From contig KB906736.1 of the NCBI GenBank assembly GCA_000381585.1, positions 344,789 to 408,788 of the forward strand: a DNA stretch of 64,000 nt, written 5' to 3'. The first letter of the stretch is position 1. Each line of letters opens with the position of its first letter. Both the position numbers and the translations under genes were made by a program. The stretch comes from Acidobacteriaceae bacterium KBS 83. GTDB taxonomy: Bacteria; Acidobacteriota; Terriglobia; Terriglobales; Acidobacteriaceae. The notes beneath the pieces were generated by a model. The model searched no databases and was not told where the DNA came from. It saw only the letters and a list, made by a program, of their open reading frames with translations. Shown here piece by piece: positions 1 through 64,000 of the stretch.

Positions 1-477
1 AGCATGGCCGGACACGACGGGCTGTGGTATTGGAAACAGGCCCGCGTCTACGCGCAGAAGAAGCAGATGCTGAGTGCGTGGCTCTACTACTCGACGGCCA
101 TATCTCTGCTGCAGCCGGCAGGCTTCTTCTCCAGCACGAATCTCGAGAAGCTGGTCGAGGAGCAGCAGACAATCCGCCCCACGGACCTGCCTGGCAATAC
201 GCCGCTCACCGTCGACGTAGAGGGCACGACATACAAGATCACCAGTCTGCGGACCGACGACGCATTGGGCGGACTCGACCTGGTCGTCCACTACGATTCG
301 ACCAGCGGCGATCCGGTAGCGGGGCGTTCCCACACCATCGCCGTGATGCACGGCCTGCTGACGAAGCATCCAGAGCTGCGCGAGTCATTTCATGGCTTGT
401 GGGTCTTTGCGGATGCAGGAGCGGGCGGCCAGGCATTTGCGCTGGAACAGCCGATGAGCGAGCTCTCCAAGAGCTAA
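1..477 (+). CDS. Unidentified protein, C-terminal part (cut by window edge)
   Basis: The frame is open from the first base, so this is probably the C-terminal part of a longer protein. The first visible Met is at base 4. No family is recognised. The first 50 residues are rich in Trp, Tyr, Lys and Gln and look like amphipathic helices, with an LWYWKQARVYAQKK stretch followed by a predicted helix up to about residue 52. That would fit one TPR-like helical pair, but one pair is too little to assert it. The rest, about residues 65-150, alternates short hydrophobic strands and loops. The gene ends 50 bases before the stop of the convergent methyltransferase gene, and I see no terminator hairpin between them. 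Function unknown. Confidence 0.6.
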   Translation, partial: SMAGHDGLWYWKQARVYAQKKQMLSAWLYYSTAISLLQPAGFFSSTNLEKLVEEQQTIRPTDLPGNTPLTVDVEGTTYKITSLRTDDALGGLDLVVHYDSTSGDPVAGRSHTIAVMHGLLTKHPELRESFHGLWVFADAGAGGQAFALEQPMSELSKS

Positions 478-526
478 AGTAACGGTTGAACCTTAGCTTC
501 TGGGATTGTTCTACGGTCTCTGCCAT

Positions 527-1552
527 CTACTTGGTGGCAACAACCATCGAATCCGGCCCGATGAGATGCTCTGCGTGCGCCTCGCGGAAGCCGGCCTCCT
601 TCATCCACCCAATGCAATCCGCACCGGTGTAATCGAAGCCGCCCGGCGTTTCGATCAGCATGTTGAGGCTCATCAGTAGGCCGAAGGCATTCTGTGAGCG
701 ATCGTCGTCGATCAGCGCGTCATATACGACCAGGGCTCCCCCGGGATTGAGTGCTTCGAAGGCCTTGCCGATAAGCATCTTTTTGTCGGAGAGATTCCAG
801 TCGTGCAGAATGTGCCCCATGGTCAACACATCCACATTCGGCAAAGCATCGACGAAGAAATCTCCGGGCTGGAAGCGCACGCGATCACCAACACCATAGG
901 CTTGGGCATATTCCTCAAAGACTGGTCCGACCTCCGCCAGATCCACTCCCAGTCCGCGCAGATGCGGATTGGCGAGAGCGATCTGAACTGCCAGATCTCC
1001 CTGCGCGGTACCCACATCGGCGTAAGTCTTGTATTTCGCCCACGGCACCTTTTGCGCGATCGCAAGATTCGCTCCGTGGCTGATGCCGGACATGGCAGCC
1101 AGGAAATTCTTCAATCGCGCAGGGTCGGCGTACAGCGCAGTGAAAGGTGATGCGCTGCTATCGTGCTTTGCCTCATTCTGCGGCTGACCCGTGCGAAGCG
1201 CCTCAGTCAGATGGCTCCAGAACCCGTAGAGTCTTCCTCCCGCCATCTCCAGCATGCCGCCGATGTAGCTCGGCTTATTGCGGTCGAGAAAGAGTTCTGT
1301 GTCCGGCGCATTGCAGTAGTTGTCCTGGGTCCGGCGCAGAAATCCGAGTGCCACAAGCGCATCCAGGAAGTCGCGCGCGGAGCGCGGATGCAAGCCGAGT
1401 CTCGCGACCAGTTCGGTGAACTCTCTCGGACCGTGGGAGAGTTCGGTGAAGACGCCCATTTCGACGGCGCTCAAAAGTGCTTTGGACGCCCAGAAACCCA
1501 GGCCTACCTGCATGATGTGGTCCGGTGTCGGACCCGCGGCATTACTCGACAT
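527..1552 (-). CDS. SAM-dependent O-methyltransferase (Methyltransf_2 type)
   Basis: This 341-residue protein has the layout of the plant/polyketide O-methyltransferase family. A winged-helix dimerisation domain covers about residues 10-90 and a Rossmann methyltransferase domain about 140-340. The SAM-binding motif I is DVGTAQG (about 179-185), followed by an acidic strand end (GVDLAEV, about 202-208). An HILHDW segment (about 247-252) carries the His usually assigned as the catalytic base. Members methylate hydroxyls of small aromatic or polyketide molecules; the substrate cannot be read here. The ATG at 1552 is preferred over an in-frame start 201 bases upstream because GAGGGG sits a few bases before it and the extra residues look non-coding. 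The gene stands alone on the minus strand, divergent from the nitroreductase operon. Confidence 0.85.
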
Positions 1553-1880
1553 AGGTACCCCTCGTTCGGATGAAATAAGCTGGCGCCTCCTTGCCCCGAT
1601 ACATTGCCGGAGCGCGAAGATTTTTTCATTCACGGAGATTCGACACGCCGAAGCCTTCTCCGAGGGGAGTCGAATCTTACCAGTCCTGATAGTCGAGCTG
1701 CGCAGGCAGCTCATTCGGAAGCTGACAGCAGGAGATCCGGTGTTTCGTTCCACGGACGATATAACACGGATTTGTTGGTGTCCAGTGCCATCCGCAATGG
1801 TTGTTTCCTGTAGAAGAAAACTGCCAGCCGGGAGGCCAGCCCTTAGACTCCAGTTCAGGCACTACACTTAAGAGAAGCCG
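1553..1880. other. Divergent intergenic region with a 9-bp inverted repeat
   Basis: This 328-base stretch separates the divergent methyltransferase and nitroreductase genes and must hold both promoters. I see no convincing gene. It contains a perfect inverted repeat, AGATTCGAC at 1636-1644 and GTCGAATCT at 1669-1677, with a 24-base spacer. That is a possible operator or a weak hairpin. No -10/-35 pair stands out. Confidence 0.5.
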
Positions 1881-2549
1881 ATGAGTACGGAAAAACCTCT
1901 CTCGCGGGCAATCCATGATCGCCGCGCAACCCCAAGCTTTGACGGACGTCCGATTCCCTTCAAAGACCTCCGTCGCATTCTCGATGCCGGGCTAAGCGCC
2001 CCGAGCGCCTACAACCTGCAGCCGTGGCGCTTTGTTGTCGTGCGGACACCGGAGCAAAAGCGCCGCTTACGCAGCGCCTGCTACAACCAGCCGAAGGTGG
2101 ACGAGGCTTCGGCGGTCATCGTCGCGTGCGGTGACGCCGACGGATGGCGCAATGGAGACCTGGAAGAGATGCTTCGCATGGGTCGCGAGAACGGGATGCC
2201 GGAAAATTACGCGGAGCAGGCAAAAGCTGCGATCCCAGCCTATCTCTCGAACCACCCCAACATAGAGATGTGGCTCAACCGCCACGTCATGATCGCCTTT
2301 ACCCACATGATGCTGATGGCCGAAGTGCTGGGCTACGACACCGCTCCGATGGAAGGCTATGAGCCGGAAAAGGTCAGCGAGGTGCTGAAGTTGCCGCTTA
2401 GCTACGTCACAGTTGCTCTGCTGGCAATAGGGTGGGGACGCGGTGCGGACAAGTTTTCCGGCGGCCGGTTTTCTTTTTCGCGCACCGTATTTGGCGAAGA
2501 GTACGGCCGGCCGCTCAGTGATAAACCCGGCGACAAGGCTGACGAGTAG
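1881..2549 (+). CDS. Nitroreductase family protein
   Basis: This 222-residue FMN-dependent oxidoreductase belongs to the nitroreductase superfamily, which reduces nitro compounds, quinones or enones with NAD(P)H. The N-terminal RRATPSFDGRPIP segment and SAPSAYNLQPWRFVVV (about residues 40-55) are the typical FMN phosphate- and ring-binding motifs. The C-terminal LLAIGWG segment is also usual for the fold. Length fits the family. A purine-rich AAGAGAAG precedes the ATG. It is the first gene of a likely three-gene operon: the Nudix gene starts 9 bases after its stop. The physiological substrate cannot be told from sequence. A malonic semialdehyde-reductase-like or detoxification role is equally possible. 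Confidence 0.88.
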   Translation: MSTEKPLSRAIHDRRATPSFDGRPIPFKDLRRILDAGLSAPSAYNLQPWRFVVVRTPEQKRRLRSACYNQPKVDEASAVIVACGDADGWRNGDLEEMLRMGRENGMPENYAEQAKAAIPAYLSNHPNIEMWLNRHVMIAFTHMMLMAEVLGYDTAPMEGYEPEKVSEVLKLPLSYVTVALLAIGWGRGADKFSGGRFSFSRTVFGEEYGRPLSDKPGDKADE

Positions 2550-2558
2550 CTGACTGAG

Positions 2559-3098
2559 ATGCAGAGAGAGTTTCCAAACGCCCCTATCGCCGGTGTGGGC
2601 GCAGTTGTGCTGGATGGGGCGGAGCGCGTGCTGCTGGTGCGGCGCGGTCAGGAGCCTCTGCAAGGTGAGTGGTCGCTGCCAGGAGGCGCGCTGGAACTGG
2701 GTGAACGGCTGGAGGATGGTGTGCGCCGCGAGGTGAGCGAGGAGACTGGACTCGCGGTGGAGCCGGTCGAGATCGTCGCCGTTTTCGACCACATCTCGCA
2801 CGCCGGCGACGATCCGGCGCAGGTGCGCTTTCATTATGTTCTGGTGGACTATCGCTGCCGTTTGCTTGGCGGCACGTTGAGAAGCGCAACAGATGTGACC
2901 GCAGCGCGCTGGGCAAGCTGGAATGAGTTGACCGGGCATGGAGCGCTCGCGATTCGTCCCTTTACGCTGAGCGTGATCCGCAAGGCGCTCGATCAGGTGA
3001 AAGAGCGGCACTCCGATGCGCGAGAAAGCGAGATCGTTACGCGGCATTCGATGAAAGTGGCGAGACAGGCAGCCACCGGGGAGGAGCCCTTTCCTTGA
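2559..3098 (+). CDS. Nudix hydrolase
   Basis: This 179-residue protein has a perfect Nudix box, GX5EX7REUXEEXGU, at about residues 43-65 (GGALELGE ... RREVSEETGL). It therefore hydrolyses a nucleoside diphosphate linked to another moiety, using Mg2+ held by the REVSEE glutamates. The substrate is not predictable; the length and preceding strands (GVGAVVLDGAERVLLVRRG) resemble ADP-ribose or MutT-like housecleaning members. The last 35 residues are polar and probably disordered. It starts 9 bases after the nitroreductase stop. Its own stop overlaps the TTG start of the next gene by four bases, which implies translational coupling within the operon. Confidence 0.9.
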   Translation: MQREFPNAPIAGVGAVVLDGAERVLLVRRGQEPLQGEWSLPGGALELGERLEDGVRREVSEETGLAVEPVEIVAVFDHISHAGDDPAQVRFHYVLVDYRCRLLGGTLRSATDVTAARWASWNELTGHGALAIRPFTLSVIRKALDQVKERHSDARESEIVTRHSMKVARQAATGEEPFP

Positions 3099-4144
3099 GC
3101 CGAAGAAAAAGCGGCGCTCGAGCGGCTAGCCGCAGCGATCGCGCACAAAAGACAGGCAGCATACTGGTGCAGGAACGGAGGGACCCGGCAGCTCTGAGCT
3201 GGAAGACCTACGGCTACGCCGTTTTGGCGATGGCGCTGATCTTCCTCCTTGGCGCGGTGGTGGTATGGCAGCGCCCACTCGCCGCGATCGAAGCAATCAC
3301 CCGCGCACGCCTGGCGTACAACGGCTTCCACAACGAATACGTAGCGATCCGCGGCAATCGCATTCATTATTACGAGGGCGGAAGCGGTGCGCCCGTCGTG
3401 CTGGTGCATGGACTGGGAAGCCGTGCCGAAGACTGGGCCAACCTGATGCCCCAGCTAAAACAGGCAGGCTTTCACGTCTACGCGATTGACCTGCTGGGGT
3501 ATGGCCGCTCTGCGCGGCCCGCGGACGCTGCCTATTCCATTCCGGAAGAAGCTCAGTATGTCGATGACTTCCTTGCGCAACGCGGGCTGGAGAAGGTGAG
3601 TCTCGTGGGCTGGTCGATGGGGGGCTGGGTGGCCATGCGCGCCGCGCTCGATCATCCGGAGCGCATTGGGAGGTTGGTGCTGTGCGATTCAGCCGGCATT
3701 CGCTTCGAGCCGTCGTTCACGATGTTCGACTTTGAGCCAACTACGGTTCCGGCAGTCCGGCACTTGTACCGCATGCTGATGTCGCAACCTACTGAACTCC
3801 CCGATTTTCTGGCGCGGGACATGGTCCGCAAATTCAAAGAGCTGAATTGGGTAGTGGATCGCAGTGCGCGCTCCATGTTCCGTGGAAACGATCTGCTGGA
3901 CGGCAAGCTGGGCGGCCTTCAGATGCCCACGCTGATCATCTGGGGAAAGCAGGATCATCTCATCCCGCTGGCGACGGGCATCTCCATGCATCAGCAGATG
4001 CCGCAATCGGTACTCCAGATCTACGATGGCTGCGGCCACCTGGCACCTGGTCAATGCGCTGTGCGTATGGGACCGCGGCTTATTGATTTCCTTAACGGCA
4101 AGCAGCCGCAGGCGCAAAAGACCACGGAGATCGGCCCGAGCTAG
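3095..4144 (+). CDS. Membrane-anchored alpha/beta-hydrolase
   Basis: This 349-residue protein has a basic N-terminus, one transmembrane helix at about residues 40-58 and a full alpha/beta-hydrolase domain from about 75 to 340. The oxyanion HGLG (about 105-108), the nucleophile elbow GWSMGG (Ser about 174), Asp about 287 in IIWGKQDHLIP and His about 315 in DGCGHLAP complete the triad. It resembles the esterase/lipase-like group that includes 2-hydroxymuconate semialdehyde hydrolases. The predicted site is the inner membrane with the catalytic domain outside. The TTG start overlaps the Nudix stop (TTGA). The next Met lies inside the membrane helix, so the TTG is favoured. It converges on the histidine kinase gene with only 16 bases between stops. 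Confidence 0.85.
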   Translation: MSRRKSGARAASRSDRAQKTGSILVQERRDPAALSWKTYGYAVLAMALIFLLGAVVVWQRPLAAIEAITRARLAYNGFHNEYVAIRGNRIHYYEGGSGAPVVLVHGLGSRAEDWANLMPQLKQAGFHVYAIDLLGYGRSARPADAAYSIPEEAQYVDDFLAQRGLEKVSLVGWSMGGWVAMRAALDHPERIGRLVLCDSAGIRFEPSFTMFDFEPTTVPAVRHLYRMLMSQPTELPDFLARDMVRKFKELNWVVDRSARSMFRGNDLLDGKLGGLQMPTLIIWGKQDHLIPLATGISMHQQMPQSVLQIYDGCGHLAPGQCAVRMGPRLIDFLNGKQPQAQKTTEIGPS

Positions 4145-4160
4145 CGGATCAAGAAAGCAG

Positions 4161-5630
4161 TCAGCGTTGGTCGTTGGTCTGCGCGTGCGCCGGGGTTTGC
4201 AGGTGCGCCGGCATCACCGGCATGACGACCGGTAAAGTCACGACCGCCCGCGCTCCGACGGTCTGGCGATTCACCAGCCTCACGGAGCCAGCGTGTGCTT
4301 CGACGATCTGCCGCGCCAGCGCAAGTCCGACCCCGCTGCCGCCGCTCTTGGTGGTATAGAACGGAACGAACAAATTAGAGTCGTTGGCGATGCCCGGGCC
4401 GTTGTCCTCGATGCCGATGATGACTTTGCCGGCATCCACCTGCCAGCCCACCTGCACACGAGGCTTCCCTGTCCGTGTGGCGAGCGCGGCTTCGACCGCA
4501 TTGCGCACGAGGTTGATAAGCATCTGCTCCATCTGATCCGGATCAATGGTGAGCGTCACGTCAGGGCCGCCAACAATCTCCGCTTGCAACCGCTGTTCCA
4601 GGGCCAATGTGCGTTCCAAAAGCGGGGCCAATGGTGTTTTTTGCAACCGTGGCGGTGGCAATTGCGCGAGCTGGCGGTATGCCTGCACAAAGCGGTGCAG
4701 GGACTCGGCCCGGCTCTCGACGATGTGGAGACCGCGATCGAGATCCTCGTCTGTGGCTACGCCGGAGATGAGCTGCGTTCGCAGGCTGCCGGCGATGGAC
4801 TTAATGGGTGCCAACGAGTTGTTGATCTCGTGACCGAGCACGCGAATGAGACGCTGCCAGGCCTGCCGCTCCTCCTCCCGTAGTGCCGCGCTGACGTCTG
4901 TCAGCAAAAGCAGCGCATGAGGGACACCGCGCTGGCGGAAGGTACTGCGATGCACCATCCAACGCGTACTGCGGCCGTCATGCTCCAGTTCCACAATGCC
5001 TTCGTCGGGTTCGTCAAGCAGGCCTGTCAGTTCAAGCTGTGCTGCGGGCTGCCCAATACTCTCCTCGGTCGACAACGCAAAGACGCTCTCCGCGGCCGGA
5101 TTCAAGAGACGAAGGACTCCCGCCGGGTCGAAGGCGAGTACTGGCGCGTCAATCGAGCCGACGACGCGTCGCAGCAGTGCCGATGCTTCTAACGCACCCG
5201 CACGCTGGTCCTGCAGCATATCGGCCAATGCGTTGATCTCAGTTGCCAACTCGCCCAGGACATCGCCGCTGGCTGAGCCGCGCGCGCGAAAGGCATAGTC
5301 ATCCTCGCGTAGAGCGCTCACGACATTGGTAAGCGTCTGCAACGGACGAACCACATGTTCGACCAGCAGGCCGAAGACGATGAGCGTCACAAAGACGATG
5401 ATCCCGACAAGCGTGAACCACAAGCTGCTGGAAGCGCGTTGCGAGATGAGCAGACCGCAGCACACCACCAAGCCGGGAAGTGCGATGCACATCGCAAGCA
5501 CGCGCAAACGTGCCTCGAAGCTGAGACCTTGCCTGGGTCGCGACTTGCCGTTGCGGCGAGAGCGCGTTCCATGAATGCGTATGCGTCGATTTCCAGGTAC
5601 CCGTTCTGCAGGATCGGATCTAGATGGCAT
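4161..5630 (-). CDS. Membrane sensor histidine kinase (NtrY-like)
   Basis: This 489-residue kinase has two transmembrane segments (about residues 44-63 and 70-91) separated by only a few residues, so it has essentially no periplasmic sensor. A HAMP linker follows (about 92-145), then a PAS-like domain (about 150-250), the phosphoacceptor H-box RVLGHEINNSLAPI with His about 267, the N-box NLVRNAVEAA (Asn about 377), DNGPG (about 409) and the G-box GSGVGLALA. The HEINN..AP H-box is that of NtrB/NtrY-type kinases, which pair with sigma-54 response regulators. The obvious partner is the regulator at 7547-8971, although a glycoside hydrolase gene lies between them. Input is probably sensed in the membrane or by the PAS domain. 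The ATG has only a weak ribosome site, but the next Met lies inside the first membrane helix. Confidence 0.88.
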   Translation of the reverse strand: MPSRSDPAERVPGNRRIRIHGTRSRRNGKSRPRQGLSFEARLRVLAMCIALPGLVVCCGLLISQRASSSLWFTLVGIIVFVTLIVFGLLVEHVVRPLQTLTNVVSALREDDYAFRARGSASGDVLGELATEINALADMLQDQRAGALEASALLRRVVGSIDAPVLAFDPAGVLRLLNPAAESVFALSTEESIGQPAAQLELTGLLDEPDEGIVELEHDGRSTRWMVHRSTFRQRGVPHALLLLTDVSAALREEERQAWQRLIRVLGHEINNSLAPIKSIAGSLRTQLISGVATDEDLDRGLHIVESRAESLHRFVQAYRQLAQLPPPRLQKTPLAPLLERTLALEQRLQAEIVGGPDVTLTIDPDQMEQMLINLVRNAVEAALATRTGKPRVQVGWQVDAGKVIIGIEDNGPGIANDSNLFVPFYTTKSGGSGVGLALARQIVEAHAGSVRLVNRQTVGARAVVTLPVVMPVMPAHLQTPAHAQTNDQR

Positions 5631-5667
5631 ATCTTTATCGACAGCTTTGCTTATAAACGCCGGCGAG

Positions 5668-7320
5668 CTATCGCGCTACTCGTACTCGCAGCACTGTAGA
5701 TCTCTCAGGCAGTGACACGTGGCGTTCGTCTCCGTTGAGGCGGCGGGATCGTATCCACTGGTCACGTTGAAACGTGCCCTCCTCGATGGAGATCAGCTGT
5801 GCGTCACGTAGCGGTCCTTCCGTTTCACGGAAGATGACGTCGAATCCAGTGCCCATGACGATGAAGTCGTCTGGGGCGAGTTCAATGATCATGCCGCAAG
5901 CCCTGCCTTTTGCAGGATCAAATGCAGCGGTGAAGTCGATGTTCGCCGCCAGCCGATCACCAACGCGAATGGATTGTTTCCAGTCCTCTCCATTTGCCAG
6001 TCCCTGCAGTATGGGGTGAAGCTTGCCGGTGTATTGGTAGCGGGCGATGAGCGGAAGCAGAGGTCGTAGCACACGGTAGGTATCCTCAAATTCGGCGCCA
6101 ATCGCGGCGGCGGCTCCGCCCTTCTCGACATCGTCAATCCCGAAAGGACTGAAGCCGATTCCATTGAAATATCCGAATGTGGCATAAGCAAAACCCACAA
6201 AGTACGGATTAAAGTTCGTTTCGGGTACGAACAGCGGGTTATCCGGCCGGGTGTACTGAGCCGCGACATCATAAAACTTGGGGTAATAGATATCGGGCGC
6301 CAGGATGTCAATGGCTGGCGCTGCGGCCTTCCAGACGTCGAGTACGTTCACCGTCGCACCGCCGCTCGGCCATCTTCCGGGTCGCTCAACTCCCTCGATC
6401 AACCATACGTTGACATACATGGGCAGCGGATACTCTTGCTTGCCAGCGGTTGCAACTGTGTTGATGTAATTCGAGACCAGCCATGCGCTGAAGGCCTCCG
6501 GCGCAAGTTCTCCGAAGACCTGCTTCCAATTCCCCGACTTGGGTGATTTATTCCATATCTTGGCCATCGGGGATGAGAGTTCCTGGTGATGGCTTCCCAG
6601 GAAGGCCAGCAACTCTTTCGGCACCGCTCCGCCGAATTGCCGGTTGGCGGCTTCGGAGTAGTCACGGTCGGTTCCGAGAGCCCCCGGCTCATTCTCCACT
6701 TGCACCGTCAGAACAGTACGATCTGCCTGATCGACGCTCTTTACGTGCTGCAACAGAGCCGCAAACGCATGCGAGTCTGCTTCCATGGCCGCGCGGCAAA
6801 GTGGAGAGATGATTTCGGTCTCCTCGCGTCGCGGCCCCTGCATCCGAACATATTTTTGCTTGTCACGCTTCACCCACTCGGGTACGTAATGGCTCTCACC
6901 GTTTTTCCAGGTACCGAACCATAAGAGCACGAGGTGCAACTCGCGTTTGCGCGCAGCCTGGATCGCAAGATCGACGGAACTAAAGTCGAACTCGCCCTGC
7001 TTCGGCTCGATCGCCTCCCAATAAATCGGCACCTCGGCTGTGTTGGAATGCCAGCTCGCAAGGACATCCAGTGCCTTGTTGAGGTCATCGGCATTGGCAG
7101 TATCGGAATTGTGAACCTGGCCACCAAGCATCAAATAAGGACTCCCATCGACGAGAAGCCGGATGGATTCGCCTGTCTTCTCGATGCTGGGAATTGGCTT
7201 GGAAGTCGGCTGCGCCCTGTTTACAACAGGTAGGGCAGCAACAATCAGCAGGCCATAAGACAGGTGAGCCACTTTGGCAAGAACGGAAGGTATGTGCTGT
7301 GAACGGCGCCGAATCAACAT
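5668..7320 (-). CDS. GH35-like beta-galactosidase with C-terminal DUF5597-type region
   Basis: This 550-residue secreted protein has a signal peptide (hydrophobic core about residues 18-33) and a (beta/alpha)8 catalytic domain. The acid/base Glu is about 211 in VQVENEPG and the nucleophile Glu about 367 in LFVPETNF. The opening GGQVHNSDT ... NTAEVPIYWEAIEPKQGEFDF is typical of clan GH-A beta-galactosidases in the group with a DUF5597 C-terminal domain (GH35/GH42-like). Such enzymes remove beta-galactose from plant polysaccharides or oligosaccharides. GAGGATCAC stands before the ATG. It starts after a 226-base gap behind the response regulator and is followed 37 bases later by the histidine kinase. 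It therefore interrupts what is usually an adjacent regulator-kinase pair. Whether it belongs to the export locus or was inserted is unknown. Confidence 0.82.
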   Translation of the reverse strand: MLIRRRSQHIPSVLAKVAHLSYGLLIVAALPVVNRAQPTSKPIPSIEKTGESIRLLVDGSPYLMLGGQVHNSDTANADDLNKALDVLASWHSNTAEVPIYWEAIEPKQGEFDFSSVDLAIQAARKRELHLVLLWFGTWKNGESHYVPEWVKRDKQKYVRMQGPRREETEIISPLCRAAMEADSHAFAALLQHVKSVDQADRTVLTVQVENEPGALGTDRDYSEAANRQFGGAVPKELLAFLGSHHQELSSPMAKIWNKSPKSGNWKQVFGELAPEAFSAWLVSNYINTVATAGKQEYPLPMYVNVWLIEGVERPGRWPSGGATVNVLDVWKAAAPAIDILAPDIYYPKFYDVAAQYTRPDNPLFVPETNFNPYFVGFAYATFGYFNGIGFSPFGIDDVEKGGAAAAIGAEFEDTYRVLRPLLPLIARYQYTGKLHPILQGLANGEDWKQSIRVGDRLAANIDFTAAFDPAKGRACGMIIELAPDDFIVMGTGFDVIFRETEGPLRDAQLISIEEGTFQRDQWIRSRRLNGDERHVSLPERSTVLRVRVAR

Positions 7321-7546
7321 AGTGATCCTCGAAAATGGGCGACTGGTTAGAATTCAAAACGCATAGAAACCTGGCCTTGCGATTGTCGCCGAAATCCCAT
7401 CCGTGCGCTGCCAGGGCATATGCCTGCATCGTCGTTGTGAAAACAGCGAACCCAGCGCGCAAACCGGCGAAGGTGGCAAGAAAAGTTGAGTCGAGAAGAT
7501 TTCGATGGTCGGCCGGATGATTGAACGAAGAGATTCGTTTCGCCGA
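7321..7546. other. Gap between response regulator and glycoside hydrolase
   Basis: These 226 bases separate the response-regulator stop from the hydrolase start, both on the minus strand. I see no gene, no strong hairpin followed by a T-run and no TGTCC/GGACA element like those before the adaptor gene. A separate promoter for the hydrolase and kinase could lie here, but none is evident. Confidence 0.4.
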
Positions 7547-8971
7547 CTAGATGGCATATTTTTCCATCCGCCGATAGAGGGCGCCGCGGCTAAGGCCCAG
7601 GGCCTCCGCCGCCTGGCTCACGTTGCCTTGGGCACGTGCCAGCGCCTTGCGGATGAGGATACTCTCGACTGCTTCCAGACTCATCTCATCGAGACTGGTC
7701 GAGGTTGCGGCGGAACGCGGCGGAGTCAGATTAAGATCGCCGATGTCCACTTTTTCGGTGCGCGCCATCAGCACCGCGCGCTCGACGCAGTGGTCGAGTT
7801 CACGCACGTTGCCGGGCCATGCGTATTGCATCATCATCTCCAGCGCGCGGGGAGCGAAGCCGGAGAGCAGACGGCGATATCGCTTGCTCCAGCGTGCCAG
7901 GAAATGACCAGCCAGGAGCGGAACGTCTTCGCGGCGTTCGCGCAGAGGCGGTAGGTGAATCTCCACGGTGTTGAGGCGGAAGAGCAGGTCAGGGCGGAAG
8001 CGGCCCTCTTCGCTTTCCTTGTGCAGGTCAGCATTCGTGGCAGAGAGCAGTCGGACGTCGACTTTGCGAGTTTTGGATGAGCCGACACGTTCCAGCTCAC
8101 CCGTCTCGAGGACGCGAAGCAGCTTCGCCTGCTGCCGCAATGGGACATTGGCGATCTCGTCGAGGAAGAGCGTGCCGTGATCCGCAAGTTCGAAGCGGCC
8201 GATGCGGTCTGTACGCGCGTCCGTAAATGCTCCCTTCACGTGGCCAAATATCTCGCTCTCGAAGGTGCCCTCAGGCAGCGCGCCGGTATTCACAGCGACC
8301 AGCGAGCGCGGCGCGCGCGGCGAGAGCATGTGGAGCGTCTGCGCCACTACTTCCTTGCCAGTGCCGTGCTCGCCTGTGATGAGCACGTTGGCGTCCGATG
8401 GTCCGATGCGCGCGATCATCTCCAGCACAGGTTGCATAGCGCGCGATTCGGCGATCAGTGTAGGCAGCCCCTCCGCACGCAAGAAGCGGTTCTCTGCTTC
8501 GAGCATGTCGGCCTGGCGCTGCACGCGATGGAGATCGAGCTGGGTGCGCAGTACCGTGAGCAGACGCGCATTGTCCCAGGGCTTCTGAATGAAGTCCGCG
8601 GCGCCGCGGCGCATGGCTTCGACAGCGAGTTCCACGCTGCTCCAAGCGGTCATGACGATGATGGGTACCCGTAGCCCGTAGCTCTGAATCTCCGCCAGCA
8701 GATCGATGCCCTCCGCACCCGACGTGGTGTCGCGCGTGTAGTTCATGTCCATCAGGACGGCATCGTAGCTCTCGCTCGCGAGACACTCGATGAGCTGGCG
8801 AGGCGACGCAGCGCGATCCAGCCGGTACCCTTCCGGACGCAACAACATCTCAAGGGCATCCAGGATCGGGGGCTGATCGTCCGCGATAAGCAGACGCGGC
8901 CGTTGTCCCTCCTGCGTCTGCGTACCGTTTGCGGTGGAACGTTGCCGTGCGCTGCTCATGCTGGTTGTCAC
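7547..8971 (-). CDS. Sigma-54-dependent response regulator (NtrC family)
   Basis: This 474-residue protein has three domains. A receiver (about residues 25-145) carries the acidic DD pair at 31-32, phosphoacceptor Asp about 75 and Lys about 130 (FIQKPW). An AAA+ sigma-54 interaction domain (about 170-400) has Walker A GEHGTGKE and Walker B GTLFLDEI. A Fis-type helix-turn-helix lies at about 435-474 (GNVSQAAEALGLSRGALYRRMEKY). The sigma-54-contacting loop reads GAFTDA instead of the textbook GAFTGA, a known variant. It starts 10 bases after the TolC-type gene stop, so it is probably the last gene of the export operon and autoregulated. The inverted repeats at 26441-26519 are the best candidate binding sites. 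Asp/Ala loop changes could tune activity but do not imply a dead protein. A second Met lies four codons downstream. Confidence 0.92.
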   Translation of the reverse strand: MTTSMSSARQRSTANGTQTQEGQRPRLLIADDQPPILDALEMLLRPEGYRLDRAASPRQLIECLASESYDAVLMDMNYTRDTTSGAEGIDLLAEIQSYGLRVPIIVMTAWSSVELAVEAMRRGAADFIQKPWDNARLLTVLRTQLDLHRVQRQADMLEAENRFLRAEGLPTLIAESRAMQPVLEMIARIGPSDANVLITGEHGTGKEVVAQTLHMLSPRAPRSLVAVNTGALPEGTFESEIFGHVKGAFTDARTDRIGRFELADHGTLFLDEIANVPLRQQAKLLRVLETGELERVGSSKTRKVDVRLLSATNADLHKESEEGRFRPDLLFRLNTVEIHLPPLRERREDVPLLAGHFLARWSKRYRRLLSGFAPRALEMMMQYAWPGNVRELDHCVERAVLMARTEKVDIGDLNLTPPRSAATSTSLDEMSLEAVESILIRKALARAQGNVSQAAEALGLSRGALYRRMEKYAI

Positions 8972-8981
8972 TCTACTACGG

Positions 8982-10943
8982 CTACTGTGGCGGAGGTTGT
9001 GAGGTTGGGGGCTGCGGCGTTGCGGGTTGGGGAACCGCGGGGGCCGGCGGCGGATTGAGTGCCGAAGGCGGAACAGGCGAAACAGGCTTATTTACGATGC
9101 CGGAACGCGCATCCTCGATCGAGATGCCGAGGCGTCTGACCGTCTGGCCTGTCTGGCTGTAAAGCAATACGCGGTTCTTCTCGTAGGCGGTCTCTGCAGC
9201 GGCGAGCGTGGAGCTGGCAATTGCCAGGTCATGTTCGGCGGTGAGGGTTTCGAAATTCGAACCGGCGCCAAGCTGCTGCTCCTGCCTTTTGATGTCGAAA
9301 GTACGTTGGGCGAGATCGCGTGCCTTGCGTGCGGCTTCGACACGCGCCTGGCTCTGCTCCAACGCATATGCGGCGTTGCGCACTTCGATACGAAGATTTT
9401 TCTTCTGCTGCACCACGTTCAACTCCGCCTGCCGCAATTCCAGCTCGGAACGGAACTGGTCTGCCCGAGCCTGCCGGTTGCGCAGCGGAATCTGGACCTG
9501 TATCTCCGCCAGATAATCGGGAGATGAGTTGTTGAAGGCATTTTGTAACGTGCCCCCATAACTCGTCGACTCTGTGACGGGATTTGGCGGCGGAACGTAG
9601 TTCGGGTTCGGAGCGCCACCGAGACCGGAGCCTGCGTAGTAGCCAATCAAGTTCACGGTGGGCAACATCGAATTGCGTACCGATTTCCGAGAGATCTCCG
9701 CATTGTCCTGGTTGAGCTGCAGCATGCTCAGGTCTGGCCGATCCTTGACGGCTTGATTGATGAGATCTTCGACCGGCGGAACCTTCTCCGGCTGGAATGA
9801 TTCGAGGGTGGCGGTTGGGACGACGGGCATCTCTTCCAGCGTCTGATCAAGCTGCTTGGTGAGTGCAGCCTTCATCAGAGACTCCTGCAGTTGCAGAGTT
9901 GTCTTAGATACCGTCAGGTCCTGCTGGCGATTTGCCACTTCGCTCTCTGCCTTCATGACGTCCATGGCCGGCACGGCCTTTAGCTCCAATTGCTTCTGCT
10001 CCTGATCGAGCGATTGTTCGGCAAATGCCAGGGAGCGCTCTTTCACCTGCTCATCTTGGTAGGCGTTGACCAGGTCCCAGTAGAGATTCTCGATCTGGGT
10101 TACGGTTTGGTCGATTTGTTGCCGGAAATTGATCTCTGTAAATTTGCGATTGTTCTTTGCCAGGCGCAGCCAACGAAGGTTGGGAGAAAAACCAAAGCCC
10201 TGCAAAAGCTGCTGTCGAACCAGAAAACGGTAATACGCTGTCAGAGTCGGATTCAACTGCTGAAAAGTACTGTTTACCGTCTGCCGCGACTGATCCAAGT
10301 CGAATTCGATGTAGCTGCCAGTAGAGAAGGACTGCTGGTATGACAAATTACCAAGGATCGTATTGGTCTTCAGAGATTGCACGCCCGATGTAACGGTATT
10401 GGCCTGGGGGGTGGTGTTATGTTCCGTGCTGACAGTGGCAAAGATCCAGGGATCAAAGCTGGGAACCTGAATGCCGAGTCCGGAGGTGCTCTGCACCAGG
10501 CCGCCCTGGCCGCCGGCACCACTGCTGCTACTGACAGACGAGACGGCACTCGACGCGCTCGAGCCACCCAGCGTGTTCTGCACCGGACCGGGCACGCCCA
10601 GGAGAAATCCACCGGCAGCCGTGCGCAACACGTCCATGTTTGCAATCGGCAGATCGTAACGCGAGACGGCAATATCGAGATTGTTCTCCAACGCCAGGTC
10701 GATCGCATCGTCGACGGACAGGTAGAGCTTGCCGTCGTGGATGCACTGGTCCAGTCGCACGGAATTCACGAGATTGGATTGAGGCACATTGACGGGGGTA
10801 TACGTCTTGAACGGATTGTGCAAATGCGGAAATTGAACGTCGAACGCCTGCTGCTGCGGAGCCTGCGCGAAAAGGGGCGCCGTCTGCGAAAGTGCGAACG
10901 AGCTGAGTGCAACAGTAGCTGTAGCAATTCTGAAAAGCTTCAT
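8982..10943 (-). CDS. TolC-family outer-membrane efflux channel
   Basis: This 653-residue protein has a signal peptide (cleavage plausible after the ALSQTAPLFAQA region). It carries the TolC layout: two related halves with long coiled helices (for example DQTVTQIENLYWDLVNAYQDEQVKERSLAFAEQSLDQEQKQLELK around 290-340, and a second helical pair about 520-600). It trimerises into an outer-membrane channel and periplasmic tunnel. It is longer than E. coli TolC because of a Ser/Gly-rich insertion (about residues 125-155) and a Pro/Gln-rich tail of about 45 residues. Its ATG overlaps the stop of the upstream ABC ATPase gene (ATGA), showing translational coupling. It is the exit duct for the adaptor and permeases encoded upstream. 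Confidence 0.9.
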   Translation of the reverse strand: MKLFRIATATVALSSFALSQTAPLFAQAPQQQAFDVQFPHLHNPFKTYTPVNVPQSNLVNSVRLDQCIHDGKLYLSVDDAIDLALENNLDIAVSRYDLPIANMDVLRTAAGGFLLGVPGPVQNTLGGSSASSAVSSVSSSSGAGGQGGLVQSTSGLGIQVPSFDPWIFATVSTEHNTTPQANTVTSGVQSLKTNTILGNLSYQQSFSTGSYIEFDLDQSRQTVNSTFQQLNPTLTAYYRFLVRQQLLQGFGFSPNLRWLRLAKNNRKFTEINFRQQIDQTVTQIENLYWDLVNAYQDEQVKERSLAFAEQSLDQEQKQLELKAVPAMDVMKAESEVANRQQDLTVSKTTLQLQESLMKAALTKQLDQTLEEMPVVPTATLESFQPEKVPPVEDLINQAVKDRPDLSMLQLNQDNAEISRKSVRNSMLPTVNLIGYYAGSGLGGAPNPNYVPPPNPVTESTSYGGTLQNAFNNSSPDYLAEIQVQIPLRNRQARADQFRSELELRQAELNVVQQKKNLRIEVRNAAYALEQSQARVEAARKARDLAQRTFDIKRQEQQLGAGSNFETLTAEHDLAIASSTLAAAETAYEKNRVLLYSQTGQTVRRLGISIEDARSGIVNKPVSPVPPSALNPPPAPAVPQPATPQPPTSQPPPQ

Positions 10944-11650
10944 CGAGTGGTGGACTCCTGTGCTGCGTTGAGGCGAGGGTTGGAGCTGTCGTTCACCAGC
11001 CAGCCGTCGCGTACTTCGAGCAGTCGATTGCCGTAGGCGGCATTGGTCTCCGAATGGGTCACCTGCAGGATCGTGGTCCCCTGCCGGTTGAGCTCCTTGA
11101 AGAGCTCCATGATTTCCTTCGCCTGCTCGGAGTGCAGGTTGCCGGTCGGCTCATCGGCCAGTAGCAGCGTCGGGTTATGAATGACCGCGCGCGCAATGCC
11201 GACCAGCTGCTGTTGTCCGCCGGAGAGCTGCGAAGGAAAAAGGTCCTTCTTGCCCACGATGTTGAAGCGGTCCAAGGTGTCGGCCACCAGCGCCTGGCGT
11301 TCTGCGCGAGGCATGTTCTTGTAGCTCAAGGGGAGGTCGATATTTTCGGCAACTGTGAGCTCGTCGAGCAGGTGATAGCTCTGAAAGACCATGCCCATGC
11401 TGCGCTTCGCCAATTCGGCGCGCTGCTTGCGCCCCATGGCATGCACCGGATCCCCATCGAAGTAGTACTCTCCCAGCCACTGATCATCGAGCAGGGCGAT
11501 CGCGTTCAGCAGGGACGACTTCCCTGCACCGGATGGCCCCATCAGGGTGACGAACTCGCCGCGATCAATCTTTAGGTCAATGCGGCGCAGCACCCATGTC
11601 TGACCGGCGCCGGTCTTGTAGCTGCGTTCCAGGTTGCGTATATCGATCAT
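10940..11650 (-). CDS. MacB/LolD-type ABC transporter ATP-binding protein (second ATPase)
   Basis: This 236-residue ATPase has Walker A GPSGAGKSS, signature LSGGQQQ and Walker B TLLLADEPTGNLHSEQ, and an H-loop His in VTHSE. This is the MacB/LolD subfamily that powers FtsX-like permeases. The ATG at 11650 is chosen over a start 120 bases upstream because AAGGAAGGA precedes it and the longer frame would run into the preceding permease gene. It lies between the last permease (13 bases upstream) and the TolC-type gene (4-base overlap). It is distinct in sequence from the ATPase at 24360, so the operon encodes two different motors for five permeases. Its signature continues LSGGQQQLVGIARA, where LSGGQQQRVAIARA is usual. 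Confidence 0.93.
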   Translation of the reverse strand: MIDIRNLERSYKTGAGQTWVLRRIDLKIDRGEFVTLMGPSGAGKSSLLNAIALLDDQWLGEYYFDGDPVHAMGRKQRAELAKRSMGMVFQSYHLLDELTVAENIDLPLSYKNMPRAERQALVADTLDRFNIVGKKDLFPSQLSGGQQQLVGIARAVIHNPTLLLADEPTGNLHSEQAKEIMELFKELNRQGTTILQVTHSETNAAYGNRLLEVRDGWLVNDSSNPRLNAAQESTTR

Positions 11651-11663
11651 GTTTGTTCCTTCC

Positions 11664-14144
11664 TTATTCGTGACGCAGGGCCTGCATCGGATCGGTCTGA
11701 GCTGCGCGACGCGCAGGCAGATAGCCGGCGGTGATGCAAGTGACGGCGAGTATTGCGGTGACCGCCTCAATCACAAGCAGAATGTTCTGGACGTCCACAC
11801 CGCTGAGCATGCCGCGGGCAATGCGGCTGACTCCGAGCGATGCGGCAACTCCCAGCGATGCACCGACCGACATCAGCACAATGGCGCGCCGCAGCACCAG
11901 CCACAACACATCGTTGCGTTGCGCGCCGAGCGCGATCCGGACGCCGAAATCGCGGATCTGCTGTGTGACCTGATACGCGAGCAGACCATAGAGTCCGGCA
12001 GCGGCAATTACCAATGCCGCCACTGCGAAGAGCGTGAGCAGTCGTGCGGCCAAGGTCTGGCTGCCCATGGTGTCGTCGACTGAGGTTTGCATCGGCTCGG
12101 CGTGGTTCACGCCCACTGCGGGGTTGAGATCGTGCACGATGCGCGTGATCGCCGGGATCAATGCTTCGGGCTTTACCTGCGCACGAACGACCAGATCGAG
12201 GTGAAACGAAACCAGGATGGGATAGAGATCGTCAACTGCCGGCGACATCTGACCGAGATTCAGCAGTAGCTCGGGCTTCACAGACTCGTTCATGTCCTGG
12301 CGGGCATCCGCCACAACTCCAACGATGGCGGCGTATTTGTGCGCTCCGGCTTCAGATGCTTCGATCTGCATACCGACCGGTGAGCGCGCTCCATCAATCT
12401 GTCGGGTAAATGCCTCATTGACGACCGCAGCCAGAGGTGCGCCGACGCTATCGTCTGCGCTGAACAGTCGGCCCTCTTTGAGCGAAACGCCCATCGCACG
12501 GAAGTAGTCCGATGTCGCGGCACGCACGTTCGTATTCTGCGCATGATGCGGGTCAGGCTTCGGATGGCCTGCAAAACGGACTTCATCGAGGAAGGTCCAG
12601 TTCGTTCGTAGTGGACGAACAGTGGTGACACCTGCCGCAGTCACCCCGGGAAGCTGGCGGATGCGCATGAGCATCGGCTCGATGAGCGCAGTTACGATGC
12701 TCTTGGCATTGGATGGTCCGGCGCTGACGAACCAGTAGTTCTTCTGCGGCAGCATCAACTCCGCAGTGACAACCTTCTCCGGATTGAAGCCGAGCGGCCT
12801 GCGTTGCATTTCGAAGAGAGTGCGCGCCATCACACCGGCGGCGACCAGAAGAAGCAATGAGAGCGCTACCTCAACGGTGACAATCGCATCGCGCGTCATG
12901 GACTGCCGGCGGCTGGTGCCGGCGCCGGCGGCGCCCTCGCGCAGTCCTGTCAGGATGGGAAGGTGCGCGGCCTGCAGCGCCGGTAGAATGCCGAAGAGCA
13001 GGGCCGAGACGCAGGAGGCAACTAATACATAAACACAGACGGTCGCGTCGATGTGGATGGTGTCGCCATTTTGGAAGGTATTCGCCAGATACGTTCTGGA
13101 AACGCGAAGCGCCGCCGAAGTAATCGCGAGTCCCAGCGCTCCACCAACAAGACTCAGCAGGAAACTCTCCACAAGGAATTGCCGCAGCAACCGTGAGCTG
13201 CCGGCCCCCAGCGCTGCGCGCACTGCAATCTCACGCCGACGACCCTGGGTGCGGGTCAGCAGCAGGCCGGCGACATTGATTGCGGCCAGGAGCCACACGG
13301 CGAGCACCAGGCCATTCAGGGTCAGCAGGCCCGGACGGACGCTGCGCGTCAGCGAGCGAGCGTAGTTCTCAACCAGGACTCGAGTGTCCCGCTCCTTCCC
13401 TGGATAGGTGCGCAGGTTCTGCTGCTTGATGCCGGCCATCTCGCGAGTAGCGTCCTCAGCAGTGCTGCCTGGGCGCAACCGGCCAATTACGTTGAGGACG
13501 CCGCCCGAGCGGTCCTGTATAACCTTTTGGCTGATGTCCAGCGGAGTCAGGATGAAGTCGCTGCCACCCTGAAAACGGAAGCTCTCGGGCATCACCCCGA
13601 TGATTGTATGTGGCGTGCCGTTCAGCGTGATGGTGCGGCCAATGACCTTCGGATCGCTATTCAGCAGAGTACGCCAGGCCTCTGCGCCCAGCACCGCGAC
13701 ATGCGAAGCGGCGGCGCTGTTTTCCGTCGCGGCAAATCCGCGCCCGAGCGCAGGCTGCACTCCCAGGGTGCTCAGAAAATTGGCGCTGCTGGGTAACTGC
13801 GGCTTGGATTGTGAGTGATCGATGCCGCCGACGATCGGCATGTTGAAGGTGTAGTACGCGACCGCCTGGAGCGTATGGCTGCGCGTCTGCCAGTCCTCTG
13901 CATCGGGCAGCGAGATGCCGCCCCCGCTGGTTGCTGCGTCTTTCTCGTAGGAGGCCTCGGTGATCGCCACCAGTTGCGATGGATGATCGAAGGGAAGCGG
14001 GCGCAGCAAAACCTGGTCCACTACGGAGAACATCGTGGTGGTGGCGCCGATGCCCAGCGCAAGCGTCAGCACAGTAGTAACGGCAAAGCCGGGACTGCGT
14101 CGCAATTGACGCCACGCGTAGCGAAGATCGTTGCCGAGTTCCAT
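11664..14144 (-). CDS. ADOP-type ABC permease (fifth of five)
   Basis: This 826-residue protein is a double-length MacB-like permease. An N-terminal helix follows LRYAWRQLRRSPGFAV, then a first periplasmic MacB_PCD-like domain, FtsX helices at about 280-390, a second half starting about 410 with another single helix and periplasmic domain, and FtsX helices at about 700-815. It ends in the usual ARRAAQTDPMQALRHE. This is the acidobacterial duplicated orphan permease architecture: eight helices in one chain, so one chain can replace a MacB permease dimer. It lacks a fused ATPase and the N-terminal prefix domain. It also lacks the Cys-Cys pair seen in three sister permeases; the matching stretch is Gly/Asp-rich. 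It lies 10 bases from the preceding permease and 13 before the second ATPase. Confidence 0.9.
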   Translation of the reverse strand: MELGNDLRYAWRQLRRSPGFAVTTVLTLALGIGATTTMFSVVDQVLLRPLPFDHPSQLVAITEASYEKDAATSGGGISLPDAEDWQTRSHTLQAVAYYTFNMPIVGGIDHSQSKPQLPSSANFLSTLGVQPALGRGFAATENSAAASHVAVLGAEAWRTLLNSDPKVIGRTITLNGTPHTIIGVMPESFRFQGGSDFILTPLDISQKVIQDRSGGVLNVIGRLRPGSTAEDATREMAGIKQQNLRTYPGKERDTRVLVENYARSLTRSVRPGLLTLNGLVLAVWLLAAINVAGLLLTRTQGRRREIAVRAALGAGSSRLLRQFLVESFLLSLVGGALGLAITSAALRVSRTYLANTFQNGDTIHIDATVCVYVLVASCVSALLFGILPALQAAHLPILTGLREGAAGAGTSRRQSMTRDAIVTVEVALSLLLLVAAGVMARTLFEMQRRPLGFNPEKVVTAELMLPQKNYWFVSAGPSNAKSIVTALIEPMLMRIRQLPGVTAAGVTTVRPLRTNWTFLDEVRFAGHPKPDPHHAQNTNVRAATSDYFRAMGVSLKEGRLFSADDSVGAPLAAVVNEAFTRQIDGARSPVGMQIEASEAGAHKYAAIVGVVADARQDMNESVKPELLLNLGQMSPAVDDLYPILVSFHLDLVVRAQVKPEALIPAITRIVHDLNPAVGVNHAEPMQTSVDDTMGSQTLAARLLTLFAVAALVIAAAGLYGLLAYQVTQQIRDFGVRIALGAQRNDVLWLVLRRAIVLMSVGASLGVAASLGVSRIARGMLSGVDVQNILLVIEAVTAILAVTCITAGYLPARRAAQTDPMQALRHE

Positions 14145-14154
14145 TCGTTCCTCT

Positions 14155-16701
14155 CTACTCCGATCGCAGTGCGTGCATGGGTTCGATGGACGCTGCCCGC
14201 CGCGCCGGCAATAACGCCGCTGCCGCTGCGCTAAGGGAAAGCAGCAGAACGGCGATGGTAACGACAGTCAGATCAAATGAACCCACGCCGAAGAGCCGGT
14301 CAGACAGTAGGCGCCCGGCAAAGTAGGCCAGCGGTATTCCGATCAACAGGCCTACACCGCAGGACAACAGCGACTGCATTAGAACTTCGCGCAGAATGCG
14401 CGTGCGGCTGGCGCCGAGCGCCATGCGGATTCCGATCTCGCCGGTGCGCCGTTCGACGGAATATGCCGTCACTCCGTAGATACCGATCGCGGCCAGCACA
14501 AGCGCGATGAACGCGAAAAGCGCACAGAGACGCGACATCAACTCACTCTGAATGAAGCCATAGCTCTGCAGTTCAGCAAATGTGTAGTAGGCGGTTATGG
14601 GCAGGTTTGTGTCGACATCGCGCATTGCCTTGCGTATTGCAGCTTCCGCGGCGGGACGATTGCTGCCGTGGAGCTGCAGGATGATGTTGCCTGCGAAGTG
14701 TGACTCTGCTTCCCAGTCCTGCCGCGCCGCTTGAAAAACCTGCGTCCTCTGGCGAAAAGGCAGGAAATAGAGTGGCGGAGCAGGCTGATCGGGAAAGCGG
14801 AATTTGATGTCGTGCACCACGCCGATGATTTCGAACTGTGAACGCAGTTCCGGGTCGATGCCGAAGTGCTGTCCGAGCGGGTCGCCTTTCAGAAACCGGC
14901 GGACAAAACCCTCACTCACCACGGCCACCTTGCGCGCGTGCTCATCGTCCGCATCGGTGAAAATCCGCCCCTTGACCACTTTGGCGCCGATCGAATCGAA
15001 ATACGCCGAATTCACGCGGTTCCATGCGGCCTGTCCCCATTCGCTGTCGAGCGCGGGATTGATCCGGCCGGGAAAGTAGGCGAAAGTGGTGCGGCTTTCC
15101 CCGGACATCGGAGCATAGGTCGCAATGCCAACATGCTGTGCTCCGGGAATGGCCATCAATCGGTCTTCGATCCGCTGATAGAGCTCATTCGTTTGCGCGC
15201 TACGATATCCGGCGAGTTCAGGGTCGATGCTGATCACATAGCGATCCCTGGTCTGAAAGCCGAAGTCCTGGTCTTGCAGCTTGGCGAGGCTGCGGGTCAG
15301 CAAGCCGGCGGCGCACAGCAGCACGACAGAGAGCGCCGCCTGCAGGATGACCAGCAAGCGCTGCGAGGCCGTGCCACTCGAACGTGTCGTGCGCGATGCG
15401 CCACGCAGCACGCTGGCAAGGTTGTTTCGCGTCGATATCCATGCAGGCCCGACGCCGAAGAGAATGGATGTGGCAATGGCCGTAGCAAATGCAAAGGCGA
15501 GCATGACCGGGGAAGGCCGCGCTGTGAGAGGCACATAATCGACGCCACGAAATGCCAGCGCAAGCACTGAGCTGGAGAGCACGTAAGCCACGCCGATGGC
15601 TCCGACGCAGCCAAGCAGGGCCAGGACGATGCTGGAAACCATCGCCTGCTGCAGCAATTGCTCACGGCTCGCACCCAGCGCCATCCGTACGCAGGTCTGC
15701 TGGCTCTGTGCCAGTGCGCGCACCAGCAGCAGGTTGGCCACATTGGCACAGACGATCAGCATGACGAAGGCCGCGGCAGCCATCAGCAGCTTGAGTGCCC
15801 GGTCGTAAACGAGTCCCACAATATTGATGCCCGCTTCAGCAGAAGCGAGTTCGGTGTGCTGGCGGTCGATTTGCGCCCGCTCATCCGGCTGCATCTCCGC
15901 GCTGCGGCTGTGCAGCCACTGCCGCAGCTCCGTATTCATTTGCGCATCGATCTGAGTAAGCGTCGCGCCGGGAGGGAGACGCCCTATCATGCCTAGCCAA
16001 TGACGCTCCGGGCGGTTCCCCAAGGCTCCTTCGTGGACGAAGTTGGACTCCTGGCACAGCGGGATCCAGAGCTCCGGCATGTCGGCGTTCAACGTCTCGC
16101 CGACGAAGCCCGGCGCTGTGACGCCAACGATGGTAGCGGCGGTGCCATTCATCATCAGCGTCTCGCCGACAATATTCGGGTCGCGCCCGAAGCGGCGCTG
16201 CCACATGCGGTCGCTCAGAACGGCCACAGGCGGTGCGCCCGGACGGTCATCCGCGGGCGTCAGCCCCCGTCCCGTCGCCATCGGCACTCCGAGCACGCTG
16301 AAGTAGTTTCCCGAGACGAGCTTGCCCAGCAGCGCCATGGATGCCTGCGGATCGCCCTCGCGGTGTACCAGCAGCGGGGTCTGCCCGGCCTGGAACGCGG
16401 CAAGCGTGCCGTCAAAGCCATGCGTATGGTCGCGCAATGTTTCATAGAGCTCGTTCGAGAACATGCTCCAGTCGCCGAGCATTTGGCTGGTGGCGCAGCA
16501 GGTGATCTCACGGCCGACCCTATATAGTGCGGCGGGATCTTTTACAGGCAGCGGCTTCAGCATAGTGATGTAGATCAGGCTGAAGATGGCCGTGGTCGCG
16601 CCGATGCCCAGGGCAAGCGTGAGCACTCCGGTGATGGCGAAACCCGGGCTGCGGCGCAATTGACGGAATGCGTAGCGAATGTCGGTGGCCAGATGCATCA
16701 T
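14155..16701 (-). CDS. ADOP-type ABC permease (fourth of five, Cys-Cys type)
   Basis: This 848-residue protein has the same two-half, eight-helix design: helix one about residues 20-46 after IRYAFRQLRRSPGFAI, first periplasmic domain about 50-300, FtsX helices about 305-430, second periplasmic domain about 480-690 and FtsX helices about 710-835, ending in ARRAASIEPMHALRSE. A Cys-Cys pair (about 68-69, in REITCCAT) lies just after helix one. The same pair occurs at the same place in the permeases at 19137 and 21717. The start ATG abuts the stop of the upstream permease gene with no gap; a second ATG follows directly. It probably works with one of the two operon ATPases and the MacA-like adaptor. 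The exported substrate is unknown. Confidence 0.9.
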   Translation of the reverse strand: MMHLATDIRYAFRQLRRSPGFAITGVLTLALGIGATTAIFSLIYITMLKPLPVKDPAALYRVGREITCCATSQMLGDWSMFSNELYETLRDHTHGFDGTLAAFQAGQTPLLVHREGDPQASMALLGKLVSGNYFSVLGVPMATGRGLTPADDRPGAPPVAVLSDRMWQRRFGRDPNIVGETLMMNGTAATIVGVTAPGFVGETLNADMPELWIPLCQESNFVHEGALGNRPERHWLGMIGRLPPGATLTQIDAQMNTELRQWLHSRSAEMQPDERAQIDRQHTELASAEAGINIVGLVYDRALKLLMAAAAFVMLIVCANVANLLLVRALAQSQQTCVRMALGASREQLLQQAMVSSIVLALLGCVGAIGVAYVLSSSVLALAFRGVDYVPLTARPSPVMLAFAFATAIATSILFGVGPAWISTRNNLASVLRGASRTTRSSGTASQRLLVILQAALSVVLLCAAGLLTRSLAKLQDQDFGFQTRDRYVISIDPELAGYRSAQTNELYQRIEDRLMAIPGAQHVGIATYAPMSGESRTTFAYFPGRINPALDSEWGQAAWNRVNSAYFDSIGAKVVKGRIFTDADDEHARKVAVVSEGFVRRFLKGDPLGQHFGIDPELRSQFEIIGVVHDIKFRFPDQPAPPLYFLPFRQRTQVFQAARQDWEAESHFAGNIILQLHGSNRPAAEAAIRKAMRDVDTNLPITAYYTFAELQSYGFIQSELMSRLCALFAFIALVLAAIGIYGVTAYSVERRTGEIGIRMALGASRTRILREVLMQSLLSCGVGLLIGIPLAYFAGRLLSDRLFGVGSFDLTVVTIAVLLLSLSAAAAALLPARRAASIEPMHALRSE

Positions 16702-19104
16702 TCACTCCGTCCGCAACGCTACCATGGGTTCGGTGGAGGCGGCGCGCCTGGCCGGAACCAGCGCCGCCAGCATAGCTGCAGCCACCAGCACACACGCAGC
16801 GATGCTGTAGCTGACCGGATCGAGTGCCGTGACTCCGATAAGAAAGCGGCTCAACACACGAGAAGCTTCAAGGCTCACGAGCACACCCAGGCCGATGCCC
16901 AGCAGCCCGCTTTTCCCGGCAGTCATCATCACTTCGCGAGCCACCACGGTGCGGTCCGCGCCAAGCGCCATGCGGATGCCTATCTCACGCACCTGCTGCG
17001 CCACCGTGTAGCTGGTGACGCTGTACATGCCGACGGCTGCGAGCAGCAGCGCAAGTGCAGCAAACGCAGTCAGGAGTTCGCCGCGCAATTGCTGTGGCTC
17101 TGTCGCTGCGGCAAGCGCATCGTCCATGGTGGTGAACCTGGTGGCGATGGTCGCGTCCGTCGCCAGGACTCGCTGCCGCACCGCAGGAATCAATGTCGCA
17201 GGAGCCGCGGCGGTGCGGAGCACAATCTGGACTTCATTGGCCAGATACGGATGCTGGGCCAGCGGCATGTAAAGGGCAGGAGTCGGATCATCCGCCGGCG
17301 AGTCCTGGCGTACATCGCCCACCACTCCAACGACCGTTGCTCCGCGCATGCTGTCCTCGTCCAATCCACAGACGATCTGCTGGCCCAGCGGATTGCTATT
17401 GCCGAAGGATTGATGCGCCAACGATGCGCTGATGACGGCTACAGGTTGCGATCCATATGTATCCGCCGCGGTGACATCCCTTCCCTGCAGCAACGGGATA
17501 TGCATGGTGCTGAAATAGCCGGGGCCCGCGAGACTGAAAATAGCCCAGGGCAAACCGGCCTGTGCCATCGTCTGGCCCTTGCTGGCGACGGCATAATTGC
17601 CGTTCGAACCATACTGACCGGCAGGAAGTCCTATGGTCTGAGCCGCAGACAACACGCCCGGTAGAGTGGGCAACTGATCGGTCAACTGCGCCAGCTGAAC
17701 GACACGCTTCTGAATCTGTTCCAGTCCGCGCCCCGGGGCATGCGCGTAGAGCACCAGCCGGTTCTCCGCAGAAAAGCCGGTTGGGGTCTCGTGGATGTGC
17801 TGGAGCGTACGCAATAAGAGGCCGGAGGTGGTGACCAGCAGGAAGCTCAGCCCGATCTCGAGTGTGAGCAGCCCACGCCGCCACACTGCGGTGCCGCGGT
17901 TGGCGCTGCCAGAACGTGTTCCTCGGCTCAACGCTGCGGCGGGATCGCGCCGCGCCGCCCACCAGCACGGCAGCGCCGCACTCATAATGGTGACGAGAAC
18001 CGCAAGCAGCATGCAGAACCCAAGCAGCCGCAGGTCAGGCGAAGCGCTCATGGTCCGTGGCAATTGCGATGCCAGCAGATGCATCAGCAGCCTGGTCGCG
18101 GGAAGGGACAACAGCAAGCCTGCGAGGCCGCCCAGGACCGATACCGCCGCGGCCTCCAGCAACACAACTCCGACGATTTGGCCGCGCGTTGCGCCAAGCG
18201 CGCTGCGCACCGCCAGCGCCTGTTCCTGCGTCGAGATGCGCACCAGTTGCAGATGAGCGACATTCGCGCACGCAATCAGCAGCAATACGCCGACTGCAGC
18301 AAGCCACAACCAAAGTGATGTGCGCACCGCGCCTGTAAGCGAATCGCGCAGCGGCACGGCCCGCAACTCCACATGTGGGTGGCTTACTGGAAACTGCCCG
18401 GCGAGGCGCTTTGATAGCACATCCAAATGCAGTTGCGTCTGCTCCACATCCAGCGTGTCACGAATGCGAGCAACGGCTCCGTAGTTATAGGAATCGCGGT
18501 TGATGTTCTCCGGAGTTGCCGACGTACCCAGCCAGATCTTGGCCTTCTGCGGAAAATCGAAGCTGCGCGGTAGGACGCCGACGATCTGGTACGACTCACT
18601 TTCCACGCTCAGCAACTTACCGACGGCGGTCTGCACGCCGCCCAGTTCTGCATCGGCGAAAGCTTCGCTCACCAAGGCCTGGTGCGACCCGTCGCCCTTG
18701 CGAAAGAGCGCTCCAGCGACAGCCTGCACGCCGAAGACATATGGAAACTGCGGACTGACCGCCTCAATCTGCGTAAATGTCGCATGGTCCGGGAGCTGCA
18801 CGCCCATCTGGCCGCCGTCATAGTAGGCGACTTCCGTGAAGGCCGGGTCATTGCGCATGTCCTGGTAGTCGCCGCCGGTGACGTGCGAGTTCAGATGCTG
18901 CTTATCCGTGAAGAAAGTGCGGAGCGCCACAATGCGGTCCGCATCGCGGTATGGCAGTTGCCTCAGCAGCATCTGCTCCACCACGCTGAACACGGCCGTT
19001 GTCGCACCGATGCCGAGCGCGAGCGTGACAATCGCGGTCAGCGCAAAGCCGGGATTCCGGCGAAGCTGCCGGAAGGCGTAACGAACATCCTGTGCCAACT
19101 GCAT
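16702..19104 (-). CDS. ADOP-type ABC permease (third of five)
   Basis: At 800 residues this is the shortest of the five tandem permeases, mainly because the periplasmic domains are smaller. The N-terminal VRYAFRQLRRNPGFAL, first helix, FtsX helices (about 265-390), second half (about 405 onward) and last FtsX helices (about 675-790) are all present, and it ends in ARRAASTEPMVALRTE. It groups with the permease at 11664 by lacking the Cys-Cys pair: after LLRQLPYRDADRIVAL comes a Lys/His-rich stretch. The stop is directly followed by the ATG of the next permease, so the two are probably translated in tandem. No truncation or frameshift is visible. Confidence 0.9.
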   Translation of the reverse strand: MQLAQDVRYAFRQLRRNPGFALTAIVTLALGIGATTAVFSVVEQMLLRQLPYRDADRIVALRTFFTDKQHLNSHVTGGDYQDMRNDPAFTEVAYYDGGQMGVQLPDHATFTQIEAVSPQFPYVFGVQAVAGALFRKGDGSHQALVSEAFADAELGGVQTAVGKLLSVESESYQIVGVLPRSFDFPQKAKIWLGTSATPENINRDSYNYGAVARIRDTLDVEQTQLHLDVLSKRLAGQFPVSHPHVELRAVPLRDSLTGAVRTSLWLWLAAVGVLLLIACANVAHLQLVRISTQEQALAVRSALGATRGQIVGVVLLEAAAVSVLGGLAGLLLSLPATRLLMHLLASQLPRTMSASPDLRLLGFCMLLAVLVTIMSAALPCWWAARRDPAAALSRGTRSGSANRGTAVWRRGLLTLEIGLSFLLVTTSGLLLRTLQHIHETPTGFSAENRLVLYAHAPGRGLEQIQKRVVQLAQLTDQLPTLPGVLSAAQTIGLPAGQYGSNGNYAVASKGQTMAQAGLPWAIFSLAGPGYFSTMHIPLLQGRDVTAADTYGSQPVAVISASLAHQSFGNSNPLGQQIVCGLDEDSMRGATVVGVVGDVRQDSPADDPTPALYMPLAQHPYLANEVQIVLRTAAAPATLIPAVRQRVLATDATIATRFTTMDDALAAATEPQQLRGELLTAFAALALLLAAVGMYSVTSYTVAQQVREIGIRMALGADRTVVAREVMMTAGKSGLLGIGLGVLVSLEASRVLSRFLIGVTALDPVSYSIAACVLVAAAMLAALVPARRAASTEPMVALRTE

Positions 19105-19136
19105 GGCCGTCCTCCTTCACTGTAGATCGGTGCTGC

Positions 19137-21695
19137 TTATTCGTTGCGCAGTGCCTGTACCGGTTCGATCGATGCCGCGCGCCGTGCCGGAACGAGCGCG
19201 GCGAGTACTGCCGCAATGACGAGCGTGCCGAACGCGCCGCCGAGGATCAGCGGGTTATAGGTGCTGACGTTGTATAGATGAGCCGCCAGCAGCCGGCCCA
19301 GGCCGAGCGCCAGAGGCACACCGAGTATGAGGCCGACCAGAACCTGGGACAGCGCGCGCTTCAAGACCTCGCGCAGAACATCGCCTCGATCTGCACCCAG
19401 CGCCATGCGCAGCCCCACCTCGGGCGTGCGCCGTTCCACGGTGTATGCCGTGACGCCGTAGATGCCAATGGCCGCCAGCAGCAGAGCCACCAGGCCAAAG
19501 GCTGTCGTGAGCTGCGCCAGCATCTCCGGCTGGTTGAAGTTCGCATTTATCTGCGTCTCGAGCGAATCGATGCGGGTGATGGGAAGACTGGGATCGATGT
19601 TTCCAATCGCCTTGCGCAGCGCGGCAGCCATCTCCGCCTCACCGCCCTGGTAGTGAACGACGATGTCTTTCGGGAAGCGGACGCGTTCTGTGGCGACCCG
19701 TTCCTCCTCCTCAAAGACTTCCGCCGGCTGGGCCATTGGCATGAACACCATGGGCAACTGCGGCTGATCGGGGTTTTCATATTTCGTGTCGTCTGCCACA
19801 CCGACAATCTCGAACTCGTTCGGGTCACGCTGGTTCAGGCCAAAGTGCGCGCCCAACGGCGGCTTCCCTTTGAGGAAATGCGCGACGAATGCCTGATTTA
19901 CTACAGCAACACGGCGCGTCGTGGGCGTATCGCTCTCCGACAATCCACGTCCCGCAACGACATTCGTACCCACAGCAGCGAAGTAGCCGGGGCTCACATA
20001 ATCGAAGGTCGTCCGATAGTAGTTGTTGGTGAACTCGGGCGGTGGCGGGGGGGCGCCCGGCAGATAGGTCAGATCGTGCCAGCCGTCCTGCGAGAGCGGG
20101 CTAAACGTCGCATAGCCGAGGTCGACCACGCCCGGCGTCTGCCGCAACTGCGTATCGAACTTGCGCTCCAGCTCGGCAAGCCTGGTGATGTCATAGTTCG
20201 CGGCAACTGGATTGACGCCGATGACCAGCCTGCCAGATGTCGCAAGATGCAGGTTCTGGTTTTCCAGCGCGCGCAGGCTTAACGTCAGCAGGCCCGCCGT
20301 CGAAAGCAGCGCCAGCGAGAGGGCCGCCTGCAGCACCACCAGCGCCTTCTGCGGCCATGCCGTCTTGTCGCCCGCCGTCCGGCTGGCACCGCGCAATGCT
20401 TCGATTGGATCGAAATGCGATGTGATCCATGCCGGCACACAGCCGAAGAGCACTCCGGCAATCACCGCGATGGTCACTGCGAACCCGAAGACCGGCAGCG
20501 AAACCGTGGTCGAGAAGGGCGAGGAATGCGTGCCGGCCAGCACCATTGCTAGCATGGCGCGTGCGCCGAAGACAGCAAACAGCAGAGCCACTGCACTGCC
20601 GGCGAGCGCTATGACCAGGCTCTCCACGAGCGTCTGTCGGATCAGGCGGCCGCGCTGCGCACCCAGCGCCAGAGATACCGCCGTCTGCTGCCGGTGCGCC
20701 ATGCCGCGCACCAGCATCAGATTCGCCAGGTTCGCGCAGACAATCAGCAGCACAAAGCCGGCAATCATCAGCAGGAGTCGCAGCCCCGAGGCGTAGCTAT
20801 CGCGGAGCTCGCTGATGCCGGTCGCCGCCGGTATCCATTCCGTGCGCTGCCGGGGAATGGCAGAACTCTGGCCTGCTCCGAGCGTATCCAGATGCGCGCG
20901 CATCCATCCCTGAAGCAATCCGGTAGTCGCCGCGTCGATTCCCGCGGGCTTTGTGCCCGCTTCCGCGCGGCCAATTAGATAGAGCCAGTATTCACTCGGA
21001 TGGTCCATCGCGTCGATATTGGTCAGCATCGGCTCGAAGGCCAGCGGCGCCCAGATCTCCGGCGTGTCCGCGTCGAGCCGAGTCCCAAAGAAGCCCGCCG
21101 GCATGATGCCCACCACGGTCATCGCGCGGTTATTGACCATCAGCGTGGAGCCGACCGTATCCGCTGCGCCGCCGAAGCGCCGCTGCCACAGGTTGTAGGT
21201 CAGCACCACGCGTGGTTGCGTGCCGCGCTGGTCATCGGAGGGTTGAAGCGCGCGTCCCTGCGCGGCTGTCACGCCGAGCGTCGAAAAGTAATTCCCCGAA
21301 ACAAACTGCACCTGTGCCGGCACTGCGGCTTCTGTACTGTTCTGTGGCCGCATACCCACCGGCCGCTGTCCTGCCTCGACAGCGGCCATGCTCGAGAAGC
21401 CGCTGAGATGGCTGCGGAAGTTCAGATACTGGTCATAGGAGAACAGGGTCCAGTCGCCGAACAGGCTGCCGTGGTTGTAGCAGCAGTCGTAACGAGCTCC
21501 CAGCTTATAGAGCTGCTCCGGAGCCTGAACCGGAAGCGGCCGCAGCATGACCTGATAGATCAGCGTGAAGATGGCGGTGGTCGCGCCAACCCCCAGCGCC
21601 AGCGTCAGTACCGCTGTGACGGCGAAGCCCGGCGAGCGGCGAAGCTGCCGCAAAGCGTAACGAAGGTTCTGCAAGAGCTGCTGGGTGAGTTGCAC
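19137..21695 (-). CDS. ADOP-type ABC permease (second of five, Cys-Cys type)
   Basis: This 852-residue permease has complete two-half architecture. An N-terminal amphipathic lead LRYALRQLRRSPGFAV precedes helix one (about residues 23-50). The periplasmic domain carries a Cys-Cys pair at about 71-72 (ARYDCCYN). FtsX helices lie about 305-430, the second half starts near 450, FtsX helices follow at about 715-840, and the end is ARRAASIEPVQALRNE. A proline run (APPPPPEF) lies in the second periplasmic domain around residue 550. The gene starts 21 bases after the first permease stop, with GGAGGAGCCC ahead of the ATG. It lies 32 bases before the next gene. It is closest in layout to the permeases at 14155 and 21717. 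Confidence 0.9.
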   Translation of the reverse strand: MQLTQQLLQNLRYALRQLRRSPGFAVTAVLTLALGVGATTAIFTLIYQVMLRPLPVQAPEQLYKLGARYDCCYNHGSLFGDWTLFSYDQYLNFRSHLSGFSSMAAVEAGQRPVGMRPQNSTEAAVPAQVQFVSGNYFSTLGVTAAQGRALQPSDDQRGTQPRVVLTYNLWQRRFGGAADTVGSTLMVNNRAMTVVGIMPAGFFGTRLDADTPEIWAPLAFEPMLTNIDAMDHPSEYWLYLIGRAEAGTKPAGIDAATTGLLQGWMRAHLDTLGAGQSSAIPRQRTEWIPAATGISELRDSYASGLRLLLMIAGFVLLIVCANLANLMLVRGMAHRQQTAVSLALGAQRGRLIRQTLVESLVIALAGSAVALLFAVFGARAMLAMVLAGTHSSPFSTTVSLPVFGFAVTIAVIAGVLFGCVPAWITSHFDPIEALRGASRTAGDKTAWPQKALVVLQAALSLALLSTAGLLTLSLRALENQNLHLATSGRLVIGVNPVAANYDITRLAELERKFDTQLRQTPGVVDLGYATFSPLSQDGWHDLTYLPGAPPPPPEFTNNYYRTTFDYVSPGYFAAVGTNVVAGRGLSESDTPTTRRVAVVNQAFVAHFLKGKPPLGAHFGLNQRDPNEFEIVGVADDTKYENPDQPQLPMVFMPMAQPAEVFEEEERVATERVRFPKDIVVHYQGGEAEMAAALRKAIGNIDPSLPITRIDSLETQINANFNQPEMLAQLTTAFGLVALLLAAIGIYGVTAYTVERRTPEVGLRMALGADRGDVLREVLKRALSQVLVGLILGVPLALGLGRLLAAHLYNVSTYNPLILGGAFGTLVIAAVLAALVPARRAASIEPVQALRNE

Positions 21696-21716
21696 GGGCT
21701 CCTCCTTTCGGTTTGG

Positions 21717-24263
21717 TTATTCCATACGGAGCGCGACCATCGGCTCGATGGAGGCCGCGCGTCTTGCCGGCACGAAGGCCGCTGCGGCCGCTGCGAGCGA
21801 AAGCATAAGCAGCGTGATGAGGGCCACTGGCGCATCAAATGCGCCGACGCCGTAGAGACGCTGGGCCATCAAACGGCCTGCGCCATAGGCGAGGGGTACC
21901 CCGATGGCGAGTCCGATGAAGCACTGCAGAAGCGAGCGCTTCAACACGTCACGCAGGATGCTCGGCCGGTCTGCGCCGAGCGCCATGCGCACGCCGATCT
22001 CACCCGTGCGACGCTCTACTGAATATGCGGTCACGCCGTAGAGGCCGATCGATGCGAGGATGAGAGCCACCACACCGAAAAGCGAGGTGAGCCGCGCCAG
22101 CAGCTCGTCCTCATTAAAGTTTGTCGAGACCTGATAGGCGAAGGTGTGGAAGTACTGCGGCGTCAAGAGTGGATTGACGTCTGCGAAAGCTCGCCTCGTC
22201 TCGGCTTCCAACGTCGCCGGTGTCGAATTGGCGACATCGAGCACGACCTGGCCGGCATAGTGACCCAACGGCTCAAATGGCTTGGACTCGGGTTTGAAAA
22301 CCTCCGAGGTCTGGGCAAAGGGTATGTAGTACATGGGAGGCGGTGGCACATTCGGGTCCTGATGTTTCGTGTTTTCCACGATGCCGACAATCTCGAATTG
22401 CGACCGGAGCTCTCGTTCGAGCCCAAAATGCTGACCGATCGCCTTGCCGTGGTAATAGCGGTCCGCAAAAACCTGGTTGACGATTGCTACTTTGCGCGTG
22501 TGGTTGTCGTCGCTATCGGTAAAGAACCGTCCTGTGCGCAGCTTGGCGCCGATCGCATCGAAATACTGCGGGCTGATCCGGATCCAGGTTGCGACATACC
22601 AGTCACTGTCCGGCTGCGGATCAGGTTGCCCTGGGATGAAGATGCCGCCATTCCAGTTGTCGTGGCTGAGAGGCGTATAGAGGGCAAACGCGGCTTTCTG
22701 CGCGCCGGGAATCTGCAGCAACCGCGCGTGCAGCTTGCGATACAGATCGTCGGTTTGGGCCGGCTTATATCCCGCGAGGTAGGGATCAATGCCCACGATG
22801 TAGCGGTCCCTCACCTGAAAGCCGAAGTCCTGCTTCTGCAGATTGTTCAGGCTGCGCAGCAGCAGTCCCGCGGCGCAGAGCAATACAACTGAGAGCGCGG
22901 CCTGGGTGACGACCAGCACACGCTGGACCGTCGAGCTCGAGTCTTTCATCGTGCGCGAGGTGCCACGGATGGCAGACGCCGGATCTGTCTTCGTCGAGAT
23001 CCAGGCCGGAATGATCGCGCAAAGAATCGCCGTGACGAACGCGGCTAGGACAGCAAATCCCAGCACCGGCAGTGAGGGATTGACGCTGACCGGAACATAG
23101 TCCGAACCGCGGAAGGCCAGGCTCAACACGGAATGTGCGACGAAATACGCAATCGCGATAGCACCTGCACCGCCGATCAATGCCAGCAATATGCTGGACA
23201 CCATGGCCTGCCGTACAAGCTGACCGCGTGTCGCGCCAAGCGCAATGCGGACGGCCTGCTGCTGCCGTTCAGCCGTTGAGCGTACCAATAGCAGGTTGGC
23301 CACATTGGCACACACAATCAGCAGCACAAAACCGGCGGCCCACATCAACAGTTTCAGGCCGCGGCCGTAATTTTCCGCAACCGTATTCACACCCGCTCTC
23401 GCCGAGGAAAGCTGCGTCTTCTGCCGGTCAATTTGCGCGCGTTCCGCGGCATTGAGCGTGTCGCGGCCGCGCAACCACTGCCGCAACTCCAGATTGAGCT
23501 GTGCATTCACCTGATCCAGGTTGGCGTCCGGCGCAAGCCGGCCCACAACATCCAGCCAGTGCGTATCGGGATGATGGGTGTGCGCCGCATCTGCACCGGT
23601 AAACTTCGTCTCCTGGTTCAGCGCGAGCCACAGCTCCGGCGGATCGGACTGCACGATCTCGCCCTGATACTCCGGCGCCGTCACGCCAATGATCGTCACC
23701 ACGACGCCATTCATGGAGAAGGTCGAGCCGATGATGTGCGGATCCAGGCCAAGGCGCCGCTGCCACATGCGATAGCTGATCACTGCAACCGGCGGCGCAC
23801 CTTCGGTATCGTCCGACGGCTGGATCGGACGGCCGAGCGCCAGCGGCACGCCCAGGGTGGAAAACTCGTTGCCCGCCACGAACCGGCCTGCCACCGTATC
23901 CGGCGGATGCGGATCGCCAACGCGGCGCGTCAATAGAGATGTAGTGAAGGACTGGAATGCGGTCAGGCTTTCAAATCCCTTAGTGTGATCGCGGAAGTAC
24001 AGATATAGATCGTTCGAAAATATGCGCCACTCATCGCCCTGCATGCCGCCGTAGTTGCAGCAGGTGGGCTCCTTGCCAATCATGTAGAGGCGCGAGGCAT
24101 GCTGGACGGGCAGCGCCTTCAACATCGTGTTGTAGATGAGCGTGAAAATGGCGGTCGTCGCGCCGATGCCAAGGGAGAGCGTCAGCGCCGCCGTAATGGC
24201 GAAGCCGGGATTGCGGCGGAACTGCCGCAATGCATATTGCACATCTTTCAGTAACTTACCCAT
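21717..24263 (-). CDS. ADOP-type ABC permease (first of five, Cys-Cys type)
   Basis: This 848-residue permease is the first of the five. Lead VQYALRQFRRNPGFAI, helix one (about 20-46), a Cys-Cys pair at about 68-69 (KEPTCCNY), FtsX helices about 305-430, a second periplasmic domain about 480-690 and FtsX helices about 710-835 ending in ARRAASIEPMVALRME. The residue numbering of the Cys pair is identical to that in the permease at 14155. GGGAGAG stands seven bases before the ATG. Between this gene and the ATPase upstream is a 96-base gap holding a strong hairpin (24299-24324). Because that hairpin has no T-run it more likely shapes the mRNA than stops transcription. Confidence 0.9.
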   Translation of the reverse strand: MGKLLKDVQYALRQFRRNPGFAITAALTLSLGIGATTAIFTLIYNTMLKALPVQHASRLYMIGKEPTCCNYGGMQGDEWRIFSNDLYLYFRDHTKGFESLTAFQSFTTSLLTRRVGDPHPPDTVAGRFVAGNEFSTLGVPLALGRPIQPSDDTEGAPPVAVISYRMWQRRLGLDPHIIGSTFSMNGVVVTIIGVTAPEYQGEIVQSDPPELWLALNQETKFTGADAAHTHHPDTHWLDVVGRLAPDANLDQVNAQLNLELRQWLRGRDTLNAAERAQIDRQKTQLSSARAGVNTVAENYGRGLKLLMWAAGFVLLIVCANVANLLLVRSTAERQQQAVRIALGATRGQLVRQAMVSSILLALIGGAGAIAIAYFVAHSVLSLAFRGSDYVPVSVNPSLPVLGFAVLAAFVTAILCAIIPAWISTKTDPASAIRGTSRTMKDSSSTVQRVLVVTQAALSVVLLCAAGLLLRSLNNLQKQDFGFQVRDRYIVGIDPYLAGYKPAQTDDLYRKLHARLLQIPGAQKAAFALYTPLSHDNWNGGIFIPGQPDPQPDSDWYVATWIRISPQYFDAIGAKLRTGRFFTDSDDNHTRKVAIVNQVFADRYYHGKAIGQHFGLERELRSQFEIVGIVENTKHQDPNVPPPPMYYIPFAQTSEVFKPESKPFEPLGHYAGQVVLDVANSTPATLEAETRRAFADVNPLLTPQYFHTFAYQVSTNFNEDELLARLTSLFGVVALILASIGLYGVTAYSVERRTGEIGVRMALGADRPSILRDVLKRSLLQCFIGLAIGVPLAYGAGRLMAQRLYGVGAFDAPVALITLLMLSLAAAAAAFVPARRAASIEPMVALRME

Positions 24264-24298
24264 TCGAGCTCTCCCTTAACGCCCGCCTCGATGCAGGA

Positions 24299-24324
24299 GG
24301 CCGGAGTCTGGACACACTCCGGCC
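24299..24324 (-). repeat. Intercistronic hairpin between ATPase and permease genes
   Basis: GGCCGGAGT (24299-24307) and ACTCCGGCC (24316-24324) form a 9-bp GC-rich stem with an 8-base loop. On the transcribed minus strand no T-run follows. It lies inside the operon, after the ATPase stop and 36 bases before the first permease ATG. The stem sequence belongs to the same GGCCGGAG family as the terminators at 26832, 51961 and 55860. Confidence 0.75.
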
Positions 24325-24359
24325 TGCTTCCGGCACAACCGGCCTGATTCGGCGCAGTG

Positions 24360-25085
24360 CTACTGGACCTGCAGCAACTGCTCCGGCGACAACTCTCCTT
24401 CGGCAATCACCTTGCCGTCGAAGAGATGCACCTGGCGATCTGCATGGCGAGCGAAGCGTGGATCGTGCGTCACCATGCAGATGGTCGCGCCCTCTTTGTG
24501 CAGTTCGGAGAGCAGCTCCATCACGGCTTCGCCGTTCTTCGAGTCCAGGTTTCCGGTAGGCTCGTCGGCCAGCAGGATGGACGGCGAACCAGCCAACGCG
24601 CGGGCCACAGCGACACGCTGCTGCTGACCGCCGGAGAGCTGCGAGGGATAGTGGCGCATGCGGTGCGCCATGCCCACCCGCTCGAGCGACTCCTGCACGC
24701 GGCGCTTACGATCTGCCGCCGGCATGCCGGAGCGGTAAGTCAGCGGCAGCTCCACATTCTCGGCCACGGTGAGGTCGCCGATCAGGTTGAAGCTCTGGAA
24801 GATGAAGCCGATCTCCTGGTTGCGGATGCGCGAGCGCTCGGCGAAGCTCAGGTTCTCCACCGGCTTGCTGTTCAACTGGTAGCGCCCGTTGGTCGGCGTG
24901 TCCAGCAGTCCGATAATCGAGAGCAACGTCGACTTGCCGCAACCTGACGGCCCGGACATGGCGACATAATCGCCGCGCATGATCGCCAGATGCACGCCGG
25001 AAAGCGCGTGTGTCTCAATCTCGTCCGTGTAGAAGACCTTGGTCAGCGCCTCGATCTGTATCAGTGGCTGTGCTGTTTCGTCCAT
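24360..25085 (-). CDS. MacB/LolD-type ABC transporter ATP-binding protein (first ATPase)
   Basis: This 241-residue stand-alone ATPase has Walker A GPSGCGKST (about residues 43-51), Q-loop region FQSFNLIGDLTVAENV, signature LSGGQQQRVAVARAL (about 149-163), Walker B ILLADEPTGNLDSKNG (about 169-184) and H-loop VTHDPRFA. This is the MacB/LolD/FtsE-like family that energises conformational pulling by MacB-type permeases rather than solute channelling. It lies 35 bases after the adaptor gene and precedes the five permeases, matching the macA-macB order with the permease part split off and multiplied. Together with the ATPase at 10940 it brackets the permease run. Confidence 0.94.
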   Translation of the reverse strand: MDETAQPLIQIEALTKVFYTDEIETHALSGVHLAIMRGDYVAMSGPSGCGKSTLLSIIGLLDTPTNGRYQLNSKPVENLSFAERSRIRNQEIGFIFQSFNLIGDLTVAENVELPLTYRSGMPAADRKRRVQESLERVGMAHRMRHYPSQLSGGQQQRVAVARALAGSPSILLADEPTGNLDSKNGEAVMELLSELHKEGATICMVTHDPRFARHADRQVHLFDGKVIAEGELSPEQLLQVQ

Positions 25086-25120
25086 GGTTAGCCTCGTGTT
25101 CCTTCCATTCCTAAAGTTGA

Positions 25121-26377
25121 TTACTCCAGCCGGATGCGGTCCACCTGGTCCCAGCGGGACATGTCGGACAGGATGACGGTATCTCCCTCTTTGAGCCCAC
25201 TGAGCACCTGAATAGCATTTACCGAGGCGCGTCCCACCTTCACCGGGGCACGGTTCGCGTACTTACCATCGAGGCTCAGCTTGAACAAGCTGATGGTCGA
25301 GTCTTCATTGCCAAACGCCGGCCGGCCGACATAGAGAACATCCGTGAGCCGCTGCAGATCGATCTGCCCGTCCACGCTCAAGTCCGGCCGCTCACCCTCG
25401 ACAAAGCCATTCAATGCCACGTCTACCGTGACCGTGCCATTGTGCACGCCCGGATCGATGCGCTGCACCGTGCCTTCGATGATGCCGTTGTGGGTATCGA
25501 TCGCAGCCGGTTGGCCGGTCTGGATGTCGCGTGCCTGCGTCTCGGGAATGTTGAGCGCTGCCTTCAGCTGATTCTTCACGACCACCTTTGCGAGCATGGT
25601 CCCTGGCGTCACCTGCTGTCCCACAGCCATCGGCAGATCCGTCAGCACGCCGCTGATGCCCGCTTTCACACGCAGCGCATCGAGCTGCTGCTGCTTGAGC
25701 TGGTACATCGCGCGCGCCTGATCCACCTTGGCCTGTGCCACAGCAAGTTGGGTCTCCAGGGCCTTCTCGTTGATGGATACGACATTCTGCTGCATTTGGT
25801 TCTGGGTAGTTAGCCCGTCTGACTTACTCTTCGAGGCCTGGGCCTGAATTCCGGAGATAACGCCCAGTTTGTACAGTGATTCGTCGGTCGACGCCTGCCG
25901 CTTCGCCGTCTCGTAATCGGCATTGGTGGTGGCTGCGGTCGCCTTCTGCGTGGAAAGTGTGCTCTGCAACTGCACCTGGGTATTCTTCAGATCGGCTTCC
26001 GACTCACTGAGCGCGAGCTTCGCGTCCACTGCCTGCTGGGTCACCAGCGGATCGCTCAACTCCATCAGGACGGTATCCGCCTTCACATTCGATCCGGGCA
26101 GCACCAGGATGCGGGTCACCGTCGCCGCCGACTGGGCCGGAATCTGGCGGATCGCGTCTTCGCGGGGAACGAGGGTACCGTTGCCGCGTACCTGCCGGAT
26201 CAAGTTTCCGCGTTTCACCGTGTCGGTCCAGACGACGCTCCGTTCTACGGTTGGCGCAGCCGGCTTTAGCCGCATGACTGCGAAGGTCACGCCGGCAAGG
26301 ACGACGATCGCTGCCGCGATCGTTACGATGCGGCGGCGGTTCTTCTTGGCTTTGATATCTGGGCGAGCGATGTCCAT
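25121..26377 (-). CDS. MacA/HlyD-type periplasmic adaptor protein
   Basis: This 418-residue membrane-fusion protein has one N-terminal transmembrane helix (about residues 17-34, after a Lys/Arg-rich RPDIKAKKNRRR). The biotinyl-lipoyl-like fold is split by a coiled-coil hairpin (about 100-245, rich in Ala, Gln and Lys), followed by beta-barrel and membrane-proximal domains to the end. Such proteins bridge an inner-membrane ABC permease and a TolC channel. It is the first gene of the export operon. ATG 26377 is preceded directly by an in-frame TTG; ATG is chosen. No strong Shine-Dalgarno is visible, which matters for the promoter discussion in this window. Only one adaptor is encoded for five permeases. 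Confidence 0.92.
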   Translation of the reverse strand: MDIARPDIKAKKNRRRIVTIAAAIVVLAGVTFAVMRLKPAAPTVERSVVWTDTVKRGNLIRQVRGNGTLVPREDAIRQIPAQSAATVTRILVLPGSNVKADTVLMELSDPLVTQQAVDAKLALSESEADLKNTQVQLQSTLSTQKATAATTNADYETAKRQASTDESLYKLGVISGIQAQASKSKSDGLTTQNQMQQNVVSINEKALETQLAVAQAKVDQARAMYQLKQQQLDALRVKAGISGVLTDLPMAVGQQVTPGTMLAKVVVKNQLKAALNIPETQARDIQTGQPAAIDTHNGIIEGTVQRIDPGVHNGTVTVDVALNGFVEGERPDLSVDGQIDLQRLTDVLYVGRPAFGNEDSTISLFKLSLDGKYANRAPVKVGRASVNAIQVLSGLKEGDTVILSDMSRWDQVDRIRLE

Positions 26378-26390
26378 CAATGGACTCTAT

Positions 26391-26406
26391 TGCACTTGCC
26401 CGCCCA
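26391..26406 (-). promoter_or_regulatory. Possible sigma-54 -24/-12 promoter
   Basis: On the minus strand TGGGCGGGCAAGTGCA has the GG-N10-GC core and the TGG/TGCA ends of a -24/-12 element. A start about 12 bases beyond the GC would fall around 26380, only about three bases before the adaptor ATG. That would leave almost no leader. Chance matches are common in GC-rich DNA, so this is a weak call, supported mainly by the nearby regulator-like repeats. Confidence 0.25.
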
Positions 26407-26440
26407 TCTTCCAGAGCACCTATAAGTTACTGAAAACAGA

Positions 26441-26519
26441 TGTCTGCGGACAGTCCGGCGGGACGAAGGGTCTGCGGGTAGCTGTCCGGTCGCGCGGGTC
26501 TGCTGTCCATTTCCGGACA
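26441..26519 (-). promoter_or_regulatory. TGTCC/GGACA inverted-repeat array, candidate response-regulator sites
   Basis: A perfect 16-bp element TGTCCATTTCCGGACA lies at 26504-26519. A half site TGTCCGG begins at 26483, placing its centre about 21 bp (two helical turns) from the first. A shorter palindrome TGTCTGCGGACA lies at 26441-26452. The array is 64-142 bases upstream of the adaptor ATG, the usual place for enhancer sites of NtrC-type activators. The likely binder is the sigma-54 response regulator encoded at the end of the same operon; that is inference. Confidence 0.55.
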
Positions 26520-26601
26520 TGTTGCCGGGTCGGATTCTACGACTAAGGATTCATTTCGAAAATGCCCGACTTTCGAGACAATCTCGGGCACTGGAGTGAC
26601 C

Positions 26602-26814
26602 ATGCACGCAATCTCTGCCACAGACCCAAGGCTGAAACTGACGACGCTGCTCAGCAAAGCGCAACGTGAACCAGTGATCATCCGCGATAACCACCGCGAT
26701 ATTGCCGTGATGCTTTCGGCGACGGAGTACCATCGGCTCAACGAGCGCCCGGCCGGGACGCGGCGCATGACCATCGATCCAAAGCTCGCTACTTTGCTAG
26801 ACGAATCCGATTAG
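26602..26814 (+). CDS. Phd/YefM-family antitoxin, without adjacent toxin
   Basis: This 70-residue protein has the Phd/YefM pattern: an N-terminal strand and helix (SATDPRLKLTTLLSKAQREPVIIRDNHRDIAVMLSATEYHRL) that dimerises and binds DNA, then a short polar C-terminal tail that would wrap a toxin. The ATG at 26602 has GGAG five bases upstream; a GTG two codons earlier is less likely. No toxin-like reading frame follows: 68 bases downstream the convergent aceE gene ends. It is divergent from the export operon, so its product could in principle autoregulate this intergenic region. It is either an orphan antitoxin or a stand-alone regulator. Confidence 0.78.
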   Translation: MHAISATDPRLKLTTLLSKAQREPVIIRDNHRDIAVMLSATEYHRLNERPAGTRRMTIDPKLATLLDESD

Positions 26815-26831
26815 ATTTCACTTGCAGATAC

Positions 26832-26860
26832 GAAGGCCGGAGCACGATGCTCCGGCCTTC
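26832..26860. terminator. Bidirectional terminator hairpin
   Basis: GAAGGCCGGAGCA (26832-26844) and TGCTCCGGCCTTC (26848-26860) form a 13-bp stem with a 3-base loop between the convergent antitoxin and aceE genes. T-runs on both sides are weak, but position and stem strength support a shared terminator. Confidence 0.8.
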
Positions 26861-26881
26861 CGTGTGTTCGATGTAAGAAAA

Positions 26882-29551
<2,670 letters not shown>

Positions 29552-29712
29552 CGATCCGGATCACTCACCTGTGGGAATTTGGGTCTTGCCGTGGACTGCG
29601 CCGGGCAGCGTGGACCACTGATCAGTATAGCGTTTGGCAGTCGTACTCATTCGGCCTCAACGCAGAATGATCGGTCTGAACGAGTCGAACGGATTGTTAT
29701 ACTTCAACGCCA

Positions 29713-30696
29713 ATGAGGGATGATCGCAGCCTACTGGAAGTCGTTCTTGGAGACGGGCGATTTCTAATTGCACTCACCGGTATCTCCCTCGCACTGAGTG
29801 GCGGTTTTGCGGTTCTTCAATCCATTGCGGGACAGTTGCTTCCGCAGGATAGTCATGCGATCGGGATGGACGCGGTTGCCTTGGCCCATGCCGCCAACCG
29901 CCGGCTTCTGGGGTTCATGTTTCATGACCGGGTGGCGTATGGCGGCTCTCTTGTGGCCATCGGCGTCGGATATCTTTGGCTGGCCGCGTTCCCCATGCAA
30001 CGTCGAGAGCCGTGGGCTTGGTGGTCACTCCTCTTTTCCGGCACGATAGGATTTTTGGCATTCCTCACTTACCTCGGCCAGGGATATCTCGACACATGGC
30101 ACGGCGTTGCGACACTTTTTCTATTACCCGTGTTCGTCGTCGGATTATGGCGCTCTCATCCCGGCGAATTTTCGCTGCGATTTGTCTGGAGGAGTGCTCC
30201 CAACGATCTCAGCGCCTCTGCCAGATGGGGCAGGAACCTTTTAACAACCTGCGCCAGTGGCCTAATCCTCGCGGGTGTGACCATTGCCCTCTTCGGAATG
30301 ACCAGGGTGTTCGTTCCATCTGATCTTAGATTTATTGGAATCAATGTTTCGAGCCTTGGGCGCATCTCTCCCATGCTGATTCCGCTTATCTCCCATGATC
30401 GAGCGGGCTTTGGCGGAGGACTCTGCTCCATCGGGTGCCTTCTCCTGTTCATGGCGCGATGTGCAGAGCTCAATCGCAGCCTGGCTGAAATTGTTGCGGT
30501 CATGGGGTGCGCCGGATTCGGCGGTGCAATCAGCGTCCACTTCGCTGTGGGTTATGTGGACTTCTTCCACCTCATGCCAGCCTTCGCTGGCTTCTTTCTT
30601 TTCATCTTCGCGGACGCGTTGCTCTGGGCGGCATTGCGAAAGCATGCACCTGGCATCCTTGACGCCCCACCTCCCGCCCACTACCCTCGGCTCTGA
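29713..30696 (+). CDS. Polytopic membrane protein with internal duplication
   Basis: This 327-residue protein has about nine hydrophobic segments and belongs to no family I can name. It is clearly an internal duplication with a period of about 156 residues. HDRVAYGGSL (about 71-80) recurs as HDRAGFGGGL (about 228-237), and GYLDTWH (about 124-130) recurs as GYVDFFH (about 280-286). The repeated His and Asp residues at membrane borders could bind metal or haem; that is speculation. A TATACT box at 29698-29703 is only nine bases before the ATG and no Shine-Dalgarno is seen, so the message may be leaderless or the true start may be slightly downstream. The sugar transporter gene begins right after its stop and may be cotranscribed. 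Confidence 0.75.
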   Translation: MRDDRSLLEVVLGDGRFLIALTGISLALSGGFAVLQSIAGQLLPQDSHAIGMDAVALAHAANRRLLGFMFHDRVAYGGSLVAIGVGYLWLAAFPMQRREPWAWWSLLFSGTIGFLAFLTYLGQGYLDTWHGVATLFLLPVFVVGLWRSHPGEFSLRFVWRSAPNDLSASARWGRNLLTTCASGLILAGVTIALFGMTRVFVPSDLRFIGINVSSLGRISPMLIPLISHDRAGFGGGLCSIGCLLLFMARCAELNRSLAEIVAVMGCAGFGGAISVHFAVGYVDFFHLMPAFAGFFLFIFADALLWAALRKHAPGILDAPPPAHYPRL

Positions 30697-30697
30697 C

Positions 30698-31999
30698 TTG
30701 CCGACTCCATCCTCCAACACGACCAACGCCGCAAACGTCGAAGACACTCACGCCTTACACCGTCTCGGCGTCGCCTGCGGACTTACCGCGGGCGTCTGGC
30801 TGGGCGCCGCTGAGGCGCCGACCAAGCTGGTCAATACCGGGCTCTCGCCCTTCGCCGTCTCCCTCTGGATGGTGGCCGGCGTCTTCACTGCGCGTTGGAC
30901 TTTCCCTACCCTGCTCAAAGGAACCGGCTACGTCCTGCGCGATCTTGCCGGGAAGAAACACCTCATTGTCTGGGCACTGCTCGCCGGCGCTCTCTGGGCT
31001 GTTGCCAATACGCTGACCGTCTTCGCCATCCGCGACGTCGGCCTCGCCATTGCCTTTCCGCTGTGGAATGCCAACTCGCTCTTCGGTTTGCTTTGGGGAC
31101 GCGTGCTCTTTCGCGAGCTGCAAGGGGCCAGCCGCGGCGGCATCATGCGCGTCGTGCTAGGCGCCGTTGCTATCGTTGCCGCCGCCATCCTGCTTGGTTT
31201 CGCCACCCTTCATGGCAGCGGACACGCTGCATCGCACGCTGCGCGCGGCCTCGCCGCGGCCATCGGCGCCAGCGCATTGTGGGGCACGATGTATGTGCCG
31301 TACCGGAAGGCTTACATCAGCGGCATGAACCCGCTGTCCTTTGTCACTGCGTTCACATTCGGCGAGCTTGGCTCCGTGCTCGCGCTGGTGTGGTGGCTGG
31401 ATGGCGGCACGCACTCGACCGCTTTTCACTTCTCCGCCTTCCGCGGCGTCCTCTTCTGGCTCTTTCTCGGCGGTTTTGTCTGGGTCATCGGAGACCTCTT
31501 TCAGCAGTTCGCAGCCAAGTATCTCGGGATCGGGCGCGGCATCCCGCTTTCTAATACCAATCAGCTCTGGGGCCTGGCCTGGGGCGCTCTGGTCTTCGGT
31601 GAGCTCGCCGGTACCGACCTCGCCCACAAGCTGATGGTGCTGGGCGGCTCCGTGGTGATGATCTTCGGCGCGCTTGCCATCTCAACCGCTGTGGCAGGCG
31701 AACGCGAGCGGCACTCACGCAACATCGCCATCGAGCGCGAGTGCGACCGCTATAACCTCGACTATGGTGCGGTCATCGCCGCGCAGGCCGGGAGCGAGTT
31801 CGATGCAGGCGAGCGACGCCGCTGGTGGGACTACGCAATTGTCGCGGCTGCGGTGGCGGTCTTCCTCTGGCTGGGGGTCCATGCCCGAGTGCCGGAGATC
31901 GCGATGAACCGTGGATGGCTTCTGGCTTTAGTCATCATTCTTGTCGCCAGCCTGCTCTACTGCGGGCTGCGGCTCCGCCGGCAGACCGGCTTTTCCTGA
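30698..31999 (+). CDS. GRP-family sugar transporter (DMT superfamily, RhaT-like)
   Basis: A 433-residue inner-membrane carrier with about ten helices. The stretch ALWAVANTLTVFAIRDVGLA followed by IAFPLWNANSLFGLLWG, and the matching C-terminal half (GDLFQQFAAKYLGIGRGIPLSNTNQLWGLAWG), are typical of the glucose/ribose porter and L-rhamnose symporter group. An extra hydrophilic segment (about residues 335-385) precedes two further C-terminal helices. The start is uncertain. TTG 30698, two bases after the preceding stop, gives a short tail before helix one. ATG 30644 would add 18 residues and overlap the preceding gene by 53 bases. Neither has a clear ribosome site. Substrate could be a hexose, pentose or deoxysugar. 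Confidence 0.82.
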   Translation: MPTPSSNTTNAANVEDTHALHRLGVACGLTAGVWLGAAEAPTKLVNTGLSPFAVSLWMVAGVFTARWTFPTLLKGTGYVLRDLAGKKHLIVWALLAGALWAVANTLTVFAIRDVGLAIAFPLWNANSLFGLLWGRVLFRELQGASRGGIMRVVLGAVAIVAAAILLGFATLHGSGHAASHAARGLAAAIGASALWGTMYVPYRKAYISGMNPLSFVTAFTFGELGSVLALVWWLDGGTHSTAFHFSAFRGVLFWLFLGGFVWVIGDLFQQFAAKYLGIGRGIPLSNTNQLWGLAWGALVFGELAGTDLAHKLMVLGGSVVMIFGALAISTAVAGERERHSRNIAIERECDRYNLDYGAVIAAQAGSEFDAGERRRWWDYAIVAAAVAVFLWLGVHARVPEIAMNRGWLLALVIILVASLLYCGLRLRRQTGFS

Positions 32000-32055
32000 G
32001 AATCGGCCGTCCGACCTGTCACTAAGTGGCTTTCCAGCGCCCAAAAACCTTTTCA

Positions 32056-32086
32056 CAGCATACCTATTCTCAAAATAGGTATGCTG
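32056..32086 (+). promoter_or_regulatory. Inverted-repeat operator before the PadR gene
   Basis: CAGCATACCTATT (32056-32068) and AATAGGTATGCTG (32074-32086) are perfect 13-bp arms with a 5-base spacer. A TATATT box (32091-32096) lies between the repeat and the PadR ATG at 32103. PadR proteins commonly bind such AT-rich palindromes and repress their own operon, so this is the expected autorepressor site. The palindrome would cover the promoter spacer and -35 region. Confidence 0.75.
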
Positions 32087-32102
32087 CATCTATATTGCTT
32101 TC

Positions 32103-32447
32103 ATGCCAAAGAACCCCGATAGCCGTGACTTGTTCCCCGGCGCGCTCGAGATGATGATCCTCCACTCCCTTCGTCTGAAGCCGATGCATGGCTACGCACT
32201 GGTCAAGCACATCAAGCAGATCTCAGACGACCTGCTGCAGATCGAAGAGGGCTCTCTTTACCCGGCCTTGCAACGCATGCTCAGAGAGGGCTGGCTGAAA
32301 GCCGAGGAGGGCGTCTCCGCGAAGGGCCGCCCGACGCGTATTTACCGCCTCACCCCCGCCGGGCGCCGGCGCCTGGAGGAAGAAGTCTCCAGCTTCGAAA
32401 AAATGTTCGCGGGCATCACGCGCGTGCTCGCCACGCAGAAAGCCTAG
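32103..32447 (+). CDS. PadR-family transcriptional regulator
   Basis: This 114-residue winged-helix protein has the PadR signature: LEMMILHSLRLKPMHGYALVKHIKQIS, then LLQIEEGSLYPALQRMLREGWLKAEE and GRPTRIYRLTPAGRRRLEEE. These residues form the recognition helix and wing. A short C-terminal helix (about 95-114) serves for dimerisation. It is predicted to repress its own operon, which continues with two ADOP permeases 9 and 3 bases apart. No Shine-Dalgarno is seen before the ATG and a -10-like box ends seven bases upstream, so a leaderless transcript is plausible. PadR followed by prefix-containing ADOP permeases is a recurrent pairing in acidobacteria. Confidence 0.93.
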   Translation: MPKNPDSRDLFPGALEMMILHSLRLKPMHGYALVKHIKQISDDLLQIEEGSLYPALQRMLREGWLKAEEGVSAKGRPTRIYRLTPAGRRRLEEEVSSFEKMFAGITRVLATQKA

Positions 32448-32456
32448 GAGTTTCGC

Positions 32457-35150
32457 ATGGCATGGCCTCTCTTTTCACGCAACCGTCGCTATGACGATCT
32501 CGTGGTGTCCATCCGGGAACATCTCGACGAGCGCACGGAAGAACTGATCGCGGACGGCATGTCCGAGAAAGAAGCCTCCCAGCAGGCCCGCCGCGAATTC
32601 GGCAACGTCACATTGACGGCAGAGCGCAGCCGCGAAGCGTGGCAGTGGCCGCGCCTGGAGAACCTGTGGGCCGATGTGAGATTCGCATTCCTGCGACTGG
32701 CAAAGGCACCGGGATTCGCGGCGACGGTAATCCTCACACTGGCGATAGGAATCGGTGCCAATACGGCAGTCTTCAGCGTACTCAACAGCGTGTTGATCAA
32801 ACCGCTGCCCTATCCGGGAGCTGAGGAACTTGTGGGGATTTCGCTGACGGCTCCCGGCGCAGCCGGACTGGCAAACTTCTCCAATGGCCTTCGCCTGTCG
32901 CCGTCGATGTATTTCACCTACACCGAGCAGAACCGCACCTTTCAATCCCTCGGCGTCTGGATTCCGGGGACTGCCAATGTCACCGGCTTCGCGCAGCCGG
33001 AACAAGCCCGCGCGGTCTTTGTCAGCGACGGGATACTCGAGACATTGAATGTTCCGGCCGCCGCTGGCCGCTGGCTCTCGCGGATGGATCAAAGTCCGCA
33101 CGGTGCAAAGACCGTGATGCTCAGCCACGCCTACTGGCAACAACATTTCGGCGGCGACCCTTCCGTGATCGGACGCAACATCATGGTGGATGCGCAACGG
33201 CGCGAGATCGTCGGGGTCATGCCACGAAAGTTTCGCCTGGTGAACGCCGACTTCGATCTGATCCTCCCGCTTGCCTTCGACCGCAACAAGCAGATCCTGG
33301 CCGGCTTCGGTTTCCAGGGCATCGCCCGGCTGAAGCCGGAAGTATCCATCACACAGGCAGATGCGGATATCACACGCATGCTGCCGATCTGGATGGATTC
33401 CTGGTCCAACGGTCCTGGTACGAATCCGCATTTCTACGAAACGTGGCGAATCACACCCGCGATTCATCCTCTGAAACAGGATGTGATTGGCAGTGTCGGC
33501 AACTTGCTTTGGGTTGTCATGGGAACACTTGGCGTGGTGATGCTGATCGCTTGCGCCAACGTGGCGAATCTAGTGTTGGTGCGGACGGAGGCCCGGCAAC
33601 AGGAGCTTGCCATCCGGTCTGCTCTCGGCGCCGGCCGGGCACGCATTGCTCGGGACTTGTTGACCGAAAGCTTGTTACTCGGTCTCATAGGCGGCGCGTT
33701 CGGAGTAGGGATCGCCTATGCGGGGCTCCGGCTCCTTATTGCAATAGGCCCGGCAAACCTGCCACGGTTGGCTGAGATCTCACTCGACGTGCGCGCACTC
33801 GCGTTCACGCTCCTGCTTTCGTTGTTGTCAGGCCTCTTATTCGGAATCATTCCGGTTCTCAAATATGCGGCACCACGTACTGCCAGTGCGCTTCACGCGG
33901 CGGGACGAACTGCGAGTCTAAGTCGCGACCGCCACCACTCGCGCAACCTTCTTGTGGTGGCTCAAGTGGCGATGGCGCTGGTACTGCTGGTAAGTGCAGG
34001 ATTGATGATTCGTACCTTTGAGCGATTGCGAACCGTCGAGCCGGGATTCTCCGATCCAAATCATCTGCAGACTCTGCGCATCTCGATTCCCGAGTCTCTG
34101 GTGTCGAACCCGCGCATGGTCGTGCGAATACAAAACAATGTTGCCGACAAGCTGGCGGCGATTCCGGGAGTGACTTCTGTCGGCTTTGCGAGCGGGATGC
34201 CGATGGAAGGACTGGAAGCTAACTGGGATGAAATCTTCGTAGAGGGAAAGGATTACACCGTTCAGACCGCACCGCTCCGGCTCTTCAAGTACGCCTCTCC
34301 CGGTTTCTTCCACGCGGCGGGGACAAGAATTGTCGCGGGACGCGAATTCACCTGGCCCGAGATCTATGGCCTACAGCCGGTGGGAATCGTTTCAGAGAAC
34401 CTTGCTCGCGAATTGTGGGGCTCTCCCGCCGCCGCGATCGGCAAGCGCTTCCGTGAGTTTCCGAGCATGCCGTTGCACGAAGTCGTCGGCGTCGTACAGG
34501 ACGTCTATGAAAACGGCGTTCACGACAACGCGCCTGCGATCGTCTACTGGCCTTCCATCATGCACGATATGTTTGGTCCTGGCACATTCGACGCCACACG
34601 CAGCGTGACATTCGTCGTCCGCAGTGACCGGGCCGGCACCGAGAGCTTCCTCAACGAGGTTCGCCAGGCCGTTTGGTCGGTGAATGCGAACCTCCCGCTG
34701 GCGTCCGTACAAACGATGCAGGATATCTACAGTCAATCGCTGGCGCGAACTTCGTTCACGCTGGTGATGCTGGGCATCGCCGGCGCGATGGCCCTGATTC
34801 TCGGGGTCATCGGTATTTATGGCGTGATCTCCTACGCGGTGTCGCAACGTACCCGCGAAATTGGCATTCGGCTCGCATTGGGCGCAGAAAAAGCCCGAAT
34901 TCTGCGCATGGTAATTCGGGAGGGTCTGCAACTCTCCATTGCCGGTATTGCCGTCGGCGTAGTGGTCGCACTGTTGCTCGCTCGCATGCTATCGGCTTTC
35001 TCGCGTCTGCTCTATGGGGTTCGGGCGAGCGATCCTATGACGTTTGTCGCTGTCTCGGCGACATTAGCCGCAGTGGCTGCACTGGCCTGTTATCTTCCGG
35101 CCCGACGGGCTGCGTCGATTGAGCCCATCCATGCCCTACGCGCGGAGTAG
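32457..35150 (+). CDS. ADOP-type permease with N-terminal prefix domain (PadR-linked, first)
   Basis: This 897-residue protein begins with a cytoplasmic helical prefix (about residues 10-65) containing IREHLDERTEELIADGMSEK and EASQQARREFGN. The two-half MacB-like permease follows: helix one about 85-115, periplasmic domain, FtsX helices about 355-475, second half from about 500 and FtsX helices about 770-885, ending in ARRAASIEPIHALRAE. AGGAG precedes the ATG. No ATPase, adaptor or TolC gene is nearby, which is the orphan situation that gives the ADOP family its name. Function is unknown. It is followed after three bases by a homologue. Confidence 0.92.
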   Translation: MAWPLFSRNRRYDDLVVSIREHLDERTEELIADGMSEKEASQQARREFGNVTLTAERSREAWQWPRLENLWADVRFAFLRLAKAPGFAATVILTLAIGIGANTAVFSVLNSVLIKPLPYPGAEELVGISLTAPGAAGLANFSNGLRLSPSMYFTYTEQNRTFQSLGVWIPGTANVTGFAQPEQARAVFVSDGILETLNVPAAAGRWLSRMDQSPHGAKTVMLSHAYWQQHFGGDPSVIGRNIMVDAQRREIVGVMPRKFRLVNADFDLILPLAFDRNKQILAGFGFQGIARLKPEVSITQADADITRMLPIWMDSWSNGPGTNPHFYETWRITPAIHPLKQDVIGSVGNLLWVVMGTLGVVMLIACANVANLVLVRTEARQQELAIRSALGAGRARIARDLLTESLLLGLIGGAFGVGIAYAGLRLLIAIGPANLPRLAEISLDVRALAFTLLLSLLSGLLFGIIPVLKYAAPRTASALHAAGRTASLSRDRHHSRNLLVVAQVAMALVLLVSAGLMIRTFERLRTVEPGFSDPNHLQTLRISIPESLVSNPRMVVRIQNNVADKLAAIPGVTSVGFASGMPMEGLEANWDEIFVEGKDYTVQTAPLRLFKYASPGFFHAAGTRIVAGREFTWPEIYGLQPVGIVSENLARELWGSPAAAIGKRFREFPSMPLHEVVGVVQDVYENGVHDNAPAIVYWPSIMHDMFGPGTFDATRSVTFVVRSDRAGTESFLNEVRQAVWSVNANLPLASVQTMQDIYSQSLARTSFTLVMLGIAGAMALILGVIGIYGVISYAVSQRTREIGIRLALGAEKARILRMVIREGLQLSIAGIAVGVVVALLLARMLSAFSRLLYGVRASDPMTFVAVSATLAAVAALACYLPARRAASIEPIHALRAE

Positions 35151-35153
35151 CTT

Positions 35154-37808
35154 ATGACCTGGTTCCAGCGCTTTTTTTCACGCCACCGCCGTTACGACGA
35201 TCTCTCCGTCTCTATCCAGGAACATCTTGACGAGCGAATTGAGGAGTTGATGGAATCTGGCCTGCCGCCAAAGGAGGCCGCGCAGAAAGCTCGCCGTGAA
35301 TTCGGCAACGTAACCGCGATCGCAGAACGCAGCCGCGAGGTCTGGCAGTGGCCAACGCTTGAGAGCATCTGGGCGGACGTAAGATTCGCGCTGCATCAAC
35401 TTCGCAAATCGCCGGGCTTTGCCATCACCGCGATTCTCACCCTGGCACTGGGAGTCGGTGCCACCACCGCCATCTTCTCCGTGGTGAAAGCTGTGCTACT
35501 GGCTCCGCTGCCTTATAAGGATGCGGAGCGCATCGTGGCCGTGTGGACAGTGAACCCCGCCAAGGGTGATCGCGGCCATCCGAGCACTGCTGCCGACTTC
35601 GCTATCTGGAAGCAACGGTCCGGCGTCTTTGAGGACTTGGCTCCCTCCTACGACGATCAACACACGCTCACAGGCCAGGGCGCGCCGCAACTCCTGATCG
35701 GCTATGCCGTTTCCGCAAACTACCTGCGTATTCTCGGTGTCCAACCGCAACTCGGCCGGCTCTATACCGATCAAGAGGACAGCCCGAAAAGTCCGCATGT
35801 GGCGCTCGTGAGCGATCACCTGTGGCGCACCACCTTTCGCTCCGATCCCGCTATCGTCGGGAAGGCCATCACCTTGGATGGTTCTTCATACACGGTGCTC
35901 GGCATCATGCCACGGAGCTTCGACTATCCGACCACGGTCCAGATATGGACTCCTGCTGCGATCGAAGCCTCCGCGTTCGACGACTACAACCACGCCTATG
36001 TGCGCATTCTCGGCCGTCTGAAAGCGGGCATCACCGTCGCGCAGGCGCAGAAGACATTGAACGCATTGGAGGCGCAGATTGCCGCACAGCACCCGAACAC
36101 TGACGCCGGCAACCGGGTACTGGTGGTCCCGCTGCGTGAGCAGCTCGTCGGCGATATCCGCAAACCGCTACTGCTGTTGATGGCGGCGGTAGGACTGGTG
36201 CTGCTGATTGCGTGCGCGAACACCGCCGGGCTGGCACTGGCACGCGATGCCGAGCGGCAGAAAGAGATAGCGGTGCGGCTCGCGCTCGGCGCCACGCGTC
36301 TGCGCCTGCTGCGTCAGTTTGTGACCGAGAGTCTGGTGCTCGCTGCAATCGGCGGCGTGATCGGCATGCCCCTGGCTTTCGTGGGAACGCATTTCCTGCT
36401 CCGCCTCTTCCCCAATGATGTCGCCAACCTTCACATCCCGAAGGTGACTGAGATCCCGATGGATCGTGGGGTCTTCCTGTTCGCCTTCGGCATCACGCTG
36501 CTCGCCGCAGTTCTCTTCGGCATTGCACCAGTGCTGAAAGCGATGCGCGCCAGAGCGGACACTGCGATGAACGACAATTCCCGCGGCAGCACGACAAGCC
36601 GCCATTCCAATCGTTCACGCAATGCCGTCGTCATCAGCGAAGTGGCGCTGTCGCTGGTACTGCTTACCGCTGCCGGTCTTGTCGTTGCGAGCTTTCAGCG
36701 CGTGATTCGCGCCGACCTTGGCTTCCAGCCGGATCATCTTCTTTCGATCGAGGTGCTCCTTTCTGCCAGCCACTACCCTGCCAACGACGACGCGAAGAGG
36801 CGCACTCTTGTCACCGAGACAGTGAAGCGGATGAACGCACTGCCGGGCGTGCGATCCGCTGGCGCCACGAACTATCTGCCACTGAGCGGCTTCTGGGGCA
36901 CGAACAACTTTCTGTTGCGCGGCCAGGCGCCGCCGAAGGAAGGCCAGGCGCCCGAGGCGGATGATCGCGTGATCACTCCGGAATACCTGCGCACCATGGG
37001 CATACCGCTGCTCCGTGGCCGAAACTTCAGCGATACGGATCGCGCCGGCAGTCCGCAGGTCATCCTGATCAACCAGACGATGGCGGAGCGCTTCTTCAAG
37101 GGCCGAGACCCGATCGGTGAAGAATTGAATCTGAATCCACCGGCCCCCGGCGTACCGGACAAACCCGACTGGTGGCGGATCGTCGGCGTCGTCGGCGATG
37201 TGAAGGCCTTCGGGCAGGACCAGCCGACACACGCTGACATCTATCATCCCTTCGACCAGCAGCCGTACCCTTTGATTGCCTTCACGCTGCGTACGGCAAC
37301 CGACTCGGCGTCGATGATCAAGACCGCGGAACAGACACTGTGGAGCGTCGATCCGGAGCTGCCGGTCTTCCAGGCCATTCCCATGGACCAACTCGCCGAT
37401 CAGTCGCTCGCGGTGCGCCGCGCCAGTTCCGTGCTGGTCTCCGCGTTCGCGGTGCTTGCGCTGGTGCTGGCGTCCATCGGCATCTATGGCGTGATGGCCT
37501 ACGCGGTCACGCAGCGCACGCAGGAGATCGGAGTTCGCATGGCGCTCGGCGCGCGACGTGAGGATGTGCTGCGCCTGGTCCTCGGACTCGGGCTTAGGCT
37601 CACAATCCTCGGCGTTCTCATCGGGCTGATTGGCGCACTCCTCTCGACGCGTCTGATGGGGAGCCTGCTCTTCGAAATCAGCGCAGCGAACCCGCTCGCC
37701 TTCATGCTTCCCGCTGCACTGCTCGCTATCGTCACCTTGCTCGCTGCATATTTGCCCGCTAGACGGGCAGCTTCCATCGATCCCATACGGGCGCTCCGGG
37801 CGGAATAG
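35154..37808 (+). CDS. ADOP-type permease with N-terminal prefix domain (PadR-linked, second)
   Basis: This 884-residue paralogue of the preceding protein has the same prefix (IQEHLDERIEELMESGLPPK then EAAQKARREFGNVTAIAERS) and the same order of domains: helix one about residues 85-115, first FtsX block about 340-460, second half from about 490 and last FtsX block about 755-875, ending in ARRAASIDPIRALRAE. The prefix is the most conserved part between the two proteins. It starts three bases after the upstream stop and is therefore cotranscribed with PadR. No hairpin terminator is obvious in the 194 bases that follow. Confidence 0.92.
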   Translation: MTWFQRFFSRHRRYDDLSVSIQEHLDERIEELMESGLPPKEAAQKARREFGNVTAIAERSREVWQWPTLESIWADVRFALHQLRKSPGFAITAILTLALGVGATTAIFSVVKAVLLAPLPYKDAERIVAVWTVNPAKGDRGHPSTAADFAIWKQRSGVFEDLAPSYDDQHTLTGQGAPQLLIGYAVSANYLRILGVQPQLGRLYTDQEDSPKSPHVALVSDHLWRTTFRSDPAIVGKAITLDGSSYTVLGIMPRSFDYPTTVQIWTPAAIEASAFDDYNHAYVRILGRLKAGITVAQAQKTLNALEAQIAAQHPNTDAGNRVLVVPLREQLVGDIRKPLLLLMAAVGLVLLIACANTAGLALARDAERQKEIAVRLALGATRLRLLRQFVTESLVLAAIGGVIGMPLAFVGTHFLLRLFPNDVANLHIPKVTEIPMDRGVFLFAFGITLLAAVLFGIAPVLKAMRARADTAMNDNSRGSTTSRHSNRSRNAVVISEVALSLVLLTAAGLVVASFQRVIRADLGFQPDHLLSIEVLLSASHYPANDDAKRRTLVTETVKRMNALPGVRSAGATNYLPLSGFWGTNNFLLRGQAPPKEGQAPEADDRVITPEYLRTMGIPLLRGRNFSDTDRAGSPQVILINQTMAERFFKGRDPIGEELNLNPPAPGVPDKPDWWRIVGVVGDVKAFGQDQPTHADIYHPFDQQPYPLIAFTLRTATDSASMIKTAEQTLWSVDPELPVFQAIPMDQLADQSLAVRRASSVLVSAFAVLALVLASIGIYGVMAYAVTQRTQEIGVRMALGARREDVLRLVLGLGLRLTILGVLIGLIGALLSTRLMGSLLFEISAANPLAFMLPAALLAIVTLLAAYLPARRAASIDPIRALRAE

Positions 37809-38002
37809 GTCTGGAGCGCTACATGATGTGGCAGGAAAATGTGCAAGCGCGTCCGGTCATTGATTCCCAAATCGGGAGGAGCAGAGGAAGTTTTGTGGCG
37901 GTGTCATTTTCAGAATGACGAAGCGGTGGCGCGCCTTTATCTTCTACCTTGACCGAGCGGCTGTCCCCGAATGCTTGGCGGTTCCCTGTTCGAGGCCCTT
38001 CC

Positions 38003-41000
38003 GTGACATTTCGCGGCGTTCTGCTGTTCCTTGTAGGCTTCTTTTCTGCCCTTTCTTCTGCGGTTGCGGCTCCCGCCGGTCAAGTTGTTTCCGGCAGCCA
38101 CCAGGCAGCACCGCGTGTGACAGCCAGCCCCTTCGGTATTCCCCTCCCGGCCGGCCGCAATCCAGAGGAGTGGCAGGCATGGCGACACCGGATGCAGGCA
38201 GAACTCGAAGCACGCGGCAGCACACGCGCGCGCGCTAACGCCAGCGGTTCAGGCAGCAGCGGCATCATCGAGACCATCGCCGGCGCCGCGCCATTCCAGC
38301 AGCCTGTGAATGCGCTCAAGACCGGTTTCGGCGAGATCTACGCAATGGCCGAGGACTCGGCTGGGAATCTGTATGTCGCATCCTGCGATCTTGGCGTAGT
38401 GCTTAAGATCGATCCCTCGTCCAGCACAACGGTCTATGCGGGCACGCCGCTGCCCGTGGGACCCGCAATCTCCGCGGGAGATGGAGGACCTGCAACCTCT
38501 GCCCGGATTGCCTGCCCGGCTGGGCTTGCGCTGGATGCGGCGAACAACCTGTACATCACGGATGCATTCAGCGCTACGGTTCGGGAAGTCGATGCTGCGA
38601 CCGGCATCATTCAGACGATCGCCGGCACTCCGGGAAAGTTCGGCCACGCGGGAGATGGCGGTCCCGGTACATCCGCCCTGCTTGATTATCCGACCGGCGT
38701 TGCGCTCGATGGACAAGGCGACCTCTTCATCGTGGATCAATACTATTTGTGGCGTCTCAATCTCAACACCGGAGTCATCCAGACATTCGCAGGCTCAGGT
38801 TTCATATCCAATCCCTGCTTTCCCAGCGCAACCACCACCTGTCCAGCTCTGCAGACGAACTTCTATTTCGCCGGCCCAGAAATCGTAGTGCACGGCGGAT
38901 ATCTCTATGCCGCTCCATATTCCATCTACTACGCCAGCGACACTCTCGATTCCAGCCTCGTCAGCATCAATCTATCCTCCGGCTCAGTTCAGCTTCTCGC
39001 AGGCAGCGGCCCTGGCGCCGGCACGCCAACATCGACCTACCCGGGAATTGGCTCCACGGCTTACATTACTGGTCTGGCAGTGGATGGCGCCGGCAACTTG
39101 TTTTTCTCGGGGCAATATCAGGCGTGGAATTCTAATTTGTATGCCAATCCCAACCCGAACGCCGATGGAATCTATGAAGTGATGGCGAACGATAACAGTA
39201 TCCGCGGGCTTGCGGGCACTAACACGCCTTCAAATAATACAAACGGCGATGGAGGCCCCGCGATTAGCGCAGAGATCGCGTTTGGCGGTGGCGTGTGCCT
39301 CTCATCGAAAGGCGCCGTGACTTTCTTCGATGGCTCCTCTAACATCCGCACCTTTCCAATAGGCGGCAATCTTTCCACGATTGCGGGCGATGGCTGGCCG
39401 AACTTTTTTGGTGACAACGGACCCGCGCAACAGGCCGGGCTTACCAACCCTTTCGGGATATCGACTGACCCACAGGGCAACGTGTATGTGGCAGATACGG
39501 GAAATGAACGCGTTCGCAAGATCGATGCCGCTACGGGCGTCATCACCACAATCGCGGGCGGCGTACTGCCACCAAACGCTGAGGCGGAGATTACGACTTC
39601 AGGCCCGTTCGCTGTTGCTGGCGACGGAAACAGTCACCTCTACGTAAGAACCGACGGTGCAATCGAGGCGGTTGATCTGAACACGGGTACGGTCTCGACC
39701 CTGGTTCCACATGTGTCGCCCACAGGTCCATTCGCATTCGATGGGAACAAGACGCTTTACTATGCGTCGGCTCTCATTTACGGAAACGGGCAGACCCAAA
39801 ACAGTGCCGTCTGGATGGTCGATGTCGCCACAGGTGCCACAACACAGATAGCTGGTGGGAGCAATACTCATGGCCCGAGCGGGGATGGTGGTCCGGCACT
39901 CCAGGCCGGGTTGTACGACGTAGAGGGGCTGGCTCTCGACGGAGAAGGCGGCCTCTACCTGGCTGACAGCTTCTATGAAAATATCCGGAAGATTGATCTC
40001 AACACCGGCATTATCTCGAAGATCGGTGGAGTGAATTCCGGCGGATCCCTCCCCGGGTATTCCGGAGATGGCGGTCTGGCAAATGCCGCAATGTTCAATG
40101 CTCCGGCCGGCCTCGCCTACGACGGCGCAGGACATCTGACCATTGCCGATTCCGGCAACCATGTGCTGCGCCAGATCGATCTGGCCACCAACATCATCAC
40201 GACGGTCGTGGGCAATCACACACCGGGCTTTGGCGGTGATGGGAGCTCCCCCGCCGCTGCAATGCTCTATAGTCCAAACGCGATAGCTTACGATCCAGCC
40301 GGAAATCTTCTCATCGCTGACACGAAAAACTACCGGGTGCGCCGCGTGGTGCTGCATCCGACAAAGCTCAACGCGACATTGGCGTATGGTGGAGCGTCTT
40401 CGGGCGGTGTCACCTTCACTGCTACCTATAGCGGTCTCTCCTTCGGCTTTGCGCCGACGGGTACGGTCACATTCCTGAATGGCTCGACGTCGCTGGGCAC
40501 GGGCATGATTGCGGCGGCCACGGATGGTTCCGGCAACTATGTCGCGACCCTTACCGCGACATCGGCGCCGGCCAATGCCGCAACCATCACGGCGCAGTAC
40601 AGCGGAGATGTGCATTACGCCGCCGCTACGACCACGATTGCGTTCCAGCAGCTGACGCCGTCGTACACGGTCTCGGCCAAGCCGGCCTCGCTGACGATCA
40701 AGCAGGGCTCTTCGGGCAGCGTCACGTTTACGGTGACGCCGCAGAACGGCTTCAACCAGGCGGTCACCTTCCAGTGCGACAACGCCACGCTGCCGAAGGG
40801 CGTCACCTGCAGCTTCAGCCCTGCTTCGGTTACGCCAAATGGAACCGCCGCGGTGACGAGTACGCTGACCGTGCAGACGACCGGCGCTACCATAGTCTCC
40901 CTCGACAGGCGAACGACGGACGGCTCCGGCTGGTTGCGCGGCGGTGTCGCGCTGACGCTGCTACTCTTCGGCATTCCCGGCGCGCGGCGCAGGTCTTGGC

Positions 41001-41203
41001 CCGGCGTCCTGATGATGCTTATCGTTCTCTTGGTCGGCGCTGGGATGATCGGGTGCGGCGGTGGAGGCTCCAGCAACACGGGTGGGAGCACCCAAATAGC
41101 GAACGCAACCCCGCCGGGCGCCTATTCGATCCAGGTCACTACATCCGTTAGCACTACGACTAATGCCTCGCCAGTAAAAGTGGCACTTACCGTGACGCAA
41201 TAA
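38003..41203 (+). CDS. Secreted NHL-repeat protein with Ig-like and C-terminal membrane segment
   Basis: This protein of about 1066 residues starts with a signal peptide (TFRGVLLFLVGFFSALSSAVAAPAG). Roughly ten NHL-type beta-propeller repeats follow (about 60-790), each with the GDGGPA..A....P.G.A.D..GN.Y..D pattern. An Ig-like repeat domain comes next (about 800-890), then a second beta-sandwich (about 895-960), and then hydrophobic segments around 970-1025 with an intervening basic GARRRSWPG. The GTG start at 38003 is chosen because GAGG lies seven bases upstream and the signal peptide begins there; a TTG 54 bases earlier has no ribosome site. The protein is extracellular or anchored. NHL propellers bind proteins, glycans or nucleic acids, so function cannot be narrowed. 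Confidence 0.85.
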   Translation: MTFRGVLLFLVGFFSALSSAVAAPAGQVVSGSHQAAPRVTASPFGIPLPAGRNPEEWQAWRHRMQAELEARGSTRARANASGSGSSGIIETIAGAAPFQQPVNALKTGFGEIYAMAEDSAGNLYVASCDLGVVLKIDPSSSTTVYAGTPLPVGPAISAGDGGPATSARIACPAGLALDAANNLYITDAFSATVREVDAATGIIQTIAGTPGKFGHAGDGGPGTSALLDYPTGVALDGQGDLFIVDQYYLWRLNLNTGVIQTFAGSGFISNPCFPSATTTCPALQTNFYFAGPEIVVHGGYLYAAPYSIYYASDTLDSSLVSINLSSGSVQLLAGSGPGAGTPTSTYPGIGSTAYITGLAVDGAGNLFFSGQYQAWNSNLYANPNPNADGIYEVMANDNSIRGLAGTNTPSNNTNGDGGPAISAEIAFGGGVCLSSKGAVTFFDGSSNIRTFPIGGNLSTIAGDGWPNFFGDNGPAQQAGLTNPFGISTDPQGNVYVADTGNERVRKIDAATGVITTIAGGVLPPNAEAEITTSGPFAVAGDGNSHLYVRTDGAIEAVDLNTGTVSTLVPHVSPTGPFAFDGNKTLYYASALIYGNGQTQNSAVWMVDVATGATTQIAGGSNTHGPSGDGGPALQAGLYDVEGLALDGEGGLYLADSFYENIRKIDLNTGIISKIGGVNSGGSLPGYSGDGGLANAAMFNAPAGLAYDGAGHLTIADSGNHVLRQIDLATNIITTVVGNHTPGFGGDGSSPAAAMLYSPNAIAYDPAGNLLIADTKNYRVRRVVLHPTKLNATLAYGGASSGGVTFTATYSGLSFGFAPTGTVTFLNGSTSLGTGMIAAATDGSGNYVATLTATSAPANAATITAQYSGDVHYAAATTTIAFQQLTPSYTVSAKPASLTIKQGSSGSVTFTVTPQNGFNQAVTFQCDNATLPKGVTCSFSPASVTPNGTAAVTSTLTVQTTGATIVSLDRRTTDGSGWLRGGVALTLLLFGIPGARRRSWPGVLMMLIVLLVGAGMIGCGGGGSSNTGGSTQIANATPPGAYSIQVTTSVSTTTNASPVKVALTVTQ

Positions 41204-41337
41204 CATCTGAATAGTCCGCTTTCTTCACCTCGACAAGCTTGCCAACGGACCTGCGAAATATCTATCGTGGAGTAGCGCCCGAAATCGTTAACTGAAACGA
41301 TCTAGAAATACCCAATTGCGCCCAGAGGTGAACCAAA

Positions 41338-42207
41338 ATGGCGACCGCACAGCAGCCCGCTACCCCGAGAGAACACCCGATGGAAAGCCTGGAAAACTGG
41401 GACGAATTCCTCGAAGGCCGCTACAAAGAGGGCAAGTCGGAAGAGGAGTTCCGCCAGTATGACAAGCAGGCAAATCCTGGCGTCGCCGAGTTCTACCGGA
41501 TCAACCACGAGCAGCAAACGGTGGACTATGTCCTGGGCAAGGAGAAGGAGTACTTCGGGCTAACACGGAGCAAGAAGACCATCTGGGAGGCGGGCGAATA
41601 TCTGAACACGCTTGTCGACGACAGCGATCCCGATACCGACCTGACGCAGATGGAGCACCTGCTGCAGACGTCGGAGGCGATCCGGCGCGATGGGCATCCG
41701 CGCTGGATGATCGCGACCGGCTTTGTGCATGACCTGGGCAAGTGCCTTTGCCTTTACGGCGAGCCGCAGTGGGGCGTGGTCGGCGATACGTTTCCGGTGG
41801 GCTGTGCGTGGTCGGAGCAGATCGTATTTCCGGAGTACTTTGCCGCCAACCCGGACCGCAATGCGGCCGAGTATCAGACGAAGCACGGCATCTACGAGCC
41901 GAACTGCGGCCTCGAGAATGTGCACATGTCCTTCGGGCATGACGCCTATATTGCCGAGGTGCTGAAGAATAACCTGCCGGATGAGGCGCTCTACATGCTT
42001 CGCTTCCACTCCTTCTATGCGTGGCACAAACACGGCGCGTACCAGCATCTGATGAACGAGAAAGACCACGCCATGCTCCCGTGGGTGCAGAAATTCAATC
42101 CATATGACCTCTACTCCAAGGGCCACACCAAGCCGGATATGAAGGAACTGAAGCCCTTCTACGACGATCTCTTCGCCGAGTTCTTCCCCGGAAAGCTCGC
42201 CTGGTGA
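41338..42207 (+). CDS. myo-Inositol oxygenase (MIOX)
   Basis: This 289-residue protein matches the animal enzyme along its whole length. It has the QTVDYV lead, TLVDDSDPDTDL, the di-iron HD motif FVHDLGKCLCLYGEPQW and GVVGDTFPVGCAW, then GLENVHMSFGHDAYI, RFHSFYAWHKHGAYQHL and AMLPWVQKFNPYDLYSK, and it ends PGKLAW like the animal C-terminus. MIOX uses a mixed-valent di-iron centre and O2 to cleave myo-inositol to D-glucuronate. The His and Asp ligands are all present. It is cytoplasmic. GAGGTGA precedes the ATG. No inositol transporter, glucuronate isomerase or iol genes lie in the window. Its stop overlaps the start of a 43-residue membrane protein (TGATG). Confidence 0.95.
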   Translation: MATAQQPATPREHPMESLENWDEFLEGRYKEGKSEEEFRQYDKQANPGVAEFYRINHEQQTVDYVLGKEKEYFGLTRSKKTIWEAGEYLNTLVDDSDPDTDLTQMEHLLQTSEAIRRDGHPRWMIATGFVHDLGKCLCLYGEPQWGVVGDTFPVGCAWSEQIVFPEYFAANPDRNAAEYQTKHGIYEPNCGLENVHMSFGHDAYIAEVLKNNLPDEALYMLRFHSFYAWHKHGAYQHLMNEKDHAMLPWVQKFNPYDLYSKGHTKPDMKELKPFYDDLFAEFFPGKLAW

Positions 42208-42338
42208 TGGCGGCCGAAAACGACGAAGCGCCGGCGAAGCCGCTGGCGCTCGCCATCCTGACGGATCTTCACTTCTGGGTACCGTTTGTGGTGCTGCTCG
42301 TAGGAATTGGCGTGCTGGTCATCTGCGCGCGGAACTGA
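42207..42338 (+). CDS. 43-residue single-pass membrane protein coupled to MIOX
   Basis: A short frame starts inside the MIOX stop (TGATG overlap) and encodes 43 residues: a polar N-terminus (MAAENDEAPAKP), LTDLHFWVPF, and a hydrophobic helix of about 17 residues ending in CARN. The coupling to MIOX and clear membrane helix argue for a real gene. It belongs to no family I can name. A role as a small partner of a transporter or of MIOX is only a guess. It ends seven bases before the stop of the convergent gene. Confidence 0.6.
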   Translation: MAAENDEAPAKPLALAILTDLHFWVPFVVLLVGIGVLVICARN

Positions 42339-42344
42339 AGCGCT

Positions 42345-42713
42345 CTAAAAGATCGCCCGCACCAGCGTGAGTGTCTGGTGCCCGTCCTCGGAGATTTCGC
42401 AACCAAGCTCGCGCGATTCGCGGGGCCCGAGGGTGTCCCGCATCTCGTCTTCTTTGGTCACGCCATCTTTGGTGGTTGCACGGTGGATTGTGACCAGCAC
42501 GTTCCGACCTTCATTGTTACGGATCATCCAATCGCCGCTTGCGGGGGTGGCTTGTTCACAGGAACTGGCCGAGCTTGAGTCCACCCACAGTTTCACCGAG
42601 GCGGGTGTCTTCGGGGCCGGGGTCTTGGATGAGGACTTCTGGCCGGGAAAGGCGGCAATCGCTGGGAGCAATGCGGCGCAAGCAGCGACCGATCTGTACA
42701 TTGCGCGGTACAT
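42345..42713 (-). CDS. Secreted hypothetical protein
   Basis: This 122-residue protein has a signal peptide (MYRAMYRSVAACAALLPAIAAFPG), a Ser/Lys/Pro linker and a small beta-rich domain (about 40-122) with a Cys pair (ASSCEQA and LGCEIS) that could form a disulphide. The ATG at 42713 has GGAGGG four bases upstream. A longer frame to 42905 would run through the terminator at 42866-42902, so the short start is preferred. No family is recognised. Residues such as DWMIRNNEGRNVLVTIHRAT suggest an Ig-like or lipocalin-like strand pattern only. Confidence 0.65.
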   Translation of the reverse strand: MYRAMYRSVAACAALLPAIAAFPGQKSSSKTPAPKTPASVKLWVDSSSASSCEQATPASGDWMIRNNEGRNVLVTIHRATTKDGVTKEDEMRDTLGPRESRELGCEISEDGHQTLTLVRAIF

Positions 42714-42865
42714 TGCACCCTCCAGATTGCAACCGGCGAGATGGCTGTGCAGGATTGTCCGCGTACCACTCATCGAACGGGGTGAAAGAATGCCACGTCC
42801 CCGGCGTGGGTCGATGGTTGCACTGCACCAGAAATGAGTCAAGAAAAATGGCAGGCAAGCAATGA

Positions 42866-42902
42866 AAAGGCGCCTCTGCGATGAACGCAGAAGCGCCTTT
42901 TG
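42866..42902 (-). terminator. Terminator hairpin
   Basis: AAAAGGCGCCTCTGCG (42866-42881) pairs with CGCAGAAGCGCCTTTT (42887-42902) with one mismatch/bulge and a 5-base loop, giving a long stem ending in T4 on the minus strand. It terminates the gene at 42917-43276 and lies upstream of the secreted protein gene. Confidence 0.85.
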
Positions 42903-42916
42903 CAATGCTTCGGCTC

Positions 42917-43276
42917 TTAACGCAAGAACATCATCAGGCCGGTGGCGTGCGCGGTCCAGAATGCAGTGGTGACCAGGGCCGCCAAGACCAGCAGGGAGGA
43001 GGAAACGTACACCAGCTTTCCGCGACGCGGCGAAGGAGCCGGCCAGAAAACGAGCTGCGTGCCCTCCGCGGGCGCCGAACTCTTTCGGGGAAGAACGATA
43101 CTGACGCGCCTGCTTTTCAGCTGACGCAGCATGGCGATCAGACGCTGGCGGGGTATAGCCAGCACAAGACGCATCAACAGGCCGGGGATCAATCGAAGAA
43201 TCATCAGGCTGACTACGACTCCGAAAAAGACCAGTAAAGTCATTTGGGCTGCCTCGCTTGGATTGATCATACCCAT
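42917..43276 (-). CDS. Small membrane protein, two predicted helices
   Basis: This 119-residue protein has a hydrophobic helix at about residues 7-35, a basic cytoplasmic stretch (about 36-75, RQRLIAMLRQLKSRRVSIVLPRK) and a second helix at about 90-115. No family is recognised. AGGTGA lies a few bases before ATG 43276. An ATG 27 bases further upstream (43303, preceded by GGAA) is an alternative. It is a single gene ended by the hairpin at 42866-42902. Similar two-helix proteins are often of unknown function. Confidence 0.6.
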   Translation of the reverse strand: MGMINPSEAAQMTLLVFFGVVVSLMILRLIPGLLMRLVLAIPRQRLIAMLRQLKSRRVSIVLPRKSSAPAEGTQLVFWPAPSPRRGKLVYVSSSLLVLAALVTTAFWTAHATGLMMFLR

Positions 43277-43485
43277 TCGGTCACCTATTTTGGTGAGTAC
43301 CATAGTTTCCAAAGTAACCGATATGACCCGCGCCTGCCCAAATTGGCATTGGGCCGATGTTGCAAAGCCGTCGTATGTGCCCGGAAATGTTGCGAGTTCC
43401 CGTTCTAGCACACCGGGGAACCGCGCTTAGCGGGAGACCACAACGTGGTATGGCTTCCTGAGACGGTCGATGAAAAGCTCGTGTC

Positions 43486-43680
43486 ATGCAGGTGCCGCCC
43501 GATCTCGCGTCCACGCTTTCAAGCGTTGCCATGTTGTCCGGGCGTTCGCCTGAGGCTTTTCTGCGTGAGGCGATCCTCCGCATGATCGACGGCACCGTGA
43601 TGACGCTCTCGACGCTCGAAGAAACGCCGCAGCAGACCGGTTTTGTGCCCCAGCCGCGAAGCTTTTCCGTATATGAGTAG
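43486..43680 (+). CDS. Small hypothetical protein, possibly ribbon-helix-helix
   Basis: This 64-residue protein has an N-terminal VPPDLASTLSSVAMLSGRSP then EAFLREAILRMID, which has the strand-helix-turn-helix spacing of CopG/Arc-like ribbon-helix-helix antitoxins. The rest is polar. The match is weak, and no toxin gene follows. The ribosome site is poor. It is followed directly by a hairpin (43680-43710), which supports it being expressed. It could equally be an unrelated helical protein. Confidence 0.45.
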   Translation: MQVPPDLASTLSSVAMLSGRSPEAFLREAILRMIDGTVMTLSTLEETPQQTGFVPQPRSFSVYE

Positions 43681-43710
43681 AGGCACGCCGCCGGCGGGCG
43701 GAATGCCTCT
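43680..43710 (+). terminator. Probable terminator hairpin
   Basis: AGAGGCA (43680-43686) and TGCCTCT (43704-43710) enclose a second, GC-rich inner stem built from CGCCGCCGGCGGGCG. It begins at the stop codon of the small gene at 43486. No strong T-run follows. Confidence 0.55.
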
Positions 43711-43794
43711 CGTCTGAACCAGCCATCCCTGAACCGTTCAAGACCTCGCCTGGACCGCAGTACTGCGCCCTCGGCGGGGCCCGGTAAGCTGCTG

Positions 43795-43941
43795 TCAGAT
43801 CACCTTCAACAACAGAAGGACCAGGATGATGAGCAGGATGAGACTGAGGGTTCCGCCGCCGTAGTAGCCGATCCCCGGCCCCATGCGATAGCCGCCGAAA
43901 CCGAACAGCACGATGAGAATAATCAGAATAACGATGAGCAC
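43795..43941 (-). CDS. 48-residue DUF3309-like membrane protein
   Basis: A GTG-initiated frame of 48 codons with GGAGG four bases upstream. It encodes two Ile/Leu/Val helices (about residues 1-13 and 31-48) around a Gly/Tyr-rich turn (FGFGGYRMGPGIGYYGGG). This is the layout of DUF3309 proteins, small two-helix membrane proteins of unknown role that are widespread in proteobacteria and acidobacteria. The clear ribosome site and the hydrophobicity pattern support it despite the length. It stands alone on the minus strand. Confidence 0.65.
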   Translation of the reverse strand: MLIVILIILIVLFGFGGYRMGPGIGYYGGGTLSLILLIILVLLLLKVI

Positions 43942-44508
43942 GATGCCTCCCCAGAAATTACTGAAGGAGTCAGATGCAACATCCAGGTTCTCCGTTTGCG
44001 TCTGGATCTAGTTCTCTCAATCTCCAACCGATAACACGGTGCCTTCAGGGTACTGTCCGACCGATTATGCCTGGTGATGCGTGGCGCCGGATCGACAGCG
44101 CGACGCTGTGACGGCACGGAAAGACAAGACGAATTGGCGGTGAGCTTTCAACCACGCATTAACGATCAAAAAAAGTGATCGTTTCGATGCCATGTTTGGA
44201 AAAAAATGATCATAACGACGTTGGTTGAAAACTTATTTAGATTTCTTCATTGCATTTGCCTGCCATTTTGGCCTACGCTTGTGGCCAACTTTTGCCGGAG
44301 ATTCATAAGCAAGATTGAAATCCCAACCACGCAATTCCCGCTTCGGTACCAGTACTTGTTAGTTGACCAATGCGGAGGTGGTAAATCGGAGATTTCCTTT
44401 CGGCAGAACCGGGACCTTTCGGGATACGACCTTCCGCATCTTGCAGCGCGTGGAGATGCGGGCATCGTTGTCCGCTGCAACCTATTTAGCGAGGCTTAGG
44501 AGGCGAGT
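43942..44508 (+). other. Long leader region before the first Oar gene, with inverted repeats
   Basis: No gene is convincing in these 567 bases. They contain a perfect inverted repeat AACGATCA (44161-44168) and TGATCGTT (44176-44183) with an A-rich 7-base spacer. A second similar half follows about 40 bases later (TGATCATAACG around 44206-44216, also after an A-run). A small palindrome ACAGCG-CGA-CGCTGT lies at 44095-44109. The repeats are candidate operators for the receptor gene. Confidence 0.5.
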
Positions 44509-47500
44509 ATGAGGCGAATCATCTTATGGGGCGTGAGCCTTGGGATGTTTCTAGTCTGCCTGTGCGTCAGTAGACCCGCATGGAGCCAGCAAACCACAGC
44601 AGCGATCACTGGAACGGTCGTAGACGCTGGAGGCGCGGCGGTAAATGGCGCCACTATCACGGCTACAGATACTGATCGCGGAACGAGCTACACCGCAAAA
44701 ACCGATCAAGGCGGCATCTTCAACCTTGCACGAGTGCCGATCGGGAACTACCAGGTAAAGGCCGAGGCTGCCGGTTTCCAATCGTCAGTCCAGAACGGCC
44801 TCACACTAGTGTTGAACCAGACCGCGCGTCTGGATTTCAAACTGAACGTGGGCGCGGTCAGCACCACCACGCAGGTCACAGCCGAGGCGCCCGTACTGCA
44901 GTCGGAAACGACGCAGGTCAGCACGCTGATCAATGCCAACACGGTCAGCAGCATTCCTCTGGCGACGCGCAACTATGTTCAATTGACGTTGCTGGCGCCG
45001 GGCAGTGTGCATCCCGACGCATCCTCGTTTAACCAGGGCGACAACGTGGCAAGCGGCGGGCGGCCATTCATCAACGGCAACCGTGAGCAGTCGAACAATT
45101 TCATCCTGGACGGAATGGATAATAACCAGACTTCGGATAACCTGCTGGCTTTCACGCCATCGCCGGATGCGATCCAGGAGTTCAACCTCATTACCAACAA
45201 CGCGTCCGCTGAGTTCGGCAACTTCCAGGGCGGCATTGTCAACGCGTCCATTAAGTCCGGCACGAACCACTTCCATGGCGATGTGTGGGAGTTCTTCCGC
45301 AACGACGTGCTGAATGCCAATCAGTGGGAGAACAAGCTGAACCCGGGCCAAGTACTGGCGAGACCGTCGGTGCGCTGGAATATGTTCGGCGGCACACTCG
45401 GCGGTCCGATCTTCAAAGACAAGCTGTTCTTCTTTGTGGATTACCAGGGACAGCGCTTCGATCACCCGTCGAGCAGCAACTTCATCACTGTTTTCACGAA
45501 TGCCCAGCGCGCGGGCGACTTCTCGTATCTGCTCCGGCAGGACAAGCCGGTCCAGCTTGTCAACCCGATCACAAAGGCACCTTACCCGAACAATCAGATT
45601 CCGCTGTCGGAGATGAACATAGTTGCTAAGAATCTGTTTGCCTCCAAGTACTATCCAACGCCGATCAACAACCAGTTGACCAACAATGCGATCAACACCG
45701 TGACCCAGGCCTATAACACCGATCAGGGCGATGTGAAGGTGGACTACACCATCACAAAGAACGATCGCCTTGAAGGACGCTATTCGCAGGGGTACCAGAC
45801 CGATCCCGGAAGCAACTCGCTGTTGATCCTGAGCAATCCGTTCGCGACAGCTCCCATCCACAACGCGGTTGGAACGTGGACCCACACCTTCGGCCCAACA
45901 ATCCTGAACGAAGCTCGCTTTGGAGCAAGCTGGGTCACGCTTTCTAACGGAAACGCCTTCGATCCCAGCATTGGCAATCTCGGAACGGACCTCGGGATCG
46001 CGAACGCCAACAGCGCCGGCCCAGGCTTGCTGTTGCTTGGCTTCGGCGGCGGTCTGCCGCCCCAGCCCAACGGCGGCACCACCCTTACCAACATGGGCAG
46101 CAACATTATTCAGCAGAACTTCGCCGACACTGTCATCCAGTTCAATGACGGCGTCACGGTCACTCACGGCAAGCATGTCTTCAAGGGCGGCTTCCAGATG
46201 TGGCGCTATCGCGTCAACACCGGCTACACCGGCAACACCGGCCAATATGGTGCTATCCTTTTCGGCCCTTCGAATGTCGGTAACGTCGATTTCGTCGGCG
46301 ACCCGGGCGCCGATTTCTTCCTCGGCTACCCGGAAGCCAGAGGTATCGGCGTCAGCGTCGGTTTTGTCTGGCATCAGTTCTCCTGGCTGTTTGGAGGATA
46401 CGGTCAGGACGACTGGCATATTACGCCGAGTTTGACCCTGAACCTGGGACTGCGTTATGAGGCCCACACTCCATGGGTGGAACTCAACAATCGCCAATCC
46501 AATCTGGATCTGACCACCGGCGCACTTGAGCTTGCGGGAGTGGGCGGCAACAGCCGCGCACTCTACAACTCGGTGTACGGATTGCCGGACTTCCAGCCCC
46601 GCATCGGCTTCGCGTATTCACCAGAAGCTTTGCATGGCAAGACAGTGATTCGCGGCGCCTACACCATCTCCTCCTACCTGGAAGGCACGGGCACCAATCT
46701 GCGACTTCCGAGGAACCCACCTTTCACTCCTCCTGAGGTGGCCGCCTCGTACAGCGCCCCAACGGTTCAGACGCAAGCGGGTCCGGGAGGCGCGGTTGCA
46801 GGCGACCCCTTTGCGGGAGCAACCATGTACGTGTGGGACAAGACGGTCCAGCCGGCGATGGATCAGCAGTGGAACCTTACCATCCAGCAGCAGGCGACAC
46901 CGACGACAACGTTCCAGATTGGCTACGTTGGCCAGCACGGAACGCACCTGATGGTGCCGATGCCGTATCTGCAGAAGCAGCTTATCAATGGAGTAGCGAC
47001 AACACCGTTTTACTTCAATAACAACCCTGCTCTGATTAACGATCTTGGCCAGGTATCCGGAACTGCTTCCCAAGGCTACATGAGCTATAACGCAATGCAG
47101 GCTGTCCTGCAGAAGCGCTTGGGAAATGGGCTGGAAGGGCAGGTGGCCTATACCTGGTCGCATTGCCTGACAAACAACAGCGGATACTACGGGACGTGGT
47201 CGACAGCCCGCCAATCATCAACAGCGTCACCCTACTATCAGAACCTGTATAACCCAGCCGGCGATTACGCCAGTTGCTACTACAACTCCAACAACATCGT
47301 CTCCGCCTACGCAACGTACGAACTGCCTGTCGGAAAAGGCAAGCAGTTCGGACATGACATGAACTCGGTGGCGAATGCAGTTGTTGGTGGCTGGCAGGCA
47401 TCCACCATCATTTCCACGCATAGCGGCTTCCCGCTGGCCATCTATGGCAGCGGCGATGCTACAGGAACCGGCTCGCGTGGAGCCCGTCCGGATTGCGGCG

Positions 47501-47847
47501 TTCAACAGAAATTTGGACGCAGCCAGCCAGCCCCAGATTTTGGCGGCTTTAACTGGATGAGCCCCTCGGGCTACTCTGACCCTGCACCAGGCACCTTTGG
47601 AAACTGCCCGGCGCAGGGACCCCTCAATGGTCCGGGATACTTCGACGCCGATATCGGGCTGATGAAGAACTTCCACTTCACCGAAGCGGCGTACGTACAA
47701 TTCCGCGCCGACTTCCTGAACGCCTTTAACAATGTGAACCTGGCTGTTCCAGATACTAACTTCAGTAGTACTTCGAGTACGTTCGGTCGCATCAACGCCT
47801 CGCAACCAGCACGAAACATCCAATTCGCGCTGAAGATGTATTTCTAG
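44509..47847 (+). CDS. Oar-like TonB-dependent outer-membrane receptor
   Basis: This 1112-residue protein has a signal peptide (about residues 1-27) and a carboxypeptidase-regulatory-like Ig domain (about 28-115, TAAITGTVVDAGGAAVNGATITATDTDRG). A plug follows (about 130-240, with NGNREQSNNFILDGMDNNQ and GGIVNASIKSGTNHFHGDVWEFFRND), then a long beta-barrel to the C-terminal FALKMYF. The final Phe is typical of outer-membrane barrels. This is the Oar/CarboxypepD_reg-TonB-like group expanded in acidobacteria and thought to import large substrates, often glycans or peptides. AGGAGG precedes the ATG. A 12-bp-arm hairpin follows the stop. It lies 90 bases before the TPR gene and may share substrate with the downstream secreted proteins. 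Confidence 0.92.
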   Translation: MRRIILWGVSLGMFLVCLCVSRPAWSQQTTAAITGTVVDAGGAAVNGATITATDTDRGTSYTAKTDQGGIFNLARVPIGNYQVKAEAAGFQSSVQNGLTLVLNQTARLDFKLNVGAVSTTTQVTAEAPVLQSETTQVSTLINANTVSSIPLATRNYVQLTLLAPGSVHPDASSFNQGDNVASGGRPFINGNREQSNNFILDGMDNNQTSDNLLAFTPSPDAIQEFNLITNNASAEFGNFQGGIVNASIKSGTNHFHGDVWEFFRNDVLNANQWENKLNPGQVLARPSVRWNMFGGTLGGPIFKDKLFFFVDYQGQRFDHPSSSNFITVFTNAQRAGDFSYLLRQDKPVQLVNPITKAPYPNNQIPLSEMNIVAKNLFASKYYPTPINNQLTNNAINTVTQAYNTDQGDVKVDYTITKNDRLEGRYSQGYQTDPGSNSLLILSNPFATAPIHNAVGTWTHTFGPTILNEARFGASWVTLSNGNAFDPSIGNLGTDLGIANANSAGPGLLLLGFGGGLPPQPNGGTTLTNMGSNIIQQNFADTVIQFNDGVTVTHGKHVFKGGFQMWRYRVNTGYTGNTGQYGAILFGPSNVGNVDFVGDPGADFFLGYPEARGIGVSVGFVWHQFSWLFGGYGQDDWHITPSLTLNLGLRYEAHTPWVELNNRQSNLDLTTGALELAGVGGNSRALYNSVYGLPDFQPRIGFAYSPEALHGKTVIRGAYTISSYLEGTGTNLRLPRNPPFTPPEVAASYSAPTVQTQAGPGGAVAGDPFAGATMYVWDKTVQPAMDQQWNLTIQQQATPTTTFQIGYVGQHGTHLMVPMPYLQKQLINGVATTPFYFNNNPALINDLGQVSGTASQGYMSYNAMQAVLQKRLGNGLEGQVAYTWSHCLTNNSGYYGTWSTARQSSTASPYYQNLYNPAGDYASCYYNSNNIVSAYATYELPVGKGKQFGHDMNSVANAVVGGWQASTIISTHSGFPLAIYGSGDATGTGSRGARPDCGVQQKFGRSQPAPDFGGFNWMSPSGYSDPAPGTFGNCPAQGPLNGPGYFDADIGLMKNFHFTEAAYVQFRADFLNAFNNVNLAVPDTNFSSTSSTFGRINASQPARNIQFALKMYF

Positions 47848-47848
47848 C

Positions 47849-47875
47849 AGCGGATTCACCAGTGGTGAATCCGCT
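47849..47875 (+). terminator. Terminator hairpin after the first Oar gene
   Basis: AGCGGATTCACC (47849-47860) and GGTGAATCCGCT (47864-47875) form a perfect 12-bp stem with a 3-base loop one base after the receptor stop codon. The T-run is short. Position and stem strength favour a terminator, possibly leaky into the TPR gene. Confidence 0.75.
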
Positions 47876-47937
47876 TACGGCCTCCCTGATAGACTCACGG
47901 GGCAGACGCTCAACGCGGCTGCCCCCTTTTCTTTCCT

Positions 47938-48909
47938 ATGCGTAGATTCTCTTCTTTTGCATCCATGATGTTGTTCGCGGTCGCGGCTGCCGCGCAGGTC
48001 AACACGCCGACACACAGCAAGACGAGCACAGCGGTGAGCACGAGCGCGGCTGAGCATGCGGCGACTCTGGCAGAGACGGGCCATTGTTCGGAAGCTCTGC
48101 CGCTGCTAACAAAATCTGCCGCACACGTCACCGACAAAGAGCTACAGAAGAGAGTCGGCCTGGACGGAGTGCGCTGCGCGAATCTTCTCCAGGAGCAGGG
48201 ACCGCTGCTGGATCTGCTGCGAGTGCTGAACCAGCACTTCCCGCACGATCCTGAGGTGTTGTATGTGACGGTGCACGCCTACTCCGATCTCTCCACCAAT
48301 GCGGCAAGGGAGCTTGCGCAGACGGCGCCGACTTCCGTTCCGGCGCTCGAGATGGATGCGGAGACAAACGAATTGCAGGGTAAATGGGACGAGGCGGAAA
48401 AGGACTATCGTAAGATCCTCGCGGAAAACCCCAAGTATCCCGGTATCCACTTTCGGCTGGCGCGATTGCTGCTTTCGCGGCCGAATCCCGGACCCGACTT
48501 CCAGGATGAGGCGAAGAAGGAGTTGCAGAAGGAATTGGAGATCGACCCTGGAAATGCGGGAGCGGAATATGTTCTCGGTGAGTTGGCACGGCAGAGTCAG
48601 GACTTCCCCGACGCAGTGAGGCACTTCAGCAAGGCCACGCAATTGAATCCGAAGTTTGCGGATGCTTACCTGGGGTTGGGCATGTCGCTGTTGACGGAAA
48701 AGAATTACGCCGGCGCTGTCGCGCCGCTCGAAACAGCGGTGAAACTGGAGCCACGCAATCCCGCCGCTCACTATGGTCTGGCGACTGCCTACTCGCGCAC
48801 GGGGCGCAAGGAAGACGCGCAGCGTGAGTTTGCTTTGCAGCAGCAGGCTGCGGAACGCATGGGCGGTCCGAATGCCCAAAACCCGCAAGGACCACAGAAT
48901 CCGCAGTGA
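47938..48909 (+). CDS. Secreted TPR-repeat protein
   Basis: This 323-residue protein has a signal peptide ([20 protein letters not shown]) and about seven TPR-like helical pairs from residue 40 to 310. The clearest are [20 protein letters not shown] and, near the end, [20 protein letters not shown] followed by [10 protein letters not shown] Pro/Gln/Asn-rich tail closes the protein. It is probably a periplasmic scaffold. Its stop overlaps the GTG start of the CRTAC1 gene (GTGA), so the two are translationally coupled and probably act together. No Shine-Dalgarno is obvious before its ATG; it lies in a pyrimidine-rich leader. Confidence 0.88.
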
Positions 48910-50624
48910 CTGCTTTCACTCGAGATCCGTTGCAATTGACGCGTCGTCACTTCCTCTGGACGCTGGGGGGCGCTGCTGCACTCGCTGGAGTGCGCGATAT
49001 CCCCGCCGTTCTGGCCGCATCGCAGTATCCGTTTGAAGAGGTGCTGCCGTCCGCCAGCCGGATCACCTGGACACACACAGCCGGCAAGTCGGCTCAGAAA
49101 TATCTGCCGGAGACCACCGGCGCGGGCTGCGCTTTTCTGGATTACGACAATGACGGATGGATGGACATCTATCTGGTCAACAGCGGAAAGTGCGACTTCT
49201 ATGATCCCAAGCCGCCTTTGCGTAATGCACTCTACCGTAACAATCGCGATGGAACTTTTACCGACGTCACGGAGAAGGCGGGCGTTGGCGCCGGAGGCTA
49301 TGGTCAGGGTGTCGCGGTGGGCGATTACGACGGCGACGGCTTCCCCGACATCTACGTGACGCAGTATGGGCGGAGCATTCTGTATCACAACAACGGCGAT
49401 GGCACGTTCACTGATGTGACAGAGAAGGCCGGCGTCGCGGCGCCGGGGTGGAGCTCGAGCGCCGTGTGGTTCGACTACGACAATGACGGGCGACTCGATC
49501 TTTTCGTCTGCCGGTTTGTCGAGTTCAGCAAGGCGGAAAACCTTCCCTGCAAGGCCCGCAACGAGCCCGGCTATTGTGTTCCGCGGCTCTACAAGCCGAC
49601 ACCAAGCTGGCTCTTTCACAACAACGGCGACGGCACCTTCACCGATGTCAGCAAGTCGTCCGGCATTGAAAAGTATCTTGGCAAGGCCTGGGGTGTGGTT
49701 GCAACCGACCTGAATAATGACGGGAAGATGGATCTCTTCGTCGCCAACGACACGACGGAGAACTTTCTCTTCATGAACCGTGGGAACGGCAAGTTTGATG
49801 AGATTGCCGCGCTGGCCGGCGTGGGTTACGGCGAAACGGGCCGGCCGCGATCCGGAATGGGAGTGGATTCCGCGGACTTTAATCAGGACGGATGGATGGA
49901 CCTCTTCGTCGCCAACATCGACCATGAGCGGTATTCGCTGTATCAGAACAATCATGACGAGACGTTCGACGATCAGGCCGGCCCGACCGGCGTGGGTGCA
50001 GCGACGCGACTGATGAGCGGTTGGGGACTGAAGTTTTTCGACTACGACAATGACGGCAATCTGGACCTGTTCCTTGCCAACGGCAATCCCGACGATCTGA
50101 TTGAAACCATGCAGAAGGACGTGACCTACCGCGAGCCACTGCTGCTGTTCCACAGCGATGGGAAGACGCTGCACAATGTGAGCGCGGAGAGCGGTCCGAT
50201 CTTCAGCAGGAATTTCTCCGCGAGGGGGCTGGCGGTCGGCGACTTCGATAACGATGGCGCCGCCGACGTTATCGTTTCCGTCAACGACGCAGCTCCGCTG
50301 CTGCTACGCAATACCGCAGCGAAAGGCAATCACTGGCTGGGAATCAATCTGCAGGGCAAGAAGTCGAATCGCGACGCGATTGGCGCACGCATCACCTTTC
50401 AGGCGGGTGATCTGAAACGCAGCAGAATGAAAGTCGGCGGCGGAAGCTATTTGTCATCACACGATCCGCGAATGGTGCTCGGGATCGGCAAACGCACCAA
50501 GGTCGACTGGCTGGAAGTGAAGTGGCCGCAACCCGGCGGCACCACTGAGAAGTTCACCGAACTGCCCATTGACAGATACATCACGATCGTTGAAGGCGAA
50601 GGCATTAAGAAGATTCCATCCTGA
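48906..50624 (+). CDS. CRTAC1-family protein (FG-GAP repeats and ASPIC/UnbV domain), Tat-exported
   Basis: This 572-residue protein carries a twin-arginine signal ([18 protein letters not shown], Arg 13-14), so it is exported folded. A seven-bladed FG-GAP/VCBS propeller follows with many calcium-binding loops of the form [14 protein letters not shown] (about residues 60-460), then an ASPIC/UnbV domain (about 470-560, [21 protein letters not shown] ... [13 protein letters not shown]). The family is related to human cartilage acidic protein 1. Function in bacteria is unresolved, with adhesion or polymer binding likely. The GTG start overlaps the TPR stop. Tat export suggests a cofactor or Ca-dependent folding in the cytoplasm. 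It converges with the cytochrome gene with 40 bases between stops and no hairpin. Confidence 0.92.
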
Positions 50625-50664
50625 TCCTTCGGAATGTAATTTGAGTTAGAAGCCAGCGGAGATA

Positions 50665-51894
50665 TCAACGGTTCACGGCAGTGGCATTCGCCGCCGGGTA
50701 AACCTTGATCCAGTGGTCCGTCATCCGCGGTCTCATCTTTGCTCCCTTCCAATCGAAGACAATCAGGTTCGTCTCCTGCTTCGGCATGTGGCAATCGATG
50801 CAGTTGTTGGTGACAGGATGATTCGCCCGCGCGAATGTTGCAGAGCCAGGTTTGTGGCAGCTGAGACATTTCTGGGAAAATTCGCCAGCGTCGTGCTGGG
50901 TCTTATGCACGTCGTGGCACGTGAGGCATGTCATATTCGAGGATCGGAAGCAGCGGCTCTGCTTCAGTAAGTCCACCTGGTTGCCGTGGACATCGATCGG
51001 CGCATGCGGATCAGGCGGTGGCAGTTGAAGGTACTCATCCAGCGGTTGGCCGGGAAGATACGAAAACGATGGGCGTAAGGGCTGGCCATGTCCCGCGTGA
51101 CACCATGCGCAAAGGTCCATCTGGCGATCGCGCGAGAAGTGCGCCGGGTTCAGAATTGTCGACCGTGACGCGAGCGATGGTTTGGATGCCTGCTGCTCGA
51201 CATGTGCGCGTCCTGGTCCATGACACTTTTCGCACTGGATACCGAGCGAGAAGCCGACGGTGCTGTACCTGTTGACCGGAGGCGGCAGAGCATCAAAGTG
51301 GGTTGCGTGGCATTCCAGGCATCGAGGGATGATGGGGCGGTCAAAGTCAGCGAAGCCATCTCGATATCCGGGGCTGTTCACCCAACCAAGCTTCGTCCAG
51401 TAAGAGACTGGCAATTGGAAGAGCTGATCTTCGCTCCAGTACAGATAGGTCTGACCCTTCTCGCCCGACCCAATGACGAAAGCAATGCGCTCGGAGCGCG
51501 AGTTCGTGTGCGAAGGCGTGCCTGCAACGGCGGTCTGAAGAAAGCTGTCTTGCTTCCCTTCCCCGTGCTGCTCATCCGTGTGCTGCATGTCCATCCGGAA
51601 GTAGAGATTCGGATTCGCAGTCTTCAGGATGTTGTCGCCGGGCGTGAAGTTACCAAGAATGGAGTCGTGGCCGGGCGCCATCGACGTCAGGTGGTGTGCG
51701 GTCTTGTGATAAGAGGCAAACTCATCGGCATGACATGACCGGCAGGCAACATCGCCAACATAGCCGACGTGCGGCGCGGCCGATGTTTCAACCGAGTGTG
51801 CGGCGACCGCCCGAGCAGACGAATACCCGCTCCCGCGAATGAGCGGGACGAGGCAGACCAGGATTGCAAGGACGACCGCAAAGCGGCTTTTCAT
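50665..51894 (-). CDS. Heptahaem c-type cytochrome, secreted
   Basis: This 409-residue protein has a signal peptide (MKSRFAVVLAILVCLVPLIRG) and seven CXXCH haem-attachment motifs, in order CRSCH, CLECH, CEKCH, CAWCH, CLTCH, CLSCH and CIDCH. Extra His residues (YHKTAHH, HATHF, HGPGRAH) can serve as distal ligands. This resembles the cytochrome c554 / octahaem-like multihaem group; predicted role is periplasmic electron transfer or reduction of a small molecule. The start at 51894 is preferred over an ATG 33 bases upstream because a decayed duplicate of this gene (55640-55804) begins at the equivalent Met (MKRAFAVVLAI). It lies downstream of the first tandem Oar gene, separated from it by a terminator. 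Confidence 0.88.
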   Translation of the reverse strand: MKSRFAVVLAILVCLVPLIRGSGYSSARAVAAHSVETSAAPHVGYVGDVACRSCHADEFASYHKTAHHLTSMAPGHDSILGNFTPGDNILKTANPNLYFRMDMQHTDEQHGEGKQDSFLQTAVAGTPSHTNSRSERIAFVIGSGEKGQTYLYWSEDQLFQLPVSYWTKLGWVNSPGYRDGFADFDRPIIPRCLECHATHFDALPPPVNRYSTVGFSLGIQCEKCHGPGRAHVEQQASKPSLASRSTILNPAHFSRDRQMDLCAWCHAGHGQPLRPSFSYLPGQPLDEYLQLPPPDPHAPIDVHGNQVDLLKQSRCFRSSNMTCLTCHDVHKTQHDAGEFSQKCLSCHKPGSATFARANHPVTNNCIDCHMPKQETNLIVFDWKGAKMRPRMTDHWIKVYPAANATAVNR

Positions 51895-51960
51895 TGGACC
51901 GGAGATTTTTCTCGCGGCAGGACGCATCCGAAACAGAGTATGCCGCGGCCGTGAGCAATG

Positions 51961-51990
51961 AAAAGGCCGGAGCGAGTGCTCCGGCCTTTT
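51961..51990 (-). terminator. Terminator of the downstream tandem Oar gene
   Basis: AAAAGGCCGGAGC (51961-51973) and GCTCCGGCCTTTT (51978-51990) give a perfect 13-bp stem with a 4-base loop and T4 on the minus strand, 24 bases after the Oar stop. It is homologous by position and sequence to the hairpin at 55860-55890. Confidence 0.88.
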
Positions 51991-52014
51991 TGAGTTACAG
52001 ATTGCCAGCGACGA

Positions 52015-55000
52015 TCAGAACTCGTAGCGAACCGAGAACCGGCCGTAGAATGCCCGCTGGTAAGAGGTAGGACTATTGAAGGTTGGATCCGCTGCCTGCT
52101 GGAAGCCCGTGTCAATGTTCTGGTTCACGGTCCTCGTGAACTGCGAATTGGTGACGTTAAAGCCATCGAAGGCCAGCTTCAACGAGCCCTTATCACCGAA
52201 GTTGAAGGGATAATCGAGGTGAGTATCGAGTTGCAGCCTTGTGGCTGTCGTACCAAAGGTACCGCGGCCACCAATCGGAATCTCGCCCACGTTCTGATAA
52301 ACGGGATGCGATGCCAGTTGGGAGATGGGCGTGCCGGTCTGGCCACGCAGTCCGATACCACCCGTCAGTTTGCGGAACTTCCCGTTCTGGAGGGAGTACG
52401 ATCCGTACAGATTGCCCACATTGCGGCGGTCGGTATTGAGGTATCCCGGGGTGAACTGATCACCGAGCAGGCCAACCACACCCTGGGTGAAGTCGAAGAG
52501 CGAGCTGATGCCGGGGTCCGATTGGCCGTTATCGTTGCGGAAGAGACCTTCATAGTTCCCCCACAATTTGGCGAAGCGATAATTGGCGCGAACCAGGAAG
52601 CCTTTGCTGAAGTTCTTGTTCAACTCGACTTCCAGGGATTGGTAGCGGCGTACCGGTTCAGCATAGCCGTCTGGTTTTCCGTCGGAGACGGGAAGGCCAG
52701 CAACATCTGGATTCTGACCGCAGGCAGCGCCTATAACGTTGCCAAGGCTGTCCTCCTGCACCCCGTAATCGGCTACGCAATTCGCAGGAGGCGGACCGTT
52801 TGGATTGTACTTCTCCTCGATCTCGTTGGTGAAGTAATCCGCGCTCGGGCTGGGATTGCCAATTACGTACACTTGATTTGGCAAACCAAAGTTCGAACCT
52901 TCCGGCGAGACGCCTTGCATGTCTTCGACGATGCGCTCCAGTCGACGATCCGAGTAGCGGACGGCGAGCACCATACCGCTGGCCACTTCACGCTCGAAGC
53001 CAAGCAGATACTCCTCTTCGAAGTTCAGCCTGGTGCCGGAGTGAATCAGTTCGGGAATGGCGGAGGATGCAGTGATATTGCTGAAGCCATTGGTTCCGCT
53101 CAGCAGGTGTGCAGAGTCGTAGATCGGAGTGACTGTTCCGTCGGCGTTGGTTAGCAGGTTTCTACCGTCGGAGGGCGCGGCCCAGCGGGCGGAATTGATA
53201 TCCAGCTCCTGATTCAGCTCGCGAATTGCCGCGTCCGTGGGAAGAGCCTGGGTGTAGCGGCCCCAGTTGAAGAAGACCTTGGTCTTGCGATCGGCAAATG
53301 GATCGACGTTGATGCCAAAGCGCGGAGACCAGTTGTCGTTGAACACATACTGCTGGTTCGGTCCGTTGAGCTGCTCCTCTTCCCAGCGAAGGCCGGCATT
53401 GATGGTGACGCGGCGGTTGATCGCCCACGAATCGTTGACATAGGAAGAGAGATAGCTCTCGTTTGAGGTCGCCTGCGGGCTGCTCCACAAACCACGCACC
53501 TGACGCAGATAGACTTGAACTGGCGCCGGGTTCGAACCCAGGTAGAAGGGGCAGAGGGTTGGTGGACAAGTCACCAATCCGGTCGTAGAGTCCACCGGAG
53601 CCTTTGACAGATAGAACGCCGCGCTTGTCTGAGCGCCAACCAAAGCATCACTGCCGCCTATGTCCTGAATCGCGACGCCGTCCGCATTGGTTGAAGGGAA
53701 GGCGAAACGGGGACCCGAGTAATCTCTGGCCACCAGGTAGGTAGCGCGACCGAAGCCGAAGCCGCCGGAGAATGTGTGCGGGCCGAAGAGATTGGCGACC
53801 TTCTGGATGTCGATGGTAGCGCCGTAAGACTTGTTCTCTGGGTTCTGGTAGATTCCAAGTCCCTGGAACCCGGCAACGCCGTTAGTGCGATCACTTATAG
53901 AGGGGATGTTGTCAAAACCTGCTTCTGTGAAATTGCTGGTCTTGTAGGTTGCTGCAAGGTTGAGCTGAGTCGTTGGATTCAACGAGGATGCCATGTGGGC
54001 GACTACAGCGCGGCTGCCATAGTTCCAGGTGCTGAAGCTCGTGGTGTTCTTCAGCTGGATGTTCGGATACGGAACTGTACCCACACCGTTGAAGCTGTAA
54101 TTGTTGTGCGCGGGATCACCGAATGCAGATACGTCGAGCGTTGTGCCATCGGTGACCTTTACGCTTAACTTGCCGGCCCAGCTACGGGTGGTCGCGGACG
54201 AGGTGAAGTCGCCCTGATTGTAGACGGCCGCCGCGAATGGCGTATTGGGCGCAATAAAGTTGAGCTGGTTCAGAGAAGGATTGAACGATCCGAAAAAGAA
54301 GAGACGGTCATTGTGCCCCTTGACCGGGATATAGCCACCCAGCTCGACGCTGGCATCATATGCCGGCTGTGAGAACACTTTCCCGCGCTGAAAACCTGGG
54401 CCCGCGAACGTGCGAGCGTTGTCTTGATAGTAGTAACCAGCGCCAGCACCTGTAGGCGCCATGTAAGCTGCCACAGCACCGTGCAGCTGGGTGCCGCCAG
54501 ATTTGGTCACGATCTGCAGCACGCCGCCATTCACGCCGCCGTACTTCGGCTCATAGGCTGCAGTCTTTACCTGAACCTCCTGAATGAAGGACAGATTGAT
54601 GCCGGTTCCGAGCGAACCATAGACCGGGCTGAAAACGCCGAGCCCCCCGTAGCCGGAATCGTTCAGCACGACACCGTCGACGAGGTAGAGATTTTCAAGA
54701 CCGGTCGCGCCGCCGACTGACGGATTCGATGTGCCGGTCAAGCCGCCGTCCACCACACCAGGCGAGACGTAGAACAACGAGCCGATATTACGAGCAATAG
54801 GAACCTGCTGATAAAAAGTGGCGGTGAGATTGTCACTGACTGCAGTCGAGCTTGTGTCGATGCTGACCGTGGTCGCATTCACTTCGACCGTCTCGGCAAC
54901 ATTGCCGGTGGCGAGTGAGAAGTCCACGCTTTGAGTTCTGTTGATAACGACTTCGAGGTTCTTCGCGGTCTGCTTTTGGAAGCCGGCCTTCTCCACCTCG

Positions 55001-55257
55001 ACTGTATACATTCCCGGCGTAAGGTCTGACGCGATGAATCGTCCAGCACTGTCGGTGGTTACGACGCGATGGTCGGAGGCGCCGGTGACGGTGACTTTTG
55101 CATCGGGAATGATGGCTCCCGATTTATCGGTGATGACGCCACCCAGGCCGCCGCGAGTTGCGGAGAGCTGTTGGCTGTAGAGATAGCTCGGTACGCTAAT
55201 CCCCGCCGTGACCGCAAGAGCGGACAGCAGGAGACACTTTCTCCAGAGCTGCTGCAT
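52015..55257 (-). CDS. Oar-like TonB-dependent receptor (tandem copy 1)
   Basis: This 1080-residue protein has a signal peptide (LLLSALAVTAGISVPSYLYS), a carboxypeptidase-regulatory-like domain (about residues 33-115, GGLGGVITDKSGAIIPDAKV), a plug (about 125-270, with a VGGATGLENLYLVDGVVLNDSG loop and a YGGVNGGVLQIVTKSGGTQLHG strand) and a beta-barrel ending in RFSVRYEF. ATG 55257 has GGGAGGA upstream; a longer frame to 55404 is rejected. It is a close paralogue of the gene at 55913, sharing long identical blocks in the plug and the barrel. The least conserved parts are surface-loop-like, which would fit divergence in ligand. A GGCCGGAG terminator follows. Confidence 0.92.
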   Translation of the reverse strand: MQQLWRKCLLLSALAVTAGISVPSYLYSQQLSATRGGLGGVITDKSGAIIPDAKVTVTGASDHRVVTTDSAGRFIASDLTPGMYTVEVEKAGFQKQTAKNLEVVINRTQSVDFSLATGNVAETVEVNATTVSIDTSSTAVSDNLTATFYQQVPIARNIGSLFYVSPGVVDGGLTGTSNPSVGGATGLENLYLVDGVVLNDSGYGGLGVFSPVYGSLGTGINLSFIQEVQVKTAAYEPKYGGVNGGVLQIVTKSGGTQLHGAVAAYMAPTGAGAGYYYQDNARTFAGPGFQRGKVFSQPAYDASVELGGYIPVKGHNDRLFFFGSFNPSLNQLNFIAPNTPFAAAVYNQGDFTSSATTRSWAGKLSVKVTDGTTLDVSAFGDPAHNNYSFNGVGTVPYPNIQLKNTTSFSTWNYGSRAVVAHMASSLNPTTQLNLAATYKTSNFTEAGFDNIPSISDRTNGVAGFQGLGIYQNPENKSYGATIDIQKVANLFGPHTFSGGFGFGRATYLVARDYSGPRFAFPSTNADGVAIQDIGGSDALVGAQTSAAFYLSKAPVDSTTGLVTCPPTLCPFYLGSNPAPVQVYLRQVRGLWSSPQATSNESYLSSYVNDSWAINRRVTINAGLRWEEEQLNGPNQQYVFNDNWSPRFGINVDPFADRKTKVFFNWGRYTQALPTDAAIRELNQELDINSARWAAPSDGRNLLTNADGTVTPIYDSAHLLSGTNGFSNITASSAIPELIHSGTRLNFEEEYLLGFEREVASGMVLAVRYSDRRLERIVEDMQGVSPEGSNFGLPNQVYVIGNPSPSADYFTNEIEEKYNPNGPPPANCVADYGVQEDSLGNVIGAACGQNPDVAGLPVSDGKPDGYAEPVRRYQSLEVELNKNFSKGFLVRANYRFAKLWGNYEGLFRNDNGQSDPGISSLFDFTQGVVGLLGDQFTPGYLNTDRRNVGNLYGSYSLQNGKFRKLTGGIGLRGQTGTPISQLASHPVYQNVGEIPIGGRGTFGTTATRLQLDTHLDYPFNFGDKGSLKLAFDGFNVTNSQFTRTVNQNIDTGFQQAADPTFNSPTSYQRAFYGRFSVRYEF

Positions 55258-55422
55258 ACACTTCCTCCCAAAGGAACTGAAATTTCGCGAGTGGCTAACA
55301 TGGCCATTTCGCATTTGAAATTCATGAGACCCAGGTACCACACACGATTCGTCCCGGAATGTTGTAGTCTCACATTCTATTTTGCCGCATGTATAGCCCG
55401 GCATGGAAACGAATCACAATGG
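55258..55422 (-). promoter_or_regulatory. Conserved leader of Oar copy 1
   Basis: This leader is clearly homologous to the one at 59174-59337 before copy 2. A 29-base block with a single mismatch lies at 55287-55315 here and 59203-59231 there, containing the palindrome TGGCCA and a GTGGCTAAC motif. Conservation amid otherwise drifting DNA suggests a promoter or mRNA element kept by selection. Confidence 0.5.
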
Positions 55423-55640
55423 AAAACTGACCAGCTTACATTTAATCGTGACGAATTGGAAGAGGGGTCTCGCCGGCGTGATTCTCTGCGTCTTCGGGAG
55501 CTGAGGAGTTGCCCGCCTCCCGACGCGCCGCTGCCAAAACCGTATAGGCCTTTTTCGGAGGATATCCAGCAGCAATAGACTGGCCTCAATCAGTATACCC
55601 CAAGCGCGCGATCATGCTGGCTGAGCGCGTACTGGCGGCG
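55423..55640 (-). pseudogene. Decayed 3' end of a GWxTD gene
   Basis: This stretch aligns with the 3' end and downstream flank of the GWxTD gene (59338-59563). A block of 28 identical bases lies around 55592-55626 / 59514-59543 (encoding ALSQHDRAL). Shorter matches follow in order (around the GYPPKEAY and REAGN codons, and a TCGTGACGA box after the stop). Small indels break the frame. It lies directly upstream of Oar copy 1, just as the intact GWxTD gene lies upstream of copy 2. Confidence 0.82.
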
Positions 55641-55804
55641 CCGGGCAGACGTCAACGCCAACATAGCCGGCGCGGATGAAGCGGCGATCCGGGCGTCTCG
55701 ACTGAGTGAGCGTCAACAGTCTGAGCCGAGGAATGTCATTCCGCCTGGACGCGCGGGAAGAGGCATACCGCTATCGCGAGCACAACTGCAAAGGCTCTCT
55801 TCAT
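55640..55804 (-). pseudogene. Decayed 5' end of a multihaem cytochrome gene
   Basis: From ATG 55804 the frame reads MKRAFAVVLAIAVCLFPRVQAE and then stops, matching MKSRFAVVLAILVCLVP of the intact cytochrome. Further on, AHSVET and, after a frame shift, GYVGVDVC correspond to AHSVET and GYVGDVAC in the intact protein. Homology ends near 55640, just after the first Cys codon of haem motif one, where sequence like the GWxTD gene takes over. The distance to the intact start (3910 bases) equals the period of the Oar duplication. Confidence 0.85.
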
Positions 55805-55859
55805 TTTGCTGGGCGCCCTGTCGCCTCCCGAACACGATATCGTTCTGTCGTTAGCAATG

Positions 55860-55890
55860 AAGAGGCCGGAGCATGACGCTCCGGCCTCTT
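55860..55890 (-). terminator. Terminator of the upstream tandem Oar gene
   Basis: AAGAGGCCGGAGC (55860-55872) and GCTCCGGCCTCTT (55878-55890) form a 13-bp stem with a 5-base loop, 23 bases after the Oar copy 2 stop. The stem has compensating changes (A-T pairs shifted) compared with the sister hairpin at 51961, as expected when structure is selected. Confidence 0.88.
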
Positions 55891-55912
55891 TAATTACGGT
55901 TGCCACCAGCGA

Positions 55913-58900
55913 TCAGAACTCGTAGCGAACCGCGAACCGCCCATAGAACGCACGCTGGAAGCTGGTCGGCGAATTGAAGGTCGGATCGGCACCTGACTGG
56001 AAACCAGTATCAATGTTCTGGTTAACAGTTCTATTGAACTGAGAGTTGGTGACGTTAAAGCCATCGAAGGAAAGGTTAACGACCCCCTTGTCTCCAAGGT
56101 TTATTGGATAGGCTGTATGAAGGTCGAGCTGCAGTGCGGTGGAGAGCGTTCCAAAGGTACCGCGGCCACCGATGGGTATCTCACCCGTGTCCTGGTACAC
56201 GGGATGGGAAGCTAGCCGGGAGATCGGTGTTCCGGTCGTGGCCCGCAGCCCGGCGCCTCCTGTCAGCTTGCGCAAAAATCCATTCGGAACCGTGTACGAG
56301 CCGTACAAATTGGCAACATTGCGACGATCCGTGTTCAGGTAGCCCGGCAAGAACTGATCGCCGAGAAGGCCAACTATGCCCTGAGTAAAGTCGAACAGAG
56401 AGCTGATGCCCGGATCCGACTGCCCGTTGTCGTTGCGGAAGAGGCCCTCATAGTTGCCAAAGAGTTTCGCGAAACGATAGTTCGCGCGGATCATGTAGCC
56501 TTTGCTGAAGTTCTTGTTCAGCGCGACTTCAAATGACTGATAGTGGCGCACCGGCTTTGCGAAACCGTCGGGCTTGCCATCCGATATTGTCAATCCTGCC
56601 GTGTCTGGATTCTGGCCACACGCGGCGCCGACTACGTTGCCCAGGCTGTCTGACTGCACACCGTAGTCGGCAACACAGTTTGCGGGTGGCGGGCCGGCAG
56701 GATTGTAGGGAATCTCCTGTTCGTTGATGAAGTAGTCCGTGGAGGGGCTGGGGTTGCCGATCAGGTAGATCTGGTTGGGAAGACCATAATTGGCGCCTTC
56801 CGGAGAGACACCCTGCATGTCCTCAATGATCCGCTCGAGACGCCGGTCGGAATAGCGCAGATCCAGCACCATACCGCTGGCAATCTCACGCTGGACCCCG
56901 AGAAGGTACTCTTCCTCGAAATTCAGTCTCGTTCCCCCGTGGATCAGCTCGGGTGCGGAGGAGCTAACCGAGATATTGGAGGCCGGTCCTGGTGAGGTGG
57001 GAGAGTTGGCGTACCTTGTGATCCCGCTCAGCAGGTGAGCCGCGTCGAGGATCGGAGTGATCGTACCGTCCGGATTTGTAACCAGGTTCCTGCCATCGGA
57101 GGGCGCCGCCCAGCGGGCGCCGTTTAGATCCAGTTCCTGGTTCAACACGCGAATGGCCGCGTCGGTCGGGAGAGCCTGGGTGTACCTACCCCAGTTGAAA
57201 TAGACCTTTGTTTTGCGATCGGCGAACGGGTCGATGTTGATACCGAGTCGAGGGGACCAATTGTCGACGAAGACATACTGTTGATTTGGGCCATTGAGCT
57301 GCTCCTCTTCCCATCTCAGACCGGCGTTGATAGTCATGCGCCGATTGATGGCCCATGAATCGTTGACATAGGAGGAGAGATAGCTCTGGTTAGACGTTGC
57401 GAAAGGTGCGCTGAATAGACCGCGTACTTGCCTCAGATAGACCTGCATCGGACCTTCCGAGGTGTTGTAGAAGGGGCAGAGAGTTGTCGGACAGTTGGAA
57501 CTTGCCGTTTGCAAATAGAATGCTGCACTCGTAGGAGTGCCGGCGAGGGCACTGCTGCCGCCGACATCAGTGATTGGGACTCCATCCGCATTCGTCGACG
57601 GGAACGGGAACCGTCCACCGATGTAGTCCTTATCCACTAGATAAGTCGCCCGACCGAACCCGAAGCCTCCCGAGAAGGTGTGCGGTCCGAAGAGACTTGC
57701 AATCTTCTGGATGTCGATGGTAGCGCCATACGATTTGTTCTTGGGATTCTGAACGAAGCCGCCGTTCAATCCCTGAAAGTTCGTACTGCCGACTGTCAAA
57801 TCAGCGATTGAGAAGATATTGTCGTATCCCGCTTCGGTGAAATCACTGTTTTTGTAGGTGGCCGCAATGTTCAGCTGCGTCGTCGGATTCAGAGACGAAG
57901 CGAGGTGGGCCACGATGGCCCGGCTACCATACGCCCAGGTGCTGAAGCCGGTAGTGTCTTTTATTTGAATGTTTGGATCAGGCGGCGCCGCAGTAAAAAC
58001 AATGTTGTAGCTGTAGTTTTGTTTAGCTGGATCGCCAAAGGCGGAGGCCTCAAGCGTCGTTGCATCTGTGATCTTCAGGCTCAGCTTGCCTGCCCAACTC
58101 TTCGTGGTGGCGGAACTTGCGTAGGGGCCGTGATTGTAAATAGGGGCACTAAAGGCTGTGTTTGGCGCCAAAAAATATGTCTGATTCAGCGAAGGGTTGA
58201 ACGACCCGAAAAAGAAAAGCCGGTCATGATGGCCTTTGACCGGAATGAATCCTCCCAGCTCGATGCTCGCGTCGTAGGCGGGAAGAGTGAAGATTTTCCC
58301 GCGCTGGAAGTCTGGGCCCGCGAACGCACGGTGGTTGTCAGCGTAATAGAATCCCGAAGATGCCCATCCCGGACCCATATAGCCGGCAAGCGCGCCATGG
58401 AACTGCGAGCCACCGGTTTTGGTGACGATCTGGAGAACGCCGCCATTCACGCCTCCATACTTTGGCTCGTAGGCGGCGGTCTTCACCTGGACTTCCTGGA
58501 TGAAGGACAGATTGATACCTGTGCCCAGCGATCCATAGATCGGGCTGAATACACCGAGGCCGCCGTAGCCAGAGTCGTTCAGCACAACGCCGTCGACCAG
58601 GTATAGATTCTCAAGACCGGTCGCGCCACCAACGGACGGGTTTGAGTTGCCCGTGCCGCCGCCGTCGACGACTCCCGGTGACACATAGAAGAGCGATCCA
58701 ACATTTCGCGCAATCGGAACCTGCTGATAGAACGTGGCAGTCAGGTTGTCGCTCACAGCGGTCGAGCTGGTATCGATGTTGAGGGTGGTGGCATTCACCT
58801 CAACCGTTTCAGCAACATTGCCTGTTGCCAGTGAAAAGTCTACGCTTTGTGTCTTGTTGATGACGACTTCGAGGTTCTTCGCGCTCTGCTTTTGAAAACC

Positions 58901-59173
58901 GGCCTTCTCCACCTCAACGGTGTACATTCCTGGGGTGAGGTCCGACGCGGTGAATCGCCCGGCAGCGTCAGTGGTCACGACGCGATGGTCGGATGCGCCG
59001 CTGATGGTGACTTTCGCATCGGGGATAATGGCTCCCGACTTATCTGTGATAACGCCGCCCAGGCCGCCGCGTGTTGCGGAGAGCTGCTGGGCATATAGAT
59101 AGCTCGGCATGCTAACGCCTGCTGCGACCGCAAGGGCCGACAGCAGGAGACATTTTCTCCAGAGCTGATGCAT
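55913..59173 (-). CDS. Oar-like TonB-dependent receptor (tandem copy 2)
   Basis: This 1086-residue receptor is the duplicate of the gene at 52015: same signal peptide (LLLSALAVAAGVSMPSYLYA), same regulatory-like domain, plug and barrel, ending in RFAVRYEF. ATG 59173 has GGGAGGA upstream at the same spacing as in copy 1. Differences cluster in predicted extracellular stretches, for example around residues 535-560 and 600-640 and an insertion of about 12 residues (ITRYANSPTSPGPAS) near residue 730. It lies 183 bases downstream of the GWxTD gene. Both copies are intact, so both are likely still used. Confidence 0.92.
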   Translation of the reverse strand: MHQLWRKCLLLSALAVAAGVSMPSYLYAQQLSATRGGLGGVITDKSGAIIPDAKVTISGASDHRVVTTDAAGRFTASDLTPGMYTVEVEKAGFQKQSAKNLEVVINKTQSVDFSLATGNVAETVEVNATTLNIDTSSTAVSDNLTATFYQQVPIARNVGSLFYVSPGVVDGGGTGNSNPSVGGATGLENLYLVDGVVLNDSGYGGLGVFSPIYGSLGTGINLSFIQEVQVKTAAYEPKYGGVNGGVLQIVTKTGGSQFHGALAGYMGPGWASSGFYYADNHRAFAGPDFQRGKIFTLPAYDASIELGGFIPVKGHHDRLFFFGSFNPSLNQTYFLAPNTAFSAPIYNHGPYASSATTKSWAGKLSLKITDATTLEASAFGDPAKQNYSYNIVFTAAPPDPNIQIKDTTGFSTWAYGSRAIVAHLASSLNPTTQLNIAATYKNSDFTEAGYDNIFSIADLTVGSTNFQGLNGGFVQNPKNKSYGATIDIQKIASLFGPHTFSGGFGFGRATYLVDKDYIGGRFPFPSTNADGVPITDVGGSSALAGTPTSAAFYLQTASSNCPTTLCPFYNTSEGPMQVYLRQVRGLFSAPFATSNQSYLSSYVNDSWAINRRMTINAGLRWEEEQLNGPNQQYVFVDNWSPRLGINIDPFADRKTKVYFNWGRYTQALPTDAAIRVLNQELDLNGARWAAPSDGRNLVTNPDGTITPILDAAHLLSGITRYANSPTSPGPASNISVSSSAPELIHGGTRLNFEEEYLLGVQREIASGMVLDLRYSDRRLERIIEDMQGVSPEGANYGLPNQIYLIGNPSPSTDYFINEQEIPYNPAGPPPANCVADYGVQSDSLGNVVGAACGQNPDTAGLTISDGKPDGFAKPVRHYQSFEVALNKNFSKGYMIRANYRFAKLFGNYEGLFRNDNGQSDPGISSLFDFTQGIVGLLGDQFLPGYLNTDRRNVANLYGSYTVPNGFLRKLTGGAGLRATTGTPISRLASHPVYQDTGEIPIGGRGTFGTLSTALQLDLHTAYPINLGDKGVVNLSFDGFNVTNSQFNRTVNQNIDTGFQSGADPTFNSPTSFQRAFYGRFAVRYEF

Positions 59174-59356
59174 ACACTTCCTCCCAAAAGAACTCGGTTG
59201 TAGCGAGTGGCTAACGTGGCCATTTCGCATTCGAATCTGATCGAAACTCGGCACCAGGCGCAATTTGTCCCGAATTGCTGTGCCTTCGAGTTCCGTTTAT
59301 CGCCTGTATAGACTTTTGGAAGGTGGAGCTACAACGGCAAACTGACGAGGCTACGG

Positions 59357-61234
59357 CTAGTCGTGACGAGTTGGGAGGGGATTGTTGCGAGCGTGTTCTT
59401 CTGCGTCTTCGGCGGCCGTGATGTTGCCGGCCTCGCGATACGCAACCGCTAGGACCGTATACGCCTCTTTGGGTGGATAGCCGGCCGCGATGGACTGCCT
59501 GAGATAGTAGACCGCAAGCGCGCGATCATGCTGGCTGAGCGCACACTGGCCGCGCCGAAAGGCATCCAGCGGATCATTGATGCGATGATACGAGGGACTG
59601 AGAACAGTCCATAGCTGCGGCCTGGGATTTGTAATATTCAAATTCAGCGCCTGCGACACATGTGTGCCATCGGCCGGGTCCGTAACCTGGATCACCAGTC
59701 GATATGGACCGGACGACAGCTCGCCGGTCTCAAGATCTTTACCAATCAGAAGATTTCCGAAACGGTCGAAGCCTCCTTTGTCGACTGACTGCGTGGTTTG
59801 CTGCTTCTGCGGCAGGCCAAGCTGGCCGAGAGTGTAGACCACATCGAGATTCCCTTGCTCCGGCGTGGATTGGGGTTTGCCCCAGATCTGATAGAGAAGG
59901 CGAACGGGCGAGCCGCGCGGCACAGATGCATTTTCGCCGCCGAGCGGCGCGAACTGCACACCGGCCAGCGTGAAGGGCAGCGATTGCGTAGGATCGGCAT
60001 TCGGCTTGTCGAGTGTCAGCAGCATAGGCGAGCTGAGGTTGAGGCGCGAGTCAAACGCGGGCACAACCACATTGCGCGACTGCGTGAATGCCTGATGTGT
60101 CACCTTGTTGGTGACAGTCAGCGCGAGCGTGTAGGCGCCGGGCGATGCAGGAAGGCGGCCCTCCAGCGCGAATCTTCTCTGACGGCGCTCCGCCACGTCG
60201 GCGGCGGTCAGATAGTTCATCAGATTTTGCGTGTCCCGATAGATGACCTGCCCATTGGAGCTCTTCATTGTCGCTTCTACATCCACGCTGTAGTAGTAGC
60301 GACCATCCTCGCCTTGGGCGACGAAAAAGTCCTGCGGATTGAAGAGCTGGAAGAGGTAGGAGACGCTGGCGAGGGCGTCTCCATCGCGAGTGGCCATCAC
60401 GCTGAGGTCGCTGAAGGACTCTCCGAGAACGATCCTGTGGCTCACGTTCTCGTGCATCGCGCGGCGCTCGTCCAGGAGTTCAATGTTTTCCGGAAGATTG
60501 CGATAATTGCGAATACGGTCCAACAGCGACTCGGACTCAAGACTGGGGCTGTCCAGGCTGGCGGGTTCGTTGGGCAGCAGGGTGAGAGCGATCTTCGCAA
60601 CCTCGGCGCCGAGGTCTTGCTTGATGATCTTGATCGCCATCGCCTCATCGTTGACCGCGTTCGTGCTCTGCACCAGCCGCTCCGGCTTATCAAGCATCGG
60701 CGAGTAGAGCTTGTAGTCCTCATTCAGCGAGCGCTGGTAGAAAACGACGTAGAAATAGGGCGGGAGCGCGTGATTGGGACTCGGGCTTTGGTAGAACCAT
60801 ATCTCGAGCGGAGTCAGGTACTGGCTGGAGCGATACGGCGTCAGCTGCTGTGGAGCCCCGAGCGTGATGTAGACCATGCCGCGAGCGGTGCGCCATCCAT
60901 CGTGACGGCCAGGCGAACCGAACTGATCATTGGCGTAGGCGAGCCGGCGATAGTATTCGTCGCGGAACTGGTTGGTCGGCGAGTTTGGATCGGGATTGCG
61001 AATTTCCCAAAAGGTCTGGATGAAGGCGTCACGATCGGCGTCAGTCTTCAGCGCGAGAAACGCGCTTCGCTCCGCGTTGGTGATGATGTAAGGGACTTCC
61101 TCATTGAGCCAGGTGGCATATTTCGCCGGTACGGTGGCTTTGGTAGCAGCCGGCAACGCTCCCGTCCCACACATACTCAAGATCAGAACAAGTAGAAAGC
61201 GGCATGCGCGCCGCGTGAATCGCATCTGTGACAA
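59357..61234 (-). CDS. Secreted GWxTD-domain protein
   Basis: This 625-residue protein has a signal peptide (LLVLILSMCGTGALPAA) and a GWxTD domain (about residues 35-215) containing FWEIRNPDPNSPTNQFRDEYYRRLAYAND, HDGWRTARGMVYITLG and LEIWFY. The name motif is GWRTA here. Strand-rich domains follow (about 250-530), and a C-terminal helical TPR-like pair covers about 565-620 (ALSQHDRALAVYYLRQSIAAGYPP). GWxTD proteins are typical of Acidobacteria and Bacteroidetes and have no settled function. The start is uncertain: TTG 61234 has GAGGAG ten bases upstream, while ATG 61225 is nine bases further in. Its 3' end has been copied and decayed in front of Oar copy 1. Confidence 0.88.
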   Translation of the reverse strand: MSQMRFTRRACRFLLVLILSMCGTGALPAATKATVPAKYATWLNEEVPYIITNAERSAFLALKTDADRDAFIQTFWEIRNPDPNSPTNQFRDEYYRRLAYANDQFGSPGRHDGWRTARGMVYITLGAPQQLTPYRSSQYLTPLEIWFYQSPSPNHALPPYFYVVFYQRSLNEDYKLYSPMLDKPERLVQSTNAVNDEAMAIKIIKQDLGAEVAKIALTLLPNEPASLDSPSLESESLLDRIRNYRNLPENIELLDERRAMHENVSHRIVLGESFSDLSVMATRDGDALASVSYLFQLFNPQDFFVAQGEDGRYYYSVDVEATMKSSNGQVIYRDTQNLMNYLTAADVAERRQRRFALEGRLPASPGAYTLALTVTNKVTHQAFTQSRNVVVPAFDSRLNLSSPMLLTLDKPNADPTQSLPFTLAGVQFAPLGGENASVPRGSPVRLLYQIWGKPQSTPEQGNLDVVYTLGQLGLPQKQQTTQSVDKGGFDRFGNLLIGKDLETGELSSGPYRLVIQVTDPADGTHVSQALNLNITNPRPQLWTVLSPSYHRINDPLDAFRRGQCALSQHDRALAVYYLRQSIAAGYPPKEAYTVLAVAYREAGNITAAEDAEEHARNNPLPTRHD

Positions 61235-61287
61235 CGTCGCGGAACTCCTCGCTATTTAAATTCGACGCAATCTCCAGCTTACGATCT

Positions 61288-61313
61288 GGGGGAAGATCCA
61301 GGGGGAAGATCCA
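61288..61313. repeat. Perfect 13-bp tandem duplication
   Basis: GGGGGAAGATCCA occurs twice head to tail (61288-61300 and 61301-61313), 54 bases upstream of the GWxTD start. It may be a replication-slippage product in the promoter or leader. The rest of 61235-61496 shows no gene. Confidence 0.7.
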
Positions 61314-61496
61314 GGAGCAACATCGAAGAGGCGATCCATCGCCTCATAGGTCAGTCTGCTCCTCTGCCGGGTCGATGTCACCCTCCGCGTTTGGAAATCG
61401 GGCCCTTGCGGCGTCAAGCGACGCGAGGTCGGCTACGGAAGCCATCCCTCTCCAAAACGGAAGGCCTTGGATCCGCCGGATGCGGCCGCATGGCCG

Positions 61497-62219
61497 CTAT
61501 TTCGAGGCGAATGCGGCGATCATCCCCGCTCCTACGTCGCTGGATGAGAGCGGGATGTTAGCAGTCTGTGTCCCGGTCGAAGTGACGGTCGTGTCGTACC
61601 AGCCGGTGGTGCTCGTCGAAGACGCGGGACGGCTTGTAAACCCAGGCAATGTATCCCAGCTTTCCTGGACGTTGTAGTTGTCGCAGACAGCCACGATCAG
61701 GTCATTGGGATTGGACGTCGCGGCGGTCGTACCAGTCGAACAACTCGTGCTCGAGGTGGTTTCTTTGTTTGTGTCCACCTTGTCCACCAGATGGGACGCC
61801 CACGATGTGGCCGTATGATAGGTGGCCACTTTGATGTCGGTAAACGTCGCGTTGGTTCCGAACCAGGTCACAACCGGCGACGACGCGCCGGCGCTGGAGA
61901 CAATGCAGGCAAACATGGTGGTGATGAAGTGGCCGCCGCCGTTGGTCTGCCATGTTGCTGCACCTGGCGCGATGACCTGCTTCGAGGTGGAGCAGGAAGC
62001 GGTATCGGAAAACGTCAGCATTGCGGTTACCGAGTCCGAATTCGAAGAGGATTTTGAGGTGATGACTTCAAGGTCGCCAACCGAGACGGGGGCGGTCAAT
62101 GTACAGGAAGCTGTTATTGCAGACGAGTGGCCAGTGCACGCCGCACCGGTGTACGTGATCGCCTGCGCCCCAGCCATGGGGGGGGCCAACAACACAACCG
62201 CGGTGATCAGCATCTTCAT
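61497..62219 (-). CDS. Secreted hypothetical protein, Ser/Thr-rich beta protein
   Basis: This 240-residue protein has a signal peptide (MKMLITAVVLLAPPMAGAQA) and a mature part made almost entirely of short strands rich in Ser, Thr, Ala and Gly. Six or more Cys residues (GAACTG, SCTL, SCSTS, FACIV, SCSTG, AVCDN) could form disulphides. No family is recognised. The pattern (GDLEVITSKSSSNSD, NDLIVAVCDNYN, GAGMIAAFASK) resembles secreted jelly-roll-like domains of acidobacteria. The ATG at 62219 is chosen over a TTG nine bases upstream. The ribosome site is weak. It stands alone. Confidence 0.65.
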   Translation of the reverse strand: MKMLITAVVLLAPPMAGAQAITYTGAACTGHSSAITASCTLTAPVSVGDLEVITSKSSSNSDSVTAMLTFSDTASCSTSKQVIAPGAATWQTNGGGHFITTMFACIVSSAGASSPVVTWFGTNATFTDIKVATYHTATSWASHLVDKVDTNKETTSSTSCSTGTTAATSNPNDLIVAVCDNYNVQESWDTLPGFTSRPASSTSTTGWYDTTVTSTGTQTANIPLSSSDVGAGMIAAFASK

Positions 62220-62997
62220 CGGGCACAATCCAGTGGAATGTTGATCTGCTTCGTGCTCGCACTGCCGCCAACGAAGTAGCTAAGAGTATCGTCAGAATCA
62301 GCCATAGTCGAGATGCAGACGGTAACCGCTGGCCGTACCTATAGTGTTGTGCCGATCAAGATGGGTGCTATCGCGGTAAAGGCACCCCATTCAATTCACA
62401 ATGAAATGGCCGAAGCACTCGGCTTAGGCCCTTTCAATTTACCCACAATCGACCCCCGCTTGGCTGGCCGCTCACTTTTAAGATTGAGTTAAGCCCTTGA
62501 AAATAAACGGCCATAGCTAGGTCTTCCCCCACGAGAACATGCGCCATTTATCGCTTATTCCTCTGCATTTTGGCAGCGCGGTGCGCCGCGCCGATTTTCT
62601 CCAAGGCGCCGCGCCGGCGGTTGAGAACCCGACGTCGCTTCTGTCCGCCTTGTCCTTAGCGAGCCCATTATCCCGATGTCGGCTTAGTGGGGATCCCATG
62701 GCACTGAATTGATCCGGATGCTCCTTAACGGGCACTCGAAACATGCTCTCTTGCTCAAAGTGTGAGCAGGATGCCTTACCGGCGATCCGCGCCGAATCCT
62801 CTGAGGACATGATCGGGAACGGCGGCAACTCTGATCCGCACAGATTTTTCGTAACAGTCGAGGATGCCTGTGCACTATGAAGTTGGATTACTTTCCACTA
62901 CCCCGGGCAGATAGCCCTTCACATGGAAGCCGCGGCTTCGCGATATGTGCCGACTGTCTACCTTCCTGCAAAACCACAGCCAATTGAGGGAAACGTG
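62220..62997. other. Intergenic region without a convincing gene
   Basis: These 778 bases hold no reading frame I can support. A 45-codon frame at 62743-62880 (plus strand, MLSCSKCEQDALPAIRAES at its start) has a CXXC pair but no ribosome site. A 103-codon minus-strand frame at 62517-62828 looks non-coding. The composition is less GC-rich around 62340-62520. The region may hold the promoters of both flanking secreted-protein genes or decayed DNA. Confidence 0.4.
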
Positions 62998-64000
62998 ATG
63001 AGACGCTATGTGAAGTTGATACTTTGTCTTTCCTGCAGCCTTGGAGCTCAGGCAATGCATGCCCAGACCACCGCCGCAATGCCGGATGAGGCCATTCAGA
63101 CTTCCGCCGCTGCACCGCCTGTCGCCTACGTCTACGTTTCGAGTACGATCCCCGGCAACGGGCCCATCAGCACCCGGAAAAATCAGATCAACGCATTTGC
63201 TGCGGCTGCGAATGGCCAGCTGACTCCGGTTTCAGGTTCGCCCTTCAAGGACGATGTCGTGGGAATGGCTGTGAATGGGACATATCTCTTCGGCTCCACT
63301 CGAAGCGGCATCTACGTCGCCGCTTTTCGGATCCAACCGACAGGCGCGCTCACGTGGACGACCTCCACGAATATGCAAACCCCCAATGGCTCCGGCTGCG
63401 GAGGCAACGGCCCGCTGGTGCTCGATCACACCGGAACAAGTCTCTACAGCATGGCCTTCGCCGGCGATGACTGTTCCAGCGAAGATTTCCAGACATTCCA
63501 GGTCGAGAAGCCGACAGGATTTCTCCAGTATGTAGGTAGCAGTACGCCCCTCTTCTTCAATTACGGTGCCCTTACATTTGGAGCAAGCAATAAGTACGCT
63601 TACCAGGCCACTTGCAGTGACTACAGAGCTTTCTACGACGGAGTGATCGACATTTATAAGCGACAGACAAACGGAATGCTGGAACGCTCGAATGTTGTGA
63701 GCCAGATTCCATCTGCGAAAAGCGGCGACTTCTACTGTGCCGACGTTGCTTCGGCCGATCCTACGAATCATGTGGCCGTGGAATTTCAACGCATTAACAC
63801 GAGCCAGGAACTACCGGACGGCCTGCCCCAACTTGCGACCTATACAGCCGATGCTTCCGGCAACCTGAGTACCGCGAGCACTCGCCAAAACATGCCATCG
63901 GTTGCCATGCAGTATGTCTATGACCTGAAGATGTCTCCCTCCGGAAAACTTCTGGCGGTTGGAGGCTCCGATGGGGGTGGCGGAGGTGGCTTGCAGATCT
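62998..64000 (+). CDS. Secreted beta-propeller-like protein (cut by window edge)
   Basis: At least 334 residues are visible before the edge. GAGGG lies seven bases before ATG 62998; an in-frame GTG directly precedes it. The signal peptide (RRYVKLILCLSCSLGAQAMHAQ) is followed by repeats of the form VAYVYVSST ... INAFAAAANGQLTPVSGSPF and NVVSQIPSAKSG, typical of the lactonase/YVTN-like seven-bladed propellers that acidobacteria secrete in numbers. Motifs such as YDLKMSPSGKLLAVGG late in the visible part mark further blades. A catalytic lactonase role should not be assumed, because many relatives are binding proteins. The 3' end is outside the window. Confidence 0.75.
   Translation, partial: MRRYVKLILCLSCSLGAQAMHAQTTAAMPDEAIQTSAAAPPVAYVYVSSTIPGNGPISTRKNQINAFAAAANGQLTPVSGSPFKDDVVGMAVNGTYLFGSTRSGIYVAAFRIQPTGALTWTTSTNMQTPNGSGCGGNGPLVLDHTGTSLYSMAFAGDDCSSEDFQTFQVEKPTGFLQYVGSSTPLFFNYGALTFGASNKYAYQATCSDYRAFYDGVIDIYKRQTNGMLERSNVVSQIPSAKSGDFYCADVASADPTNHVAVEFQRINTSQELPDGLPQLATYTADASGNLSTASTRQNMPSVAMQYVYDLKMSPSGKLLAVGGSDGGGGGGLQI

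Follow-up and report, generated by a model that had tools for sequence, protein, structure and literature searches.

In the window, a 64,000-nucleotide stretch of the Acidobacteriaceae bacterium KBS 83 genome, a 3.9-kb segment carrying an outer-membrane receptor gene is repeated head-to-tail, and self-comparison confirms that its two copies abut. Judging from substitution patterns, the seam between them probably formed after the copies had diverged. Our first choice, held tentatively and at somewhat less than an even chance, is that two already diverged copies of a GWxTD-Oar-cytochrome module, one of them foreign, were brought together by a single illegitimate recombination younger than their divergence. 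The features of the locus are as follows:

50665-51894, minus strand: intact cytochrome c gene of the multihaem type (longest open reading frame to 51927; PF13435 above cut-off)
51741-55643, minus strand: repeat copy 1 (GWxTD 3' remnant, Oar1, terminator, 5' part of the intact cytochrome gene), from blastn self-alignment and regional identities
51964-51987, minus strand: terminator-like hairpin 3' of Oar1 (fold z -6.05)
52015-55257, minus strand: Oar1, TonB-dependent-receptor-like (longest open reading frame 52015-55404; probable ATG 55257 after GGGAGGAAG; Pfam CarboxypepD_reg and OMP_b-brl_4 above cut-off)
55390-55419, minus strand: putative promoter of Oar1, TTGTGA-N18-TATACA
55442-55643, minus strand: GWxTD 3' remnant, corresponding to the final 67 codons with the stop counted, from a protein search of the genome and codon alignment
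55643-55644, no strand: seam between the copies (GWxTD remnant / cytochrome remnant), where the aligned blocks abut
55644-55804, minus strand: cytochrome 5' remnant, from the ATG to just past the first Cys codon, from a protein search of the genome and alignment
55644-59557, minus strand: repeat copy 2 (3' part of the intact GWxTD gene, Oar2, terminator, cytochrome 5' remnant), from blastn self-alignment and regional identities
55863-55887, minus strand: terminator-like hairpin 3' of Oar2 (fold z -6.73)
55913-59173, minus strand: Oar2 (longest open reading frame 55913-59263; Pfam domains; 82% amino-acid identity with Oar1)
59305-59334, minus strand: putative promoter of Oar2, TTGTAG-N18-TATACA
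59357-61234, minus strand: intact GWxTD-domain gene (PF20094 and TIGR04514, both above cut-off)

Using a blastn self-comparison of the whole window, we found that one alignment joins 51741-55643 to 55644-59557 (73.1% over 3965 columns, E = 0, 2298 bits), with the runner-up repeat at 268 bits. The diagonal is unbroken, in keeping with the tandem repeat proposed in an earlier note, although that note had placed the end of the repeat at 59563 rather than 59557. The offsets it gave hold as well: 3898 between the Oar stops (52015 and 55913), 3899 between the terminators (51964 and 55863), 3910 between the cytochrome ATGs (51894 and 55804) and 3916 between the Oar ATGs (55257 and 59173). Chance similarity is ruled out by E = 0 across 3.9 kb, and an assembly artefact is unlikely, with copies 27% different and both inside one 826,801-base contig. 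The outer ends of the repeat hold one intact copy each of the GWxTD and cytochrome genes; fragments occur at the seam only. We found no trace of a longer repeat beyond 51741-59557 in the window, no further copies of the repeat DNA elsewhere in the genome at E <= 0.001, and no inverted repeats of at least 8 nt around the seam. Its flanks share 0 bases of microhomology today, and a few bases may be hidden by later divergence.

Oar1 and Oar2 are identical at 877 of 1072 aligned residues, and both contain an N-terminal carboxypeptidase-regulatory domain (PF13620) and an outer-membrane barrel (PF25183) above cut-off. A TonB plug match (PF07715) appears in Oar2 only, below cut-off, and a profile comparison weakly matches the enterobactin receptor 1fep at profile positions 140-285 (E 8.5e-6). 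The name Oar is one that we assume for these receptors, following the earlier note. The codon-level comparison suggested there gives dN 0.132, dS 1.63 and omega 0.081: both Oars are under purifying selection, and their silent sites lie far apart, with a four-fold distance of 1.29 (interval 1.06-1.56, 473 sites) and an average third-position difference of 0.505. The four-fold distance is 0.61 in the first 100 codons and 1.37 and 1.49 elsewhere. The copies are not distinguishable by GC3 (0.69 and 0.67).

The intact GWxTD gene scores 107.5 bits against TIGR04514 (cut-off 28); a literature search under the name 'GWxTD' found no paper in the collection searched. The intact cytochrome gene likely starts at ATG 51894, not at the open reading frame's first ATG at 51927, because of conservation with the remnant. 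We classify it no further than a C554/multihaem-type cytochrome c (PF13435); its scores fall short of the cut-offs for the decahaem families GSU2203 (56.6 bits against 325) and DmsE (44.3 bits against 192.2).

The putative promoters have the same layout in both copies and in the congener G001, while the bases between the elements differ among the three. In the terminator-like hairpins, one A-U pair of Oar1 is G-C in Oar2. A consensus promoter scan returned 4 sites against a shuffle mean of 4.9 and missed both proposed Oar promoters; a terminator scan returned 10 against 10.4 and missed both Oar hairpins, perhaps since the T run sits within the stem. A structured leader RNA upstream of the Oars was rejected, as the leaders are no more stably folded than shuffled sequences (z 1.12 and 0.77); folding of the stumps was limited to 29 nt of the GWxTD stump. 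Since each receptor appears to be served by a separate promoter and terminator, the dead seam probably goes untranscribed.

Both gene remnants described earlier are present and meet at the seam, but the GWxTD remnant spans 55442-55643, not 55423-55640. The portion of 55423-55640 outside it is Oar1 spacer. As had been proposed, receptors and terminators are kept in both copies and both partial genes are dead. A protein search of the genome recovers the GWxTD remnant at 74% identity (query 579-625, E 1.2e-14) and the cytochrome remnant at 56% (query 10-52, one TGA, E 5.6e-7). The former is disrupted within 55578-55601 by an in-frame TGA plus a 1-nt insertion; in the latter, a TGA interrupts the frame within 55730-55747 and 7 nt are inserted within 55669-55687. 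By codon position, the GWxTD stump differs from the intact gene at 11/67, 8/67 and 28/66 sites, and the working GWxTD gene of G001 differs from the same intact gene at 10/67, 8/67 and 34/67. Identity of the stump is 153/201, versus 121/183 in the adjoining spacer, noncoding throughout, and 89/148 in that spacer outside the blocks common with the congener.

Stumps dead since the copies split would be expected to have changed far more; these differ mainly at third positions, so the seam is probably the younger of the two. On the Oar clock (k 0.71, w 0.16), the share of time spent dead is 0-0.12 for the GWxTD stump and 0-0.42 for the cytochrome stump (0-0.08 and 0-0.26 at w 0.25). The probability of lifelong death on this clock is 3e-12 (GWxTD end) and 6e-6 (cytochrome start); the fragments' own third positions give 0.0007-0.004 and 0.013-0.064, respectively (four parameter settings each). 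A slower local clock (T 0.305, about half the distance of the spacer or of the first 100 codons) gives P 0.0016 for GWxTD and P 0.58 for the cytochrome; at this rate the GWxTD end is still too young, and the cytochrome start is not unusually young, which weakens the cytochrome case. In a three-way comparison, the GWxTD stump has few changes of its own, and these spread evenly over the codon positions (5, 6 and 5). This is the pattern of pure decay, and on that comparison alone an always-dead but slow stump would be compatible. In the earlier note the breakpoints arose in the duplication itself, and the fragments, as old as the two copies, have decayed since. The stumps have kept too much of their sequence and codon pattern for this, a point softened for the cytochrome by the local clock; the interpretation is partly supported overall but not in this simple form, and its order of events needs revision.

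The genus is represented by two genomes, this one and its single congener G001, whose contig ends 1.06 kb into Oar. Pairwise-only agreements among the two copies and G001 number 152, 106 and 126 in 1385 columns, so that the three lie at almost equal distances, as expected of orthologues from three species. In a protein tree of the N-terminal part, Oar1 and Oar2 group as sisters to the exclusion of G001 (AU p 0.018 and 0.003 for the alternative topologies), which would require a donor nearer than G001. The two still group when the first 100 codons are removed (AU p 0.037 and 0.007; KH and SH 0.057 for one alternative), which led us to reject a conversion tract as the driver of this N-terminal Oar tree; the tree of those 100 codons alone decides nothing. 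The gene preceding GWxTD in G001 looks by eye like a glycosidase; its best match in KBS 83 (83%) lies on a different contig with no GWxTD or Oar adjoining, indicating that the module is not fixed in place. Across the family, Oar occurs at E <= 1e-220 in 17 of 398 genomes, with two in this genome alone (two candidates per genome scored). A search for the single-copy state, also suggested earlier, finds the tandem absent from the relatives examined, most of which have one such Oar: the available flanks of 75 of the 76 loci lack a second Oar match above 300 bits, and the sole locus with one (L128) shows 28-29% identity. Five genomes gave two Oar loci each, including Edaphobacter aggregans with two close modules. 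Oar is paired with GWxTD in 32 of the 76 loci, and in 25 of 33 among loci with the highest Oar scores.

We propose that DNA of a congeneric species (GWxTD 3' end - Oar - cytochrome) may have entered the cell and paired by homology at its cytochrome end, while its other end would have been end-joined into the resident cytochrome gene, that is, by homology-facilitated illegitimate recombination. The one-step product would be resident GWxTD - Oar2 - cytochrome stump / donor GWxTD stump - Oar1 - cytochrome. From the joining onward the stumps would be dead, with little decay so far, and both receptors would stay working, presumably expressed, each with its own promoter and terminator. Copies arriving about 27% different would escape collapse by recombination. 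That the twin receptors are orthologues of two sister species, merged in this single step at a time that the stump clock would put well after their divergence, is a claim that we hold with more reserve. Points for a foreign copy are omega, the codon-position pattern of the stump, the Oar-clock shares, the less similar spacer, equidistance and the unfixed module; points against it are that a search with one congener available turned up no donor genome, that the tree calls for a donor nearer than G001, the flat stump-only changes, the cytochrome result on the slower clock, similar GC3 and the lack of seam microhomology.

A larger original duplication trimmed later yields the same arrangement as a foreign copy joined late, and the stump codon pattern and clock, which fit copies diverged before joining, fit an old duplication with late trimming too. 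Here two complete GWxTD-Oar-cytochrome units from an old full-length tandem duplication would have been long kept, until a deletion fused the inner cytochrome and inner GWxTD genes. This agrees with the sister relation of Oar1 and Oar2, and the module pair of E. aggregans DSM 19364 shows that failure of one partner gene does occur; we consider it unlikely, however, as it requires two events, no longer repeat is seen outside 51741-59557, and long identical tandem repeats in bacteria are unstable until diverged. Also unlikely, and ranked after it, is one tandem duplication with breakpoints inside both genes and neutral fragments decaying since. It needs a single event, and abutting copies, lesions in both fragments, flat stump-only changes and cytochrome conservation matching the slow local rate all speak for it, but it is opposed by the Oar-clock and own-third-position probabilities of lifelong death and by the fast deletion of bacterial pseudogenes, described for Salmonella in passages of PMC2916853. 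An early seam whose stumps were refreshed by gene conversion from the working genes, masking their age, seems improbable: the first 100 Oar codons are indeed closer at four-fold sites, and mosaic divergence is known in the family (0.13 to 1.57 along Oar in the E. aggregans twins), yet third positions of the GWxTD stump lie near the Oar average, arguing against recent overwriting. Moreover, a tract across the lesions would have erased them, and the own-third-position test allows for refreshing and still disfavours lifelong decay.

From two intact genes alone, duplication and import of a diverged relative are hard to tell apart for bacterial paralogues. Dead stumps at a seam provide a second clock, and where these postdate the copies, simple duplication does not account for the pair. 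The kind of arrangement is ordinary, and the locus is a small, checkable example of this clock. If late joining of a foreign copy is true, mergers, in place of duplications, may often lie behind diverged tandem receptor pairs in Acidobacteria, with the second GWxTD lost and both receptors kept; the locus suggests that an Oar-GWxTD pairing can become two receptors beside one GWxTD gene.

Tandem duplications with truncated boundary genes are a general class in bacteria, and this locus shares their head-to-tail copies, seam-only fragments and intact boundary genes at the outer ends. Unlike simple tandem duplications, its copies are 27% different and its fragments seemingly younger than the copies. 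E. aggregans DSM 19364 (L085, L086) likewise has two copies of an Oar-GWxTD module in one genome, about 20% different (79.9% over 5827 columns), with one GWxTD frameshifted yet full length, where frameshifts could be draft errors; in contrast, those copies are 26 kb apart, non-tandem and strongly mosaic in divergence. Ancient small-scale paralogues, TonB-dependent receptors included, are reported for Candidatus Solibacter usitatus in excerpts of PMC3174227, which similarly present Acidobacteria as rich in old, diverged paralogues, whereas a whole-genome self-comparison there was without long repeats, and those excerpts describe no such seam. Oar of Myxococcus xanthus is reported in PMC6434023 as a TonB-dependent transporter required for secretion of the protease PopC; the likeness extends to name and general type only, and the secretion role is not inferable for the window's Oars. 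Arrays of orphan immunity genes of the Vibrio cholerae T6SS are tentatively ascribed, in parts of PMC5361080, to homology-facilitated illegitimate recombination. Many strains document the steps there, whereas here an outer-membrane receptor and its neighbours are concerned and the donor is one that we infer; in both, a diverged module is proposed to have come to lie beside the resident one, with one end anchored, the other illegitimately joined and gene remnants left behind.

We compared the window with itself by blastn and found that the repeat is real, a single alignment pairing 51741-55643 (copy 1) with 55644-59557 (copy 2) at 73.1% over 3965 columns and 2298 bits; the runner-up repeat in the window scores 268 bits. 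The two blocks abut at 55643/55644, and the near-constant offsets between corresponding points on which the earlier note had based one tandem duplication were reproduced when recomputed. Identity between the copies is 2506/3365 in the Oar ORF, 153/200 in the GWxTD 3' end, 118/176 in the cytochrome 5' end, 56/86 in the cytochrome-Oar spacer and 21/38 from the Oar ORF to the GWxTD stop. Both receptors are listed here as Oar, a name which we take from that note.

Genes of the repeat region, by Pfam and NCBIfam
61234-59357, minus strand: GWxTD-domain gene
to 55913, minus strand: Oar2, then hairpin, cytochrome stump and seam
to 52015, minus strand: Oar1, with the GWxTD stump before it and a hairpin after it
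to 50665, minus strand: cytochrome c gene, multihaem type

The remnants at the seam are both dead, in agreement with the decay proposed earlier, each having a TGA and an insertion. The GWxTD stump is the counterpart of the last 67 codons, broken by a TGA in frame and by a 1-nt insertion. The cytochrome stump is in frame from its ATG onwards, has a TGA and a later 7-nt insertion, and ends just past the first cysteine codon. Protein searches of the genome (6.25 Mb, 21 contigs) also recover both (E 1.2e-14 for GWxTD, 5.6e-7 for cytochrome). In the intact cytochrome ORF, where another ATG lies upstream, the likely start judged by conservation with the stump is the ATG at 51894. The structure, a tandem of diverged copies with stumps of genes at the seam, is real, well preserved and ordinary in kind. 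Elsewhere in the window, 11664-24263 and 32457-37808 hold seven ADOP-family duplicated permeases (TIGR03434, 7/7 above cut-off); the minus strand has five of them in succession and the plus strand the other two, with stretches about 65-80% alike in DNA.

Both receptors look alive, with 877/1072 aligned residues identical, dN 0.132, dS 1.63 and omega 0.081 (Nei-Gojobori), and a four-fold distance of 1.29 (1.06-1.56, 473 sites). Each is probably a TonB-dependent transporter of the outer membrane that carries a carboxypeptidase-regulatory domain at its N-terminus. The highest density of amino-acid change falls in codons 300-600 (118/296 nonsynonymous differences); this part may form surface loops, as would fit a substrate split, and the single GWxTD gene may now be shared by the two receptors. 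That gene has no solved-structure relative by sequence at E <= 0.01, and the word GWxTD returned no paper in the literature searched. The ribosome-site block is identical in Oar1 and Oar2, and a promoter-like layout, TTGT..-N18-TATACA, precedes both and the congener's Oar, with different intervening bases. A 29-nt block, AATGCGAAATGGCCA(C/T)GTTAGCCACTCGC, lies between promoter and Oar start at 55287-55315 and 59203-59231; conserved between the copies and for the most part in the congener, it is a possible operator or leader element. A strong hairpin follows each Oar (fold z -6.05 and -6.73); a consensus scan listed neither the two promoter-like sites nor the two hairpins. The hairpin core, AGGCCGGAGC...GCTCCGGCCT, is also present at 26834-26858, a third instance that is unrelated to the repeat; the core is therefore a recurrent element of the genome and alone weak evidence for duplication.

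We surveyed relatives at 76 loci from named genomes (L077-L152, the best 76 of 124 candidates). The closest by Oar protein belong to Acidobacteriaceae, among them Granulicella sp. dw_53 and Acidipila sp. EB88 (50-53% identity). A GWxTD match >140 bits lies within 2 kb of Oar at no fewer than 32/76 loci, and at no fewer than 25 of the 33 with Oar scores >650 bits, these being lower bounds because some contigs end near the gene. GWxTD is downstream on the same strand in 21, upstream on the same strand in 7 and upstream on the opposite strand in 4; a neighbourhood so widespread in Acidobacteria, in three relative arrangements, suggests a functional pair. None of the 76 loci has a cytochrome match >100 bits. 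Around the cytochrome itself, an ASPIC/FG-GAP gene adjoins in 5 of 30 family loci with flanks of about 1.5 kb (L170, L172, L185, L186, L192). A second Oar match >300 bits is absent from the flanks examined at 75/76 loci; the exception, the Acidobacteria MAG locus L128, carries Oar-like genes in tandem (468-3713 and 4283-7534), each 28-29% identical to Oar2. Five genomes contributed two loci each (E. aggregans, SRVP_32, gp4 AA26, RBC046 and Luteitalea Dino_bin50). In a wider draw, Oar at E <= 1e-220 occurs in 17/398 family genomes, two candidates being scored per genome, and in two copies only in the window's genome; the remaining 16 show 44-55% identity. From the locus survey and this draw, the tandem is peculiar to this lineage among the relatives examined.

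In G001, the only other genome of the genus among those compared, the contig has a GWxTD gene (83%) and breaks off 353 codons into one Oar. In 1385 ungapped columns, pair-only agreements number 152 for copy 1 and copy 2, 106 for copy 2 and G001, and 126 for copy 1 and G001, so that by sequence the three form nearly a star. A protein tree (349 columns, seven outgroups) groups Oar1 with Oar2 (AU p 0.018 and 0.003 against the other groupings), as does one lacking the first 100 codons (AU p 0.037 and 0.007; KH and SH 0.057 for one alternative). At four-fold sites the two species differ by 0.96 at GWxTD (281 sites) and the two Oars, at 1.29, are no closer, which places the split of the copies near that of the species or soon after it. 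The congener's module follows glycosidase-like genes (L070, 6994-8550), the nearest of which has its best match in the window's genome (83%) on another contig that lacks the module (L202, 7815-9362, G000:C2), indicating that the module changes place between congeners.

Had the stumps been unselected since that split, as fragments of a single duplication decaying ever since, change at codon positions 1 and 2 should come close to the level at silent sites. Compared with the intact GWxTD gene, the stump shows differences at 11/67, 8/67 and 28/66 of positions 1, 2 and 3, and the working GWxTD of the congener at 10/67, 8/67 and 34/67. For the cytochrome stump, from its likely start, the figures against its gene are 10/52, 14/51 and 25/51. 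Under a two-phase model, first selected and then dead, timed by the Oar clock (k 0.71, w 0.16), the dead share is 0-0.12 for the GWxTD stump and 0-0.42 for the cytochrome stump, with P(dead all the time) of 3e-12 and 6e-6. Clocked by their own third positions only, under four parameter settings, P is 0.0007-0.004 and 0.013-0.064, with best dead shares of 0-0.22 and 0-0.44. We consider a seam younger than the divergence of the copies fairly probable, and no more than that because of three points. Changes peculiar to the GWxTD stump are flat by codon position (5, 6, 5), like pure decay, their oddity being the low count and not the pattern. The GWxTD-Oar spacer, noncoding throughout, is less diverged than silent sites (121/183 alike; 89/148 outside blocks common to copy 2 and the congener), and when this slower rate serves as the neutral one (T 0.305), the GWxTD stump again comes out too young (P 0.0016), unlike the cytochrome stump (P 0.58). 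The clock model also presupposes that both lineages evolve at one rate, and it relies on a Jukes-Cantor correction close to saturation.

The dating puzzle probably changes the history of the tandem. A late seam could have arisen by import, in which one end of a sister-species fragment would pair with the resident cytochrome gene and the other would be end-joined into that gene; this needs one event, yields exactly this order and explains the near-star. Alternatively, two complete units could have stood side by side until an internal deletion joined the two inner genes, cytochrome and GWxTD, but such trimming takes two events and requires an identical tandem to survive long enough to diverge. 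For import, PMC3240628 treats this mechanism in E. coli conjugation, and PMC5361080, whose authors also call it rare, presents it as a possible origin of remnant-bearing arrays in Vibrio. A parallel is found in Edaphobacter aggregans DSM 19364, where two Oar-GWxTD modules lie 26 kb apart on one scaffold (L085, 10064-15567; L086, 10007-15527), alike at 79.9% over 5827 columns. The match of one GWxTD to the other runs through frames 2, 1 and 2, so that it is frameshifted unless the draft assembly is in error. Along the Oar pair, in stretches of 150 columns, silent divergence ranges from 0.13 to 1.57, a strongly mosaic pattern that suggests exchange between copies. E. aggregans supports the idea that a module pair can keep both receptors while one GWxTD fails.
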